The notes below the pieces were generated by a model. The model had not been told where the DNA came from. It saw nothing but the letters and a program-made list of their open reading frames with translations, and made no database searches. Of a stretch of 64,000 nucleotides of DNA, positions 1 to 64,000 are shown piece after piece. Numbering within the stretch: the first letter of the stretch is position 1; the number at the start of each line of letters is the position of its first letter. The translations under genes and the position numbers were made by a program. Source of the stretch: Paenibacillus sp. BIHB 4019 (GTDB lineage: Bacteria > Bacillota > Bacilli > Paenibacillales > Paenibacillaceae); assembly GCF_002741035.1 (NCBI RefSeq), contig NZ_CP016808.1:2790001-2854000 (forward strand), written 5' to 3'.

Positions 1-2816
<2,816 letters not shown>

Positions 2817-2937
2817 AATAACACGCTAACGTTTCAGACTTTGTCTTTCGCATCCAGTTTTCAAGGCGCAACTCAATCGTAGCGTCTTTACCGTTGGACC
2901 TTTTTTTACCAGGTCATTCAACGAACAGCTGAAATAT

Positions 2938-3013
2938 TCCCTGATAGCTCAGTTGGTAGAGCACTCGACTGTTAATCGAGTTGTCACAGGTTCGAGTCCT
3001 GTTCGGGGAGCCA
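2938..3013 (+). tRNA. tRNA-Asn (anticodon GTT)
   Basis: A full cloverleaf is visible: acceptor TCCCTGA pairs with TCGGGGA, D-arm AGCTCAGTTGGTAGAGC, anticodon loop CTGTTAA, and T-loop GTTCGAGTC. The CCA is encoded. It is the first gene of a six-tRNA run about 120 bases after 23S; the spacer between them holds no 5S gene. Confidence 0.97.
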
Positions 3014-3016
3014 TAT

Positions 3017-3092
3017 GCTCTCATAGCTCAGTAGGTAGAGTGCATCCATGGTAAGGATGAGGTCACCGGTTCGATCCCGGTTGAGAGCTCCA
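3017..3092 (+). tRNA. tRNA-Thr (anticodon GGT)
   Basis: Acceptor GCTCTCA pairs with TGAGAGC. The anticodon stem CATCC/GGATG encloses loop ATGGTAA, giving anticodon GGT. CCA is encoded. It lies three bases after tRNA-Asn, so the cluster is probably processed from one transcript. Confidence 0.97.
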
Positions 3093-3105
3093 GCTTTATT
3101 CGTAA

Positions 3106-3180
3106 GGCCCGTTGGTCAAGGGGTTAAGACACCTCCCTTTCACGGAGGTAACAGGGGTTCGAATCCCCTACGGGTCACCA
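3106..3180 (+). tRNA. tRNA-Glu (anticodon TTC)
   Basis: Acceptor GGCCCGT pairs with ACGGGTC (one G-T pair). The anticodon loop CTTTCAC gives TTC. The T-arm is GGGGTTCGAATCCCC and CCA is encoded. Confidence 0.97.
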
Positions 3181-3185
3181 TTTAT

Positions 3186-3260
3186 TGGGGATTAGCCAAG
3201 CGGTAAGGCAACGGACTTTGACTCCGTCATTCTCAGGTTCGATCCCTGAATCCCCAGCCA
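3186..3260 (+). tRNA. tRNA-Gln (anticodon TTG)
   Basis: Acceptor TGGGGAT pairs with ATCCCCA. Anticodon stem ACGGA/TCCGT encloses CTTTGAC, giving anticodon TTG. CCA is encoded. Confidence 0.97.
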
Positions 3261-3266
3261 TTTCAT

Positions 3267-3342
3267 GAGTCATTAGCTCAGCTGGTAGAGCACCTGACTT
3301 TTAATCAGGGTGTCGTAGGTTCGAATCCTACATGACTCACCA
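3267..3342 (+). tRNA. tRNA-Lys (anticodon TTT)
   Basis: Acceptor GAGTCAT pairs with ATGACTC. Anticodon stem CCTGA/TCAGG encloses CTTTTAA, giving anticodon TTT. CCA is encoded. Confidence 0.97.
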
Positions 3343-3365
3343 TTTTTTCTTATAGCTTTACCCAT

Positions 3366-3450
3366 GCGCGTGTGGCGGAATTGGCAGACGCACCAGACTT
3401 AGGATCTGGCGTTTCACGACGTGGGGGTTCAAGTCCCTCCACGCGCACCA
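3366..3450 (+). tRNA. tRNA-Leu (anticodon TAG)
   Basis: Type II tRNA of 85 bases with a long variable arm. Acceptor GCGCGTG pairs with CACGCGC, anticodon stem CCAGA/TCTGG encloses CTTAGGA (anticodon TAG), and CCA is encoded. It is the last gene of this rRNA-tRNA transcript. Confidence 0.97.
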
Positions 3451-3463
3451 TTTAATTAAATCC

Positions 3464-3500
3464 AACCCTTTTTATCTGAAAATGATAAGAAGGGTTTTTT
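3464..3500 (+). terminator. intrinsic terminator of the rRNA-tRNA operon
   Basis: AACCCTT and AAGGGTT form a stem around an AT-rich loop and are followed by a run of six T. It lies 14 bases after tRNA-Leu. Confidence 0.8.
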
Positions 3501-3581
3501 GATGTTTTTAACATACTCGTTCCTCCAATTTATCCAGTAAAGTGCGCCCGATTTTCCATGTTGCTTGTAGGTTCGATTGTG

Positions 3582-3612
3582 TATAATGGCATAGCAGTGA
3601 GAATTGCTATCA
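3582..3612 (+). promoter_or_regulatory. -10 box and Fur box upstream of the siderophore-binding lipoprotein gene
   Basis: TATAAT at 3582-3587 is a strong -10 candidate; its -35 is weak (TTGCTT at 3561, 15-base spacing). TGAGAATTGCTATCA at 3598-3612 fits the 7-1-7 Fur box TGATAATnATTATCA with three mismatches and would sit just after the start of transcription, so iron-replete Fur would block this promoter. The assignment is by pattern only. Confidence 0.6.
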
Positions 3613-4653
3613 ATGAAGAAACAGAAAAGGGTGGGTTCAGTGGTAAATGGAACAAAGAAATACACGATTAGGTTAGCTACGTTGCTTATAGGATGTCTAA
3701 TCGTTCTCGCAGGCTGCAGTACAGCGGCAAATTCGGGCTCGGAATCAACAGCATCTCCAGCACAACAGACAAATGCAACGACGGGGCAGGAGCCAGCTGC
3801 CGCTTCTAATACACGCATAGTCACTGACTCATACGGAGAGAAGGAAATTCCGGCTAATCCGCAGCGTATTTTTTCAGTGAGCGCTACTACGCCATTGCTG
3901 GCACTAGGCATTACGCCGATTGGCGGCTTGAATTATGAAATTACACCGGATTATTATTTAAACCATTATAAAGATCAAATTACGATCGCTGGAGATTATC
4001 CGATTAATTATGAGTCGGTTTTGGAATTGAAGCCTGATCTTATTATTGCTTCATCTTTTGTTGAAGCCGATGTCGTTGACCAACTGAGCAAAATTGCACC
4101 TACGGTTATCTATCCATGGGGAGTAAATTTGTATGAGCAGCTGAAGTTCATAGCTGGTATTGTAGGGAAAGAAGCAGAGGCTGAGCAGTGGATTAAGCAG
4201 CATGAGGAGAAAGCGGCGAAATACAAGGAAGAGATTAAGCAGTATGTCGGGCCAGATGAGACAGTTGCTGCGATCCAGATTGTTAAAAACTCGTTTCAGG
4301 TAGCTGGAAATCGTAACATGGGACATGTACTTTATGATTTGCTGGGGCTTAAACCGCTGCCGTCCATTCAGAAGCAAATTGATGATAGCGAAGATTATTT
4401 TGTTTATACCGATTCGCTATCGCTTGAAAAACTGCCGGATTATGATGCGGATCGGTTGATCGTGAAAGTGGATATTACGCAGCCGGGTTCAGAGCAATTT
4501 TTTGAAGAAATGCAGCAATCGGCGATTTGGAAAAGTCTTTCCGCAGTGAAAAATGGCAAAGTATATATCGTACCGCATGAAAAATGGTGGTCCTATACAT
4601 TGTTTTCGACCGATGCTTTGCTGGATGAAACGATGCAGTTATTCAAAAAATAA
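3613..4653 (+). CDS. iron-siderophore ABC transporter substrate-binding lipoprotein
   Basis: This is a FecB/FepB-type periplasmic-binding protein of about 346 residues that captures a ferric siderophore outside the cell. A lysine-rich start and hydrophobic stretch lead to the lipobox LAGC near residue 36, so it is a membrane-anchored lipoprotein. The mature domain shows the usual two-lobe motifs (PQRIFSVSATTPLLALGI, LKPDLIIASS, GNRNMGHVLYDLLGL, YDADRLIVKV). It is clearly related to the C-terminal half of the AraC-type regulator that follows, suggesting that both see the same ligand. No permease gene is adjacent. The start is uncertain: ATG 3613 directly abuts the Fur box and has no ribosome site, whereas GTG 3640 is preceded by AAAAGGGTGG and also gives a good signal peptide. 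Confidence 0.9.
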   Translation: MKKQKRVGSVVNGTKKYTIRLATLLIGCLIVLAGCSTAANSGSESTASPAQQTNATTGQEPAAASNTRIVTDSYGEKEIPANPQRIFSVSATTPLLALGITPIGGLNYEITPDYYLNHYKDQITIAGDYPINYESVLELKPDLIIASSFVEADVVDQLSKIAPTVIYPWGVNLYEQLKFIAGIVGKEAEAEQWIKQHEEKAAKYKEEIKQYVGPDETVAAIQIVKNSFQVAGNRNMGHVLYDLLGLKPLPSIQKQIDDSEDYFVYTDSLSLEKLPDYDADRLIVKVDITQPGSEQFFEEMQQSAIWKSLSAVKNGKVYIVPHEKWWSYTLFSTDALLDETMQLFKK

Positions 4654-4670
4654 ACGAATAGCTGGCAATG

Positions 4671-4704
4671 AAGCTTTCCTGATTCAAGGGGAAAGCTTTT
4701 TTTT
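4671..4704 (+). terminator. intrinsic terminator after the siderophore-binding protein gene
   Basis: AAGCTTTCC and GGAAAGCTT form a 9-bp stem followed by eight T. Confidence 0.85.
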
Positions 4705-4709
4705 ATAAG

Positions 4710-4797
4710 TATAGGAAAGGATATGGTTTTTCCATCCTTTCTGTATATTTCTATGCGAAACGGAAGCATAGCCGGCAAAGGACGGCTTCAGAAGTTT
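4710..4797 (+). repeat. degenerate copy of the 98-bp double-hairpin intergenic repeat
   Basis: TATAGGAAAGGATATGG and CCATCCTTTCTGTATA form a first hairpin. GAAACGGAAGC...GGCTTCAGAAGTTTAC then echoes the second hairpin of the repeat family seen at 7507-7718 and 31548-31644. It is the most diverged of the long copies, and its last bases supply the -35 of the next promoter. Confidence 0.55.
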
Positions 4798-4854
4798 ACG
4801 CTTGGGCATTTTTCCGCTACAATAAAATGATAGCATTTTTGAGAATGGTTATCA
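4795..4854 (+). promoter_or_regulatory. sigma-A promoter with Fur box upstream of the AraC-type regulator
   Basis: TTTACG (4795-4800) and TACAAT (4818-4823) are separated by 17 bases. TGAGAATGGTTATCA at 4840-4854 is a 7-1-7 Fur box with two mismatches, placed just downstream of the expected transcription start. The Fur box position argues against translation starting at the upstream ATG at 4827. Confidence 0.7.
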
Positions 4855-4877
4855 TAATGGGAGGGGACCAAGGTCAA

Positions 4878-6494
4878 ATGGCGGATAAGGATGAACACCT
4901 AGATGATTTGCAGCTCCGCTGGGTTCAGATTACTAAAGGTTCATGTACTGGAGGAATACCAGCACTGTCTCAAAACGCTATGGCATACACGTTATGGGCC
5001 ATAACGCAAGGAACCGCAACCGTATTGTTCCAAGGACATCCTCTATTTCTTCAGCCAGGTACTTGTGTTCTGTTTGAGCCCAAAACAACTATAGAGGCCA
5101 GTGGATCGGTGGATGGACGTATTCAGTATTATTCGCTCGAATTTGAAGCCGCGTCCGCCAGTATTGTAGAAGCTGGAAAGGAGCTGCTTTCCTTTGCTAC
5201 TGGCCAGCCCTTCTTCATAAAGCCGTTTGCCCCATTCATGGACGTTATGGATTCGTTGTTTGATTTACGAATGGCTGTGAGCGGAATGGAGCGATTTAAG
5301 CGCAATATTTTACTGCAGGAGGCCATTTATTTATTTGCTGCCGCCGCTTTGGCTTCTAACAATTCCAAGGATGCGGAGCATGCCGTACATCGAACGATTT
5401 TATATATGAAGGAAAACTATAAAAGCAAAATAACGCTGCCGGAGCTCGCGAATTTGGCGGGTGTGGGCATACGACAGTACACTCATTTGTTCAAGCAGGT
5501 GACGGGAGCAAGCCCGATGGATTATTTGGGCAAGCTGCGCATGGACCGGGCTAAGAAGCTGCTGCTGGTCGCTTCGAATGATATGGTCACTGTAGCCAGC
5601 CATGTGGGCTTCAAGGATGAATTTTATTTTAGCCGGAAGTTTAAGCAGCAGGTGGGCGTATCGCCCCGGGTATATATGCAGACGAGAGAGCCCCGGGTTA
5701 TTGGCCTTCTCTATACGTCGCATTTGCTTGCCCTTGGTCATGTGCCTGTAGGTGCCCCCGATTACCATCTATTCGAAAATTATTATGTGCGTGAGCATGC
5801 AAAAGCAATGACACCGTTCAAATGGGAACCATGTGACATGGATGCTGTTCGTGCTATGAAGCCTGACTTAATTTTAGGTTATGAGCATATGCTTTCTGAG
5901 GAGCAGGAGCAGCTTAGCCAGTTCGCCGAGGTTATTCCTATCGATTGGCATGCCCAGGACGTATATGGGCAGCTGCGACAAATTTCAGCCATTGTAGGCA
6001 AGCGGAAACAGGAACGGGAATGGTTGGAACGGCATTTGGCTAAAGCGGATCAAGCGAGGGAACGGGTCCAGCGTCTTATTGGCGGCAAGGAGACTTGCGC
6101 CGTGCTGGTCATGGAAAGCGAAACGTTCAGAGTGGTAGGGGACCGAAATATGGGACATGTTTTTTTTCAGACACTTGGCCTCAATCCCCATCCGCTTGTG
6201 AAGCAGCATATGGAGGCGGGAGCGCCGTTTATTTTTTCCGAGCCTAAACCGTATCATGAGCTGTCAAAATACGACGCCGATCGGCTCATAATTATGGTCA
6301 ATTCGAAGGATAAAGGAGCTCCAGAAGCTTTTAAGCAGTTGCAAATGTCCGAACGCTGGCAAAATCTCTCGGCAGTCCGCAGTGGCAGCATGCATATGGT
6401 TCCTTTCAACAAATGGTGGGTGTATTCTCCGCTTGCCATTGATGGGCAGCTTGATGAGGCGGTTGCCCTTTTGCACAACGAAGATGTAGGTTAA
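4878..6494 (+). CDS. AraC-family regulator fused to a siderophore-binding domain (Btr-like)
   Basis: This 538-residue protein has three parts. Residues 1-150 look like a cupin-type AraC sensor. Residues about 170-270 carry two helix-turn-helix units (ITLPELANLAGVGIRQYTH; VTVASHVGFKDEFYFSRKF). Residues about 275-538 are a FecB-type siderophore-binding domain (GDRNMGHVFFQTLGL, YDADRLIIMV) homologous to the lipoprotein at 3613. The same architecture is known in Bacillus subtilis Btr, a cytoplasmic regulator that binds bacillibactin and activates its uptake genes; a similar ligand-activated role is inferred here. ATG 4878 was chosen because it follows GGGAGGGG (4858-4866) and leaves the Fur box untranslated. 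It overlaps the next frame by one base (TAATG). Confidence 0.88.
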   Translation: MADKDEHLDDLQLRWVQITKGSCTGGIPALSQNAMAYTLWAITQGTATVLFQGHPLFLQPGTCVLFEPKTTIEASGSVDGRIQYYSLEFEAASASIVEAGKELLSFATGQPFFIKPFAPFMDVMDSLFDLRMAVSGMERFKRNILLQEAIYLFAAAALASNNSKDAEHAVHRTILYMKENYKSKITLPELANLAGVGIRQYTHLFKQVTGASPMDYLGKLRMDRAKKLLLVASNDMVTVASHVGFKDEFYFSRKFKQQVGVSPRVYMQTREPRVIGLLYTSHLLALGHVPVGAPDYHLFENYYVREHAKAMTPFKWEPCDMDAVRAMKPDLILGYEHMLSEEQEQLSQFAEVIPIDWHAQDVYGQLRQISAIVGKRKQEREWLERHLAKADQARERVQRLIGGKETCAVLVMESETFRVVGDRNMGHVFFQTLGLNPHPLVKQHMEAGAPFIFSEPKPYHELSKYDADRLIIMVNSKDKGAPEAFKQLQMSERWQNLSAVRSGSMHMVPFNKWWVYSPLAIDGQLDEAVALLHNEDVG

Positions 6495-6526
6495 TGAGTA
6501 AAACGATATATAGAAAAGGGTTGATC

Positions 6527-7267
6527 ATGATGTGGCCTGAAACGATAGACGTGCTGCTTAATCACCGCTCCATACGGAAATTCAAATCGAACCCCATTCC
6601 ACAGCCGACACTGGCAAAAATAATAGAGGCGGCGCAGCAGGCATCTACCTCAAGCAGTATGCAGTGCTTCACGGTAATCAACGTGAGCAACCAAGATAAG
6701 CGGAAACAGCTGGCCGAGCTTTCCGGCAACCAGGCGTATATTGAGGAATGCCCGGTATTTCTCGTCTGGTGCGCGGATCTGTTCCGTTATGAACAGGCAG
6801 CCAAGCTTCATTTTGAGGGCGATATGACGAGCACGGTTGAAAATTTTATCGTTGCCACAGTCGATACTGCGCTGGCAGCTCAAAATGCAGCAATCGCGGC
6901 AGAGTCGCTTGGCTACGGAATTGTCTATATTGGCGGTATCCGCAACAATCCGCAGGAGGTTTCAACGCTATTAGGGCTGCCATCGCATGTGTACCCCGTA
7001 TTCGGAATGTGCATGGGGGAGCCGGATCAAGCGCCGCTGACCCGCCCAAGACTGCCGCAGCAGGCGATTTTGCATGAAGACCGCTATGACCAGGAAGCAG
7101 TGGAAAGCGGCATTCGGGAGTATGACGAGACGATTAGGCAGTATATGCTGGAGCGGTCTGAAGGTAAGCTGAATACGAGCTGGTCCGAATCAATGGCGGC
7201 CAAAATCAATCATCCGCGTCTGCATATGGGCGAGTTTCTCCGCAGCAAAGGCTTCTTGCAACAATAA
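6527..7267 (+). CDS. NfsA/Frp-type NADPH-dependent flavin nitroreductase
   Basis: A 246-residue nitroreductase-fold flavoprotein. The N-terminal FMN-binding signature NHRSIRKFKSNPIPQ, the AAQQASTSSSMQ segment and the GIVYIGGIRNNP / GMCMGEPDQ segments are characteristic of the NfsA/FRP group of FMN enzymes that use NAD(P)H. ATG 6527 follows AAAAGGG with six bases of spacing, so it is preferred over the upstream ATG at 6494 that overlaps the previous stop. It is probably co-transcribed with the Fur-controlled regulator. A link to iron, for example reduction of ferric siderophores or supply of reduced flavin, is a guess from context; the substrate cannot be read from sequence. Confidence 0.88.
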   Translation: MMWPETIDVLLNHRSIRKFKSNPIPQPTLAKIIEAAQQASTSSSMQCFTVINVSNQDKRKQLAELSGNQAYIEECPVFLVWCADLFRYEQAAKLHFEGDMTSTVENFIVATVDTALAAQNAAIAAESLGYGIVYIGGIRNNPQEVSTLLGLPSHVYPVFGMCMGEPDQAPLTRPRLPQQAILHEDRYDQEAVESGIREYDETIRQYMLERSEGKLNTSWSESMAAKINHPRLHMGEFLRSKGFLQQ

Positions 7268-7333
7268 GAAGCCTTTAGGCGGGGTTTGGGCTGTGCGAAT
7301 TTATTTTAACCTTAACAATTGCTTTATTTTCAT

Positions 7334-7393
7334 TGACTTTATACGTGAGAACGATTATCATTAATTATTGAATGATACTGATAATAGTTATCA
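7334..7393 (+). promoter_or_regulatory. promoter with two Fur boxes upstream of the siderophore ATPase
   Basis: TTGACT (7334-7339) and TATCAT (7357-7362) are 17 bases apart. TGAGAACGATTATCA (7346-7360) overlaps the -10, and TGATAATAGTTATCA (7379-7393) lies just downstream. Both match the 7-1-7 Fur consensus closely (two and one mismatches). The only downstream gene is the ATPase starting at 7779, so the message would have a leader of about 400 bases that includes the tandem repeat. Confidence 0.75.
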
Positions 7394-7506
7394 TGTTTAA
7401 TGAATGATAAGTCGTGTGTTTTTAAAATATAAGCATTTATAAGTTTCACACTTATAGCGGGCTTATATTTCAACGCGAAACGGTAGCTTTGCCGCTATGG
7501 ACGGCG

Positions 7507-7718
7507 ACAGCCGTTTCACCTTGAAATATAGGAAAGGGTAACCTAACACTATCCTTTCTCTATATTTTTCGGAATGAAACGCGCCGCGCTGCCAGAGGAT
7601 AGCGACAGCCGTTTCACCTTGAAATATAGGAAAGGGTAACCTAACACTATCCTTTCTCTATATTTTTCGGAATGAAACGCGCCGCGCCGCCAGAGGATAG
7701 AGACAGCCGTTTCACCTT
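7507..7718 (+). repeat. tandem 98-bp intergenic repeat (two units plus a 16-bp remnant)
   Basis: Units 7507-7604 and 7605-7702 differ at only two positions I can see and are followed by 7703-7718, a third start (ACAGCCGTTTCACCTT). Each unit contains two potential hairpins: AAATATAGGAAAGG with TCCTTTCTCTATATTT, and GAAACG with CGTTTC around a GC-rich core. A more diverged copy lies directly upstream at about 7463-7506. Related copies are at 4710-4797 and 31548-31644, with a fragment at 30005-30029. No open frame covers the 510 bases between the neighbouring genes. Confidence 0.85.
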
Positions 7719-7778
7719 ATATAATAAAATAAGCAAAAAACCCGTATAAGCGGGCATCGGAAGGAGCGTGCATGTCAC

Positions 7779-8621
7779 ATGATTCGCCTCACAACATCGA
7801 ATCTCGACATTGCTTATGATGAACGGTTAATCGTTCAAGATCTGAATATTGCTATCCCACAAGGAAAAATTACTGCGTTGGTAGGGTCTAACGGTTCGGG
7901 TAAATCGACGATTTTGAAAACGATGGCTCGTCTGATGAATCCATCTGCAGGCAGCGTATTGCTGGACGGGAAGTCGATTCATAAGCAAGCGACGAAGGAA
8001 GTGGCGAAGCAGCTGGCGATTTTGCCGCAAAATCCGACTGCTCCAGATGGTCTGACTGTATCTGAGCTTGTATCGTATGGACGTTTTCCTTATCAGAAGG
8101 GCTTCGGCTCTGTGAGCAAGGATGACCGTAAAATTATTCAATGGGCGATTGAAGCGACAGGAATGGTTGATTTTGCAGACCGTCCGGTTGACCAGCTGTC
8201 AGGCGGCCAACGCCAGCGTGCCTGGATCGCGATGTCTTTGGCGCAAGAAACGGATATTTTATTTTTGGATGAGCCAACCACGTTCCTTGATATGGCGCAT
8301 CAGCTCGAAGTACTGCATTTGCTTGAGAAGCTTAACGAGGTTAATAACCGGACGGTCGTTATGGTTGTCCATGACTTGAACCACGCTTCGCGTTATGCGC
8401 ATCACATGATTGCGATTAAAAAAGGCAGTGTCGTTGGCGAAGGCTCGCCGCAACAGGTTATGACACCGGAGATTTTGCGCGAGGTGTTTAACATTGAAGC
8501 GGATATTATGCCTGATCCGCGTACCGGTGTTCCGCTGTGCATGCCTTATGCGCTCGCAGGCGAATCCGCTGCATCCAAAGTTATCGTTGATAAGAAACCG
8601 GCATTAGCTGGAGTCGTATAG
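7779..8621 (+). CDS. iron-siderophore ABC transporter ATP-binding protein (FecE/YusV-like)
   Basis: A 280-residue ABC ATPase. Walker A is GSNGSGKST near residue 37, the signature is LSGGQRQR near residue 141, Walker B is [12 protein letters not shown], and the H-loop is VVHDLNH. The family drives import of ferric siderophores together with FecCD-type permeases. No permease is nearby, which recalls the Bacillus YusV arrangement in which one orphan ATPase energises several Fur-controlled importers; that role is inferred. The start follows GGAAGGAG by 12 bases; an out-of-frame ATG at 7772 lies closer to that site. Transcription probably begins at the Fur-controlled promoter 400 bases upstream. 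Confidence 0.92.
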
Positions 8622-8627
8622 TTGGTC

Positions 8628-8665
8628 ATCAAACCGTGCTGGAAGGAGCACGGTTTGATGTTTTT
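8628..8665 (+). terminator. intrinsic terminator after the ATPase gene
   Basis: ATCAAACCGTGCT and AGCACGGTTTGAT form a perfect 13-bp stem around GGAAGG, followed by a T-rich tail. Confidence 0.85.
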
Positions 8666-8817
8666 ATGGCGAGACATGCAGCGAAGGAAAGCTTAACACG
8701 AGGAAAAAAGTTTTTTTTGAAAAAAAGCAAATAACAGTTGCAATTCCCTCCGCAACATGATATATTATTACTTGTCGCCGCGATGAAATACTTAAGAAAC
8801 ACAGGCGAAAATATAAT

Positions 8818-8892
8818 GCGGACGTGGCTCAGTGGTAGAGCATCGCCTTGCCAAGGCGAGGGTCGCGAGTTCGAATCTCGTCGTCCGCTCCA
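8818..8892 (+). tRNA. tRNA-Gly (anticodon GCC)
   Basis: Acceptor GCGGACG pairs with CGTCCGC. Anticodon stem TCGCC/GGCGA encloses TTGCCAA, giving GCC. CCA is encoded. First gene of a four-tRNA cluster. Confidence 0.97.
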
Positions 8893-8898
8893 TATTGT

Positions 8899-8975
8899 GT
8901 GCCCTTAGCTCAGCTGGATAGAGCGTTTGACTACGAATCAAAAGGCCAGGAGTTCGAATCTCTTAGGGCACGCCA
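8899..8975 (+). tRNA. tRNA-Arg (anticodon ACG)
   Basis: Acceptor GTGCCCT pairs with AGGGCAC. The anticodon loop CTACGAA gives ACG, which is normally deaminated to ICG. CCA is encoded. Confidence 0.97.
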
Positions 8976-8999
8976 TTTCTTTACAAAAGAATCGTCTGT

Positions 9000-9076
9000 C
9001 GGGACGTAGCTCAGCTTGGTAGAGCACCTGGTTTGGGACCAGGGGGTCGCATGTTCAAATCGTGTCGTCCCGACCA
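9000..9076 (+). tRNA. tRNA-Pro (anticodon TGG)
   Basis: Acceptor CGGGACG pairs with CGTCCCG. Anticodon stem CCTGG/CCAGG encloses TTTGGGA, giving TGG. CCA is encoded. Confidence 0.97.
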
Positions 9077-9082
9077 TTATTT

Positions 9083-9153
9083 GCGGGTGTAGTTCAATGG
9101 TAGAACTTTAGCCTTCCAAGCTAATAGCGTGGGTTCGATTCCCATCACCCGCT
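9083..9153 (+). tRNA. tRNA-Gly (anticodon TCC), CCA not encoded
   Basis: Acceptor GCGGGTG pairs with CACCCGC. Anticodon stem TTAGC/GCTAA encloses CTTCCAA, giving TCC. The base after the discriminator T is TAA rather than CCA, so the 3' end must be completed by CCA-adding enzyme, unlike the other nine tRNAs in this window. Confidence 0.95.
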
Positions 9154-9172
9154 TAACGAAGAGAAAGACTTG

Positions 9173-9202
9173 AAACCCTTGTGCAGCAAGGGTTTTTTTT
9201 TT
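9173..9202 (+). terminator. intrinsic terminator of the second tRNA cluster
   Basis: AAACCCTTG and CAAGGGTTT enclose a 5-base loop and are followed by a long T run. Confidence 0.85.
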
Positions 9203-9301
9203 TTGCCATTTTTTCGACATTCGGCAGAGTTCTTTTGAGTAAGGGGCAGATCAAGGGGCAAACTTAAGCTTTTGTGGTTTTAATGCCTCTAATTACGAAG
9301 T

Positions 9302-9330
9302 AAGCCTTGCGGCATGCAAGGCTTTTTTTT
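9302..9330 (+). terminator. second intrinsic terminator between tRNAs and the hypothetical gene
   Basis: AAGCCTTGC and GCAAGGCTT enclose GGCAT and precede eight T. It stands alone about 100 bases after the tRNA terminator, with no gene between the two, so it may be a backup or the remains of a lost gene. Confidence 0.8.
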
Positions 9331-9462
9331 ATGCGATATTTTCGATCCATTATTAGGTCGCAGCGTGGGATTGTCATTATTTGTAGAAAAGTGGAGGTAA
9401 AGAGCGGAGCAATGTTGTATAATTTGTTAATTACATACTTGAAGCGAAGGGAATGATTGTTA

Positions 9463-9984
9463 ATGGTAAAAGCGATTGTAAGTTTAGTTGATGGATTGAA
9501 TTTGAAGGACCCAGAGGCGCAATTGGAGATTACATTTGATAACGAATATTTAATTATCGTAGAGCATGCTTATAAAGGCTTTAAAAGAAATGTGGAAAAC
9601 ACATTCAAAATTCCATTGGCTAACTTTCTTGAATCAACGCTGACAACAGACAAGGACATGGGAGAGGTTCAAAAAAGTGTAATCGGCCGTGGAATTGTCG
9701 GTGGACTTATTTTTGGTCCAGCAGGGCTGGTTTTAGGCGGCATGTCGGGCATCGGTACAAAAAAAGGGAAAACGTTGCAAGTATATATCGTATCTTACGT
9801 ATCCTCTTCGGGAGACATTAATAATATTACCTTCAAAATGCCGCTTCCAATGGTTAGCGTTACCCGGAAATTTGACCAGCTATTAAAAAAGAACATGCAA
9901 TTGGTTCTAAGAAGCGAAGCTGCTTTGAAAATATTAGGTGATATGGCAGATCAAAAATCAGGTCCATCAGAAACGATATTATAA
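9463..9984 (+). CDS. hypothetical protein with a central glycine zipper
   Basis: I do not recognise this 173-residue protein. It is mostly beta-type sequence with a central glycine-rich hydrophobic segment (GRGIVGGLIFGPAGLVLGG, residues about 76-94) followed by basic residues. Such Gly-zipper segments occur in small membrane-associated proteins, so membrane contact is possible, but there is no signal peptide. The start is ATG 9463; TTG 9457 is also in frame, and AAGGG lies upstream of both. It is separated by 44 bases from the following methyltransferase and may share its transcript. Confidence 0.7.
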   Translation: MVKAIVSLVDGLNLKDPEAQLEITFDNEYLIIVEHAYKGFKRNVENTFKIPLANFLESTLTTDKDMGEVQKSVIGRGIVGGLIFGPAGLVLGGMSGIGTKKGKTLQVYIVSYVSSSGDINNITFKMPLPMVSVTRKFDQLLKKNMQLVLRSEAALKILGDMADQKSGPSETIL

Positions 9985-10028
9985 TTTCCCCGCTCATTCC
10001 GCCCAAAGTAATGGAGGTCTGATAAATA

Positions 10029-10763
10029 TTGAAGCAGAACAAATATGATGAGTCCTCTTTTTTCACAAATTATAGCCAGATGGCTCGTTCGATTGGGGGA
10101 CTGGATGCCGCTGGAGAATGGTCGTTCTTTCGGCAAATGCTGCCGGAGCTGGCTGGCACAAGAGTGCTCGATCTAGGCTGCGGGTTTGGCTGGCATTGCC
10201 GCTATGCGCGGGAACAGCATGCCCGCTCGGTTGTGGGGATTGACCTTTCGGGGAACATGCTGGAACGGGCAAAAGAAATGACGGACGATGAGCAGATTGA
10301 ATATCGCCAGCTTGCGATTGAGGACATCGATTTTCCGGCGGGGGAGTTCGATATCGTCATTAGCTCGCTTGCGCTGCACTATGTGGAGCACTCGGGCGAC
10401 CTTTTTAAGAAAGTCCATCATTGCTTGACGCCAGGCGGAGCTTTTGTATTTTCGGTTGAACACCCGGTGTTCACTGCGCTTGCGGGGCAGGACTGGCATT
10501 ATGGGGCAGAAGGGGAAAAGCTGCATTGGCCGCTTGATGATTATCATCGGGAGGGCCTGCGCCAGTCCAGATTTCTGGAGCATGATGTCGTTAAATACCA
10601 TCGTACGGTTTCAACTTATATAAACCTTTTGCTTGAATCCGGGTTTGAGCTTAAACAGCTTTCGGAGCTTGCGCCAACGAAGGAGCTGCTGGATAGCCAT
10701 CCGGCTTGGCAGGAGGAAATGCGCCGTCCGATGTTTTTATTAGTTTCAGCCGTGAAGAAATAG
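10029..10763 (+). CDS. class I SAM-dependent methyltransferase
   Basis: A 244-residue Rossmann-type methyltransferase. Motif I VLDLGCGFGWHCRYA (residues about 44-58) and the acidic GIDLSGNMLERA bind S-adenosylmethionine, and DIVISSLALHYVE is motif IV. The architecture fits the Methyltransf_11/25 group of small-molecule or quinone-type methylases. The substrate is not evident. It begins at TTG 10029 behind GGAGGT (about 11 bases upstream) and ends before a strong terminator at 10819. The C-terminal part (FLEHDVVKYHRTVSTYINLL) is typical of this group of Firmicute proteins. Confidence 0.88.
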   Translation: MKQNKYDESSFFTNYSQMARSIGGLDAAGEWSFFRQMLPELAGTRVLDLGCGFGWHCRYAREQHARSVVGIDLSGNMLERAKEMTDDEQIEYRQLAIEDIDFPAGEFDIVISSLALHYVEHSGDLFKKVHHCLTPGGAFVFSVEHPVFTALAGQDWHYGAEGEKLHWPLDDYHREGLRQSRFLEHDVVKYHRTVSTYINLLLESGFELKQLSELAPTKELLDSHPAWQEEMRRPMFLLVSAVKK

Positions 10764-10818
10764 AAAAATATAATGAAAGGCATTTGCTGCAAATGCAAGA
10801 TGCTGCCTAATCAAAAGT

Positions 10819-10857
10819 GACGTTTGCTCTGTGTAGAACAGAGCAGGCGTCTTTTTT
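10819..10857 (+). terminator. intrinsic terminator after the methyltransferase gene
   Basis: GACGTTTGCTCTGT and ACAGAGCAGGCGTC pair almost completely, followed by seven T. Confidence 0.85.
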
Positions 10858-10968
10858 TGAACTAGAGGGGGGGAAGTAGACCGTGAGGAGGGAAGGGGAT
10901 GAGCAATATGGCGATGGACAGTCCATCCAGAACACCCGTCTCAAGGCTGCATGAGCTCCTGCACGCGC

Positions 10969-12741
10969 TTAATCAATCGGGATCGCGATGTATATGCCAG
11001 TTCCCCAGCCAAGCTTGCTGCGGATGGTTAAGCCGAAGGGTTTGCCATAGGTAAGCTTCAATCTTTTTTGCGTATTAAACATGCCGATATGTTGGGATTG
11101 CTCCAGGCTGCTTTCCAGCTGGGTTCGCAAATAAGCGAGCCTTTCAGCCGTTACGCCTATGCCGTTGTCGACGACGGAGAGCAGCAGCCGCGCACCGGAC
11201 ACCCGTGCTTTTACCCGGATTTGGCCAAAGCTGTCCTTTTCTTTTATGCCATGATAAAGGCTGTTTTCAATGAGCGGCTGGAAGGTCAGCTTAAGCACAT
11301 GATATTTGAGCGCTTTGTCATCTACGTCCCAGCTGACATCAAATTTGTCCTTGTAGCGCGTGCGGAGAATGGCGATATAGGGCAGCGTCTGATTGATTTC
11401 TGTTTGCAGCGATACCATGCCTGAGCCGCCTTCGAGCGAATAGCGCAAAATATCGGATAAGTTCTCGATTATATCGGTCATATCATTAGGGCCACCGGTC
11501 AGCTTGCTCGCCTTCCAGTTGAGCGTCTCTAGCGTATTAAAGAGAAAATGGGGATTGATTTGCGCATGCAGCGCTTCGAATTCCAGTGTTTGCAGCAAAT
11601 ATTTTCGCTCGGACAGCTGTACCTTTAAGAAATTATGCTCGATGAAATGATTAAGCGTATTTTGCAAAATGTAGCCAAAAACATCCTTAGAGTAACGAGG
11701 CAGAGGCGGAAGCGGGCGGCCGCTCTTGGCGAAATCCAAAATCGTGACAATCGCCTTCAGATTGCTGTAGTTTTTACGAGTCAGCCAGTAGGCCAGCATA
11801 GTGCCGATTGCGAACGAAATGATCAGCAGCACCAATGTAGTCAGCTTGAGCCCATTCGGAATGACATATAAGGAGTCGCTAGGCACGCTAGAGAGAAAGG
11901 TCCATTGATATTTTGCGGAAGCCAGCTTGTTCAGCACCTGCGTTTCGCCATTGATCTTCATGGAGAAGAATGAGCTGTCTGTCCGGTAAATCGTCTCGGC
12001 ATCTTCGGCGGTCAGCTTATAGTCCGGATGATTGCGAAAAATAACGTTATTGTCACGGTCCAAAATAAAGATGCTTTGCCCTTGCAGCGTATCCAGCTCG
12101 TTTAAGCTTTGCGTAATGTAATCAGGCTTAACATTGAGGACAATGATGCCATCGTTGTCGGCAGCTACAGAAATGCGGCGGAACATCGTAATGACATTCG
12201 TCTGCACGGTGGACTGGCCAGTTGTTGGACGGATGACGGGCCGGCTTTCTGCCCACATCAGCTCATCCAAAGGGTGGCTTTGATAGCTGCTGTACCAGTC
12301 CGAATCGTAAAAGTCATTCAGCTCGACCAGTCCGCCAGTCGTTGAGGAAATAAACCGCTTGCGGTCATTATTTAAATAAATATAAATCGAATCAATATAG
12401 GGCTTGCCGATGGACGGCGAATCGATAAAATTTTTGAGCGAGGCAAGCTGATCGTAATCGACGGGCTCGGGAAATTCTTTGGTCATCATATTTTTTAAAT
12501 TCGTAAATTGAAGCGCGCTGGCGACAATATGCAGATTCAGCGTATCCAGCTCGTTAAAGATCAGCTCGATATTGCCTTTCGTCTGCTTCAGCAGATTCAT
12601 ATTGTTATTGTTGATTTCCTTCGTTATATATTGCGAAATGAGGAACGTGGACAATGTGCCAAGCACCAGCAGCGGTACAAGCATTGGGATAAGAAAAGTA
12701 AGCAGATTGCGGGCGAAAAATTTAAAATACACCTTGGTCAT
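10969..12741 (-). CDS. YesM-type sensor histidine kinase
   Basis: A 590-residue membrane kinase. A first membrane segment near residues 12-35 and a second near 297-317 enclose an extracellular sensor region. A HAMP-like linker leads to the His_kinase motif QINPHFLFNTLETLNW (phospho-acceptor His about residue 397) and an HATPase domain with VDNGIGVT. This is the YesM/LytS-like class that usually senses sugars together with an Lpl-type transporter. The gene shares ATGA (12738-12741) with the upstream response regulator, so the two are translationally coupled. No binding protein or permease is adjacent, so the signal is unknown. Its 3' end faces the methyltransferase gene. Confidence 0.92.
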   Translation of the reverse strand: MTKVYFKFFARNLLTFLIPMLVPLLVLGTLSTFLISQYITKEINNNNMNLLKQTKGNIELIFNELDTLNLHIVASALQFTNLKNMMTKEFPEPVDYDQLASLKNFIDSPSIGKPYIDSIYIYLNNDRKRFISSTTGGLVELNDFYDSDWYSSYQSHPLDELMWAESRPVIRPTTGQSTVQTNVITMFRRISVAADNDGIIVLNVKPDYITQSLNELDTLQGQSIFILDRDNNVIFRNHPDYKLTAEDAETIYRTDSSFFSMKINGETQVLNKLASAKYQWTFLSSVPSDSLYVIPNGLKLTTLVLLIISFAIGTMLAYWLTRKNYSNLKAIVTILDFAKSGRPLPPLPRYSKDVFGYILQNTLNHFIEHNFLKVQLSERKYLLQTLEFEALHAQINPHFLFNTLETLNWKASKLTGGPNDMTDIIENLSDILRYSLEGGSGMVSLQTEINQTLPYIAILRTRYKDKFDVSWDVDDKALKYHVLKLTFQPLIENSLYHGIKEKDSFGQIRVKARVSGARLLLSVVDNGIGVTAERLAYLRTQLESSLEQSQHIGMFNTQKRLKLTYGKPFGLTIRSKLGWGTGIYIAIPID

Positions 12742-13505
12742 TCCAATCGCCTGCCATCCATATTGCGGTATTCTCTAGGCGTCTCTCCAAAATAGCGGCG
12801 GAACGTGCGCGTGAAGTTTTTGGCATTGCTATAGCCAACCAGCTCGCTAATTTCGTACGTTTTATAGGAGGGGTCCTTAAGCAGCTCGGCCGCTTTGTTC
12901 ATACGGACCGCCGTTAAATAATCGGAGAAGTTTTCACCCGTCTTCTGCTTAAAATATTTGCTTAAATAGTAGGGGTTCATATATACGACATTAGAGGCAT
13001 TTTCCAAGGAGGCTTCCTTGTAATGGCATGAAATATAATGCTTAATTTTATCAATCGCTGTTTCGGGGGCTGACGGTTCTTCGGCTCGGGCATCTTCTGA
13101 CGGCTCCGATTGCTGCTCAAGCAAAGCCTTGAGGTCTAGATCCTCTTTAAGGCGTTCGAAAACTTTATTGATTTCGCTGTATTTCGTCGGCTTTAATAAA
13201 TATTGCTTCACGCCATAGTTTAGCGCCTGCTGGGCCAGCTCAAATTCCCGGTGGCCGCTTAGCAGCACAACGCTTACGCTTGAACGCTGCTCAAACAGCT
13301 TGCGGGCAACTTCAATTCCTCCCATCTGCGGCATTTTAATGTCGCACAGCAGCACATCCACGGGCTGCCCCGCCATATATTCGAGCGCATGCAAGCCATT
13401 TGCCGCTTGTCCTACTACCTCGAAGCCGATATGATCCCAAGGAATGTACTGGCTTAATCCATTGCGAATTTCAATCTCATCATCAGCGATCAACAGCTTA
13501 TACAA
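12738..13505 (-). CDS. YesN-type response regulator with AraC DNA-binding domain
   Basis: A 255-residue protein. The receiver domain has the acidic pair IADDE, the phospho-acceptor in LLCDIKMPQMGG and the conserved lysine in YLLKPTK. Residues about 150-250 contain an AraC-type double helix-turn-helix (ASNVVYMNPYYLSKYFKQKT; ISELVGYSNAKNFTRTFRRY). Its stop overlaps the start of the YesM-type kinase gene, with which it forms a two-component pair. The 309-base gap to the divergent amidohydrolase gene would hold both promoters. Confidence 0.93.
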   Translation of the reverse strand: MYKLLIADDEIEIRNGLSQYIPWDHIGFEVVGQAANGLHALEYMAGQPVDVLLCDIKMPQMGGIEVARKLFEQRSSVSVVLLSGHREFELAQQALNYGVKQYLLKPTKYSEINKVFERLKEDLDLKALLEQQSEPSEDARAEEPSAPETAIDKIKHYISCHYKEASLENASNVVYMNPYYLSKYFKQKTGENFSDYLTAVRMNKAAELLKDPSYKTYEISELVGYSNAKNFTRTFRRYFGETPREYRNMDGRRLE

Positions 13506-13814
13506 AGGGCGGCCCCCTATTCCAAAGTAAGATATTATGTTATGTTAAGTGACATTATAGCATTGCGCAAACAGATATTCTATGAAAAATGACTGGGAAA
13601 TGAGCGATTTTATTCGTTTTGGACGATAGGAGAAGGAAGGTTAGTGTCAAAAATGGAGGCGGAATATTGAAAAATGATACCTTTGAGCCTTGCCAGTGCT
13701 AGAAATTCGTTAAAAAAGGAGAGTAATTCACAAATGCGGCCCCTGTTTATCCTTTAGGTTCTATTGTTACAATTATGTTATGTAATTTAACGTTGAATCT
13801 GGAGGTGCTGGGGC
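13506..13814. other. divergent intergenic region between the response regulator and amidohydrolase genes
   Basis: No gene is seen. TATTATGTTATGTTAAGTGA at about 13533 and ATTATGTTATGTAATTTAAC at about 13771 share the core TTATGTTATGT, one near each divergent gene. They could be sites for the same regulator. GGAGGTG at 13801-13807 is the ribosome site of the next gene. Confidence 0.4.
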
Positions 13815-15230
13815 ATGCTGAAGCAGGGTTTGGATTTAAGCGACATGATTGAGCTTAAGAAGCAATCGTTCACGGCGTTAAGCGATCAAATTTGGGAACT
13901 TGCCGAAACGCGTTTTGAAGAGCGCCAATCGGCTGAGCTGCTGTGCAAGGCGCTTGAGGAGGAAGGCTTTCGAGTGGAACGGGGCGTCGGCGGCATAGAA
14001 ACGGCCTTCATAGGCAGCTACAGCTATGGTGAAGGGACGCCTGTTCTTGCGATATTGGGAGAGTTTGATGCGCTCGCAGGGCTGAGCCAGCGCAAGGGGC
14101 TGTCGGAAGAGCAGCCGGTTGAGCCGGGAGGCAATGGGCATGGCTGCGGCCATAATCTGCTCGGCACGGGCTCGCTGGCTGCGGCTGTTGCGCTGCGCCA
14201 TTATATGGAGCAGAAAGGGATTTCCGGAACGGTGCGCTATTATGGCTGTCCAGGCGAGGAGGGCGGCTCGGGTAAAGCGTTTATGGCGCGAGAGGGCTTA
14301 TTCGATGATGCAGATATGGCGATTTGCTGGCATCCGGGAGGCTTAAATGGCATTATGCCGGGGAACTCCCTCGCCAACTACCAAATTTATTATAAATTTA
14401 AGGGCCGCTCCTCCCATGCAGCAGGCAGTCCGCATTTGGGCAGAAGCGCGCTCGATGCAGTCGAGCTGATGAATGTGGGCGTGAACTATTTGCGCGAGCA
14501 TATCATCCCGGAAGCCAGGGTGCATTATGCAGTGACGAATGCGGGCGGCATTTCACCGAATGTCGTGCAAGGGGCGGCGGAGGTGCTGTATCTCATTCGT
14601 GCGCCAGAAACGCCGCAGGTAGAGGAAATCTATCAGCGTGTATGCAATATTGCAAGAGGGGCCGCGCTGATGACAGGCACCGAGGTCGAGATTGTGTTCG
14701 ACAAGGCCTGCTCTAATTTGGTGCCAAACTATACGCTTGGCCGTGCCATGCATAAGCAGTTCGAACAACTGGGGTTGCCTGTATTTTCCGAAGAGGAGCA
14801 GCGCTACGCCCGTGCGATTCGCGCTACGCTGTCGGAGGCGGACAAAGCGAGCGTTACTTATAAGGAGGTTGCAGGCAAGGATTTATGCGACATCTTGCTG
14901 CCCTTTGATGAGCGGGAGGGCGGGAGCCGAATGTCGGGCTCGACGGATGTTGGCGATGTGAGCTGGATTGTGCCAACGGTACAATGCTTCACCTCCTGCG
15001 TCGCCATCGGCACGCCCTTCCATACGTGGCAGGTCGTCGCACAGGGCGCTTCGTCCATTGGCCATAAAGGCATGCTGCACGCCGCCAAGGTGATGGCGAT
15101 GACCGGACTCGAAGCGCTGCAGTCGCCTGAGCTGATTGCGGAGGCGAAGGCGGAGCTGAAGGAGCGGCTGCAGGGTGGAGCTTATGAATGCCCAATACCT
15201 GCCTATGTAAAACCATCGGCGAAAAAGTAA
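13815..15230 (+). CDS. M20-family amidohydrolase (AbgB-like), copy 1
   Basis: A 471-residue zinc amidohydrolase resembling AbgB, the catalytic subunit that cleaves p-aminobenzoyl-glutamate, and related aminoacylases. Metal and catalytic motifs are visible: GNGHGCGHNLLG, YGCPGEEGGSGKAFMA, ICWHPGG, SSHAAGSPHLGRSALDAVEL, STDVGDVSW and SIGHKGMLHAAKVM. The dimerisation insert between the two halves of the metal site is present. It starts at ATG 13815 behind GGAGGTG. A closely related copy lies at 17286, with an exporter gene between them and an oligopeptide-type transporter after them. This suggests uptake and hydrolysis of an N-acyl or peptide-like compound; the substrate is unknown. Confidence 0.9.
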   Translation: MLKQGLDLSDMIELKKQSFTALSDQIWELAETRFEERQSAELLCKALEEEGFRVERGVGGIETAFIGSYSYGEGTPVLAILGEFDALAGLSQRKGLSEEQPVEPGGNGHGCGHNLLGTGSLAAAVALRHYMEQKGISGTVRYYGCPGEEGGSGKAFMAREGLFDDADMAICWHPGGLNGIMPGNSLANYQIYYKFKGRSSHAAGSPHLGRSALDAVELMNVGVNYLREHIIPEARVHYAVTNAGGISPNVVQGAAEVLYLIRAPETPQVEEIYQRVCNIARGAALMTGTEVEIVFDKACSNLVPNYTLGRAMHKQFEQLGLPVFSEEEQRYARAIRATLSEADKASVTYKEVAGKDLCDILLPFDEREGGSRMSGSTDVGDVSWIVPTVQCFTSCVAIGTPFHTWQVVAQGASSIGHKGMLHAAKVMAMTGLEALQSPELIAEAKAELKERLQGGAYECPIPAYVKPSAKK

Positions 15231-15475
15231 CAACGGCAGGTACGCGTGACAACGTAACACAGGAGTAATGAAGCAATGGCAACGAAAAGCAAAGCAAAGG
15301 GCAATCAAAAAGGCTGCGAAGCTCGTGAGGATAGGGCGTGTGCAGCCTTTTTGCAATTAAGCTTTTATCATCAGGAGCATGCGGCGCTGCGGGCAAAGCC
15401 GTATTTGATGCGGCGCTTGCCTTACTGCCTTCGTGCGCTCACGGCATAGGCTGCCGCCAAAGGAGAGAAAGGGAT

Positions 15476-16951
15476 ATGTCCGCTTCGCGCAAGGAAGCAA
15501 CAGGAGAATTTTCGGAAGGCTCGTTTTGGCCGATTATGACAGCGATATTTTTCGGCGCGTTTTTATCCGTATTGGCTATTTCCTCGATTAATGTGGCGAT
15601 CCCTGTGCTTATGAACCATTTTCAGGCGGAGCTAAGCACCGTGAAATGGACTTTGACGGGATTTATGCTGGCGAATGGCATTATTGCTCCAGTGACGGGC
15701 TATTTAGTCGATAAGCTAAGTGCGAAATATTTATACATTTTAGCGCTTGTCGGCTTCACGGTATCGTGCGCGCTGTGCGCAGTAGCGTGGAGCATGGAGG
15801 CGCTGATCGTCTTCCGGCTGCTGCAAGGGCTGTTCAGCGGCTTGATTTTGCCTGTGACGATGACGATTATTTATCAGGTTATTCCGCGGGAGCGCCAAGC
15901 CTTCGCCAGCAGCATGTGGAGCCTTTCGACCGTACTTGCTCCTGCGCTTGGGCCGACGTTGTCAGGGTGGCTCATTCAGTCGCTGTCCTGGCAGTGGGTG
16001 TTTTGGATGAATCTGCCCTTCGGCATTGCTGCGGTGGTTGCGGCTTGGAAGCTGCTTCCGCATTACCGATTAAGCGAGCCGAAACGGTTCGACAGCTCGG
16101 GCTTTGCGCTGGTCATTACATGCAGCTCCTTCCTGCTCATTGCGTTCAGTGAAATCGATCAATGGGGCTGGGGCTCTTGGAAAACAGTCGGGCTGCTGGT
16201 TGCCGGAATGCTGCTGCTGCTTGCCTTCATATGGCGGGAGAGAAATGCTGCGGAGCCGCTGCTGGATTTGTCCGTATTCAGCAACAGGCGGTTTGCGATG
16301 TGTCTCGTCGTCAGCAGCGTGCTTGGCATGTCCCTATACAGTGGATCATATTTGACCCCTGTGTTCCTTCAAACGATTCAATCAGCTTCCGCGATGGAGG
16401 CGGGACTGGTCATGCTGCCAGCTTCCATTGCTATGGCGGTTTTTATTCCGATTGCTGGAAAGCTGTATGGGCGTGTTGGCCCGGCGAGGCTAGTTCTGAC
16501 AGGCCTTTTGCTAATGGGGATTGGAACGCTTGCGATGTCGCGGTTAACGGTGGATACGCCGCATAGTTACGTGATAGGCTGGATGATTGTTCGCAACATT
16601 GGCGTGGCGCTTGGCATTGTGCCTGTCTCGAATGCGGGGATGGAGCAAATTGCCCGCCAGATGACGGCTCATGCTTCGTCGGCTAGCAATTGGGTACGTC
16701 AGGCGAGTGCCTCGCTGGCAATAGGCTTGTTTACGTCGCTGCTGTCGACGCGGCTCATGGTGCATGTGGCGGAGAAGGGCCCGCAAACACCAGATACGGG
16801 TAAAGAACTGCAGGCCTATACGATGGCGATTAATGACGTCACGCTTCTGGCTGCTCTTATTGTATTTGCGGTATTGCCGTTTTTATGGGTGCTGCGGAGG
16901 CGGAAGGAATCCGTTATTTTGCCTCCAGACCAAGCCTTCGTTTCTAAATAA
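15476..16951 (+). CDS. MFS transporter, DHA2 (EmrB/QacA) drug-efflux type
   Basis: A 491-residue integral membrane protein with about 14 hydrophobic segments. The motif-A region GYLVDKLSAKYLYI, the motif-C-type stretch WSLSTVLAPALGPTLSGWLI and the length fit the DHA2 family of proton-coupled exporters. ATG 15476 is preceded by AAAGGAG; earlier in-frame codons to 15338 encode a poor extension. It is placed between the two AbgB-like amidohydrolases, so it may export a product or the toxic parent compound, but this is inference. A terminator follows at 16987. Confidence 0.9.
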   Translation: MSASRKEATGEFSEGSFWPIMTAIFFGAFLSVLAISSINVAIPVLMNHFQAELSTVKWTLTGFMLANGIIAPVTGYLVDKLSAKYLYILALVGFTVSCALCAVAWSMEALIVFRLLQGLFSGLILPVTMTIIYQVIPRERQAFASSMWSLSTVLAPALGPTLSGWLIQSLSWQWVFWMNLPFGIAAVVAAWKLLPHYRLSEPKRFDSSGFALVITCSSFLLIAFSEIDQWGWGSWKTVGLLVAGMLLLLAFIWRERNAAEPLLDLSVFSNRRFAMCLVVSSVLGMSLYSGSYLTPVFLQTIQSASAMEAGLVMLPASIAMAVFIPIAGKLYGRVGPARLVLTGLLLMGIGTLAMSRLTVDTPHSYVIGWMIVRNIGVALGIVPVSNAGMEQIARQMTAHASSASNWVRQASASLAIGLFTSLLSTRLMVHVAEKGPQTPDTGKELQAYTMAINDVTLLAALIVFAVLPFLWVLRRRKESVILPPDQAFVSK

Positions 16952-16986
16952 CATGCTTTTAGGCTCTCAAAGGAACAACCGAACAA

Positions 16987-17027
16987 AAAGCTTCCATGAC
17001 TAGTTTTAGTCGTGGGAGCTTTTTTAA
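16987..17027 (+). terminator. intrinsic terminator after the MFS gene
   Basis: AAAGCTTCCATGACTA and TAGTCGTGGGAGCTTT pair around GTTT and are followed by T residues. It separates the first amidohydrolase-MFS unit from the second amidohydrolase-transporter unit. Confidence 0.85.
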
Positions 17028-17285
17028 ATAGCATTTGTCTCATGGAAAAGGCTGTAAAAGGATCTTCATTAGCTGTCCTAGGTGAAAAAGTATCTATTTT
17101 AGCTAGAAAAATGAAATAAAGATACCTATTGCCGTCAAGCCTCCAGCTTTATGCCAAAATATGAATCCAAATCATAAATCCAATGCCTACTAATACGGCT
17201 CAAAATCCTGTTTAATTGACGTAAGAAAAGTTCACATGCAATTCGCGCTAGTGAATAACAGAGACAGGAAAAGGAGCTGACTGCT

Positions 17286-18713
17286 TTGAGCCCAACGAAT
17301 AAGACGCATCATGCAGAACGTTTATCCGCAATTATTGACGAGAAACGAGAGGCATTCATTCGCCTGAGCGATGAAATTTGGGCATATGCAGAAACGCGTT
17401 ATACGGAGCAGAAGTCGGCGGAGCTTGTCGCTGCCACCCTTGAGCAGGAAGGTTTCGACGTAGTGAGGGAAGCGGGCGATGTGCCTCATGCGATCGTTGG
17501 CAGCTTTGGCTCAGGTGCCCCGGTCATCGCCATCTTGGGCGAATATGATGCCTTATTTAATTTGAGCCAGCGCCCGGGCTTGACGGAGAAGCAGCCGATT
17601 GAGGCAGGCGGCAATGGACATGGATGCGGACATAATTTGCTTGGTGCCGGGGCACTCGCGGCAGCGGCAGCACTGCGGATTTACATGCTGGAAAATGGCT
17701 TGGCCGGCACGGTGAAATATTATGGCTGTCCAGCGGAAGAAGGCGGAGGCGGCAAGGCGTTTATGGCAAGGGCCGGGCTATTCGACGGCGTAGATGCGGC
17801 GTTGACCTGGCATCCATCCACGCGTAACGGGGTGATGTCCTATGGCTTTCTCGCTACGTGCCAAGTGTATTACAAGTTCAAGGGACGAAGCTCCCATGCC
17901 GCTGCCAGCCCGCATCTGGGACGCAGCGCGCTAGATGCCGTGGAGCTGATGAACGTGGGCGCCAACTACTTGCGGGAGCATCTGGAGCAGGAAACGCGCC
18001 TGCATTATGCGGTTACGAATGCCGGCGGCATTTCGCCAAACGTTGTACAGGCGGAGGCTGAGGTGCTGTATAAGCTGAGAGCTCCGCTGAATGAGCAGGT
18101 GGCGCAAATGTATGAGCGTGTAACGAACATTGCCCGCGGCGCGGCACTGATGACCGAAACAGAGCTGGAAATCCGCTTTGACGCGGCTTCCTCGAATATG
18201 ATTTTGAACACAGCGCTTGAAAAGGTGATGCAGCAAAATTTCGAACGGCTTGGCGTTCCGCAGTTTGATGCGGAGGAAAAGGCGTTCGCCAGCCATATTC
18301 GCCTGACGCTGTCCCCGCAGGAGCTGCAAAGCGATAGGCAGCAGGGCGACGATACGGAGCAGCCGCTGGCCGATAAGCTGGAGGCGTACAAGCCCAAAGC
18401 CGGCATCGTGCCCGGCTCGACGGATGTAGGCGATGTAAGCTGGCTTGTGCCGACAGCGCAATGCGGAACCGCATGTCTTGCGCTTGGCACGCCGCTGCAT
18501 ACCTGGCAGGTCGTCTCCCAAGGCGCCACGTCGATTGGACATAAAGGCATGCTGCATGCCGGCAAAGTTATGGCGGCGACGGCAGCGGAGCTTCTGCTAA
18601 ATCCCGAGCTGCTTGCGTTGGCGAAGCAGGAGCATGAGGCAGAGCGCGAGGGCAAGCCTTACCAAAGCTTAATTCCGCCTGAAGCGAAGCCGCTGCCCGT
18701 TGTTGCAAGGTAA
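17286..18713 (+). CDS. M20-family amidohydrolase (AbgB-like), copy 2
   Basis: A 475-residue paralogue of the enzyme at 13815; the two align along their whole length with the same metal-binding motifs (GNGHGCGHNLLG, YGCPAEEGGGGKAFMA, TWHPSTRNG, SSHAAASPHLGRSALDAVEL, STDVGDVSW, SIGHKGMLHAGKVM). The start is TTG 17286 after AAAAGGAG. It is 48 bases upstream of the OppD-like ATPase gene and likely heads that operon, so it probably acts on a compound brought in by the transporter. The most variable stretch compared with copy 1 is residues about 335-375, which may alter specificity. Confidence 0.9.
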   Translation: MSPTNKTHHAERLSAIIDEKREAFIRLSDEIWAYAETRYTEQKSAELVAATLEQEGFDVVREAGDVPHAIVGSFGSGAPVIAILGEYDALFNLSQRPGLTEKQPIEAGGNGHGCGHNLLGAGALAAAAALRIYMLENGLAGTVKYYGCPAEEGGGGKAFMARAGLFDGVDAALTWHPSTRNGVMSYGFLATCQVYYKFKGRSSHAAASPHLGRSALDAVELMNVGANYLREHLEQETRLHYAVTNAGGISPNVVQAEAEVLYKLRAPLNEQVAQMYERVTNIARGAALMTETELEIRFDAASSNMILNTALEKVMQQNFERLGVPQFDAEEKAFASHIRLTLSPQELQSDRQQGDDTEQPLADKLEAYKPKAGIVPGSTDVGDVSWLVPTAQCGTACLALGTPLHTWQVVSQGATSIGHKGMLHAGKVMAATAAELLLNPELLALAKQEHEAEREGKPYQSLIPPEAKPLPVVAR

Positions 18714-18761
18714 AAATCAGGTCCAGCTTCACCACATTTGCAGAGGGAGCGTGAGAAGCGC

Positions 18762-19763
18762 ATGGAGCATTTGCTAACCGTCAATCGGCTGCAGACAACC
18801 TTTCGTACGGATCAAGGAGAAGTCATTTCGATTGATGATGTCAGCTTCCGGCTTAAACCGGGAGAGACGCTGGGCATCGTTGGCGAATCTGGCTGCGGCA
18901 AAAGTGTCACCTCCTTGTCGATTATGCGATTGCTCGGGGCGAAGGGGCGCATCAGCCGCGGGGAAATTATTTTTGAGGATAAAAGCCTTGGGGAACTGAC
19001 CGAAGCTCAGATGCGCGATATTCGCGGCAATGATATTTCGATGATTTTTCAGGAGCCGATGACGTCGCTTAATCCGGTATTTACGATCGGGCATCAAATG
19101 GTTGAAGCGATTCGGCTGCATATGAGTCTGGATAAGAAGGCGGCGAGAGCCTATGCGATCGAAATGTTGAAAAGGGTAGGCATTCCCCGTCCTGAGGTTA
19201 TGGTGGATGAATATCCGCATGCGCTCTCCGGGGGCATGAGACAGCGGGTCATGATTGCGATGGCGCTGTCCTGCGAGCCGCGCCTGCTCATTGCGGATGA
19301 GCCGACGACGGCGCTGGATGTGACGATTCAGGCGCAAATTTTGGAGCTGATGAAGAAGCTGAAGCAGGAGTCGGGCACCGCAATTATGCTCATTACCCAT
19401 GATCTTGGCGTCATTGCGGAAATGGCGGATAAAGTCATCGTGATGTATGCAGGCCAAGTTGTAGAGGAGACGGATGTGTTTACATTGTTCGATGAGCCTA
19501 AGCATCCCTATACACAGGGGCTTATGCAGTCCATTCCGCATATTGATGCGGAGCTTGGCGAGCGGCTTGCATCCATACCGGGCTCCGTCCCGTCTTTGCA
19601 AAATATGCCGGCAGGCTGCCGCTTCCGTGCCAGATGCCCCCATGCGATGGAAAAATGCGAAGCGGAGCTTCCGCCATTAATCCCCTCCGGCAAAAATCAC
19701 TTAACACGCTGTTGGCTCGCTGAGCAGCCGGCAAGCATGGCGAAGGAGGCTGCGTATGGTTAA
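18762..19763 (+). CDS. oligopeptide/dipeptide ABC transporter ATPase (OppD/DppD type)
   Basis: A 333-residue ATPase with Walker A GESGCGKS, signature LSGGMRQRV, Walker [15 protein letters not shown] and H-loop ITHDLG. The C-terminal oligo_HPY region has the cysteine cluster [15 protein letters not shown] typical of OppD/DppD. ATG 18762 lies downstream of GAGGGAG; TTG 18738 is in frame upstream. The stop overlaps the next gene, which starts at 19756, showing tight coupling with the second ATPase. Confidence 0.93.
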
Positions 19764-20745
19764 TCCGGACCTGGCAAGCAGACAGCCGCTGCTGCAAATC
19801 GAGCAGCTGAAAACCTATTATCCGATTCGCAAAGGGGTCATCTCCCGTACGGTCGGGCATGTCAAAGCGGTCGATGGCGTCAATTTGGCAATCTATCCGG
19901 GCGAGACGGTGGGGCTGGTCGGGGAATCCGGCTGCGGAAAATCCACGATTGGCCGTACGATTGTCAGGCTGGAGGAGCCGACGGAGGGGCGGATTTTGTT
20001 TCGGGGCGACGATATTGCCCATTATGGCAGCAAGGCGATGAAGCAGGTCCGCTCGGATATGCAGATGATTTTTCAAGATCCGTATTCCTCGCTCAATCCG
20101 CGCAAGCGCATTAGCGATATATTGGCGGAGCCTATGCTCGTGCATGGCATTTTTCCGAAGGAGCAGGTGGCGGGCGAGGTAGAGAAGCTGCTTGAAATAG
20201 TAGGCTTGCCAAAAAGCTACAAAAACCGCTATCCTCACGAGTTTTCGGGGGGACAGCGCCAGCGGATCGGCATTGCGCGGGCGCTCTCGCTTAAGCCGAA
20301 GCTGATCGTCTGCGATGAGCCGGTATCGGCGCTTGACGTATCGATTCAAGCACAGGTGCTTAATTTGCTGAAGGACCTGCAGAAGGAGTTTCAGCTCACT
20401 TATTTGTTTATCGGCCACGGCCTCGGCGCCGTTCGGTATATTAGCGACCGCATTGCGGTCATGTATTTGGGCAAGGTCGTTGAAATTGCGACGACGGAAA
20501 GCATTTTTCGCCAGCCGAAGCATCCTTACACGCGGGCGCTGCTCAGCGCCTACCCGGTCCCTAACCCGCATTTGCGGACGAAGGAGCGCATCGTCATTCA
20601 AGGCGATGTGCCGAGTCCGGCGAATCCGCCAAGCGGCTGCCGGTTTCATACGCGCTGCCCGCTTGCGATGGCAATCTGCCGCGAGCAGGAGCCGGAGCTG
20701 AAGGGCGCCCAGCACAGCGTCGCGTGCTTTGCGAGCGAAGCCTAA
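19756..20745 (+). CDS. oligopeptide/dipeptide ABC transporter ATPase (OppF/DppF type)
   Basis: A 329-residue ATPase forming the heterodimer partner of the OppD-like protein. Walker A is GESGCGKST, the signature FSGGQRQRIGIARAL, Walker B LIVCDEPVSALDVS, and the C-terminal cysteines are CRFHTRCPLAMAIC. One oddity is the H-loop region FIGHGLGAV, where the Asp that usually follows the His is Gly; the catalytic His itself is kept. About 120 bases separate it from the permease genes, and an A-rich repeat of AAGAAAGCAAG type lies in that gap. Confidence 0.93.
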   Translation: MVNPDLASRQPLLQIEQLKTYYPIRKGVISRTVGHVKAVDGVNLAIYPGETVGLVGESGCGKSTIGRTIVRLEEPTEGRILFRGDDIAHYGSKAMKQVRSDMQMIFQDPYSSLNPRKRISDILAEPMLVHGIFPKEQVAGEVEKLLEIVGLPKSYKNRYPHEFSGGQRQRIGIARALSLKPKLIVCDEPVSALDVSIQAQVLNLLKDLQKEFQLTYLFIGHGLGAVRYISDRIAVMYLGKVVEIATTESIFRQPKHPYTRALLSAYPVPNPHLRTKERIVIQGDVPSPANPPSGCRFHTRCPLAMAICREQEPELKGAQHSVACFASEA

Positions 20746-20867
20746 CGTTGCGGCGGGATTGCAAGAACGCTGGCAAGCAAGAAAGCAAGAAAGCAAGATT
20801 GCGGGAATGCCCGCAGGGAACATTTTTCACTAGAGTCTATCGTTCATGAGAAGAGGGGGAGAGCCGC

Positions 20868-21818
20868 ATGCTGGCCTATATCATTAGGCGTCTGTTAATT
20901 GCTGTGCCGGTGCTGCTGGGCGTGACGATCATTAATTTCATTGTCATCAATCTGGCGCCCGGAAGTCCGGTCGAAATGATGATCGACCCCAATACGCCGC
21001 CAGCCGACATTGAAGCGAAGAAGGAGGCGCTGGGGCTGAATGACCCTCTGTATTTGCAATACATTCACTGGCTGGTCGATGTGTTCAAAGGAAATTTCGG
21101 CTTCTCGCTGACGACCTACCAGCCTGTGGCGCAAATGATCGGCGAGCGCATTGGGCCGACCGTCACCCTTATGGGGCTGTCGCTCATCGTCGGCTTGGCG
21201 ATTGCGGTTCCCCTCGGCATCATTAGCGCAACCCGGCAAAATTCCAAGCTGGATTATTTGGCGACTGGCGGTTCCTTTCTCGGCATATCCATTCCGAACT
21301 TTTTCCTCGCGCTGGGCTTAATCTACGTATTTTCACTGGAATTAAAGCTGCTGCCCTCAGGTGGCATGATTACGCTTGGCGGGGACGGCGGGTTCGTTGA
21401 CCGGCTGAAGCATCTTATCCTTCCCGTACTCGTACTGGGGACAGGCATTGCGGGGAAAAAGATTCGTTATGTGCGGTCGAGCGTCATTGATATTTTAGGC
21501 CAGGATTATTTGCGGACCGCACGCGCCAAGGGCGTACGCGAGTTTATGGTCGTGAACAAGCATGCGTTGCGCAATGCGCTGATTCCCATTGTCACGGTCA
21601 TCGGGCTTGAAGTGCCGATTTTGCTGGGCGGTGCTGTTGTAACTGAGCAAATTTTCTCTTGGCCGGGGATCGGCCAGCTGACGATGGGCTCCATTATGAA
21701 CAGGGATTATCCAACCTTAATGGCATTAAACCTGCTTGCGGCTTTCATGGTGCTTGCGGCAAACCTGCTGACGGACATTATTTATTCCGTTGCAGATCCG
21801 CGCATCAAATATAAGTAA
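20868..21818 (+). CDS. peptide ABC transporter permease (OppB/DppB type)
   Basis: A 316-residue inner-membrane permease. The N-terminal YIIRRLLIAVPVLLGVTIIN is the classic DppB start, and six hydrophobic segments follow. The EAA loop that contacts the ATPases is in YLRTARAKGVREFMVVNKH. It starts at ATG 20868 after a GAGGGGGAGA site and lies 48 bases before its OppC-type partner. Confidence 0.93.
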   Translation: MLAYIIRRLLIAVPVLLGVTIINFIVINLAPGSPVEMMIDPNTPPADIEAKKEALGLNDPLYLQYIHWLVDVFKGNFGFSLTTYQPVAQMIGERIGPTVTLMGLSLIVGLAIAVPLGIISATRQNSKLDYLATGGSFLGISIPNFFLALGLIYVFSLELKLLPSGGMITLGGDGGFVDRLKHLILPVLVLGTGIAGKKIRYVRSSVIDILGQDYLRTARAKGVREFMVVNKHALRNALIPIVTVIGLEVPILLGGAVVTEQIFSWPGIGQLTMGSIMNRDYPTLMALNLLAAFMVLAANLLTDIIYSVADPRIKYK

Positions 21819-21866
21819 GAACGTAACGAAAACGATAGTCTTGCAACAAGGAGAGGGGGAAGCGCT

Positions 21867-22805
21867 ATGGCTATGCTGCAGATAAGCACGAACAAGGCAG
21901 CGGGCTCTGGAGGTGGAAGCGGCCAGCTCGCAGAGACGCCAGTGAAAAGCAGCTATAAAGAAGAGAGCTATGCGAGGATGGTCGTTCGCAGGTTTAAGAA
22001 GCACAAGCTTGCGGTAGCGGGGCTTGTCCTCATGACGCTGCTTTCGCTGGGAGCAATTATGGCTCCTTGGATCGTTCCGCATGATCCTTACCAGGTGACG
22101 GAGGCTTTCGAAGCCGAGCCTTCCGCCGAGCATTTGCTTGGCACCGACCAGGTAGGGCGCGATGTGTTGAGCCGGTTAATATACGCGGCGAGAGTGTCGC
22201 TTATGGTCGGCTTGGGCTCCGTCTTAATCAGCGTCACGATAGGGACGGTGCTGGGCCTCGTTTCGGGGTATTTTGGCGGCATTGTGGATATGGCGGTTAT
22301 GAGGGTGACGGATATATTTATGTCCTTTCCCCAGCTGATGCTTATTCTCGTTGTGGTCAGCGTAGTCGGTCCCAGCTTGACGAATGTCATTTTGATTCTT
22401 GGCTTCCTTGGCTGGACGGGTGTAGCGCGGCTTGTGAGAGGAAGCGTGCTGTCGATTAAGCAGATGGATTATGTCAAAGCGGGAGTCGCTTTGGGACTCG
22501 GCACGCCGCGTATTTTGTTCAAGCACATTTTGCCAAATGCATTGGCTCCGATACTCGTAAATGCAACCTTCGGCATTGCGGGCGCTATCGTCTCCGAGGC
22601 TTCGCTTAGCTTCCTGGGCCTTGGCGTTCAGCCGCCAACAGCAAGCTGGGGCAATATGCTTACCGATGCCCAATCGCTTACGGTGCTCACCTCGCAGCCA
22701 TGGCTGTGGCTGCCGCCGGGCATCATGATCGTCGTCAGCGTATTGTCGGTAAATTTTATCGGCGATGGGCTGCGCGATGCAATGGATCCAAAAAGCTTGA
22801 AATAA
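21867..22805 (+). CDS. peptide ABC transporter permease (OppC/DppC type)
   Basis: A 312-residue permease. The N-terminal part is cytoplasmic with the typical RRFKKHKLAVAGLVLM entry into the first membrane segment, then HLLGTDQVGRDVLSRLIYAA and the EAA loop YVKAGVALGLGTPRILFKH. It pairs with the OppB-type protein to form the channel. Ribosome site GGAGAGGGGG precedes ATG 21867, and the binding-protein gene follows after 27 bases. Confidence 0.93.
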   Translation: MAMLQISTNKAAGSGGGSGQLAETPVKSSYKEESYARMVVRRFKKHKLAVAGLVLMTLLSLGAIMAPWIVPHDPYQVTEAFEAEPSAEHLLGTDQVGRDVLSRLIYAARVSLMVGLGSVLISVTIGTVLGLVSGYFGGIVDMAVMRVTDIFMSFPQLMLILVVVSVVGPSLTNVILILGFLGWTGVARLVRGSVLSIKQMDYVKAGVALGLGTPRILFKHILPNALAPILVNATFGIAGAIVSEASLSFLGLGVQPPTASWGNMLTDAQSLTVLTSQPWLWLPPGIMIVVSVLSVNFIGDGLRDAMDPKSLK

Positions 22806-22832
22806 CGACCATTTTAAGGGGGACAATCATCG

Positions 22833-24476
22833 ATGAAGACAAAAAACAGTTGGAAAATGGTTTGTGCGCTTGTTGGAATTATATCTATGCTGACACTAAG
22901 CGCATGCTCCAGCAGCGGACCGGCAACAGCAGGAGCAAGCGGCGGCAGCGAAGCGAAGCCAGCAGGGGAAAGCAAGGTCGTAAACATCGGGATTACGAAT
23001 GCGCCGCTCATGTTTAATCCCATTGACCAGACGGACAATACGTCGATTATTGTGACGTCGATTTTGTTCCAGCCGCTCATGGAGCTGGATGAAAATTTGA
23101 AGTTCGTTCCGATGCTGGCCGACAGCATTGAAACCGAAGATAATCAGGTTTACACCGTAAAGCTGAATGAAAAGGCCAAATGGAGCGACGGTGAGCCCGT
23201 TACAGCGGAGGATGTCGTATTTACGGTGAAGCTGATTGGCAATCCGAAGTCGATTGTATCGCTGTCCACTCGTTATGCGCTGCTGGAAGGCTTCGATGAG
23301 CTAGGCAAGCTGCCGGAAGGGGCAAGCGATGTAGCGGGCGTGAAAAAAATCGACGACCACACCGTCGAATTCCGCACGAAGCAGCCAGTGGACCCTAATC
23401 TGTTCATGGAAAGCTTCGGCAAAAACCTTAAGCCGCTGCCGGAGCATGTATTGAAAGACGCGAGTCCAGAGACGCTGGCGCAAAATCCATTTTTCCAAAA
23501 GCCGACCGTCGTCAATGGACCGTTCACCTTCGTTACTTACGCTAAGGACCAGTATATTGAGCTGCAGGCCAATACAGATTATTTCAAAGGCGCGCCAAAG
23601 CTGGACAAGCTGAATTTTAAAATTATGCCTTCGAGCAATTTGGTTGCCCAGCTGCAAAGCGGCGAAATCGATATGAACTTCCCGGGTATCGGCACGATTT
23701 CGGTACAGGATTTTGAGAAAGTGAAAAACATGTCCAACGTTAATGCGGTGTCCGGCAAGCCGTTCAACTACCAAAATCTTTATTTTAATAATGAGACGAT
23801 AACCGATGTTCGTGTGCGCCACGCCATTGCCTACGCCATTAATCGCGAGATGATGATCGAGAATTTGCTCAAGGGCGAAGGCGAGAGCATGGATGTGCAA
23901 TATACGCCGATTCACCCGTACTACAACAAAAACCTGACGCCAATTACGTATAATCCGGACAAAGCGAAGGAGCTGCTCAAGGAAGCAGGCTGGGATTCGA
24001 GCAAGACGCTGAGGCTGGTCGTGCCATCGGGCAATAAGACGAGGGAGCAGGCTGCCGACATTATTGTCGAAAATTTGAAGGCGGTAGGCATCAACGCCCA
24101 GGTGCAAAAATTTGACCTTGCCACGTCGGTGCAGAAGCTGATTAAGGGAGAATACGATTTGGATATTTTGGGCCTCATCTTTATTCTTGATCCCGATTTG
24201 ACGACCGTATTTGGTACGGGAAGCAAGACGAACTATGCCCGCTATTCCAGTCCCGAAATGGACAAGCTGCTGCTGGAAGGGACGAAGGAGACGGATTCGG
24301 ATAAACGCCGCGTCATCTACGACAAGGTGCAGGAGCTGATTATGGAGGACCTGCCGCAAATTGCTCTGTTTGCCGACTACCGCCTGCTGGCAACGAACAA
24401 ACGCGTGCTGGTCGGTGGACCGAAGGACTTGGGCGCGTTCATCCATGTGTATGAGTGGGATGTGGAGTCGAAATAA
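22833..24476 (+). CDS. peptide-type ABC transporter substrate-binding lipoprotein (SBP_bac_5)
   Basis: A 547-residue extracellular receptor with signal peptide and lipobox LSAC at residues 22-25, then a Ser/Gly/Ala-rich linker. Family motifs are YTVKLNEKAKWSDGEPVTAE, VRHAIAYAINRE and ARYSSPEMDKLLLEGTKETD. This family binds di- and oligopeptides, nickel or opines; the ligand is not evident, although the neighbouring AbgB-like enzymes suggest an amide-bonded compound. It is the last gene of the amidohydrolase-transporter operon, followed by a terminator. Confidence 0.93.
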   Translation: MKTKNSWKMVCALVGIISMLTLSACSSSGPATAGASGGSEAKPAGESKVVNIGITNAPLMFNPIDQTDNTSIIVTSILFQPLMELDENLKFVPMLADSIETEDNQVYTVKLNEKAKWSDGEPVTAEDVVFTVKLIGNPKSIVSLSTRYALLEGFDELGKLPEGASDVAGVKKIDDHTVEFRTKQPVDPNLFMESFGKNLKPLPEHVLKDASPETLAQNPFFQKPTVVNGPFTFVTYAKDQYIELQANTDYFKGAPKLDKLNFKIMPSSNLVAQLQSGEIDMNFPGIGTISVQDFEKVKNMSNVNAVSGKPFNYQNLYFNNETITDVRVRHAIAYAINREMMIENLLKGEGESMDVQYTPIHPYYNKNLTPITYNPDKAKELLKEAGWDSSKTLRLVVPSGNKTREQAADIIVENLKAVGINAQVQKFDLATSVQKLIKGEYDLDILGLIFILDPDLTTVFGTGSKTNYARYSSPEMDKLLLEGTKETDSDKRRVIYDKVQELIMEDLPQIALFADYRLLATNKRVLVGGPKDLGAFIHVYEWDVESK

Positions 24477-24522
24477 GCGGCTTGAAAAGCAGCAAGCAGA
24501 TTTAGTAATTCTTTAGCCAAAT

Positions 24523-24563
24523 AAAAGCCAACCAACTAGCGAGCGCTGTTTGGTTGGCTTTTG
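24523..24563 (+). terminator. intrinsic terminator of the amidohydrolase-transporter operon
   Basis: AAAAGCCAACCAA and TTGGTTGGCTTTT form a 13-bp stem with T-rich tail. Being symmetrical, it could also act for transcripts arriving from the opposite strand. Confidence 0.85.
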
Positions 24564-24601
24564 TTATTTTCTATAAATTTCGGTTTCTGAAAAATTTTCA
24601 G

Positions 24602-24934
24602 CTAATATATTTTCAAAAGGACGGATACGATTCCCGACGCGCACGCGGCAGCAAGGGCGAGGCAGGCCCAACTATTTTTTCTGAAATAGATGAGGAAAAT
24701 TGCGGACAGGGACAAGGCGGTGGACAGCAGCGAGGATGCGAATGCGCCGCCCCTAAACGTAACATTCTGGTAAGGGATAAATGACTGCACGAGCAAAAGC
24801 AGCAAGCTGAAGGCGATAACGGCGATTTGATAAGGGGCAAGCTTCTGGTAGCTGCCCTTTTTGTCTGTAAGTTTAACTGTCACATAAACAATAGCTGTGA
24901 TAAACAAAAGCAATGGCACGTATAGCTGGAGCAT
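24602..24934 (-). CDS. small integral membrane protein, unknown function
   Basis: A 110-residue protein that is almost entirely hydrophobic, with about four membrane segments (residues 4-20, 36-53, 65-83 and 90-107) and a short basic loop KLTDKKGSYQK. I recognise no family motif. It is supported as a real gene by the strong ribosome site AAAGGAGGG eight bases before its ATG on the reverse strand, and by its isolation between two well-defined convergent units. Confidence 0.7.
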   Translation of the reverse strand: MLQLYVPLLLFITAIVYVTVKLTDKKGSYQKLAPYQIAVIAFSLLLLLVQSFIPYQNVTFRGGAFASSLLSTALSLSAIFLIYFRKNSWACLALAAACASGIVSVLLKIY

Positions 24935-25278
24935 GGAAGTTCCCTCCTTTTCACCTTCAATTCCTTTTTATACCATACCTGATGATTTACGAGAATCGCA
25001 ACTACTCTTTTTTCTGGATAAAAAAACGATTACATTTAATTAAAAATAGTGATTTAGATAGAAATGAAGCAGATAGGGGTAATGTAGGGAGTTGGCGGAA
25101 ATGCAGAAGATCATCGCCTTATTTAATGATAAATCCCCCCTTTTTAGTTGCGGGCATGATAGACATCCTCCCATACATCTTGGTAAATGGCGGGGCTTCA
25201 ACCATGAAGGATTTTGTAGTATGATGTATGATAGTTAAAATGAGTCCGTTAACGGGCACGCTACAGGAGGATTTCAGT
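24935..25278. other. intergenic region upstream of the PEP carboxylase gene
   Basis: AT-rich leader without a gene that I can support. AGGAGG at 25265-25270 is the ribosome site for ATG 25279. An in-frame ATG at 25228 lacks a ribosome site. I see no clear riboswitch or operator. Confidence 0.4.
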
Positions 25279-28083
25279 ATGTCGGAACAAGCTGCAACGA
25301 ATTTATCGGCAAGCCGCCAGCAAGCGAACAATTTGCTGCGTAGGGATGTTCGGTTTCTAGGCAACATACTCGGCGAAGTGCTCGTCCACCAGGGCGGCAA
25401 GGAATTGCTTGAAATTGTGGAGCAAATCCGCGAAACAAGCAAATCGTTGCGAGCGGAATATATTCCGGAGCTATTCGCGCAATTCAAGACGACCGTGTCG
25501 TCATTGAGCCCGGAAATTAGGCACCAGGTTATTCGTGCCTTCGCGATTTATTTTCAACTGGTTAACATTGCTGAACAAAATCACCGTATTCGCCGCAAGC
25601 GCGATTATGAGCGTTCTACTGGGGAAGGCGTTCAACGCGGCTCCATTGAGAGCGCTGTAGCGGATCTGAAGGAACGTCAAATCGCAGTAGAAGATGTCCA
25701 GCAAATGCTGAGCGGCATTTCGCTGGAGCTTGTCATGACTGCCCATCCTACGGAAGCGACACGCAGAGCGGTACTGGATATCCACAAGCGGATTGCCGAA
25801 GATGTGATGGAGCTTGATAATCCGACGCTGACTTACCGTGAGCGCGAGAAGCTTCGCGAGAAGCTGCTGAATGAAGTGCTTATTTTGTGGCAAAGCGATG
25901 AGCTTCGCGACCGTAAGCCTACGGTTATCGACGAAGTTCGCAACGGCTTGTATTATTTTGATGAAACGTTGTTCGAGGTGCTGCCTGCTGTTTACGAGGA
26001 GCTGGAGCGCTGCCTTGAGAAATATTATCCAGGTGAAAAATGGCATGCGCCAGACTTTCTCCGTTTTGGCTCGTGGATCGGCGGCGACCGTGACGGCAAC
26101 CCTTCCGTAACCGCGAAGGTGACATGGGAAGCGCTGACGATGCACCGCCTGCTGGCGATTCGCAAGTATGAAGAAACGCTGAATGAGCTGATGGGCCAAC
26201 TGAGCTTCAGCACGAACATTGTGGAAGTGTCGGATGAATTGATCGAATCGATTCGCCGCGACCGCGAGCAGGTTGAGCTGAAATGCGTAGAGCTGTGGCG
26301 CAATACGAAGGAGCCTTACCGCATCAAGCTTGGCTTTATGCTGGAGAAGCTCGCAAATACGCGCAATGAGGCGCTTAAAGGCTCCGCTATGCGCTATAAC
26401 AACCCGGAAGAGCTGCTGGAGGATTTGAAAATTATTGACCGCAGCCTGCGCAATCACTTCGCGGATTATGTCGCAGATACGCATATCGGCAAGCTGGTTC
26501 GCCAGGTTGAGCTGTTCGGCTTCCACCTGATGACGCTCGATATTCGCCAGCACAGCAAAGAGCATGAAAATGCGATGGCTGAAATTTTGGCGAAAATGAA
26601 CATTACGCCGGATTATGCGGCTTTGAATGAGGATGAAAAGGTTGAGCTGCTGCATCGCCTGCTGAATGACCCGCGTCCTCTCACATCGAGCCATTTGGAT
26701 TATACAGATGCAACGCGTGAATGCCTCGATGTTTATCATACGGCTTACCGTGCGAAGCAAGAGTTTGGCCCGAACTGCATTTCCAGCTACCTGATCAGTA
26801 TGACGCAGGGCGCCAGCGACATGCTGGAAGTCATGGTCTTCTCGAAGGAAGTCGGCTTGTTCCGCCAAGATCGCGACGGTACCGTTCACTGCTCCGTTCA
26901 ATCGGTGCCGCTGTTCGAGACGATCGACGACCTTCATGCGGCTCCGGCTATTATGAAGCAGCTGTTCGAGCTGCCGATTTACCGTCAAGCCATTGCGGCT
27001 CGCGGCGATCTGCATGAAATTATGCTGGGCTACTCCGACAGCAATAAAGATGGCGGAGCGGTTACAGCTAACTGGGAGCTGCGCGTAGCGCTTAAGGAAA
27101 TTACAGCAGCGGCGAACGAATACGACGTTAAGCTGAAATTTTTCCACGGACGCGGCGGCGCGCTTGGTCGCGGCGGCATGCCGCTGAACCGCAGCATTTT
27201 GGCACAGCCTCCGCATACAGTAGGCGGCGGCATCAAAATTACCGAGCAAGGCGAAGTGCTTTCCTCGCGTTATTCGATGCAGGGTATCGCATACCGCAGC
27301 TTGGAGCAGGCCACTTGGGCGCTGATTACAGCTGCGCGCTTGGCCAAATATCCGGAGCAAGGCCAGACGGCCGAGCCGGAGTGGGAAGAAATCGCCCGCT
27401 CGATTTCCGAGACGGCGCTGGAGAAATACCAGGATTTGATTTTCCGCGATCCGGATTTCCTCACGTACTTCAAGGAATCGACACCGCTGCCTGAGGTTGG
27501 CGAGCTGAACATTGGCTCCCGTCCATCCAAACGGAAAAACAGCGACCGCTTTGAAGATTTGCGTGCGATTCCATGGGTATTCGCATGGACGCAAAGCCGT
27601 TATTTGCTGCCAGCTTGGTATGCAGCCGGCACAGCGCTCCAGCAATATGTGGATGGAAGCGAGGAGCGTCTGCATACGCTAAAAACGATGTATGAGCATT
27701 TCCCGTTCTTCCGCTCCTTAATCGACAACCTGCAGATGGCACTGGCGAAAGCCGATCTGATTATTGCGAAGGAATACGCGGGCATGATTTCCGACGAGGC
27801 GATCCGCGACCGTATTTTCCAGCAAATTGAGTCGGAATACGCGCTGACATCGCAAATGATTTTGAGCATTACGGGCCAAACGGAAATTTTGGATAACGTA
27901 CCGGTTATTCAAGAATCGATTCGCCTCCGTAATCCGTACGTCGATCCGCTCAGCTACATGCAGGTACAGCTTCTGACTGAGCTTCGCGGACTGCGGGCGA
28001 AGGACGAGGATGATCCAGAGCTGCTTCGTGAAGTATTGCTCACGATTAACGGAATTGCCGCCGGCCTGAGAAACACGGGCTAA
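25279..28083 (+). CDS. ppc: phosphoenolpyruvate carboxylase
   Basis: A 934-residue PEP carboxylase, which adds bicarbonate to phosphoenolpyruvate to make oxaloacetate and so refills the TCA cycle. Signature motifs are present: VMTAHPTEATRR with the catalytic His, GSWIGGDRDGNPSVTA, LGYSDSNKDGG, FFHGRGGALGRGGMP with the second catalytic His, and RNPYVDPLSYMQVQLL at the C-terminus. The length is full for the bacterial family. ATG 25279 was chosen because it follows CAGGAGG. The gene appears monocistronic, with a strong terminator after it. Confidence 0.97.
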   Translation: MSEQAATNLSASRQQANNLLRRDVRFLGNILGEVLVHQGGKELLEIVEQIRETSKSLRAEYIPELFAQFKTTVSSLSPEIRHQVIRAFAIYFQLVNIAEQNHRIRRKRDYERSTGEGVQRGSIESAVADLKERQIAVEDVQQMLSGISLELVMTAHPTEATRRAVLDIHKRIAEDVMELDNPTLTYREREKLREKLLNEVLILWQSDELRDRKPTVIDEVRNGLYYFDETLFEVLPAVYEELERCLEKYYPGEKWHAPDFLRFGSWIGGDRDGNPSVTAKVTWEALTMHRLLAIRKYEETLNELMGQLSFSTNIVEVSDELIESIRRDREQVELKCVELWRNTKEPYRIKLGFMLEKLANTRNEALKGSAMRYNNPEELLEDLKIIDRSLRNHFADYVADTHIGKLVRQVELFGFHLMTLDIRQHSKEHENAMAEILAKMNITPDYAALNEDEKVELLHRLLNDPRPLTSSHLDYTDATRECLDVYHTAYRAKQEFGPNCISSYLISMTQGASDMLEVMVFSKEVGLFRQDRDGTVHCSVQSVPLFETIDDLHAAPAIMKQLFELPIYRQAIAARGDLHEIMLGYSDSNKDGGAVTANWELRVALKEITAAANEYDVKLKFFHGRGGALGRGGMPLNRSILAQPPHTVGGGIKITEQGEVLSSRYSMQGIAYRSLEQATWALITAARLAKYPEQGQTAEPEWEEIARSISETALEKYQDLIFRDPDFLTYFKESTPLPEVGELNIGSRPSKRKNSDRFEDLRAIPWVFAWTQSRYLLPAWYAAGTALQQYVDGSEERLHTLKTMYEHFPFFRSLIDNLQMALAKADLIIAKEYAGMISDEAIRDRIFQQIESEYALTSQMILSITGQTEILDNVPVIQESIRLRNPYVDPLSYMQVQLLTELRGLRAKDEDDPELLREVLLTINGIAAGLRNTG

Positions 28084-28135
28084 TAAGGCGCTTGAACAAA
28101 TAAATAAACGCCAGAAATCGCTGGCGTGAACAGGA

Positions 28136-28176
28136 AAGCCAAGCAGGGCAGCCATTGCCCCGCTTGGCTTTTTTTT
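28136..28176 (+). terminator. intrinsic terminator after ppc
   Basis: AAAGCCAAGC and GCTTGGCTTT enclose an inner GGGCA...TGCCCC stem and precede a T run. A smaller hairpin (ACGCCAG/CTGGCGT) sits just upstream at 28108-28127. Confidence 0.85.
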
Positions 28177-28434
28177 GCGTTGAAAAGGTGGGTTTAGCGG
28201 CAGCAAGGGGACTTGTTATGCGCTTGTACAGCTTTTTAGTACGAAAATAGGGCGGCCCCGAAAGGTTTTATGTTGCTTTAAATATCGCTTAAGTTTGGTT
28301 TAAGGTGCATCCTGCATGATGTATACATAGAAGGCAAACGAAATGACCGAATACACACTGACTAATTCTTAAGATCTCAATACTTAGCTTACGTGAAGAA
28401 ATTTACTCGGTAAAACTTGAAGGAGGCAATCAAG
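28177..28434. other. intergenic region upstream of the HtrA-like protease gene
   Basis: No gene seen. GAAGGAGG at about 28419-28426 is the ribosome site of the protease. I could not identify a convincing CssR-type or SigW-type promoter here. Confidence 0.4.
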
Positions 28435-29862
28435 ATGAGCGAGGACAACCAATATAGAGGAACAAATAACAGCATGAATGGACAGGGAGATGATCGTATG
28501 GCGGATCAAGTAAATGGCGGCGAACAAGGGAAACAGGCGGAGATGAACGCAGCAGGGGCAAGCGATAGCCCAATCGAGCAAACGAGTGCAGCAAGCAAGC
28601 CGGAGGGCGAGCAAGTTTTCAAAACCGTTTATGGTTATGAAGATGCGGGCGAACCGGGGAATGAGGCTTCGGCGTCAGCGGATGGGGATAGCAGCCAGGC
28701 AACGCCGCAGCAAGAAGATCCATCCGCAGCGCAGCAGGAAACAGCTGCCGGGCAAGAAGCTGAAAAACAGACGGCTCCGCTTGTTGCTTCCTACATCTAC
28801 GAGTCGGAGCGTTCTCCCTCGAGCTTGCGCCATTCGTATGAAAAGCAGCTGGGCGAGCTGCGGTCGTTGACAGACAGAGGACAGAGCGGCGCAGGCAGAG
28901 GCGGCGATGACGGTTCACAGAAGCCAGCGAAGCGTACGCCGTTGAAGTCCATCTTCGCAGCCTTTTTAGCAGGGGCTGTCGTCATTGGCGGCTTTATGTA
29001 TACAGCGGACCGCAGCAATTTGTTCACAGGCGGCGTGGCTACGGTAAATACGACCAACGGCAGTGTAGTTAGCAATGGCAGCGAGAACAGCGCGGGCGTG
29101 ACAACAGCAGCGAATTCGGTGGACAGCCAAATTTCCAACATATATGCGGCAGCGTCCCCGGCCGTCGTCAAAATTGAAAATTACGGCCAAGCGACACGCG
29201 CAAGCGGACGCGGTTCAGACTACTGGCAGTTTTTCGGGCAGCTGGCACCACAGAGCGGCCAGCAGCAGCCGAATGCAGGCTCTAATGGCCAGAGCAGCGG
29301 AACAGACGATTCCAATTTGCAGCTTACAGGCTCGGGAACGGGATTCATATTCCAGTCCGATGGCTACATTTTAACGAATGAACATGTCATTAGCGGAGCT
29401 TCCCAAGTGAAGGTAACCGTAGAAGGTTATGAAGAGCCGTTTGTCGCTAAGGTGGTAGGCTCCAGCGCCGATCTGGATTTGGCGGTTCTGAAAATTACCG
29501 GAACGACGGCATTCCCGACGCTGTCGCTTGGCGACTCGGACAGCACAGCGATCGGCGACTGGGTTATCGCAATAGGCAATCCGTATGGCTTTGACCACAC
29601 GATGACAGTGGGTGTGCTAAGCGCGAAAGAACGTCCGATTTCCGTCCAAGACGAGGATGGCGGCACGAAGGATTACAAGCATTTGCTGCAAACCGATGCC
29701 TCCATTAACCCGGGCAACTCGGGCGGTCCGCTGCTCAATACGAGCGGTCAGGTCATTGGCATTAATACGGCGGTAAGCACCGAGGCGCAGGGCATTGGTT
29801 TTGCCATTCCATCAAGCGAAATTCAAAGCGTGCTTCAAAAACTGATGACCAATTCCTTATAA
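28435..29862 (+). CDS. membrane-anchored HtrA/DegP-like serine protease without PDZ domain
   Basis: A 475-residue trypsin-like protease. Residues 1-150 are acidic, Gln/Ala/Ser-rich and disordered; one membrane segment (FAAFLAGAVVIGGFMYTA, about 175-192) anchors it so that the protease domain faces outward. The triad is visible as YILTNEHVISG (His), DLDLAVLKI (Asp) and INPGNSGGPLLN (Ser). The chain ends about 25 residues after the usual end of the protease domain, so the C-terminal PDZ domain found in Bacillus HtrA homologues is missing. A role in extracytoplasmic protein quality control is expected. ATG 28435 lies behind AAGGAGG. Confidence 0.92.
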   Translation: MSEDNQYRGTNNSMNGQGDDRMADQVNGGEQGKQAEMNAAGASDSPIEQTSAASKPEGEQVFKTVYGYEDAGEPGNEASASADGDSSQATPQQEDPSAAQQETAAGQEAEKQTAPLVASYIYESERSPSSLRHSYEKQLGELRSLTDRGQSGAGRGGDDGSQKPAKRTPLKSIFAAFLAGAVVIGGFMYTADRSNLFTGGVATVNTTNGSVVSNGSENSAGVTTAANSVDSQISNIYAAASPAVVKIENYGQATRASGRGSDYWQFFGQLAPQSGQQQPNAGSNGQSSGTDDSNLQLTGSGTGFIFQSDGYILTNEHVISGASQVKVTVEGYEEPFVAKVVGSSADLDLAVLKITGTTAFPTLSLGDSDSTAIGDWVIAIGNPYGFDHTMTVGVLSAKERPISVQDEDGGTKDYKHLLQTDASINPGNSGGPLLNTSGQVIGINTAVSTEAQGIGFAIPSSEIQSVLQKLMTNSL

Positions 29863-29929
29863 TATCTTTCATAAAAGAAGGCTGGGAACGAAGTGCGGCA
29901 CGCAGCGCATCCGTAAATGGCCCGGCAAG

Positions 29930-29966
29930 AGCAGCATCAAGCGAAAAGCTTGATAGCTGCTTTTTT
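29930..29966 (+). terminator. intrinsic terminator after the HtrA-like gene
   Basis: AGCAGCATCAAGC and GCTTGATAGCTGCT pair around a GAAAA loop, followed by six T. Confidence 0.87.
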
Positions 29967-30004
29967 GCCATAAAGAGTGGAAAACGTATATAATAGTTCA
30001 AATA

Positions 30005-30029
30005 AGGCGACGATAGCCGTTTCACCTTG
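30005..30029 (+). repeat. fragment of the 98-bp intergenic repeat
   Basis: GGCGACGATAGCCGTTTCACC matches the 3' end of the repeat units at 7507-7718 and 31548-31644 except for a short insertion. The rest of the 330-base gap between the protease and sigma factor genes holds the terminator at 29930 and probably the sigma factor promoter (TATAAT near 30106), but no gene. Confidence 0.55.
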
Positions 30030-30190
30030 CGTATTTATCTTGCTTTTTAAGTCCATGTGGATTACGATTTTCTATAGAGTTTAAGGGCAGAGGACGCGGC
30101 AGGAGTTATAATTGTTTTAGTAGGCATTGCTGATTCATAATAGCACTCGCGGCAACAATCCGTTCAAACGGAAAGTTTGGAGGAGTAGAA

Positions 30191-30757
30191 GTGAATGTAT
30201 TGGAAGCCCGCCTTGCAAAATTATCTTTAAAAGGCGACCAGCGGGCATTTGCTGAGCTCGTAGGGCTCTATCAGGACAAGCTTTTTCACATGGCGTACCG
30301 CATGCTGAGCAACCGTCAAGAGGCGGAAGATGTCGTGCAGGAAGCGTTCATGCGAGTGTATAGAAATTTAGAGCGTTACGATGAAACCTTGAAATTTTCC
30401 ACCTGGATTTATCGGATCGCGACGAATCTTTGCATCGACAAGCTGCGCAAGCGCAAGCCTGTATATTCGCTAGATGCGGAATCGACGGATCATGAAGGTT
30501 TGGATGGATATTCGATGATTCCAAGCGACAATCGAACGCCCGAGTCGGAGACGCTGCTGTCTGAGACGCAGCGGATTATCCATCAGGCGATTGCCTCGCT
30601 TCCGCCGAAATACAAGACGGTGATGATGCTGCGCTATATTGAGGATTTGTCTCTTCAAGAAATTAGCGAGGTCATGGATATCCCGGTCACGACGATTAAG
30701 ACGAGGGTTCACCGGGGACGGGAATTTCTGCGCAAGAAGCTGGAGTACAAGCTGTAA
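30191..30757 (+). CDS. sigW: ECF RNA polymerase sigma factor SigW
   Basis: A 188-residue ECF sigma factor. Region 2 is seen in AYRMLSNRQEAEDVVQEAFM and FSTWIYRIATNLCIDKLRKR, and region 4 in LSLQEISEVMDIPVTTIKTR. The sequence closely follows Bacillus SigW, including the internal DAESTDHEGLDGYSMI segment. It directs the response to cell-envelope stress and antimicrobial peptides. The gene lies ahead of an anti-sigma gene and the cdaA-cdaR-glmM-glmS cluster, the same order as in Bacillus. It starts with GTG 30191 behind GGAGGAG. Confidence 0.94.
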   Translation: MNVLEARLAKLSLKGDQRAFAELVGLYQDKLFHMAYRMLSNRQEAEDVVQEAFMRVYRNLERYDETLKFSTWIYRIATNLCIDKLRKRKPVYSLDAESTDHEGLDGYSMIPSDNRTPESETLLSETQRIIHQAIASLPPKYKTVMMLRYIEDLSLQEISEVMDIPVTTIKTRVHRGREFLRKKLEYKL

Positions 30758-30786
30758 AAATTGGCCGAAAGCTTGTCGTGTAATTT

Positions 30787-30812
30787 TGAAACACTTTCGG
30801 ATTTGATACGTA
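30787..30812 (+). promoter_or_regulatory. SigW-type promoter between sigW and rsiW
   Basis: TGAAAC (30787-30792), a 16-base spacer and CGTA (30809-30812) match the SigW consensus exactly. It lies after the sigW stop and 56 bases before the rsiW start, so it would drive rsiW rather than sigW. I found no similar match upstream of sigW. Confidence 0.75.
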
Positions 30813-30868
30813 TCCTATAGTTGTAGTAGGGCGTTAACGTGAGCAAAAGAAAGAAAGGACTGGCTGCT

Positions 30869-31507
30869 ATGGAATGCAAAGTCGCCATCGGAATGATGCA
30901 CGACTATTTTGACGGTGATCTGACCAGGCAAGGTACGATGGATTTGAAAGGGCATATGAGTACTTGTCCCGCTTGCCTCGCTCGGTTCGAACAGCTGGAG
31001 AAGACGGAAGCGATGACTTTTTCCGCCTTAGAGCATGCCGCAGTGGTCCCGCATTACGATATACAGGCTTCCGAGAAGCTGACGCAGCTTATTTTGGACC
31101 AAATACCGAAACCGCAGGCGAAGACTCGTCCGCAGTATTTGCGTTTGCTCTACAAGTACCCAGGCGTAACGGTCGCAGCGATTTTTGTATTGGTTATGCT
31201 GGGCAGTTTTGTCTCCATGTGGGGACATGATACGAAGCTGGTGGTATCGGGCGAGGATCTGCATCAGGTCGTTATTGACGGCAACACGGTTACAATTCCA
31301 GAAGGTGTGCATATTAAAGGAAATTTGATCGTTGAAAATGGCATGGCCGACGTTAGAGGCGAAATCGATGGCAATGTAACGGTCATTGACGGTTCCCTCA
31401 ATTTGGCCTCGACCGGTTTTATTGCCGGCCAAAGCCGGACCATTGATCAGGCACTGGATTGGTTCTGGTATAAGGTGACGACAACTTTCAGCGGATTGGC
31501 TTCTTAG
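30869..31507 (+). CDS. rsiW: anti-sigma-W factor (RsiW) with zinc-binding N-terminus
   Basis: A 212-residue membrane anti-sigma factor. Residues 1-45 form a ZAS domain with the metal motif HMSTCPAC. One membrane segment (VTVAAIFVLVMLGSFVSMWG, about 100-119) follows, and the outer part is rich in short beta repeats (GVHIKGNLIVENGMADVRG, EIDGNVTVIDGSLNLAS) that look like bactofilin-type polymer-forming sequence. It should hold SigW until regulated proteolysis releases it. ATG 30869 follows AAAGGA; GTG 30839 is an alternative start. A terminator at 31511 ends the sigW-rsiW unit. Confidence 0.9.
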   Translation: MECKVAIGMMHDYFDGDLTRQGTMDLKGHMSTCPACLARFEQLEKTEAMTFSALEHAAVVPHYDIQASEKLTQLILDQIPKPQAKTRPQYLRLLYKYPGVTVAAIFVLVMLGSFVSMWGHDTKLVVSGEDLHQVVIDGNTVTIPEGVHIKGNLIVENGMADVRGEIDGNVTVIDGSLNLASTGFIAGQSRTIDQALDWFWYKVTTTFSGLAS

Positions 31508-31510
31508 GTG

Positions 31511-31544
31511 AGCTGCCTTCCTGACGGGAAGGCAGCTTTTTTTT
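31511..31544 (+). terminator. intrinsic terminator after rsiW
   Basis: AGCTGCCTTCC and GGAAGGCAGCT form an 11-bp stem followed by seven T, separating sigW-rsiW from cdaA. Confidence 0.88.
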
Positions 31545-31547
31545 CGA

Positions 31548-31644
31548 AAATATAGGGAAGGATATGATTGTTTCATCCTTTCTCTATATTTCTCGGAATG
31601 AAACGCGCTGCACCGCCAAAGAATGGCGACAGCCGTTTCACCTT
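31548..31644 (+). repeat. full copy of the 98-bp double-hairpin intergenic repeat
   Basis: The copy runs from AAATATAGGGAAGGATATGA to GCGACAGCCGTTTCACCTT. It keeps both hairpins, with compensatory-looking changes in the first stem (AGGGAAGGATATGA with TCATCCTTTCTCTAT) relative to the units at 7507. It lies between the rsiW terminator and cdaA. Confidence 0.8.
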
Positions 31645-31735
31645 GAATAAAGGAGTTTCCACACCAAATATAGAAAATAATAAGTTGAAATTCAAAATAC
31701 ATGCGATACGTGCTCGGTTGTTTGGGGGTTCATAC

Positions 31736-32575
31736 ATGAGTTACTTTGCAGATTTGACTTGGCAGAACGGCATCAAGGATGTCATTGATATCGGGATCGT
31801 CAGCTATATTATTTACAAAATCATTTTGCTTGTACAAGGAACCAGAGCGGTTCAGCTCTTGAAGGGAATCCTTGTGCTTATTGCTGTATGGGCGATTAGC
31901 ACATGGTTTAATTTATATACGCTCAAATGGGTAATGAACCAAATGTTCACCTTTGGCGTCGTGTCTGTCCTCATCATTTTTCAGCCGGAGCTGAGGCGGG
32001 TGCTGGAGCAGGTGGGACGGGGAAAGCTGTTCGTCAGCTCCTCCTTCATGGACAAAGATGTCGTCAATGAGCAGATTGATGAAGTGATGAAGGCTGTCCA
32101 GTTTATGGCGAAACGGAAAATTGGCGCGCTAATCGTATTTGAACGGACAACCGGCGTTAATGAACTGATTGAATCAGGTGTACAGATGGAGTCGAGGATT
32201 ACCTCCGAGCTGCTGAACAATATTTTTACGCCAAATACGCCGCTGCATGATGGAGCGGTCATTATTCGGGGTAATCAAATTATGGCGGCGGGCTGTTATT
32301 TGCCGCTGTCTGAAAATCCTTTTATAAGCAAGGAGCTTGGAACGCGCCATCGTGCGGCCATCGGCGTCAGCGAAGTTAGTGACGCGGTGTCGGTCGTCGT
32401 ATCGGAAGAAACGGGACAAGTTTCATTGGCGCTCAACGGCATGATTGTCCGTGATATTAAAGAAGAATCGCTAATCTCGAAGCTGTTCGAGGAGCTGACT
32501 CCGAAGACGAATGGACGCACAAAGGAACGCCAGTCGTTCGCGTTCTGGAAGCGGAAAGGAGGCCGGGATGGATAA
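31736..32575 (+). CDS. cdaA: diadenylate cyclase CdaA
   Basis: A 279-residue membrane enzyme that makes c-di-AMP from two ATP. Three N-terminal membrane segments (about residues 17-100) are followed by a DisA_N catalytic domain with the motifs TPLHDGAVII (DGA) and GTRHRAAIGVSE (RHR). The second messenger controls potassium balance and cell-wall homeostasis. ATG 31736 has a modest GGGGG-type ribosome site, and upstream in-frame codons run through the repeat and are not credible. The 3' end overlaps the cdaR start by eight bases. Confidence 0.95.
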   Translation: MSYFADLTWQNGIKDVIDIGIVSYIIYKIILLVQGTRAVQLLKGILVLIAVWAISTWFNLYTLKWVMNQMFTFGVVSVLIIFQPELRRVLEQVGRGKLFVSSSFMDKDVVNEQIDEVMKAVQFMAKRKIGALIVFERTTGVNELIESGVQMESRITSELLNNIFTPNTPLHDGAVIIRGNQIMAAGCYLPLSENPFISKELGTRHRAAIGVSEVSDAVSVVVSEETGQVSLALNGMIVRDIKEESLISKLFEELTPKTNGRTKERQSFAFWKRKGGRDG

Positions 32576-34013
32576 ATGGCTTAGTCATCCGACAGCGATC
32601 AAAATCATTTCTATCGTTATTGCGCTGCTGCTGTGGGCAGTCGTGCATTTCGATCCGGAATCGACTCCTGCTGCGGTGACCTCCAATACAGATAAAAAAA
32701 TTATCGAGGCCGCACAAATTATTCCAACCGGGCTGGATGAAGCTAAATATTCGCTCGTGCAGATGGAGCCGACCGTAGTAAGGATTATGGTAGAAGGCCG
32801 CCGTTCCAAGCTGCTCACTGCCAAAGACGAGGATTATATTATTACTGCTGATTTAACCGGACTTGGGGAAGGCGAGCATGTTGTGCCGTTAACGTATACG
32901 ATGCCGAGCGGCGTCAACCTGCTGGAAATTTCACAGCGTACGATAAAGGTGGATATCGAAGAAATTCAGACGAAGTCCTTTGATTTGGGGCTGAAGACGT
33001 CTGGTACGCCTTCAAGCGGCTATATTGTTGGAACGCCATCACTGGTCGGCAAGGAGACAGCTCCGTCCGTTAAAGTGACGCTTCCGAAGGATGAAATGGA
33101 ATATGTCGGTTCGGTAAGCGCGACCGTTAGTGTGGAAGGCGCGAAATCGACAGTTGAGGATAAAAAAGCAAGTGTTGTCGTTTATGATACGGAAGGCAAA
33201 GTGATGGAGCATGCGATTACCGATCCGAAAATCGTCGATGTGGAGGTTCCTGTCACGCCGCCAATCAAGATGGTACCGCTCCAGATCAGCTATACGGGCA
33301 GCTTGCCGGAAGGTTTAAGCATCGCTTCGATTAAACCGGAAATCGACAAAGTTGCTGTTTATGCGGATCAAAAAACGCTTGATGCTCTCGAAGTATATAA
33401 TGGGGTGACGATTGATCTCGGAGCAGTCGAGCAGTCGGGCACGGTGAAGGCGAAGGTTACGAAGCTGGACGGCATAGTGATGGTTGAGCCTGCTGAAATT
33501 AATGTTGAGGTGAATGTCGTTTCATGGGAAGCGCTGACCTTGACGAGAGCGATTCAATTAACGAATGTCGGCGAAGGGCTTTTTGCTGAGATCAGCAAGC
33601 CGCAGACCGGCGAGGCGAGCCTCACTATTCACGGCGCACCAGATGTGCTATCGGCTATTAGCGACAAGGATTTGCAGCTGACAGCTGATTTGCAGGGACT
33701 TAAGGCGGGTACGCATACGATTAAGCTGTCGACAACGGTGCCGCGTTTCGTGACCGTGACGAACGAAGAAGCAGCATTGACCGCTACGGTAATTATTGGC
33801 GAGAAGTCTGATCCGGTGACGGCAGATCCGGAAACAAGCGGCGGTACGACCAAGCCGGACCCGACTCCAACGCCTGAGCCATCGGCAACGCCGGATGAGG
33901 AAGAAAGTACGCCTAGTCCTGGCTCGGGAAACGATGGCGGCAATGATGGCAATGGAGCTACGAATGCGGGCGGCGAGCCTAGCAGCGGCAGCTCCGCAAA
34001 CGCAAATGGTTAA
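32568..34013 (+). CDS. cdaR: CdaR (YbbR-domain regulator of CdaA)
   Basis: A 481-residue protein with one N-terminal membrane segment (AIKIISIVIALLLWAVVHF) and an outer region made of repeated YbbR domains. CdaR proteins bind CdaA at the membrane and tune c-di-AMP synthesis. The last 60 residues are low-complexity (Pro/Thr/Glu then Gly/Asn/Ser), probably a flexible tail reaching the wall. The start at ATG 32568 has AAAGGAGG and overlaps cdaA, so translation is coupled. Confidence 0.93.
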   Translation: MDKWLSHPTAIKIISIVIALLLWAVVHFDPESTPAAVTSNTDKKIIEAAQIIPTGLDEAKYSLVQMEPTVVRIMVEGRRSKLLTAKDEDYIITADLTGLGEGEHVVPLTYTMPSGVNLLEISQRTIKVDIEEIQTKSFDLGLKTSGTPSSGYIVGTPSLVGKETAPSVKVTLPKDEMEYVGSVSATVSVEGAKSTVEDKKASVVVYDTEGKVMEHAITDPKIVDVEVPVTPPIKMVPLQISYTGSLPEGLSIASIKPEIDKVAVYADQKTLDALEVYNGVTIDLGAVEQSGTVKAKVTKLDGIVMVEPAEINVEVNVVSWEALTLTRAIQLTNVGEGLFAEISKPQTGEASLTIHGAPDVLSAISDKDLQLTADLQGLKAGTHTIKLSTTVPRFVTVTNEEAALTATVIIGEKSDPVTADPETSGGTTKPDPTPTPEPSATPDEEESTPSPGSGNDGGNDGNGATNAGGEPSSGSSANANG

Positions 34014-34089
34014 TTGATTAATGAGCAACAGCATAGGATTGGCGTGTTTTTCAGCCAATATCGATATAATAAAAGGGGCTAGAACGACA

Positions 34090-35430
34090 ATGGGGAAATA
34101 TTTTGGTACAGATGGCGTGCGCGGTGTCGCGAATCAGGAATTGACACCGGAGCTTGCTTATAAAATTGGCCGCTGCGGCGGATTTGTATTAACGGGAGAG
34201 GCAGATAAGCCGGTAGTCGTCATCGGACGGGATACGCGTATCTCCGGTCCAATGCTGGAATCAGCGCTTATCGCCGGCTTGCTGTCTATCGGCGCAAGCG
34301 TTGTGCGCCTAGGTGTCGTATCGACGCCGGCAGTCGCTTATATTACACGCGAGCTGAAGGCGGATGCGGGCGTTATGATTTCCGCTTCGCATAATCCGGT
34401 TGAGGATAATGGCATTAAGTTTTTCGCTGGCGACGGCTTCAAGCTGTCGGATGAGACTGAAATTCGCATTGAGCAGCTGATTGATGCGGAGCAGGATGAT
34501 TTGCCGCGCCCTGTAGGCGGCGATATTGGCACTGTAACCGATGACGATTCCGCGAAGAAGCGTTATCTGGACTTTTTGAAAACGACGATTAGAGGCGGGT
34601 TCAGCGGCCTTAAAATCGTGCTCGACTGCGCGAACGGCTCTGCTTATGAGCTGGCGCCAGCTGTATTCCGCGAGCTTGGCGCGGAAATTATTACGGTAGG
34701 AGCGGAGCCGGATGGCCGCAACATCAATGCGGGCGTCGGATCGACGCATCCTGAATATTTGCGTGAGCAGGTGCTGGCGCATAAAGCGGATCTGGGACTA
34801 TCCTTTGACGGCGACGCCGATCGCCTGATTGCGATTGATGACCAGGGCGAAGAGGTCGATGGCGATTATATTTTGTGCATCATTGGCGACGCTATGAAAC
34901 AGGCTGGAAAGCTGAAGCATGATACCGTCGTTACAACGGTTATGGCGAACATTGGTTTCTTCAAGGCGGCGGGGCAGCTTGGCCTGCAAACCGCACAAAC
35001 CGCTGTTGGCGATCGCTACGTGATGGAAGAAATGCGTCGCGGCGGCTTCAACTTGGGCGGCGAGCAGTCCGGCCATGTTATTTTTCTGGATTATATTACG
35101 ACGGGTGACGGCATTCTGACCGCTTTGCAGCTGGTCGATACGATCAAAGCTTCCGGCCGCAAGCTTAGCGAGCTGAAAACCATTATGCGCAAGTTCCCGC
35201 AAGTGCTCGTCAACGTGCGCGTGGAAGACAAGAGCAAATACCTGGGCAACCAGGCGATTGAAGCAGCAGCGGAAGAAGTGTCTCGTGAGCTTGGCGACAA
35301 TGGCCGCGTGCTCGTTCGTCCTTCCGGTACGGAATCGCTCATTCGCGTGATGGCAGAAGGGCCAGACAAGGCTCAGGTTGAAGCATACGTGGCAAAAATC
35401 GTTGATGTGGTGAAAAAAGAACTCGGTTAA
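34090..35430 (+). CDS. glmM: phosphoglucosamine mutase
   Basis: A 446-residue enzyme of the phosphohexomutase family that converts glucosamine-6-phosphate to glucosamine-1-phosphate for UDP-GlcNAc and the cell wall. The phosphoserine loop is [17 protein letters not shown] (Ser near residue 100), the metal loop is DGDADRLIA, and [13 protein letters not shown] binds the sugar phosphate. ATG 34090 is chosen over an upstream TTG-type extension because it matches the family start ([12 protein letters not shown]). It lies 76 bases after cdaR. Confidence 0.97.
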
Positions 35431-35812
35431 TGATTAATGGGCTGAGTATTCAGCGGCGATAATCGTTAACGATCGGAATCTTCAACCATAATTTTCAATG
35501 TCCGTGAGGGTTAACGGCTATATACTTTAAGGGCAGTAATAGTATACGGGACTTATTTTTAATGGGAGCAATAGTAAACGATAGTAATGTTAAGCGGCAT
35601 AAATGACATTAATCAGTGCCTTTAATGATTAAGGCCGCTTGTCCTCCGGCGATTGAACCGAAGCATACGCGTTGAAGCTTGAGCGCATGCTAAGGTGATT
35701 TGCGGGAGGCAGGCGGCTAGGCACCGATACGTTTATGGAGACATAGAATGAAGGAGGCAATGGAGGCAATCGGTGGGTATAGCTGCTTATAATGGGCACG
35801 AGCCCGATGCTG
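35431..35812. other. long intergenic region between glmM and the glmS promoter
   Basis: No gene seen. The hairpin GCCTTTAATGATTAAGGC at about 35618 has no T tail. Short AGTAATAGTA/AATAGTAAACG-like repeats lie at 35535-35590. The glmS leader begins after 35841. Confidence 0.4.
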
Positions 35813-35841
35813 TTGCATATTTGCCTGAAAATGAATACAAT
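35813..35841 (+). promoter_or_regulatory. sigma-A promoter of the glmS leader
   Basis: TTGCAT (35813-35818) and TACAAT (35836-35841) are spaced by exactly 17 bases. The expected start near 35848 gives about 50 bases of leader before the ribozyme cleavage site. Confidence 0.7.
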
Positions 35842-35898
35842 AAAGAGTATGATTTCATTCCAGAAGGAAAGCGAGGATCGAGGTTACACTGCAATATA

Positions 35899-36130
35899 AG
35901 CGCCAGAGCTTGCGTGATGATTTGTTTTGATGCTCTACGTGACCGATGAATGGGCTGCATGATGGATATGCGGACAGCGGTTATGGAGATGCAGTCGGGG
36001 CAATCATACGGGAAGCTGACGAGGTGGAGGTGTTCGAAATGTTCGGCGGGGGCCTCCCGGTTATAGCATGCCAACCGAAAGCTGAGACGCAAAATGTTTG
36101 GGCGACCATTCATACAAACGTTCAGCAGGC
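35899..36130 (+). ncRNA. glmS ribozyme / GlcN6P riboswitch with extended P1 arm
   Basis: The cleavage site is A35899|GCGCC. The core strand GACGAGG (36018-36024), the TTCGAAATGTTCGGCGGG segment (about 36032-36049) and GCCTCCCGG match the conserved glmS ribozyme core. AGCTT (35907-35911) pairs with AAGCT (36013-36017) to close the first arm, which here is about 100 bases long and contains further pairing (CGTGATGATT with AATCATACG; CTGCAT with ATGCAG). Distal helices GGTT/AACC and GCTGA/TCAGC follow. When glucosamine-6-phosphate is abundant the RNA cleaves itself and the glmS message is destroyed. The 3' boundary is approximate. Confidence 0.88.
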
Positions 36131-36327
36131 ATCAACAGACGAAATAATTGAACTTTTATTCCCGTATGTCTATGGTGCCGCCTGTGGGGCTGGTACGGGC
36201 AGAGGGTTACACAACTTCTTTGGACAAAAGCAGAACTGAATTTGTGACAACCGAATAGCGCCTGTGCCGCATATAGGCAGGCATCCGTCATAAGGGCATT
36301 ATACCTATAACGGAGGTCTATTAAATT

Positions 36328-38160
36328 ATGTGTGGAATTGTAGGATATATTGGTAAACGTGACTCGCAGGCGATTTTGATCGAAGGGCTGAAAAAGCTGG
36401 AGTACCGCGGCTATGACTCGGCAGGTATTGCTGTATTCACAGACAACGGTCTTGAAGTTTCGAAAGCAAAAGGACGTCTTGCTAATCTTGAAGGCAAGCT
36501 GCAAGGCGAGCCATTGCACGGTTCCGTCGGCATTGGGCATACGCGCTGGGCAACACACGGCAAGCCATCCGATGTGAACTCTCATCCGCATACGGACAAT
36601 TCCGCTAAATTTTCGGTCGTTCACAATGGCATCATTGAGAATTACCTGGATTTGAAAGACGAGCTGACTGCGAAAGGCCATGTATTCGTATCGGAGACGG
36701 ATACAGAAGTGATCTCGCATCTCGTAGCTGATGAGTATGATGGCAACATCATTGAAGCAGTGCAGCGTGCGGTAAAACGTATGCGCGGAGCGTTCGCGCT
36801 TGGCGTATTGACGGAATTTGAACCGGAGAAGCTGGTAGCGGTTCGTTTTGCAAGCCCGCTCGTCATCGGCGTAGGCGAAGGCGAAAACTTCATCGGCTCG
36901 GATATTCCGGCGATTTTGGAGCATACGCGTGACGTTTATATTTTAGACGACGGCGAAATGGCTATTTTGACACGTGATGGTGTCGAATTGATGACGACAG
37001 AAGGCGCGGCTATTTCCAAGGAAATATTCCATGTCGATTGGGATCTGGTAACCGCAGAAAAAGCCGGATTTGATCATTTTATGCTGAAAGAAATTTATGA
37101 GCAGCCGAAAGCATACCGCGACACGATGCTGGGCCGCGTTGCTGACGATGGCAAATCGGTACAGCTGTCTGAGCTGACAATGACGAAGGATTATATTAAG
37201 ACAATTCGTAAAGTGCATATCGTAGCTTGCGGAACAGCTTACCATGCTGGCCTTGTTGGTAAAACGGTTATTGAGTCCATTGCCCGCATTCCGGTTGAAA
37301 CGGATGTCGCTTCGGAATATCGTTACCGCTCGCCGATTATTACGCCAGACACGCTCGTAATTGTAGTCAGCCAATCCGGTGAAACAGCGGATACGCTTGC
37401 TGCACTTCGTGAAGCGAAGCGCAATGGCGCTCGCGTATTGGCGATTACGAACGTAGTGGGCAGCTCGATTGCCCGCGAAGCGGATGATGTGCTGGTAACG
37501 TTGGCAGGACCGGAAATTGCGGTTGCTTCGACAAAAGCTTACACATCGCAGCTCGTAGTATTCTACCTGCTCAGCTTATATTTCGCAGATACGGTGGGAA
37601 CGAAAAATACAGCTGAGGTAAGCGAAATTCTTGCTGCTATGCAAGAGCTTCCTGAGCAAGTGGAAAGCATTTTGGAGCAAGCGCCGGTATTGCGCGATAT
37701 TGCTGAATCGATCTCCTCGCATCCAAGCCTGTTCTTTATCGGCCGCGGCATTGACTATCCAGTAGCGCTGGAAGGCTCGCTGAAGCTGAAAGAAATTTCG
37801 TATATTCACTCGGAAGCTTACCCGGCTGGCGAGCTGAAGCACGGTACGCTGGCATTGATCGAAGAGGGCGTTCCCGTTATCGCATTGGTGACGCAGGAAG
37901 AGCTGTACGAGAAAACACTGAGCAATATTAAAGAAGTGAAAGCGCGCGGCGCGAATGTGCTCGGTATTGGCAATGTTGGCTATGAAGAGGAAGCGAACAA
38001 GTCGGTTGATACACTGTTCTCGATTCCTCGCACACTGCCGATCCTGACTCCAGCACTGTCCGTTGTGCCACTGCAATTGATCTCCTACTATGCTTCGCTT
38101 GCGCTCGGGCATGATGTTGATAAACCGAGAAATTTGGCGAAGAGTGTTACGGTGGAGTAG
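36328..38160 (+). CDS. glmS: glutamine-fructose-6-phosphate aminotransferase
   Basis: A 610-residue enzyme that makes glucosamine-6-phosphate from fructose-6-phosphate and glutamine, the first step to UDP-GlcNAc. The N-terminal Cys nucleophile follows the start Met (MCGIVGYIGKRDSQ), with RWATHGKPSDVNSHPH in the glutaminase domain. Two SIS isomerase domains follow (VSQSGETADTLAALREAK; SEAYPAGELKHGTLALI). The C-terminus DVDKPRNLAKSVTVE is the conserved sequence whose DNA is recognised by TnsD in Tn7 insertion. The message is controlled by the ribozyme upstream. AACGGAGG precedes the ATG. Confidence 0.98.
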   Translation: MCGIVGYIGKRDSQAILIEGLKKLEYRGYDSAGIAVFTDNGLEVSKAKGRLANLEGKLQGEPLHGSVGIGHTRWATHGKPSDVNSHPHTDNSAKFSVVHNGIIENYLDLKDELTAKGHVFVSETDTEVISHLVADEYDGNIIEAVQRAVKRMRGAFALGVLTEFEPEKLVAVRFASPLVIGVGEGENFIGSDIPAILEHTRDVYILDDGEMAILTRDGVELMTTEGAAISKEIFHVDWDLVTAEKAGFDHFMLKEIYEQPKAYRDTMLGRVADDGKSVQLSELTMTKDYIKTIRKVHIVACGTAYHAGLVGKTVIESIARIPVETDVASEYRYRSPIITPDTLVIVVSQSGETADTLAALREAKRNGARVLAITNVVGSSIAREADDVLVTLAGPEIAVASTKAYTSQLVVFYLLSLYFADTVGTKNTAEVSEILAAMQELPEQVESILEQAPVLRDIAESISSHPSLFFIGRGIDYPVALEGSLKLKEISYIHSEAYPAGELKHGTLALIEEGVPVIALVTQEELYEKTLSNIKEVKARGANVLGIGNVGYEEEANKSVDTLFSIPRTLPILTPALSVVPLQLISYYASLALGHDVDKPRNLAKSVTVE

Positions 38161-38251
38161 GGGAGAGTAATAAATTCCCCCTGTATAGAAAACAATTTTA
38201 GTCTCCACTTATCACAGAAAGTCCAACACTGATCACTTAAAGTTTGCCATT

Positions 38252-38300
38252 AAGCCGACGAACTCAGGTATTCACTCCTGAATTCCGTACGGCTTTTTCT
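38252..38300 (+). terminator. intrinsic terminator inside the right end of element A
   Basis: AAGCCG...CTCAGG and CCTGAATTCCGTACGGCTT pair, followed by five T. The internal ACTCAGGTATTCACTCCTG recurs with one change at 46609-46627 in the next element's end. It probably also terminates glmS transcripts. Confidence 0.75.
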
Positions 38301-38738
38301 TATTATTTCCCTTGTTTCCTAGCAGACAAGTGTTCTATAACTTTTGCTGAATCAAGTTTTTTGAGTTTCTACTTTGATTTTATACCTAAATTCCAGTAGT
38401 TCTACAATGATTCCTCTGCTTTTACGTCTAATTTATTTTGCTTTATTCACCTCGGCCTTTAATCTCTCAATGGAACAAACGCAATTAATAACTATCAAAA
38501 TTGGGTAGTTTTGAAATTCTATTCCCTCACCACAGTAGTTGCTAATTTTAAATTGGTCTACAATAAGTAGATAGTTTAAATATTTTCCTTTTCGTGCTTT
38601 TATAGTTGTATGGTCCTAATTTTTTGAAGTATTTTTTTAAAAAAAGAAGGATATTCTTGGTAATTGTCGAATTTCTACAGCTATCGTATAGTTCATTTTG
38701 CTTATGAAATAGTTTAGGGTTAGGTATAGATAGATTAG
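38301..38738. other. AT-rich gene-free stretch at the start of element A
   Basis: No open frame with a ribosome site was found. Base composition is markedly more AT-rich than glmS, consistent with foreign DNA. Confidence 0.4.
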
Positions 38739-38945
38739 ATTTATGAGTTAATCGAAGATGGTTATGAGTCTGATTATCTGGATTTCAAAGAAAGACATTA
38801 CAATAAAGACAAGAGTATGATTGAGGATATTATGGAAATGGCCAATTCCCGTCACTATGGAGATAAATATAATAAAGTGACATTTGAGGTGAGATTTCTG
38901 GAACAGAGTAAAGATGTAGTTCAAAAGTTAGTTCAACAAAAGTAG
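38739..38945 (+). pseudogene. remnant of an AlbA_2/Schlafen-type protein N-terminus
   Basis: A 68-residue frame without a proper start reads ELIEDGYESDYLDFKERHYN and then MIEDIMEMANSRHYGDKYNK, resembling the beginning of AlbA_2 (divergent AAA-4) proteins. The expected glycine-rich DNA-binding segment is missing, and the frame jumps to an unrelated-looking tail, consistent with an internal deletion. These proteins are common in defence islands. Similarity is judged from memory of the motif, so moderate confidence only. Confidence 0.45.
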
Positions 38946-39047
38946 TAGTTACACAGATATATTTGTATAGAATTTATTGTGAAAATAAAAGACTGTAAAT
39001 AGTTTTTTATTTTATTTGCAGTATAAAGTGAAAGGCAGTCGATTGAT

Positions 39048-39884
39048 ATGGAAATAATCTCAAACCCAGTGTTAATGGCAGCTATTGTGAGTAGTTCTAT
39101 TGCTTTGGTTAGTGGTCTAGCACAATCAATCATTTCGAATTCGAAAAAACAGAGAGAAGAAAAAATTTACTATGAGAAGACTCTTGCGGACAAAATGATA
39201 AGAGTCTACTCACCTTTATTAATGTTACTTAATAATAGAAAACGAGATGATTTAATGATAGATGCTGAAGTGGAATTAATTATACGACAAGATGGGCATC
39301 TGTTATCAATTAGCAGATTAGAAGAGTTTCAAGAAATTATTGAAATCGAAAGTCGGTTTAATAGCTTGAATAATCAAGAAAAATCTGAATATCAGTTTTT
39401 GCGAGAAAAGCTTGTCTTCGAATTTCGCAGTGAATATGCTGTATTGCATGATGCATATAACCGTGGTTTTCAAGCTTATCAAAAAAAATATTCATTACCC
39501 TTCAAAGAATGGCTGGCTTCAAGGGCTATAAGAACATTTGGTTTTAGTACGATTGCATTCTGGGTTTTATTTTTTGCTAGCGATACATATTCAAGTAGAT
39601 TGGTTCAGGGCGCAATGTTCATCTGGACAACTATCTCAATAGCAGTTACTTATATTTTTTTGACAGCAGCACTATCCTTCTTTGTTCAGATAAACAGAAA
39701 ATCAGCATCGAATCTGTTTGTGAGCAAAAATTATGCGACTGAAAAAGCAGAATACAAGTGTATAGCATGTGGGATAAGGGCTGAAAGACTAAAAAACCAA
39801 AGGCTTGGAGAATGCTTTAATACGCATAGATGGCCCCATAGGTTGAAGGGACATCTAGCTAGATTTGATTGGAAAAAGATGTAG
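39048..39884 (+). CDS. membrane protein with C-terminal zinc-knuckle-like motif, first gene of the defence operon
   Basis: I do not recognise a named family. The 278-residue chain has a hydrophobic N-terminus (residues about 8-28), a charged helical middle (30-160), and two further hydrophobic segments (about 164-180 and 187-214). The tail has CIACG, then a further Cys and His residues (ECFNTHRWPHRLKGH), a possible metal site. ATG 39048 follows AAAGGCAG. The next gene begins 51 bases downstream on the same strand, so it is probably co-transcribed with the OLD nuclease and helicase. Membrane proteins in such operons often act as effectors, but this is inference. Confidence 0.8.
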   Translation: MEIISNPVLMAAIVSSSIALVSGLAQSIISNSKKQREEKIYYEKTLADKMIRVYSPLLMLLNNRKRDDLMIDAEVELIIRQDGHLLSISRLEEFQEIIEIESRFNSLNNQEKSEYQFLREKLVFEFRSEYAVLHDAYNRGFQAYQKKYSLPFKEWLASRAIRTFGFSTIAFWVLFFASDTYSSRLVQGAMFIWTTISIAVTYIFLTAALSFFVQINRKSASNLFVSKNYATEKAEYKCIACGIRAERLKNQRLGECFNTHRWPHRLKGHLARFDWKKM

Positions 39885-39935
39885 AGAAATGAGAAGCCTT
39901 CAAATAATAAATTGATTGAAAAGGTGGTTATTGAA

Positions 39936-42239
39936 ATGCATATTAAGTATGTAGAAATTCAGAATTTCAGAAAATTAGTATCTTGCCGAGTAGAGTTTTC
40001 CGAAGATACCACTCTATTCGTAGGCGCAAATAATAGTGGGAAAACCTCCGCTATGGATGCTTTAAGAAAATTTTTAATCCGAAAGAACAAATTTACCGCA
40101 AATGATTTTACACTATCACATTGGGAAAAAATCAATGAAATTGGGCGTATGTGGGAGGAGGGGGATGATGATTTTGAACTTCCCTTGTCAGAGAGATGGT
40201 CGGAGTGCTTGCCCTCTTTAGATGTTTGGTTGCAAGTTAATGATACAGAAATACATCACGTATCGCATCTAATACCAACATTGGATTGGGAAGGTGGATT
40301 GCTTGGAGTACGTTTGAGACTAGAGCCAGGAAACTTTGAACAGTTATATAAAGAGTACCGTATCTCTAGAATAGCTGCCATTGAAACTATTAAGTCAGCT
40401 AATATATCTCAAATTAATGAAAGACCACTAAAATTATGGCCTAAAGATATGCATGACTTTCTTTCTAGGAAACTGGAGTCTCATTTTACTATCCAAGCAT
40501 ATATTTTGGATCCTTCAAAGTGTATAGAACCAACTAAGGGAATAGCTAATGCTCAAATAATACCTGAGGACCGTGGGCAAATTGATGGAGACCCGTTTAA
40601 AGGTCTTATTCTGATAAATATCATAAATGCGCAGCGAGGTTTTACTGATGTAGATACTGGAAAAGCTTCGGTGGAGTCGGGAGATTTTACTAATACAAAC
40701 GGAAATCTTTCATCTCAACTCAGAAGTTATTATAACCATCATTTAAACCCATCCGAGTATCCTGATTCATCAGATATTCAGGCGCTACAAGCAATAGAAA
40801 ATGCTCAGTATTCATTTGATGAGAAACTGCTTAAGGGGTTTGAGAACGCAAAAAAAGAATTGGAAAGCTTAGGTTATCCAGGTTTTAATGATCCTAAAAT
40901 AACTATTTCTACTAAGATACAGCCAATGGATGGGTTAAATCATAATTCTGCGGTTCGGTTCGAGCTTTTAGGAGGAAATGCTGAATCAATTAATATTCCA
41001 TTAAGTCTACCTGAACAATACAATGGATTAGGCTATCAAAACCTTATTTCAATGGTATTCAAATTAATGAGTTTTCGTGATGACTGGATGCAAGTTGGCA
41101 AAGTAGGTAAAAGAAAGTCTATCGATAAAGAGGACGTTATTCTTCCTCCAATACATTTGGTATTAATAGAGGAACCTGAAGCACATCTTCATGCACAGGT
41201 CCAACAAGTATTTATTAGAAAAGCTTATGACATACTAAATAAGCATGAAAATCTACGTAATCAAAAGTTGTTAAAGACTCAAATGGTTGTAAGTACCCAT
41301 TCAAGCCACATTGCTCATGAAATGAAATTCTCCAGTCTGCGCTATTTTAGAAGAAAACCAGCAGGAAGTCTTAATGAGGTGCCTACGTCAACGGTTGTGA
41401 ATCTTTCAGAAGTATTTGGTCCTGAGGAAGAAACAGACAAGTTTGTAACTCGATATTTAAAAACAACACATTGTGATTTGTTTTTCGCAGATGCGGCTAT
41501 CTTGGTAGAAGGACCTGCAGAGCGTATGTTAGTTCCTCATTTTATTAGACGTAACTTTAAAAAGCTTAATGAAAGCTATGTATCATTACTTGAGATTGGT
41601 GGAAGCCATGCACATAGATTAAGGCCACTTATTGAACACTTAGGTTTAACGAGTCTTATAATTACTGATTTGGATTCAATTAAGCCAAAGGGTAAGGGCA
41701 CTAATGCAATTCATCCTCGTAGGAGGCAAAAATTTCGAACTGGTAATAACACTTTGAAAACATGGGTGCCAGAGAAAGAAGAGATCGATTTATTATTAGA
41801 CATGGATGATGCAGGAAAAACAAAGTATTACGATGACTTTTTCTCTATTAGAGTTGCTTACCAATGCCCGGTTTTAGTTGAATTAAATGCGATATGCGGA
41901 AAAGAAGAAGCGCTGTCAAATACATTTGAAGATGCAATTGTATTCAATAATATATCACTTTTCAAAACTATCGAGGGCGATGGAATAATTAATAGCTTTA
42001 AAAATACAGTTAATAGAGCTTCTACTGCAACAGAGTTAGGACTTAGTATCTTTAACTTGTTAAAAAGTGTAAAAAAAGCTGAGTTTGCCCTAGATCTCTT
42101 ATTATTAAAAGAGAATGATTCACTTAATGTTCCTACTTATATTAATGAAGGACTTGTTTGGTTGCAAAACGAACTGCAAAAAAAACATCAAGATTTTGTG
42201 GTTCAAACAGTTGAGCAAAAAAATGAGGTGTTGATTTAA
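39936..42239 (+). CDS. OLD-family ATP-dependent nuclease (GajA-like): ABC-type ATPase plus TOPRIM
   Basis: A 767-residue protein. Residues 30-37 form the Walker A GANNSGKT; near residue 408 lies the Walker B VLIEEPEAHLHAQ, followed by VVSTHSSHIAHE, as in SMC/RecF-like ATPases. A C-terminal TOPRIM domain has the acidic ILVEGPAER (about 521-529) and ITDLDS (about 576-581) needed for metal-dependent DNA cleavage. This is the OLD layout shared by Gabija GajA, though longer than the prototype of about 580 residues. The UvrD-type gene follows with no gap, the hallmark of the GajA-GajB pair. ATG 39936 is chosen for its AAAAGGTGG site; TTG 39912 is upstream. Confidence 0.88.
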   Translation: MHIKYVEIQNFRKLVSCRVEFSEDTTLFVGANNSGKTSAMDALRKFLIRKNKFTANDFTLSHWEKINEIGRMWEEGDDDFELPLSERWSECLPSLDVWLQVNDTEIHHVSHLIPTLDWEGGLLGVRLRLEPGNFEQLYKEYRISRIAAIETIKSANISQINERPLKLWPKDMHDFLSRKLESHFTIQAYILDPSKCIEPTKGIANAQIIPEDRGQIDGDPFKGLILINIINAQRGFTDVDTGKASVESGDFTNTNGNLSSQLRSYYNHHLNPSEYPDSSDIQALQAIENAQYSFDEKLLKGFENAKKELESLGYPGFNDPKITISTKIQPMDGLNHNSAVRFELLGGNAESINIPLSLPEQYNGLGYQNLISMVFKLMSFRDDWMQVGKVGKRKSIDKEDVILPPIHLVLIEEPEAHLHAQVQQVFIRKAYDILNKHENLRNQKLLKTQMVVSTHSSHIAHEMKFSSLRYFRRKPAGSLNEVPTSTVVNLSEVFGPEEETDKFVTRYLKTTHCDLFFADAAILVEGPAERMLVPHFIRRNFKKLNESYVSLLEIGGSHAHRLRPLIEHLGLTSLIITDLDSIKPKGKGTNAIHPRRRQKFRTGNNTLKTWVPEKEEIDLLLDMDDAGKTKYYDDFFSIRVAYQCPVLVELNAICGKEEALSNTFEDAIVFNNISLFKTIEGDGIINSFKNTVNRASTATELGLSIFNLLKSVKKAEFALDLLLLKENDSLNVPTYINEGLVWLQNELQKKHQDFVVQTVEQKNEVLI

Positions 42240-44129
42240 ATGTCAATCGTAGATAAAAATAATGTTGATGATTATGTGGATGATGAGATATGCAGCTGTA
42301 TGAATTTGGATAGACCGAAGAGCTTTTTTTTGTTTGCAGGGGCTGGTTCCGGTAAAACTAAATCTTTGGTTACATCGCTTAATAGATTTCAGGAGAAAAA
42401 TTTTAATCGAATGAAATTAAGTGGCCAGCGTATTGCAATAATTACATTCACTAATGTAGCAAGTGAGGAGATTGAAAGACGTTTAGATTATAATCCATTA
42501 TTTATTGTCTCGACAATCCACAGTTTTATTTGGGAACTAATCAAGGATCACCAGCTTGACATAAAAAAATGGTTACATGATAATCTCAAAATACAAATTG
42601 AAGAACTACAAGAAAAACAAAGGAAAGGGAGTAAGGGAACAAAAACTGCGAATGATCGTATAAGTAACATTGAATATAAAACAAAGAGAATTCAAAAGCT
42701 AAATAGTATAACTAAATTCTCGTATAGTCCTAATGGGGAAAATAAGGGAGTAGATTCCTTAAACCACTCGGAAGTAATAAACATAGGAGTGTATTTTTTA
42801 ACTCAGAAACCATTATTGCAAAAAATCCTAATAAGAAAATTTCCTTTTTTATTGATTGATGAAAGCCAAGACACAAATACAAAACTAATGGATGCCTTTT
42901 TTAAAGTACAAAGCGATTACTCATCTGAGTTTGCTCTTGGGCTATTTGGTGATACTATGCAGAGGATTTACCTTGATGGGAAAGCGGATCTGGGAATGAA
43001 CTTACCAACAGATTGGGCGAAACCCATAAAAAAAATGAATCATCGTTCTCCTAATAGAATCATTAAATTAATTAATAAGATTCGTTCGGTAGTAGATGAT
43101 CAAGAGCAGTTACCTAGAACTGATGCCAGAGAAGGTTGTGTACGCTTGTTTATTTTTCCTAATGAAATTGATAAGAAAACTGCTGAAAATAAAGTAGTAA
43201 AACAAATGTTTGAAATTACAAAAGACTTGTCATGGGGTGAGAATTCAGATTATATTTCATTAATTCTTGAACATCATATGGCAGCAAGCAGAATAGGTTT
43301 TGAAAATATATTCAGTGCTTTAAACCCAGTCGATAAATTAAAAACAGGATTATGGGAAGGCTCGCTACCAGAACTAAAGTTCTTCACACAAATCATATTA
43401 CCAATAGCGATTGCAAGAGATAATAATGATCAATTTATAATAACCAGCATAGTGAAAAAATATTCACCGTTACTCATTAAAAAGACAATGCGTTCAAGTA
43501 CTAATCAACTTAAACAATTGAAACTAGCAAATGCTGCTATGAAAAAGTTGTTATCGTTGTGGGATGATAGAAAAGAACCAACGGGAAATGATATATTGCA
43601 ATGTGTTGCACAATCTAAATTGTTTGATATACCAGGGAGTTTAACTCCATTAATTATTCCAGAAACAATCCAGAAATGCAACGAGACTAATGAGTCTGTA
43701 TCTAATTCTGAAAAAGGTGCTGGTGATCCGGAACTGGATGCCTGGAGATTATGCTTAAGTTCTAATTTCAGTCAATTTAAAGCGTACGAATCGTATATAT
43801 CCGAACAAACAAATTTTAGAACACATCAAGGAGTAAAGGGTCTTGAATTTCCTAACGTTATGGTAATTATAGATGATCATGATTCACGGGGGAAAACGTT
43901 TAACTATGAAAAATTGTTTGGAGCTAAGGAGAGAACAGTCGATGAGATAAAAAATGAAAAAGAAGGTAGGGATAGTAGTATTAGCAGAACTCGTCGTCTC
44001 TTTTATGTCACATGTAGCAGAGCTGAAAAAAGCTTGGCTATTGTTGCTTACACAGCAGAACCAGAAAAGGTAAAGAAGCACGTATTACAAGAGGGGTGGT
44101 TTGGAGAGGATGAAATAGAGATTCTTTAA
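42240..44129 (+). CDS. UvrD/Rep-type superfamily 1 helicase (GajB-like)
   Basis: A 629-residue helicase with a complete motif set: AGAGSGKT (residues 33-40), ITFTNVASEEIERRL, DESQDT (about 207-212), LFGDTMQRIY, NHRSPNRI, HQGVKGLEF (about 528) and RRLFYVTCSRA (about 585). It is longer than prototypical GajB (about 490 residues). ATG starts at the base after the stop of the OLD nuclease, with GAGGTG upstream, so expression is coupled. In Gabija the helicase senses DNA ends and activates the nuclease; the same partnership is inferred here. Confidence 0.9.
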   Translation: MSIVDKNNVDDYVDDEICSCMNLDRPKSFFLFAGAGSGKTKSLVTSLNRFQEKNFNRMKLSGQRIAIITFTNVASEEIERRLDYNPLFIVSTIHSFIWELIKDHQLDIKKWLHDNLKIQIEELQEKQRKGSKGTKTANDRISNIEYKTKRIQKLNSITKFSYSPNGENKGVDSLNHSEVINIGVYFLTQKPLLQKILIRKFPFLLIDESQDTNTKLMDAFFKVQSDYSSEFALGLFGDTMQRIYLDGKADLGMNLPTDWAKPIKKMNHRSPNRIIKLINKIRSVVDDQEQLPRTDAREGCVRLFIFPNEIDKKTAENKVVKQMFEITKDLSWGENSDYISLILEHHMAASRIGFENIFSALNPVDKLKTGLWEGSLPELKFFTQIILPIAIARDNNDQFIITSIVKKYSPLLIKKTMRSSTNQLKQLKLANAAMKKLLSLWDDRKEPTGNDILQCVAQSKLFDIPGSLTPLIIPETIQKCNETNESVSNSEKGAGDPELDAWRLCLSSNFSQFKAYESYISEQTNFRTHQGVKGLEFPNVMVIIDDHDSRGKTFNYEKLFGAKERTVDEIKNEKEGRDSSISRTRRLFYVTCSRAEKSLAIVAYTAEPEKVKKHVLQEGWFGEDEIEIL

Positions 44130-44203
44130 ATGACATAGTTATTTTTTGCATATTCAAAATGGTGGAGGTACAATTTTCTTTATTGAAAAGTGAAGGTGAT
44201 AAT

Positions 44204-46249
44204 ATGCAGATGCCGTCGTATTTTGGTCCACAATTAATGGGAGGAATTCATAATTCAGCGGGCCTATCCTATCAAGATACATGTGCCTTATACAATTTCT
44301 TCACTTACTTAAATAAGGACGATGAGCTACTGAGCCTTGGAGTTGAAATGGTAAATGACTTTTCTATTCACAAAGAAGGGAATATAATAACTGCACAGGT
44401 AAAAAAACAAACATTATCCCTTAAAGATATGCTCAAAATTCTAGAGAAAACTCCCCTGAAGAGAAATGATACAATCCTGGTTGTTTGTGCCCAATTTGAT
44501 GATGAATTGCGCCAAATTATAAAGAAGAGAGAAAGATTCAGGTATGCCATGCAATCTGACTTAGATTCTGATTGGAAAGAAACGATAATTTCTGATTTTG
44601 AAGCGGAGTTGGTAAAAAAAGAAATTGATCCTAAAAGTAATTTATTCGTTAAAAGCGAATATGTTGAACTACCCGCAGATATGGCGCATATGGCTTTGTT
44701 CTTTGTAATAATGAAATGGCTTGAGAGAGAAAAACGTACAGTGGATATATCAGGCTTTATGAATAGCTTATCAGTATATATTCAGAAATTGCGAGAAACA
44801 AGCGGTTCACTTTCGTTAAAACAATTGAAAGAATTTGCAGAAGAACATTCTACAAAATCCTTGGTCACAGAAATTATAGAAACAGCGTATAAGTCCCAAT
44901 TCATTCAACCTACTGAGTTAATGTCTGTTTTAGGCGAAACAAAAGACGAGATTTATAGGCAATTAGAGAAAAGGATTCAAGAAGCGCAAGAGCATTTTAA
45001 TAATCAGGAATTTAGTGAATCTTTGGAAATATACTCAAGTTTAGAAACGATATTCCGAAAAAAACTATTGAAATTTCAATGTGCTATACTTCATGAGTTA
45101 TTAAATAATTATGACTGCGCAATAAAGTATTGCGATGAAATTATAAAAATGGATCCCACCCACTATGAAGCATATTTAATTAGAGGTTTGAGTTTGAAAG
45201 CTTTAAAGAGATTTGAAGAAGCTATGGAACAGTTTGAGTATTCACTATCATTAAAGGCTTCTGTTCTGGCACATTATAATTTGGGTTATATCTATTTCAC
45301 ATCTCAAAGTGTTGACTCTACTAAGAAAGCGATTGAGCACTTCAAATCGTGCCTTGAGATAGATAGTATGTTTAAATACGCGCATCTCAACCTAAGTATT
45401 GCCTATTTTCAAATGGGTATATATGGCGACTCTTTAAAGCATATAAACAAAGCTCTCGATATTGATCCAGAATCCTATGAAGCCCTAGCCCATAAAGGCG
45501 AACTTTACCGATTCTTTGGTTTATATGATGATGCAATAGATTATTTTGAACAATGCTTGACTAAACAAAAAGAAAATCAGCAGGCACTTTTTGGCTTAGC
45601 TCTTTGCTTTACGGAGAAAGGCTATCTCTCGGAAGCCGCTATCTATTATAAACGATTTTTCAAATTTCATTCAGATAAATTCTTTAAAAATGGTATTTCT
45701 AATTCAATTGGAAGAAAGGCCATAATTGTTGATTTAGGCTGGAAAAGAACCGTTTATGGACATTTTGAAGTCATTAAGGAAAATTTAATTTATGTTGATA
45801 TAGCTGGAGTGCAGTTAAAGGTTTCTCTCAGTGTAGCAAAGGATTATATTTTTATAGGCTGTGTTCAATTTAATGTTGAAACTAATACTATTATATACCC
45901 AACGGTTGGAAAGTTTATGGAGACGAAAGAAGACTTCCAGGCCTTGATATATAAAATTCAGGAAACCGCTCAACTCGAACAGTTTTTTGATAAACCACTT
46001 TTCGTAGACTTTAATCATAGTATTGAGATAAATATTGAAGAACGCGAAAAGTATGTACTAATAGAGATGTTTTTTTTCGATCAACCTCTAGTTGTTGGTA
46101 TTACAGACCAAAAGGGCGATGGTTTTAAGTCGTTTAAAGATTATTTTGAATTATACGGACAATGTCGTATACATTTTGAATGTGTTAAAACATCTGAAGT
46201 CTTTGTTATTGATGGCATTTCGAAAGTTATTATAAAGCCTCTTGTTTGA
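44204..46249 (+). CDS. PD-(D/E)XK-like nuclease domain fused to TPR repeats, last gene of the defence operon
   Basis: A 681-residue protein in three parts. Residues about 15-70 resemble the DUF4297/Cap4-type nuclease head: GLSYQDTCALYNFF, then GVEMVNDF (E48, D52) and QVK (65-67), which fit a D...(E/Q)XK metal site. Residues about 265-510 contain tetratricopeptide repeats (YDCAIKYCDEIIKMDPTHYE; YGDSLKHINKALDIDPESYE; YDDAIDYFEQCLTK). The last 150 residues are beta-rich and unrecognised. It follows the helicase by 74 bases. ATG 44204 is preceded by GAAGGTGAT; ATG 44159 is possible. The domain call is by eye and the function, perhaps a DNA-cleaving effector with a TPR sensor, is inferred. Confidence 0.8.
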   Translation: MQMPSYFGPQLMGGIHNSAGLSYQDTCALYNFFTYLNKDDELLSLGVEMVNDFSIHKEGNIITAQVKKQTLSLKDMLKILEKTPLKRNDTILVVCAQFDDELRQIIKKRERFRYAMQSDLDSDWKETIISDFEAELVKKEIDPKSNLFVKSEYVELPADMAHMALFFVIMKWLEREKRTVDISGFMNSLSVYIQKLRETSGSLSLKQLKEFAEEHSTKSLVTEIIETAYKSQFIQPTELMSVLGETKDEIYRQLEKRIQEAQEHFNNQEFSESLEIYSSLETIFRKKLLKFQCAILHELLNNYDCAIKYCDEIIKMDPTHYEAYLIRGLSLKALKRFEEAMEQFEYSLSLKASVLAHYNLGYIYFTSQSVDSTKKAIEHFKSCLEIDSMFKYAHLNLSIAYFQMGIYGDSLKHINKALDIDPESYEALAHKGELYRFFGLYDDAIDYFEQCLTKQKENQQALFGLALCFTEKGYLSEAAIYYKRFFKFHSDKFFKNGISNSIGRKAIIVDLGWKRTVYGHFEVIKENLIYVDIAGVQLKVSLSVAKDYIFIGCVQFNVETNTIIYPTVGKFMETKEDFQALIYKIQETAQLEQFFDKPLFVDFNHSIEINIEEREKYVLIEMFFFDQPLVVGITDQKGDGFKSFKDYFELYGQCRIHFECVKTSEVFVIDGISKVIIKPLV

Positions 46250-46526
46250 AGTAACAAAAATGGAAAAACAGTCTTCAAATTAACACTAGAGACATGCTTA
46301 TATTTTATAGGTAGTTTGAATTTTAATGTTATCCAACATTCAGGAGATCAGGGGTTCAAAATTTGAGCTGTTTGTGACATTGAAATCAAGATAACTGGTT
46401 TCCAACTTTCTTTACATGGTATTTTTTAGCGGTTTCAGACTTTCTTTTTTTCGTATTTATCAAGAGCCGCTGCAAACCCAGTAGTATCAATAATTTTGGT
46501 TCCAGACTTTTTTATCACCCGACACT

Positions 46527-46986
46527 TGTGTGAAAACCTCAAAAAGTTGACCTAAGAATTACAAAGTCGCATCAAAGCTTATAAAGTCGTATCGAAAAGC
46601 CGAGCGAAACTCAGGTATCCACTCCTGTTTTCCTCGGCTCTTTTCATAAATCAGGGAAGCGGGTCTAGGGAGAAGGGGGGATCTTAAACGCCTCAAATCC
46701 CTTGTTCTATCAAGCTTTACCTCAATTTCTTTCTCCAATTTTCACTCCGATGCCGTTGCCCTAATCCCTTTCTTTCCCTTGCTCTACCCTGCCTTTACTC
46801 CTGCTTTTTCAACTCGAATTTATTTACTTTTTTATCACGTTTTTTCTCCGATTTGTAGGACGACTTTATTTGCTCAGGGTGAAATAGGTGAGAAGAGAAA
46901 AGGGGCGTTAAAGGCAGGTGCGGCAAGGCTTTGAGGTGATTTGGTGGGGGAGGGGGCGTAACACGACTTTTTAACGATTGCACACA
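46527..46986 (+). mobile_element. 460-bp gene-free Tn7-like mini-element (element B)
   Basis: It begins TGTGTGAAAACC with TnsB-like AAAGT sites whose G lies at 20, 40 and 60 from the end, then a terminator that shares an 18/19-base core with that of element A. It ends ...TTGCACACA, with an inverted GACTTT site exactly at position 20 from that end and further ones at about 123 and 160. The interior contains a long imperfect inverted repeat (46777-46810 with 46897-46928) and strong strand asymmetry, pyrimidine-rich then purine-rich, but no gene. It lies two bases after element A. Confidence 0.55.
46598..46644 (+). terminator. intrinsic terminator inside the right end of element B
   Basis: AGCCGAG and CTCGGCT enclose CAGG/CCTG and precede TTTT. 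ACTCAGGTATCCACTCCTG is nearly identical to the core of the terminator at 38252. Confidence 0.7.
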
Positions 46987-46987
46987 T

Positions 46988-47115
46988 TGTGATTCATTAC
47001 AATAAAGTGTTGTTCTGAACAATAAAGTTTTGTTTTCTTTAAAATTAACACAATAAAGTCTTGTTTTCTTTCTAAATAGGGAGTTGCAAAACGGAAATTA
47101 AAATTTATGAATCAA
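46988..47115 (+). other. third Tn7-like right end (element C)
   Basis: TGT at 46988 is followed by ACAATAAAGT sites whose G falls at positions 20 and 40 (47007, 47027), and a third site ACAATAAAGTCTTG with G at 47058. ACAATAAAGTCTT is the same string as in the Tn7 right end as I recall it. A terminator comes next at 47116. I find no matching left end farther right, so the extent of this element, and whether it once included the arabinan locus, is unknown. Confidence 0.5.
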
Positions 47116-47161
47116 CAAGGGTAGTCCTAAGTTATTTTACAGGGCTACCCTTGTTTTTTTT
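47116..47161 (+). terminator. intrinsic terminator inside the right end of element C
   Basis: CAAGGGTAG and CTACCCTTG form a 9-bp stem that extends through a mispaired TCC/GGG, followed by eight T. Its position after the TnsB-like sites repeats the layout of elements A and B. Confidence 0.75.
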
Positions 47162-47236
47162 GTGATTTTTAAATCGCTGTACTATTGAATCCTTTAGACT
47201 AGCTTTAAAAAGCTCAAATAAATGAATAAATGGTGA

Positions 47237-47446
47237 TTGATATTAGTAAACAAGCGGGTCTACAAATGGCTTGAGAAAGATAAAATCAAATTTAATAGCA
47301 ACTTAGAGGAAAGTCGTGATATTTGTATCCCAAAGAAACCATTCGAAAAAATTAATAACCCTTCTAAAGAATTTTTGAATAGAAGGCAAGATATGATGAG
47401 AAATGGTTTCCTCAAATTGACTGATCCTAAAGATGTTTTCCGCTAG
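47237..47446 (+). CDS. small hypothetical protein, doubtful
   Basis: A 69-residue, Lys/Asn-rich frame beginning at TTG 47237 without a clear ribosome site. The sequence (KKPFEKINNPSKEFLNRRQD) looks protein-like and not repetitive, so it may be a real small gene or the end of a decayed one. I recognise no family. Confidence 0.3.
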   Translation: MILVNKRVYKWLEKDKIKFNSNLEESRDICIPKKPFEKINNPSKEFLNRRQDMMRNGFLKLTDPKDVFR

Positions 47447-47949
47447 GGTAGAGGTGTAGAATGACAGCTGTAAATACCGAATAAGAAGCTTGATTTCGAT
47501 AGCATGGAAGTGTATCTGTCAGTTGCTCCACCGTACAGGGGCGATAATAGCTGTCCTCATCCATAGGAGTAGACCACAATCATGCAAGCTCCATATGTGT
47601 CTGTTTTCGCCAAGGTCGCAGATTATCTGATTGAACGTCGGCTAATGAGCGGTAGATTACAATATAAAAGACTGTTCCCAAATTACGTTAGTATTTGTGC
47701 ATGTCATGATCTAAAAATCGGACAGTATTCGTATAAAGAATGGTCAGTATCTCCCTCGATTGATGGCGAAGTATGATGGTTTCATCATTTGTACGACTAT
47801 AGGTATAGGCGAAGACAGGAATCACTAGATAGCATGCAAACGCTTACTGTTTCAATAGCCAATTAACTTAATATAGTGGGGCTCACATTAATTCGAAACG
47901 CAGAACATGCTACTACTGGTTCTATTGCCTAACGAAGGAGAGGTAAGAA
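47447..47949. other. intergenic region before the first arabinofuranosidase
   Basis: No gene that I can support. A 64-codon frame at 47582-47776 has no ribosome site. TGCAAACGCTTACT at 47835-47848 resembles a catabolite-response element (12 of 14 positions of TGWAANCGNTNWCA), which would fit carbon-catabolite control of the downstream glycosidase. GAAGGAGAGG at about 47934-47943 is the ribosome site of that gene. Confidence 0.4.
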
Positions 47950-50364
47950 TTGACTGTTAAAGGTACTTTGACTATCCATGCCAATGAACGCGGGGCAGCA
48001 ATGGGTGACTTGTTCGGTATTTTCTTTGAGGATCTGAATCATGCTGCAGACGGAGGACTGTATGCTGAACTTGTCCGCAACCGCTCCTTTGAGTTTGATC
48101 CGATTGATCATCCTGATTTTCATGCACTGACGGCTTGGGCCAAGGTAGAGCATGGAGGCGGCAAGTGTGAGGTTAGGGTTGAACGAGATATCCCTTTGAA
48201 CAGCCGAAATGTCAATTACGCGGTCATTGATATTGAGGTTGAGGGTGACGGCGTCGGAATTCAGAATGAGGGTTTTAATAGCGGCATCCCAGTTAAATCA
48301 GGGGAAAACTATCTGTTCTCGATGTATGCACGTAGAAATAGTAGCTTCGACGCGCCTGTTAAGGTTGAACTGCAAGGGTTAGATGGCAGTATCTATGCTG
48401 AAGCCTTTATCATGGTGGAGTCGGACAAGTGGACGAAATACGAGGCGCGTCTAACGTCTTCAGCTACTGATTATAGTGGAAGGCTCGTTGTCAAGACCAA
48501 GGGTACAGGAAAGCTTTATCTCGACATGATTTCTCTGTTCCCTGCACTAACATTCCACAATCGAACGAATGGCATGCGTGAAGATATCGCCAAGATGATC
48601 GCTGATTTGAAGCCTAAGTTTATGAGATTCCCAGGCGGCTGCCTCGTTCATGATGGATCACTAAACGCAGATGACCGTGATTCGATGTATCGCTGGAAAA
48701 ACACGATCGGTGCTGTTGAGCAGCGGCCAGCACGTCGCAGCAACTGGCGATACAATCAGACGCTGGGTCTTGGTTATTATGAATACTTCTTGTTCTGCGA
48801 GGATATTGCTGCCAAGCCAATCCCGATTTTACCAGCAGGTTATGATCCACATCATAAGAGAATTGTACCAATAGATGAGCTTCAGCCATGGATAGAGGAT
48901 GCGCTCGACCTTATTGAATTTGCGAATGGGGATGTGACAAGCAAGTGGGGTTCGATTCGTGCCGGACTTGGCCATCCAGAGCCGTTCGATTTGGAATATA
49001 TCGGAATCGGGAATGAAGAGGTAGGTGAGCCTTTCTTCGAGCGATATGCTTACTTCCATCGTGCAATTAAGGCGAAATATCCAGCCATCAAAATAATTAA
49101 TTCCAGCGGTCCATTCTCGGCAGGCAGCGAATATGAGCGCGGCTGGCGATCTGCGCGCGAGAATAGGTCTGACCTTGTGGATGAGCATTATTACCAATCA
49201 CCGGAGTGGATGCTGACGAATCACCGCCGCTACGACGGATTTAAGGCGGAAGATCCACATGTATTTCTGGGCGAATACGCTTCAGGGGGCAGTACCTACT
49301 ACAATGCGCTAGCGGAAGCGGCTTACATGACCGGACTGGAGCGCAATGCACATGCCGTCGACCTTGCCTGCTATGCGCCTATGCTCTGCAACGTTGATTA
49401 TATGAACTGGAGTCCAAATTTAATTTGGTTCAATAATCATCAAGTTTATGGCTCGGCCAATTATTATGTGCAGAAGCTATTCATGCATCATCAAGGCGAT
49501 TATGTGCTTCCGGTTGAAGCGGAAGGTTTCAAGCCGCTCGTTCAGCTGGAAATCAGACCGATTGAAGGGATCATTGCGATTGGGGCTGATCAAGGCTCGG
49601 TCGAGTTTTCACGGATTCGTCTTGTCAATCACGTAACCGGGGATATCCAAGAGTTTAGCGGTGATCGAATCCTTCTGTCCGACACGCAGGAAGCACGTGT
49701 GAATGGCACGGCACGTCGCATGTTGGAGATTGAGTCAATTGCGAGTGAGCATTACACGTTGTCGATGACGGCAAGGAGGATAGAAGGACGCAAAGGGTTA
49801 TTCATCCACTTCGGCAGAAGCGATGACCGGAATCAGATTTTATGGGAAATTGGAGGGTGGCAGAATCAGGACTCGATGATTAACGTCTTCGTGAACGGAA
49901 GAAGCTCTATCCTAACCCAAAGCTTGTTTACGGTAGAAACAGATGTCGATTACCATCTTGTACTGGAGGTTCAGGGGAGGACGATTCGAGCCTTTATCGA
50001 CGGCACCCTAGTTGCTGATACAGAAGATCGACTACCCGTCATTGAACCGCTCTACTATTCCTCTAGCATAGACGAGGTAAATGGCGATGTCATTTTGAAG
50101 GTTGTCAATGTTCAAAATGAGGTTGCGCCTGTTCGCATCAATCTGGAAGGGCTCGATAATGTGTCATTGAATATTGAAATATCGGAACTGTCAGGATATG
50201 CCCTTGAGGACGAGAACAGCTTCGGAGATCCGAAACGAATTGTACCGTCATATACCGTGCTCCATTCGCAAGGTAACGGCTTCGACTATACGTTCTCAGG
50301 TCAATCGTTCACCGTATTGCGGATGAAGAAATTATCGAATGTCCACATTCGGGAGGAGAAGTAG
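47950..50364 (+). CDS. GH51 alpha-L-arabinofuranosidase, copy 1
   Basis: An 804-residue glycosidase that removes arabinofuranose side groups from arabinan or arabinoxylan fragments. The start FGIFFEDLNHAADGGLYAEL and KFMRFPGGCLVHDG are GH51 hallmarks. The acid/base Glu is in YIGIGNEEVGEPFFERY and the nucleophile Glu in VFLGEYASGGSTYYN. A carbohydrate-binding-like segment (about residues 70-190) lies inside the N-terminal half, and a LamG-like jelly-roll region (about 610-720) near the end. No signal peptide is seen, so it probably acts in the cytoplasm on imported oligosaccharides. It starts at TTG 47950 and is a full-length paralogue of the enzyme at 57079. A GH43 remnant follows its stop in the same frame. 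Confidence 0.93.
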   Translation: MTVKGTLTIHANERGAAMGDLFGIFFEDLNHAADGGLYAELVRNRSFEFDPIDHPDFHALTAWAKVEHGGGKCEVRVERDIPLNSRNVNYAVIDIEVEGDGVGIQNEGFNSGIPVKSGENYLFSMYARRNSSFDAPVKVELQGLDGSIYAEAFIMVESDKWTKYEARLTSSATDYSGRLVVKTKGTGKLYLDMISLFPALTFHNRTNGMREDIAKMIADLKPKFMRFPGGCLVHDGSLNADDRDSMYRWKNTIGAVEQRPARRSNWRYNQTLGLGYYEYFLFCEDIAAKPIPILPAGYDPHHKRIVPIDELQPWIEDALDLIEFANGDVTSKWGSIRAGLGHPEPFDLEYIGIGNEEVGEPFFERYAYFHRAIKAKYPAIKIINSSGPFSAGSEYERGWRSARENRSDLVDEHYYQSPEWMLTNHRRYDGFKAEDPHVFLGEYASGGSTYYNALAEAAYMTGLERNAHAVDLACYAPMLCNVDYMNWSPNLIWFNNHQVYGSANYYVQKLFMHHQGDYVLPVEAEGFKPLVQLEIRPIEGIIAIGADQGSVEFSRIRLVNHVTGDIQEFSGDRILLSDTQEARVNGTARRMLEIESIASEHYTLSMTARRIEGRKGLFIHFGRSDDRNQILWEIGGWQNQDSMINVFVNGRSSILTQSLFTVETDVDYHLVLEVQGRTIRAFIDGTLVADTEDRLPVIEPLYYSSSIDEVNGDVILKVVNVQNEVAPVRINLEGLDNVSLNIEISELSGYALEDENSFGDPKRIVPSYTVLHSQGNGFDYTFSGQSFTVLRMKKLSNVHIREEK

Positions 50365-50367
50365 AAG

Positions 50368-50643
50368 AGCGCCTACTTATTCGTTCATTTTAACGAGAAG
50401 AAGACGCCAGATGAGGAGCAGGTGTATTTCGGTGTCAGCCTTGATGGATTTAACTGGGAGCAGGTGAACGGCAGACAGCCGGTCTTGTGGAGCAATCAAG
50501 ACGATCAAGGGGGACGTGGTCATACGATTGTGCGAACAAAGTCTGGCCGAATTTATACTCTAGCTATCGGCACTTATCGTGGCAATAACACAACGATTTT
50601 CCTGGACCATGCCTTCAACTTATTTACTGAAAAGCTGGACTAA
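50368..50643 (+). pseudogene. truncated GH43-type glycosidase
   Basis: Directly after the GH51 stop codon and in the same frame, the sequence continues SAYLFVHFNEKKTPDEEQ, then VYFGVSLDGFNWEQVNG and PVLWSNQDDQGGRGHTIVRT, which looks like the first 90 residues of a GH43 beta-xylosidase/arabinofuranosidase. A full domain needs about 300 residues, but the frame stops at 50643 and no continuation is visible. There is no start codon with a ribosome site at its beginning. It is most likely a gene broken by deletion; fusion to GH51 with a nonsense mutation is the alternative. Confidence 0.65.
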
Positions 50644-50668
50644 GTGTTTCTAACTATAGCAATACAAT

Positions 50669-50697
50669 GGGCTGCGGATCTATTGGCAGCCCTTTTA
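50669..50697 (+). terminator. probable terminator after the GH43 remnant
   Basis: GGGCTGC and GCAGCCC form a 7-bp stem followed by TTTTATG. It separates the first glycosidase from the transporter operon. Confidence 0.55.
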
Positions 50698-50739
50698 TGT
50701 TTGAAAAACGATGTGGATAAGTTTATAGATATCACAAAA

Positions 50740-50796
50740 ACGGACAGTATGTTTTGAAAAAATGGTCCGTATCTTGGATTAAAAACGGAAATTATA
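50740..50796 (+). promoter_or_regulatory. promoter/operator region of the sugar transporter operon
   Basis: ACGGAC (50740-50745) and GTCCGT (50765-50770) form an inverted repeat, and AAAAACGGA recurs at 50781-50788. TATAAT follows at 50793. The -35 is poor, as expected for a promoter needing an activator, and the YesN-type regulator encoded at 56233 is the obvious candidate. AAGGAGGGGG lies before ATG 50824. Confidence 0.5.
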
Positions 50797-50823
50797 ATAA
50801 AGGTAAGGAGGGGGAAAACAGAG

Positions 50824-51804
50824 ATGAAAACGGATTCAAGTGTGATTGGGAACAAAGGCGCTCCAATTAATCGCATTACATGGATACAGTTTAAACGGCA
50901 ATTATATCCGCAGACCTTTGTACTTTTAGGGGTTTTATTCCTATTAATCTTTTCTTACATTCCAATGATTGGGATCATAATGGCGTTCAAGGATTACAAA
51001 ATTTCTACAGGTGTTCAGGGGATTTTCACGAGCGATTGGGTTGGACTCAAATATTTTTATGAGTTTGTGAACGATTACAGGTTTTATGACCTGGTTAGAA
51101 ATACATTGGTAATCAGTATTCTGAAAATTATTTTTGCTTTTCCAATCCCGATCTTGTTCGCCATTATGTTGAATGAGCTGCGAGGAATGGCATTCAAGCG
51201 AATTGTACAAACCGTCAGTTACTTCCCGCACTTTATCTCTTGGGTTGTTGTGTTGGGATTGGCATATGTATTTCTTTCCGCTCAAGATGGTATCGTCAAT
51301 ACGTTATTGATGAATCTGCATATTATCGACAAGCCATTAAACATATTAACCGATCCAAGCAAGTTTTGGGGATTGGCAGTCGGAAGTGCTGTTTGGAAAG
51401 AAGCTGGTTGGTGGACGATCATTTTCTTGGCAGCGATTGCAGGAATCAACCCTTCCCTATATGAAGCAGCTCAGATGGATGGCGCTGGTCGTCTAAAACG
51501 AATCTGGCATATAACATTGCCTGGTATGCAAGGTGCGGTTATTGTTGTAATGGTTATGTCAATCGGTAGTCTACTGGGCGGCGGTTTGGTTGGTTCAAAC
51601 TTTGAACAAGCTTTCTTGCTCGGAAATTCTGTAAACAGTGATACGTCTGAAATTGTCCAAACTTATGCCTTTAAGGTTGGTCTTGCAGAGGGACGGTTTG
51701 CATATGCGACAGCGATTGATTTTGTACAATCAATGATTTCGGTATTTTTAATTTTCACAAGCAACTATTTGGCTAAGAAATTTTCAGGACAGGGGTTATT
51801 CTAA
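50824..51804 (+). CDS. sugar ABC transporter permease (LplB type)
   Basis: A 326-residue permease with six membrane segments (LFLLIFSYIPMIGIIMAFKD is the characteristic LplB entry). The EAA loop is LYEAAQMDGAGRLKRIWHIT, which contacts the ATPase. It belongs to CUT1-type importers for complex or oligomeric sugars. The TAA stop overlaps the ATG of the second permease. No ATPase gene is in the locus, so a shared MsmX-type ATPase elsewhere is expected. Confidence 0.94.
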   Translation: MKTDSSVIGNKGAPINRITWIQFKRQLYPQTFVLLGVLFLLIFSYIPMIGIIMAFKDYKISTGVQGIFTSDWVGLKYFYEFVNDYRFYDLVRNTLVISILKIIFAFPIPILFAIMLNELRGMAFKRIVQTVSYFPHFISWVVVLGLAYVFLSAQDGIVNTLLMNLHIIDKPLNILTDPSKFWGLAVGSAVWKEAGWWTIIFLAAIAGINPSLYEAAQMDGAGRLKRIWHITLPGMQGAVIVVMVMSIGSLLGGGLVGSNFEQAFLLGNSVNSDTSEIVQTYAFKVGLAEGRFAYATAIDFVQSMISVFLIFTSNYLAKKFSGQGLF

Positions 51805-52706
51805 TGGATAGCATACTCAAACATTGGCGACGAAGAACCTTTGAGGATTGGGTTGTTGACACGTTAAATACGCTCTTGATGCTAGTTGTTTTAATCGCTA
51901 CTTTATATCCATTTTATTATGTTCTCATCATTTCATTTAATGAAGGCGTTGATGCATCAAGAGGAGGGATTTACTTCTGGCCGAGGAAATTTACTTTAGA
52001 AAATTATACGACCTTCATTAATGATTATAAATGGAGAGCTGGTTTTCTTGTATCTTCTGCACGAACGATCGTTGGAACAGTGTTAGGTGTGTTATTTACA
52101 AGCCTTGTTGCTTACGGCCTGTCGTACAAGAATCTGATTTTTAAGAAGATATACTTTCCAATCATTATCGTAGCCATGTACTTCTCAGGTGGCTTAATTC
52201 CTTATTATGTTGTCCTTCGAGAATTGCATCTGTTGAATCACTTTGGTGTGTATGTCATTCCGACGATGTTAAATTTATTTTTCCTGCTCATTGCGATTTC
52301 ATTCTTTAGAGAAATTCCGGAAGATTTGCAAGAGTCAGCGCGAATTGATGGAGCAAGTGATCTGAAGATTTTCTATACCATTATTCTTCCTGTATCACGG
52401 CCGCTTCTGGCTACGATGTCGCTATTTCTAGGTGTTGGCCAATGGAATTCATGGATGGATTCAGCCTATTTCGTCCAGAATGAGAACCTTCGTACATTGA
52501 CATACCGGATGATTGAAATAACGAATCAAAGTACGATGCCGCTTGATGCAGCGAGCTCTGCTTACGCGAGCACAATGACCACGGTTACGACGTTTTCGAT
52601 TCAAATTACAGCGATGGTTGTCGCGATATTGCCGATCGTCTGCGTCTATCCTTTCTTACAGAAGCATTTCGTAAAAGGTGTAATGCTCGGCGCAGTGAAA
52701 GGCTAA
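51804..52706 (+). CDS. sugar ABC transporter permease (YtcP/LplC type)
   Basis: A 300-residue permease, partner of the LplB-type protein, with six membrane segments and the EAA loop LQESARIDGASDLKIFYTII. The C-terminus CVYPFLQKHFVKGVMLGAVKG is typical of the family. It overlaps the upstream gene by one base (TAATG) and is followed after 61 bases by the binding-protein gene. Confidence 0.94.
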   Translation: MDSILKHWRRRTFEDWVVDTLNTLLMLVVLIATLYPFYYVLIISFNEGVDASRGGIYFWPRKFTLENYTTFINDYKWRAGFLVSSARTIVGTVLGVLFTSLVAYGLSYKNLIFKKIYFPIIIVAMYFSGGLIPYYVVLRELHLLNHFGVYVIPTMLNLFFLLIAISFFREIPEDLQESARIDGASDLKIFYTIILPVSRPLLATMSLFLGVGQWNSWMDSAYFVQNENLRTLTYRMIEITNQSTMPLDAASSAYASTMTTVTTFSIQITAMVVAILPIVCVYPFLQKHFVKGVMLGAVKG

Positions 52707-52767
52707 TAATCTGCTATTAAAATCGAATGGTTTTAATATAAAAAAACAATTTATTGGGGGAATATCG

Positions 52768-54336
52768 ATGCAACAAATGGGCAGAAAGAAACGGGTCAAC
52801 TCATTCATCGTCATCGGCATGATGGTTTCATTACTCTCGGCTTGCTCAGGGAACAGCAGTTCCGAAAGCCCGGCAGCTAATGCCGGAGGACAAGTAACTC
52901 CATCAGAATCGACAAGCAGTAAAGAACCTGTTGAGTTGAGTGTATTCGTCAACCATCCGTGGTTCCCTGTTAAAGATTGGTCTGGTTCCATTCCTGAAAT
53001 GATTACCGAGAAAACAGGCGTTAAACTTAAAGTGACTGTAGCAGCAGATGATAAGCAGCTGCCATTGATGATTGCATCTGGCGACTTGCCTGACTTGGTC
53101 TTCACATCTACTAATCTAGATCGACTGGCGGATCCTGCAGTATCTTACTCCTGGAATGAACTGATTGAGAAATACGCACCTGACTTTAAGCCAGACCAGG
53201 ATCGAATTGCAATTAATACGGAAACTGATGGTAATTTCTATACGATCCGAAATAACTTCGCTACGCAAGCGGAATGGGATGCCAATCCTAATGCGTCGGT
53301 TTCACCTGGCGCACTTGGGATTCGCCAAGATATTATGGATGCATTGGGCAAACCTGCTCTCAACAATTTGCAAGATCTTGAAAACATTCTCGGGCAAGTG
53401 AAAGCGAAATACCCGGATATGATTCCACTTATGCTCGATAAAAACTGGGGCTATTATTATTTAAAGCAGCAATTCGGTATCCCGACGATAACGACGGATC
53501 TGTATGAGAAGGATGGTAAAGTGTCATACTATATTAACCATCCGAAGAGTCTTGACTACTACAAATATATAAACAGTCTTTATCGTAACGAATATATTAC
53601 CGGTGAGAACTTTGCTTTCAAAGACACGCTTCGAGATAATGATTATGTCTTGAAAGGCAAAGTATTTGCTGAGGCAGATAATACGAATGATATTGATAAC
53701 ATGAACAGCCAAATTAAGCTGGACAATAACGCTAAACTTACCCAGTTGGTAAAACCTTTGGGCAGCGATGCTAAATATTATAATGCCAGTGTCGGTTGGT
53801 CTGGTGTATATATAACCAAAGAAAACAAAAACCCAGAAGCCTCCATCAAGTTTATGCAATACATGTTCTCTGAAGAAGGCCAGAAACTGGGATTGTGGGG
53901 TATTGAAGGCAAACACTATAAATGGAATAACGAAGGCAAATATCCTGAGCTGCTTTATAAGCAAGGTGACAGCGATTACATTAATAAAGAAGGAATAGGG
54001 TTCTGGGGATTGATGTCGAATAGCGCTGCTATTGATATTGCAGATCCGAATATCGAGTCTTCACATGTAAAGAAAGCTGCAAAGGATACAATGGTACTTG
54101 TTCCTGCATTAGGGCTACTCGTGCCTAAATCCGATTCCGAAGAAGGAGTGATCCTATCCAAGTTGAAAGAAATGATAAGTACAGAGGAAGTTAGGATTTT
54201 CATGTCTGACTCCGAAGAATCTGCGGTTAAAGCTTATAACGATATGCTGGCGAAAGCTGAGCAAATTGGCCTGAGTAAATATGAGGCATGGCTCAACAAA
54301 AAGTATGAGGAAGTAAAACCGTTATTTCAGAAATAA
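52768..54336 (+). CDS. sugar ABC transporter substrate-binding lipoprotein (LplA type)
   Basis: A 522-residue extracellular receptor with signal peptide and lipobox LSAC (residues 24-27), then a Ser/Gly-rich tether. It resembles the large LplA/YtcQ-type solute-binding proteins found with LplB/YtcP permeases. Context predicts arabino-oligosaccharides or arabinoxylan fragments as ligand. A GGGGG ribosome site precedes ATG 52768, and a terminator follows at 54351. Confidence 0.92.
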   Translation: MQQMGRKKRVNSFIVIGMMVSLLSACSGNSSSESPAANAGGQVTPSESTSSKEPVELSVFVNHPWFPVKDWSGSIPEMITEKTGVKLKVTVAADDKQLPLMIASGDLPDLVFTSTNLDRLADPAVSYSWNELIEKYAPDFKPDQDRIAINTETDGNFYTIRNNFATQAEWDANPNASVSPGALGIRQDIMDALGKPALNNLQDLENILGQVKAKYPDMIPLMLDKNWGYYYLKQQFGIPTITTDLYEKDGKVSYYINHPKSLDYYKYINSLYRNEYITGENFAFKDTLRDNDYVLKGKVFAEADNTNDIDNMNSQIKLDNNAKLTQLVKPLGSDAKYYNASVGWSGVYITKENKNPEASIKFMQYMFSEEGQKLGLWGIEGKHYKWNNEGKYPELLYKQGDSDYINKEGIGFWGLMSNSAAIDIADPNIESSHVKKAAKDTMVLVPALGLLVPKSDSEEGVILSKLKEMISTEEVRIFMSDSEESAVKAYNDMLAKAEQIGLSKYEAWLNKKYEEVKPLFQK

Positions 54337-54350
54337 TAAAAAATAAATGA

Positions 54351-54393
54351 AGTAGGAGGAGTCAGAGCTAATGCACTGACTTTCCTGCTTTTT
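54351..54393 (+). terminator. intrinsic terminator after the sugar transporter operon
   Basis: AGTAGGAGGAGTCAG and CTGACTTTCCTGCTT pair with one mismatch and are followed by TTT. Partial read-through into the two-component genes is possible because they start within 90 bases. Confidence 0.75.
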
Positions 54394-54424
54394 ATTACGA
54401 AACGATACTCTGAAAAGTAAAGAA

Positions 54425-56239
54425 GTGATGATCCTGTTAGAGTTACTAGCTAAAAGAATGATTTTCATGCTGCCGAAGACAAAAATCGTACAAAAATTGT
54501 TCGTGGGTTATTTGCTGATGGTCCTAATTCCATTTTTGATTTTTGGATATTTTGTTTACAACCAGGCGCAAAGTCGTTTTCTTGAACAATATTTGCGAAA
54601 TAGGCAGGAGCTTATCGAACAGGCGAGTAATAGTCTGCAGGTTGATTTGACACAAGTCGAATCAGTATATCAGTTATTTCAATACAATGAGTACATGCTT
54701 GAATACTTGAGCGGAAATTATCGTTCTGAATCTCAGTACGTCTATAATTTACTGAAAAATATTCGGCCCTTATACTCGTTTGTAAGTGTCGGGAATAAGC
54801 AAATACAAGGAATTCGGATGTATAGCATCAATCCGGAGGTTGAAACTTTAGAGCCAGAGTTTGGGGAAACGAATGAGTTAATTCATAAACCGGAATATGG
54901 AGAAATTCAAGCGCTGCCTCCGGGCAAAGGTTTATGGGTTATGAAACAATCAACCTCTCAACAATATCCGAGCTTAATTTACTATCAGAAGATTTATAAT
55001 TCACAATTTTCCAAGCAAATTGGGATTATGGAAATTAAAGTATCTGACGACGTAATTAATATGCTAATGGAGAAGATCAAGACAAAGAAAGATGATCGGG
55101 TATTGATTATCTCGCCTGATAGCAAGCTGTTATTTGGTGATCTTGATCACACAGAGGAAGTACAACTAGTACAAAAATCGGCTTCAGCTATTATTCAAGA
55201 GTCCAAGTCCGGTCATTATATTGTTAGGGGTAAGAGGCTTCTCAGTAATATGGTAACCGTCGAGTCATTAGACGTTGTCGTGATATCTTATACAAACGAG
55301 AAAGGTGTGTTTGAAAATCTCAAGAAGGAATTACAATTTGTCGCACTTGGCGGGGTAATATGTTTGTTTATGCTTTCCGCTGTTTATTATTGGATAGTCA
55401 GCTCTCTAACTAAACGGATTGTCAAGCTTTCTAGGCATATGCGTAGGGTCGGCTTTGATAATTTATCCATGTATACTGAGCGTACGAATGATAGGGATGA
55501 AATCGACTATTTGACATCCTCATACAACGCGATGCTTCAGCGGATCGATGACTTGGTAAACAAGGTGCACCGTGAAGAATTGCTGCGTAAAGAAGCTGAT
55601 TATAAAGTGTTGCAAGCCCAAATAAAACCGCACTTTTTATATAACACATTGGAGTCTATTCGGATGATGGCTGAAGTGAATGAAGCGCCAGAAGTCGCCA
55701 ATTTTACACATACGTTTGGCAAACTCATTCGTTACAGTCTATCGAATGACAAATTTGAAACGACACTTCATGACGAGCTCGAGCATGTTAGAAATTTTTT
55801 GCAGATTCATAAAATCCGAGTCGGTGAGCGACTAGATTACGCAATTGAGGTAGATGCTCGAATTAATCGTTTCGTGTGTCCACGGTTTATTTTGCAGCCA
55901 TTAGTAGAGAACAGTATTATTCATGGTCTAAGCAGACTGCGGAAGCAATGGATGATTCGATTACGGATTTATGAAGAGAATGGCTACCTTAAAGTGGAGA
56001 TTAAGGATAACGGAGTTGGAATAGAAGCGGATCGACTTCGAATGATTCAAGGTGTATTGCATGGAGAACTGGACTTGGAGCGACTGCAGACCGAATCGGG
56101 AGGGCTTGGCGTATACAATGTTCATGAGCGCATAAAAAGCTTCTATGGTAACCAATCTGGTTTGTCGCTAAATAGTAACGATCCGAACGGTATGATTTGC
56201 ATCATTCAAATGTATAAAGGAGAGCTTGAATCATGCTAA
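54425..56239 (+). CDS. YesM-type sensor histidine kinase of the arabinan locus
   Basis: A 604-residue membrane kinase. Membrane segments at about 25-45 and 300-322 flank an extracellular sensor, followed by a HAMP region (RIVKLSRHMRRVGFDNL). The histidine motif is QIKPHFLYNTLESIRMM, and the ATP-binding part has IKDNGVGIEADRL and GLGVYNVHERI. Its last codons overlap the response-regulator gene. The likely stimulus is a sugar-loaded form of the neighbouring binding protein or extracellular arabino-oligosaccharide. The start is uncertain (GTG 54425, ATG 54428 or a later Met) because no strong ribosome site is visible. Confidence 0.92.
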   Translation: MMILLELLAKRMIFMLPKTKIVQKLFVGYLLMVLIPFLIFGYFVYNQAQSRFLEQYLRNRQELIEQASNSLQVDLTQVESVYQLFQYNEYMLEYLSGNYRSESQYVYNLLKNIRPLYSFVSVGNKQIQGIRMYSINPEVETLEPEFGETNELIHKPEYGEIQALPPGKGLWVMKQSTSQQYPSLIYYQKIYNSQFSKQIGIMEIKVSDDVINMLMEKIKTKKDDRVLIISPDSKLLFGDLDHTEEVQLVQKSASAIIQESKSGHYIVRGKRLLSNMVTVESLDVVVISYTNEKGVFENLKKELQFVALGGVICLFMLSAVYYWIVSSLTKRIVKLSRHMRRVGFDNLSMYTERTNDRDEIDYLTSSYNAMLQRIDDLVNKVHREELLRKEADYKVLQAQIKPHFLYNTLESIRMMAEVNEAPEVANFTHTFGKLIRYSLSNDKFETTLHDELEHVRNFLQIHKIRVGERLDYAIEVDARINRFVCPRFILQPLVENSIIHGLSRLRKQWMIRLRIYEENGYLKVEIKDNGVGIEADRLRMIQGVLHGELDLERLQTESGGLGVYNVHERIKSFYGNQSGLSLNSNDPNGMICIIQMYKGELESC

Positions 56240-57033
56240 ATCTACTGGTAGTAGATGATGAACCACTAATTCTAGCCGGGCTCCATTCTATTATTACGAA
56301 AGCAGATACTGGATTTCTTAGGGTGGAGACGGCTAACGATGGAATAGAAGCGCTCGAGAAGCTTCAGTCGTATGAAGCACATTTAATTCTAACAGATATT
56401 CAGATGCCCGAGATGACGGGTTTGGAATTGATTCATGAAGTGAAACGGAACAATCTTTGCGAGCGCTTCATTATTTTAACCGGCTATAATGATTTTGATT
56501 TTGTTAGACAGGCATTACGTTACCAAGTACTTGATTATCTCTTGAAACCGATCGATAAAGAAGAGCTCGTGTCCGCCCTGCAGAACGCAGCTCAATTAAT
56601 TCATGAAGATCTGCAGCTTCGCGAGGTGAAGGGGGCGACGGAGTACAAGGAAACGATAACGGAATTCACGAGTCTCTTAGACAACAAGCTGCTATCAGAA
56701 CCGATGAGTAAAATACTAGATTATATCCATCAACATTATGCAAAGTTTGATCTGTCATTAGAACAAGTGGCAGAGTTTATTGAATTGAATCCAAGCTACG
56801 TAAGTGCATTGTTCAAGAAAGAAGCCGGAATTAATTTCATTCCATATTTGCATACGTGCCGTGTATTTAAGGCTCAGCAACTTATGAATGAACACCCTAA
56901 GATGGCAATAGACAAGATTTCATTTCAGGTAGGGTATGAGAATCCGCGTTACTTCTTCAAAGTATTTAAGAAATATGCAGGGCTAACTCCCGGTCAGTAT
57001 CGGGATATTGATGTTGATGAAGATTTGAAATGA
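56233..57033 (+). CDS. YesN-type AraC response regulator of the arabinan locus
   Basis: A 266-residue regulator. The receiver domain has VVDDEP, the phospho-acceptor in LILTDIQMPEMTG and the lysine in YLLKPIDKEE. An AraC-type domain (LEQVAEFIELNPSYVSALFK; IDKISFQVGYENPRYFFKVF) binds DNA. It overlaps the kinase gene by seven bases. By position it should activate the transporter and GH51 genes, and the inverted repeat at 50740-50770 is a candidate site. Confidence 0.94.
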   Translation: MLNLLVVDDEPLILAGLHSIITKADTGFLRVETANDGIEALEKLQSYEAHLILTDIQMPEMTGLELIHEVKRNNLCERFIILTGYNDFDFVRQALRYQVLDYLLKPIDKEELVSALQNAAQLIHEDLQLREVKGATEYKETITEFTSLLDNKLLSEPMSKILDYIHQHYAKFDLSLEQVAEFIELNPSYVSALFKKEAGINFIPYLHTCRVFKAQQLMNEHPKMAIDKISFQVGYENPRYFFKVFKKYAGLTPGQYRDIDVDEDLK

Positions 57034-57078
57034 TTATATCGTTATCCATTCATAGATTGGGCAGCCAAGGAGGCGCAT

Positions 57079-59451
57079 TTGGAAATGAGTCAACCTAAGA
57101 TTGTTGTATCTGTTGATCAGAAAGAAAAAGAATTAGGAGATTTGTTCGGTATTTTTTTCGAGGATCTTAACCATGCAGCGGATGGTGGTCTGTATGCGGA
57201 AATGGTGCAGAATCGCTCGTTCGAGTTCGACTATACAGATAATAAGGACTATAACTCACTTACAGCATGGAATAAGGTAGCGAGAGGGCCGGCACATGTT
57301 GAAATTCATGTAGAGACGGACTCCCCTCTTAACGCTAACAATTTGCATTATTTGGTTATGGAAGTAATGCTGCCAGGTAAAGGTGCTGGGGTTCAAAATG
57401 CAGGATTCAACACAGGCATGTCTGTTGTTAAGGGCGAAACATACCATTTCTCCTGTTATTATCGGAGAAATAGCTCTAACTCTGCTCCAATGCGAATCCG
57501 TCTGGAGAATGAGGAGGGGACCCTATGTTATGGAGAGACTACTTTTGACCCCGATCAGATGGAATGGACGCAAGTGGAATTGGAGATTGTTGCGGATATG
57601 ACGGACAACTATGCTCGTTTAACGCTGCTAGCTGAAGATAAAATATCAATATCGTTAGATATGGTTTCATTATTCCCTAAACATACGTTCTTGGAGAGGA
57701 AAAATGGGCTGCGTGCAGATATTGCACAGCTACTAGCCGACATGAAGCCACGGTTTATGCGTTTTCCAGGAGGCTGTCTTGCCCATTTTGGTTCTCTAAA
57801 TCCGAATGATCGAAACAGTATATATCGTTGGAAGAATACGCTGGGGCCGGTTGAATCAAGACCGACGAAGAGTAACATTTGGAAGTACAATCAGACCATG
57901 GGGATAGGGTATTATGAGTATTTTCAATTTTGCGAAGATATCGGAGCCAAGCCGCTTCCAGTCATTGCAGCAGGTTACGATCCTCATACAAGGCGTGCCG
58001 CTCCTCTTGACGAGATGCAGCCATGGATCGATGAAGCCTTAGATCTTATCGAGTTTGCTAATGGGGGGACGGATACTATTTGGGGAGCAAAACGGGCTGA
58101 TCTAGGCCATCCTGAACCATTTGGCTTGGAGTATCTGGCCATTGGGAATGAAGAAGTCGGGGCGGAGTTTTTTGAACGCTATGTGATTATTCATCAGGCA
58201 GTTCGTGAGAAATATCCTGCTATTAAATTAATTGGTTCTGGGGGCCCCGGAGCTGCTGGCAGCGAATATGATCGCGGTTGGGAATGTGCTTGCAAACATG
58301 AGGCCAATTATGTAGATGAACACTACTATCAATCGCCAGATTGGTTCATCGCGAATATGAATCGTTATGATGGATATCCTGCCGACGGCCCTAAAGTATT
58401 TCTTGGCGAATATGCATCAGGCGATGATACCTACTTCAACGCAGTTGTTGAGGCGGCTTATATGATTGGCATGGAGAAGGCGCCAGCTGTAGGACTCGCT
58501 TGTTATGCGCCAATGCTCTGCAACGCAGATTACGTAAATTGGAAACCCAATATGATATGGTTCAACAATCATTCGGTGTATGGCACTGCTAGTTATCATG
58601 TTCAGAAACTGTTTATGCAGCATCAGGGAGATGTATTGCTTCATACGGAAGCAATAGGATTACCTGAGCAAGAACAAGCTGCTCCGCCGATTATGGGGAC
58701 GATTAGCTTTGACACCAAATCTGCTCATGTTGATATTGTCGATATTACACTAGAGAATCTTGAGACTGGCGAAGTTAAGAAATATGATGGAAGATCGATT
58801 TCACCAGAATCAACATCAAGCTTCCTCGATACGGTGGATTGGGACCATTATCATTTGTCGTTTCGTGCAGCTAAGCTCGATGAAAGCAGTGGAGTCGATG
58901 TTTCTGGAAGCCATCCGTTTGAAATAACATTTGGACAAGCCGATGACAATAATAAGCGCATTTGGAAGCTCGATTGGTGGATGAATCTATCCAGTATCTG
59001 CAGCATTACAGGAGGAAGACATTGCGAACTTATAAATTATGTTTTCAATCCTGAAGCAGGGAGGAAGTACGAATACCGTTTAGAGGTTAAAGGGCGCCAA
59101 ATACGCACTTATATTGATGGTGTTCTTCTTGCAGACACTGAGGATAAGCCTGCTATTACTGAAGAACTATATTATTCAGCATCATTGGATGAGAAGTCTG
59201 GTGATATTATTATGAAGGTTGTTAACCTGAAAGAGTACGATGTAACTGCTGATGTTGTTCTGAACGGAGATATAACAACCGATCGGGGTGTTAAAGTATA
59301 TACGCTCTCTGGTCATGCAGATGAGGATCGGAATAGCTTCGAGGAGCCGAATAAGATAGCGCCAAAAGAAGCGGACATAGCGTGGGGTAAAGGCCCGCGG
59401 ACTTATCATTTTACAAGAAAATCGATGACAGTACTCCGCTTCTTAAATTAG
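57079..59451 (+). CDS. GH51 alpha-L-arabinofuranosidase, copy 2
   Basis: A 790-residue paralogue of the enzyme at 47950, alignable from end to end. The GH51 residues are conserved: FGIFFEDLNHAADGGLYAEM, RFMRFPGGCLAHFG, YLAIGNEEVGAEFFERY with the acid/base Glu, and VFLGEYASGDDTYFN with the nucleophile. The LamG-like C-terminal part is also kept. There is no signal peptide. AAGGAGG (57067-57073) precedes both TTG 57079 and ATG 57085, so the start is uncertain by two codons. It follows the response regulator by 45 bases and may be read with the two-component genes. The two copies probably differ in linkage preference, which sequence alone does not show. Confidence 0.93.
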   Translation: MEMSQPKIVVSVDQKEKELGDLFGIFFEDLNHAADGGLYAEMVQNRSFEFDYTDNKDYNSLTAWNKVARGPAHVEIHVETDSPLNANNLHYLVMEVMLPGKGAGVQNAGFNTGMSVVKGETYHFSCYYRRNSSNSAPMRIRLENEEGTLCYGETTFDPDQMEWTQVELEIVADMTDNYARLTLLAEDKISISLDMVSLFPKHTFLERKNGLRADIAQLLADMKPRFMRFPGGCLAHFGSLNPNDRNSIYRWKNTLGPVESRPTKSNIWKYNQTMGIGYYEYFQFCEDIGAKPLPVIAAGYDPHTRRAAPLDEMQPWIDEALDLIEFANGGTDTIWGAKRADLGHPEPFGLEYLAIGNEEVGAEFFERYVIIHQAVREKYPAIKLIGSGGPGAAGSEYDRGWECACKHEANYVDEHYYQSPDWFIANMNRYDGYPADGPKVFLGEYASGDDTYFNAVVEAAYMIGMEKAPAVGLACYAPMLCNADYVNWKPNMIWFNNHSVYGTASYHVQKLFMQHQGDVLLHTEAIGLPEQEQAAPPIMGTISFDTKSAHVDIVDITLENLETGEVKKYDGRSISPESTSSFLDTVDWDHYHLSFRAAKLDESSGVDVSGSHPFEITFGQADDNNKRIWKLDWWMNLSSICSITGGRHCELINYVFNPEAGRKYEYRLEVKGRQIRTYIDGVLLADTEDKPAITEELYYSASLDEKSGDIIMKVVNLKEYDVTADVVLNGDITTDRGVKVYTLSGHADEDRNSFEEPNKIAPKEADIAWGKGPRTYHFTRKSMTVLRFLN

Positions 59452-59483
59452 AAGAGTCAAAGACATTCTACTGTACGGAGAAG

Positions 59484-59524
59484 AAAAGTCCCGATGATGG
59501 CATTTAATCATTGGGACTTTTTTT
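59484..59524 (+). terminator. intrinsic terminator after the second GH51 gene
   Basis: AAAAGTCCCGATGAT and ATCATTGGGACTTTT pair around GGCATTTA, with a T-rich tail. It ends the arabinan locus. Confidence 0.83.
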
Positions 59525-59644
59525 ATTAAGTAAAAGGAGAAACATCCGAACATCTTAATGAGATAGAAAAATCATTAATTAGTAGCTTCAGAGACCTTGC
59601 GTTTTATGAGCAGAATCGATGATTAGATTTTCTTAGGAGTTGTT

Positions 59645-59690
59645 AGAAGTAATAAAGTTCAAGATTGTAAAATAAAGTTGTAGACTGACG
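59645..59690 (+). repeat. TnsB-site-like array (two sites, 20-bp spacing)
   Basis: GTAATAAAGTTCAAGATTG and AAAATAAAGTTGTAGACTGA place the G of AAAGT at 59657 and 59677, exactly 20 bases apart. The pattern resembles the right ends at 38182, 46527 and 46988, but no TGT lies at the expected distance. It may be a decayed end of an older Tn7-like element. Confidence 0.4.
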
Positions 59691-60025
59691 ATGCTTCATT
59701 AAGCGGGAGGTTACTTCCAATACATTAGCTAAATACAAAGAATTCATCTAAAAAATAAAATAGCTATCTGTACTCGCAAAAATGAGAAATTAACAAGGTC
59801 GACCATGAATTTTATTAATATGATTCGTCAAAATCCTATTAGAAGTATCCACTCGCAATCGAATCAGCGGTCCACCTCATTCAGGCATTGGAACTGCGCG
59901 CATAAGTAAGGCAAAACTGAAAAGGGCCGCCCCTGTTTGGAGACGGCCTTGAAAATAGTTGCTGTGTCGATCAAGTAAATGAAGCGTATCCGTTATCCAC
60001 CTTGAAAGAAGACCCCTTATGACGT
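59691..60025. other. intergenic region between the TnsB-like array and the anti-sigma gene
   Basis: No gene was found. On the reverse strand, GGCCGTC...GCGGCCC followed by TTTTC (59927-59950) is a likely terminator of the sigma/anti-sigma operon. Confidence 0.45.
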
Positions 60026-60733
60026 CTAATTGCCATACTCTTTCCAATACTTCGCTAAGCGGTCCTGAAGTGCAGCGTCCAGATCTTTCCCTTCCTCTTC
60101 ATCCAGATGGGCCATCCCGATGGCTTGCGCCAATTGCTGGCTAAGTCCTCGCACTCCTCCTGACATGCCCAGCTCGGGCAGCCATTCCATCTGGGAGTAC
60201 CACCGCTCCGCATAATCTTTGGTTCCGCCGGCGTTCTTCACGATATACAAGCGATGCAGGATGTTAGTGTCGTCTCGATAGCTATAGTAAAAGTATCCCT
60301 TCTTCTTAAGCGCCTCCGTAATATTGATTTTTTCTCCGTTTACGCTTACGATGAGGCGCCCCCAGGATTTCTTAACGAGCCAAGGCCCAGTGACAGCGCT
60401 GATCGCTACCTTCGTATTTTTACCGTCCATTTCATAGTGCAAGGTATCGCCGTTTGCAAAGGTAACCGTCTGTCCTTTTCCGTTAAAATAGCGATCGTAT
60501 AATTTTTCGATATCGCCGGATACTGCAGCATACGCTGTTGCCGAGATGAGGAGTACAAGCAAGCTGGCAGATAACGTGATCAGTATTTTGCGATAGGAGG
60601 CTCGTCCGCGCATCTCTCGGCTTGGTTCATGTGCGACCCGGCGCTGCCGTTCGATCGCTTTCCACATGTTCTCTTTCTGATTCTCGTCCGGAGCAATTGC
60701 CTCGAATAGTTGCTTGATATGATTATTTGTCAT
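60026..60733 (-). CDS. putative membrane anti-sigma factor paired with an ECF sigma gene
   Basis: A 235-residue protein: cytoplasmic residues 1-48, one membrane segment (ILITLSASLLVLLISATAYAA, about 50-70) and an extracellular remainder with YFNGKGQTVTFANGDTLHYE and a Trp-rich part. The N-terminus lacks the HxxxCxxC zinc motif of RsiW but begins like other ECF partners (IKQLFEAIAPDENQKENMW). Its start overlaps the end of the sigma gene by 11 bases, and AGGAGG precedes the ATG. Function is inferred from pairing; the signal sensed is unknown. Confidence 0.75.
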   Translation of the reverse strand: MTNNHIKQLFEAIAPDENQKENMWKAIERQRRVAHEPSREMRGRASYRKILITLSASLLVLLISATAYAAVSGDIEKLYDRYFNGKGQTVTFANGDTLHYEMDGKNTKVAISAVTGPWLVKKSWGRLIVSVNGEKINITEALKKKGYFYYSYRDDTNILHRLYIVKNAGGTKDYAERWYSQMEWLPELGMSGGVRGLSQQLAQAIGMAHLDEEEGKDLDAALQDRLAKYWKEYGN

Positions 60734-61190
60734 AATGGCCTCCTAAGCTTAACTTCATGAGCGTACGCCCCTTCGCCAGCTGTGTTTGGATCGTGCTTTC
60801 TTTGCGGATGAGCATGTTCGCGATTTCTCTAATTGAATATTCTTCGAAATAATAAAGATAGAGTACGATTTTGTATTTATCAGGCAACGCCAGCAGCTGA
60901 TCAAGCAACTCTCCCGAACGATCGCCGTCATCCCTCCAAACCGCTTCCGGCAAGCGTGCCAGCTCGACTTTCCGCGTTCTCCACCAGCTTTTCAGTATAT
61001 CCTTGCAATAGTTCCTGGTCATTACGATAAGCCATGCCTTCTCATGCTCGGGGTCAGCAAAAGACGTGTTGGACTTCAATAGTTTTAGAAAAATCGATTG
61101 AACAGCATCCTCCGAATCGGTTGAATTTTTGAGATACATGAAGCAAATGCGATAAATCATTTCTACGTTCCGTTTATAAATGTCATCCAT
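60723..61190 (-). CDS. ECF-type RNA polymerase sigma factor
   Basis: A 155-residue sigma-70-like protein with region 2 (YRICFMYLKNSTDSEDAVQS; KAWLIVMTRNYCKDILKSWW) and region 4 (YSIREIANMLIRKESTIQTQ). It is different from SigW and shorter. ATG 61190 is chosen because AGGTG lies six bases upstream; a longer in-frame start at 61229 is less likely. It is co-transcribed with the membrane protein at 60026, its probable anti-sigma factor. Its target promoters cannot be identified here. Confidence 0.88.
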   Translation of the reverse strand: MDDIYKRNVEMIYRICFMYLKNSTDSEDAVQSIFLKLLKSNTSFADPEHEKAWLIVMTRNYCKDILKSWWRTRKVELARLPEAVWRDDGDRSGELLDQLLALPDKYKIVLYLYYFEEYSIREIANMLIRKESTIQTQLAKGRTLMKLSLGGHYDK

Positions 61191-61332
61191 GTTTTCACCT
61201 CGTATATGTATAACACGATCGTGGACCAAGAAATATCCTTATATCTCACTTGTTTTTTTACTTTCCCATACTCGCCTATACAAAATGAGACGTTGGCGAT
61301 CAGTTCAGGATTAAGCGAGGGTTTTGATATAA

Positions 61333-61396
61333 GAAGAAAATAAAGTACTAGACTAAGAAAATTAAGTTGCAGACTGAACAAATAAAGTATTAGACT
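61333..61396 (+). repeat. TnsB-site-like array (three sites, 21-bp spacing)
   Basis: AAAATAAAGTACTAGACT, AAAATTAAGTTGCAGACTGA and AAATAAAGTATTAGACTC lie in tandem with the G of AAGT at 61345, 61366 and 61387. The motif is the same type as at 59645-59690 and resembles TnsB sites. No TGT terminus stands at the expected position, so it is read as a decayed or atypical element end. Confidence 0.45.
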
Positions 61397-61509
61397 CGGT
61401 GGAGCGACCGGGATGTAGCTACTACATGAAGCTTCGGCTCGTGCTCCTGGTTCTTCCGGACGCGCTGGGCGTAGCCATCGTCAGCCGGATACTACAGTTA
61501 CCTAGCTGA

Positions 61510-61683
61510 GCCCCGGGATTCGGCTTCGTTCCAATCGCCAGTTACAACGTGTCTCCGATGACCAATAAACCTGCTGTTCTCAGCTATGGCAGTCCAAACA
61601 GGATCGAGAAGCTACGATGGGACCTTATACCGTTTTGGGCGTTGTTTGCCTCCGGCGCGCTGGCCAACCCGAAGGAACTTTAG
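61510..61683 (+). pseudogene. remnant of a SRAP (YedK/HMCES-type) peptidase gene
   Basis: A 57-codon frame opened by a stop and without a start reads ASYNVSPMTNKPAVLSYG followed by LRWDLIPFWALFASGAL. These match the RYNxxPTQ and RWGLIPSWA motifs of SOS-response-associated peptidases that crosslink to abasic sites. The catalytic N-terminal Cys segment (MCGRF) and the C-terminal half are absent. The stretch is GC-richer than its surroundings. It is a fragment without likely function. Confidence 0.5.
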
Positions 61684-61703
61684 CCATGCCTGAACGTTAG
61701 AAT

Positions 61704-61792
61704 ATACGTAATAGTATGGTTAGAAATGTGATTATAGCGCGTCGTTTGGGGCTTGTGGGAGACAAGTTAGTTTGAAATGTAATTATAGAACG
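61704..61792 (+). repeat. imperfect direct repeats of a GAAATGTnATTATAG type
   Basis: GTTAGAAATGTGATTATAGC (about 61719-61738) and GTTTGAAATGTAATTATAGA (about 61770-61789) match at 17 of 20 bases, about 51 apart. A weaker relative, GTTAGAATATACGTAATAGT, precedes them at about 61696. Spaced repeats of this kind resemble transposase-binding sites at element ends, but no gene supports this. Confidence 0.45.
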
Positions 61793-61820
61793 CCTACGTG
61801 TACCTACCCCTTTTCCTTGT

Positions 61821-61850
61821 TGACCTACCCGTCTGGGTAGGTCATTTTTT
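61821..61850 (+). terminator. intrinsic terminator without an identifiable upstream gene
   Basis: TGACCTACCC and GGGTAGGTCA form a perfect 10-bp stem around GTCT, followed by six T. Only remnants lie upstream, so it may belong to a lost gene. Confidence 0.8.
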
Positions 61851-62218
61851 GTTTTTCAACCATTATACTTAATTTAGATTTGCCTTACGGAAAGCGAGTA
61901 TTTAGATCTTTTTAAATGTGGCACTTTCCAACATCTAATTGCTGCTAATCAAGAGGCCTCTGAGTCAATACATACGTTTAGGCACATAATGTCCCCGGGC
62001 TCTTCTCCATTCCTCAGCACAAGGTAACGCAAGTGGTCCACCATCTTTGCTGCAAGCATTGCTCGATCAGACCAACACAGAAATACTCTGACAAAAAATA
62101 CAGGAATCGCATCATAAGCTTTGACGGGAGGGAGAGAGAGTTTAGAGGTGGGGTAGTCGAGTATGGTTATTATTTTTTTCAGAATAGAAATGGGATTACA
62201 AGGAGGAACAAGATACTT
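61851..62218. other. intergenic region upstream of the large secreted repeat protein
   Basis: No gene was found. AAGGAGG at about 62200-62206 serves ATG 62219. GGGAGGGAGAGAGAG at about 62127 is purine-rich. I could not settle on a promoter. Confidence 0.4.
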
Positions 62219-64000
62219 ATGAAGCTTGTGAAACGCAGATCGCTGATTTATCTGTTAATAGTAAGTATGATACTGACGTTGATAGCTGGACCTGGAACGG
62301 CTGAAGCAGCAGCCTCTAATTGGATTATGGTGGATGGCGGCGGGAATACTGGCCTGAATGTGAATACTTCGAGTCATGCACCGCAAGCTATGCGTACGGC
62401 CGTACACCATAATATTCTTTATGCAGCCTGGATTGAAAGGGCATCGGCAGTTAATCAGGTTCGAGTAAAAAGCTTTAATGGAACAACCTGGAGAAGCGTA
62501 GACGGAGGCGGTACGACCGGTCTGAATATAAATCCAGCAGATCGAGCGCTTAACCCTTCCTTAATTGTTTATGAGGATATTTTATACTTGCTTTGGGAGG
62601 AAACGGGTAAGATTCGCGCAAAAAAATACGATGGAACCAGTTGGATCAGTGTCGATGAAGGCGGCTTGAATGGAAGCGCTTCGGCAACATCATCTGCTCC
62701 ACGCATGGCCGTCATGAATAACAACCTTTACGTAGCTTGGCATGAGAAGGTAGACGGCGGAGTTAATCAGATTCGAGTAATGAGCTTTGACGGTACCAAT
62801 TGGACCAGTGTCGATGGCGGAGGCTCTACAGGTTTGAACGCAAATCCATTGAGCTCTGCAACCTATCCGACGATGGCTGTATTCAACAATGCTTTATACA
62901 TTTCTTGGTATGAATATAATAGTAGTGCTGCACAAGTGAGAGTAATGAAATATGATGGCTCCAGTTGGATTAGTGTCGATGGTGGAGGAAGCGACGGTAT
63001 AAACGTAAATCCTTCTTTAAACGCATTAGCGCCCGAATTAATCGAATTTAATAATGCGCTGTATGCAACATGGTATGAGAGTAGTCAGATTAGAGTCAAG
63101 AAGTATGATGGAGCAAGCTGGACGAGCGTCGATGGCGGGGGTTCAATTGGCTTGAATGTAAATACTAACAGGGAAGCATCTTTTCCTAAACCGATGGTGT
63201 TCAATAATGATTTATACGTTACATGGCTTGAAGATAATGGTACTATTAGAGCTCAAATTCGGGTAAAAAAGTATGATAGAACAAGTTGGTCATCTGTAGA
63301 TGATGGAGGTTCAAATGGTATTAATGCCGGCTTTGCCGATACAGCTTGGGAACCTTCCCTGCAACAATTTAATGGTGATTTATATGCGTTTTGGGCTGAA
63401 GCCAATGGTTATTCCGGTCAGGTTAGGGCAGCCAGGATGTTGATTAACGCTGATTTTCCGACCATCAGTTCACAGCCAGCGAATCAGGCGGTAAATGTGG
63501 GAGGAACGGCGACGCTTAGAGTGACGGCATACACCATCGACGGCGGGACGTTAAGCTACCAGTGGTACAGCAATACCAGCAACAGCACCTCCGGCGGTAC
63601 GCTTGTGACTGGAGCGATCAGCGCAAGCTATAACGCGCCGACTGCCACTGAAGGTACTCTGTACTATTACGTCGAGGTGACGAATACAAATTCGCGCGCT
63701 GAGGGAACAAAATCGGCGAGCGTTACGAGCAATGTTGTTTCGGTGACAGCGAACGCGCTCGTGAACGCCGCTACGCCGAGCATTGGGACGCAGCCAGCGG
63801 ATGAGACGGTGGAGGTTGGAGGAACGGCAACGCTTAGCGTAGCGGCGAGCGTGAGCGATGGAGGTGTATTGAGCTACCAGTGGTATAGCAACGGCAGCAA
63901 CAGCACGAGCGGAGGTACGTTGGTGAATGGTGCGACAAGCGCTAGCTATAATGTACCGACGGCAACGGCTGGCACGAGGTATTATTACGTCGTAGTGACG
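62219..64000 (+). CDS. secreted beta-propeller-like repeat protein with Ig-like domains (3' end outside window)
   Basis: The frame runs open for 594 codons to the window edge. A signal peptide (RSLIYLLIVSMILTLIAGPG, cleavage near AEA-A) is followed by about seven repeats of roughly 60 residues, each with an LYxxW core, an IRVxxFDGTxW segment and a SVDGGGxxGLNxNP turn, which suggests a beta-propeller. From about residue 415, Ig-like units begin (SYQWYSNTSNSTSGGTLVTG, LYYYVEVTNTN), repeated at least twice with near-identical wording. Paenibacillus has many such large exported, often S-layer-anchored proteins; ligand and anchor are not visible here. AAGGAGG precedes the ATG. Confidence 0.88.
   Translation, partial: MKLVKRRSLIYLLIVSMILTLIAGPGTAEAAASNWIMVDGGGNTGLNVNTSSHAPQAMRTAVHHNILYAAWIERASAVNQVRVKSFNGTTWRSVDGGGTTGLNINPADRALNPSLIVYEDILYLLWEETGKIRAKKYDGTSWISVDEGGLNGSASATSSAPRMAVMNNNLYVAWHEKVDGGVNQIRVMSFDGTNWTSVDGGGSTGLNANPLSSATYPTMAVFNNALYISWYEYNSSAAQVRVMKYDGSSWISVDGGGSDGINVNPSLNALAPELIEFNNALYATWYESSQIRVKKYDGASWTSVDGGGSIGLNVNTNREASFPKPMVFNNDLYVTWLEDNGTIRAQIRVKKYDRTSWSSVDDGGSNGINAGFADTAWEPSLQQFNGDLYAFWAEANGYSGQVRAARMLINADFPTISSQPANQAVNVGGTATLRVTAYTIDGGTLSYQWYSNTSNSTSGGTLVTGAISASYNAPTATEGTLYYYVEVTNTNSRAEGTKSASVTSNVVSVTANALVNAATPSIGTQPADETVEVGGTATLSVAASVSDGGVLSYQWYSNGSNSTSGGTLVNGATSASYNVPTATAGTRYYYVVVT

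Follow-up and report, generated by a model that had tools for sequence, protein, structure and literature searches.

Gabija and a candidate nuclease-TPR defence gene beside Tn7-like relics downstream of glmS in Paenibacillus sp. BIHB 4019

The prototype Gabija system is described as a 4:4 complex of GajA and GajB that degrades phage DNA (PMC10781630), and a 2025 preprint proposes that Gabija acts on linear DNA unengaged by RecBCD (PMC12407980). Gabija is also documented as cargo of Tn7-like elements, with a count of 338 such transposons based on the OLD nuclease (PMC8649781). For Avs3, another defence system relevant to this locus, it is reported that the nuclease is switched on by assembly (PMC11291478). 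The locus considered here belongs to Paenibacillus sp. BIHB 4019, whose genome of 7.25 Mb forms a single contig (NZ_CP016808.1), and it lies in a window of 64,000 nucleotides (contig positions 2,790,001 to 2,854,000) that provides the coordinates used below. Four ORFs, all on the (+) strand in the ORF list of the window, occupy 39048-46249, which agrees with the extent given in the initial annotation: ORF1 (39048..39884), GajA (39936..42239), GajB (42240..44129) and ORF4 (44204..46249). The intergenic gaps measure 51 bp between ORF1 and GajA, 0 bp between GajA and GajB, and 74 (or 29) bp between GajB and ORF4. For GajA, the ATG at 39936, which follows a AAAAGGTGG-like ribosome site, is a more likely start than the TTG at 39912, and for ORF4 the start at 44204 is more likely than that at 44159, the protein database copy having 681 aa. 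The G+C content of the four genes (33-36%) lies below that of the window (46%) and of the upstream glmS (50%), and this low value fits acquired DNA. The operon that had been suggested would fit the single strand and the short gaps; the scan for promoters and terminators, which could have shown it, remained around chance level (41 found against 37.9 expected, and 4 against 5.0). Given the short gaps, the four genes may share one transcript without being one machine.

The Gabija pair and ORF1

The assignment of the central pair to Gabija is corroborated by domain content and by gene order. GajA (767 aa) combines an OLD-type ATPase with a TOPRIM nuclease domain, and the first base of GajB (629 aa), a UvrD-like helicase, is the next base after the GajA stop codon. 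Both proteins match PADLOC Gabija models over nearly their whole length (GajA, PDLC00093, 1.8e-291; GajB, PDLC00111, 1e-245). The Pfam domains of GajA are an AAA_15 ATPase (6.1e-51) and an OLD-like TOPRIM (6e-19), with the motifs GANNSGKTS, EEPEAH, VEGPAER and TDLDS present, and GajB carries a UvrD helicase domain (5.3e-17) with its helicase motifs. The two proteins had been described as longer than the prototypes, which is correct with respect to the solved GajA chains (575-675 aa), but their length is usual within their own clade, since the best PADLOC models comprise 736 and 752 positions for GajA and 625 and 632 for GajB. The models of the clade being of similar length, protein length was rejected as a sign of novelty. 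The match of GajA to the solved Gabija protein 8u7i is weak and distant (1.9e-7), no solved chain was matched by GajB at 1e-5, and a search for GajA at 1e-100 across 348 genomes of the phylum returned its own genome only. Judged by its sequence, GajA-GajB is an ordinary two-gene Gabija system, predicted to block phages and already known by itself. By analogy, the GajA and GajB of this long clade would assemble into a nuclease complex as other Gabija systems do, and invading phage DNA would be cut. In L047 (12337-14700), the nearest chromosomal relative of the pair adjoins an nSTAND3 protein matching the PADLOC candidate PDC-S73 (1.3e-112), and recombinase genes are located upstream of it.

ORF1 (278 aa) had been annotated as a membrane/zinc-knuckle protein, and it displays hydrophobic stretches at residues 3-25 and 185-213 and a CxxC...C...H tail at its C-terminus, the latter kept in six of the seven family members in an alignment read by eye. 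It matches no Pfam family above cut-off and no PADLOC model at E 1. A search of the protein database with the single sequence retrieved ORF1 alone, to which profile A2 adds two relatives, from P. pabuli and P. odorifer; ORF1 thus has few relatives, and its predicted structure, built from 3 sequences, is of too low quality for a structural search (mean pLDDT of 55). Three of six ORF1 relatives are found near defence-type genes, namely type I restriction-modification (L040), a TIR protein together with an integrase (L041), and Gabija (L042). We consider ORF1, a predicted membrane protein, to be likely a passenger.

The four genes in related loci

The initial annotation proposed either a variant of Gabija that has its own sensor and effector, taken here as its favoured reading, or two stacked systems. 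Related loci were read with profiles of ORF1, ORF4 and GajA and with the GajB sequence. The same-clade GajA loci number 21 without de-duplication and come from one chromosome (L047, 57% identical), from 12 plasmid records out of 41 and from all 8 viral contigs, one of the loci, L127, being without its upstream side. GajB stands beside GajA in all 21, with broken frames in both L129 and L135, and the profile search found neither ORF1 nor ORF4 in any of them (0/21). Fourteen more distant GajA loci (1e-35 to 1e-57) were kept out of these counts; in the four that were read (L048, L049, L056, L057), GajB is adjacent and no match to ORF1 or ORF4 was found. Conversely, none of eight distinct ORF4-family loci contains Gabija, a count that leaves out the seven nearest relatives of ORF4 (P0003-P0009, 45-84% identical), which may pair with Gabija. 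These eight comprise five loci of Cap4 type and three of DUF4365 type, L117 and L118 having been dropped as repeats of L050 and L051. Among six ORF1-family loci, only L042 includes Gabija, of another clade and 3.3 kb downstream of the ORF1 relative, and the UvrD-type gene upstream of that relative matches a GajB model. Across 394 genomes of the family, with our genome included in each figure, ORF1 is present in 8 (among them a weak row, G330, at 5.6e-4 and unconfirmed by profile, dropped from the locus counts), GajA at 1e-30 in 16, and ORF4 at 1e-20 in 7 (among them G273, a 65-residue fragment, likewise dropped from the locus counts). Apart from our genome, only G237 figures on two of these lists; its distant GajA and its ORF4-like gene are separated by 0.95 Mb.

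These distributions bear directly on the possibility of a true four-gene Gabija variant, in which both outer proteins would work through the GajAB complex, ORF1 as a sensor or anchor in the membrane and ORF4 as an additional nuclease. Such a variant would account for the shared strand and the gaps of 51, 0 and 74 bp, for the similar low G+C of all four genes, and for the ORF1 relative lying 3.3 kb from another Gabija in L042. We nevertheless regard it as quite unlikely: the outer genes are missing in 21 of 21 related GajA loci, which is the kind of absence that the initial annotation had named beforehand as speaking against the variant; the ORF4 family is without Gabija in eight of eight distinct loci; five of six ORF1-family loci lack Gabija; and the length of GajA is ordinary for its clade. 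A conserved four-gene system was accordingly rejected on the grounds that the outer genes are missing from related Gabija loci, while the alternative of stacked systems gained support, the outer genes and Gabija being found apart in relatives. The initial interpretation thus stands for Gabija and for the stacking, but not for the four-part variant. A limited literature search, which is no proof of absence, found no report of Gabija together with this gene set.

Tn7-like relics downstream of glmS

The four-gene block starts just after glmS (36328..38160, (+) strand), the downstream side of which we take to be the attTn7 insertion site; the C-terminal 286 residues of GlmS are matched in 50 of 51 genomes of the genus. 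The Tn7-like setting at this site had no mention in the initial annotation. When glmS-downstream sequences are placed side by side, a glmS-proximal relic of a Tn7-like end (38182..38196, (+) strand) shows a TGT end that coincides, to the base, with where the element in G326 ends, and it has a 78% match in G336 at about 0.55 kb from glmS. Further along, a remnant of a Schlafen AlbA_2 gene (38724..38870, (+) strand) is 68.6% identical over 51 residues (E 6.8e-14) to a relative (PF04326, 3.3e-16) that follows the second TniQ gene (tnsD/tniQ) in the Tn7-like element of G372. Beyond ORF4, a right end of Tn7-like type, in which the repeated sites are degenerate, was recognised on the (-) strand (46396..46524). 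The terminal 27 bp of the G372 element recur here, inverted, at 46498-46524 with 2 mismatches (0.00 expected), and five further genomes of the genus (G350, G367, G369, G372, G373) have a 130-bp homologue of about 46393-46531, at 13-33 kb downstream of glmS. The adjoining segment 46525-47080, with 31-bp-spaced repeats at 47019-47078 and a terminator-like copy at 46608-46627, is probably the footprint of a further Tn7-like insertion. The other copy of this terminator-like sequence is at 38261..38305 ((+) strand; 18-mer core, repeated at 46610). The copies at 38261-38280 and 46608-46627 bracket the four genes, and the genome has no further copy of the 18-mer core.

Elements with tns genes are present at the same site in relatives. 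Among 20 glmS-downstream regions of the genus, tnsABCD was found in three (G326, G372, G353) and a TnsB-like gene in two (G356, G358), and G068, of the same family, carries at glmS tnsA, tnsC, tnsD, a split tnsB and a relative of ORF4 in broken frames. In the window, 10 reference Tns/TniQ proteins gave no match at 1e-3, so that the term relic, rather than member, of the Tn7-like elements is appropriate. The G372 element is flanked on both sides by the 5-bp sequence CTTTT; here no common 5-bp duplication was found, CCCCC preceding the left relic and CTTGT following the right end. Since the left and right relics are unmatched and share no such duplication, the limits of the element cannot be drawn. 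The short Tn7-site pattern occurs in the window at chance level (7 found against 6.68 expected). The safest statement would be that the region preserves what is left of two or more Tn7-like insertions, which would have decayed with loss of their tns genes.

Several observations concern the wider region. A second copy of the right end (71%) is located in the same genome about 30 kb further on, outside the window (contig positions 2866375-2866504), after a LuxR/MalT-like gene of 854 aa, as in G350, which suggests that the post-glmS region may hold several nested Tn7-like insertions. In G372 (L113, reverse-complement 12204-12390), the left end of another Tn7-like element begins only a few bases beyond the one at glmS, a tandem insertion. 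An AlbA_2 gene and genes for a 2,100-aa and a 240-aa protein follow one another downstream of glmS in G372 (L113, reverse complement 860-8768) and G373 (L108, reverse complement 1599-9474), and this series is possibly an uncatalogued defence module.

The decay of the element raises the question of whether the whole block is inactive debris, as the lost tns genes, the truncated neighbouring AlbA_2 gene and the relatives of ORF4 with broken frames in G068 and in Niallia circulans could indicate. We judge this highly improbable, because none of the four ORFs is truncated and GajA, GajB and ORF4 have retained their catalytic motifs. We propose as the probable explanation that the four genes are cargo stacked in a Tn7-like element that has since decayed; the Gabija pair would cut phage DNA, ORF4 would be a separate one-gene defence and ORF1 a passenger. 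The basis of this proposal is one of sequence: the Gabija motifs, the right end, the left relic, the AlbA_2 remnant, the absence of tns matches in the window, the outer genes missing from the related Gabija loci that were read and the modular ORF4. The claimed new Gabija architecture is thereby replaced by a testable picture of defence genes stacked at attTn7 and left there after loss of the transposase genes.

ORF4 among known defence nucleases

The new part of the locus is ORF4, a worthwhile candidate, and not the Gabija pair. As initially annotated, it is a PD-(D/E)XK-like TPR protein (681 aa), with a Cap4-like nuclease at the N-terminus (about 44240-44860), a TPR array recognised by Pfam (about 44945-45679) and a C-terminal domain (about 45710-46246). 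The nuclease fold and the catalytic residues of Cap4 type are present according to the structural model, a structural match and the alignment; the Cap4 match ranked 29 in a second look and was absent among the 50 matches listed by Foldseek. The Pfam family PF14130 (Cap4) matches three of 11 ORF4 family members, at best with 6.8e-6, the ORF4 of the window being unmatched. ORF4 matches no PADLOC model at E 1, and its C-terminal domain is covered by none of the structural matches listed, which were filled by TPR proteins. A search of genome contigs with the single protein found none, and profile A1 found eight loci, three (L116-L118) matching across the protein and five in the TPR part only. In viral contigs, the profile gave 35 pattern matches and no relative. 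The relatives in G068 (L050, 8392-10462) and Niallia circulans (L058, 7968-10032) are read in several frames and are hence probably broken.

Within the family, the TPR and C-terminal parts are kept while the nuclease at the same end is swapped, being either Cap4 or DUF4365, which points to an effector-sensor design. It could be argued that ORF4 is instead a maintenance gene of transposons or plasmids, beside Gabija by chance and with no defence of its own, in view of the broken-frame relative within the Tn7-like element at glmS in G068 and of two relatives on large Bacillaceae plasmids. This appears unlikely to us, as the nuclease is of a defence-effector type that is exchanged while the other parts stay, and as an ORF4 match was found neither in the 20 glmS loci read in the genus nor, by whole-genome search, in any other genome of the genus. 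ORF4 is likely a separate, uncatalogued one-gene defence, as predicted from its domains. In the proposed mechanism, a phage component would bind the TPR and C-terminal part, binding would bring the nuclease domains together as in Avs3, and the assembled domains would start unspecific DNA cutting. It can be hypothesised, tentatively and with more doubt than confidence, that ORF4 is the founding member of a family of immune sensors made of a single protein, in which one recognition module, formed by a TPR array and a conserved C-terminal domain, would be combined with interchangeable DNases (Cap4 or DUF4365). Such a protein would destroy DNA in infected cells with no need for an NTPase, cyclic-nucleotide signal or guide, and would resemble an Avs sensor that lacks the ATPase. 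A limited literature search, again no proof of absence, found nothing joining a Cap4 nuclease with TPR, or Cap4, TPR and Avs. This compact nuclease-TPR protein without a PADLOC match offers an effector-sensor design that is testable by one gene.

Compared with known systems, the locus resembles the defence cargo of Tn7-like transposons in having Gabija at glmS with a Tn7-like right end, but it differs by having no tns gene and no matching pair of ends. The pair itself agrees with Gabija in the order of its OLD-type ATPase-TOPRIM protein and the UvrD-like helicase that follows at once, as in its near full-length PADLOC match; it differs in that its clade is long and distant in sequence from the prototype of solved structure, and in being flanked by two unrelated genes. 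With the DUF4365 nucleases of short-Argonaute systems, ORF4 is linked through proteins that share its TPR and C-terminal parts and carry that nuclease at the same end, whereas no Argonaute or APAZ match is found in ORF4. DUF4297-HerA has a nuclease of the Cap4-like family and adjoins a DUF4365-TPR relative of ORF4 in G260, but no HerA gene was found among the four genes of the window by Pfam and PADLOC. In G260 (L052, 4378-9615, PADLOC tested), the DUF4297-HerA pair is followed by the DUF4365-TPR gene, and a same-looking trio occurs in G237 (L053, 4868-9934); the DUF4365-TPR gene may be a third part of the DUF4297-HerA system in these genomes. The Cap4 of CBASS carries a SAVED domain, for which ORF4 gives no Pfam match, a TPR array standing in its place. 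With Avs3-type proteins, which comprise a Cap4 nuclease, a STAND ATPase and a repeat sensor, ORF4 has in common a Cap4-type nuclease ahead of a repeat array; it differs from them in having no ATPase domain, with no NTPase family among its Pfam matches, and in carrying an extra C-terminal domain.
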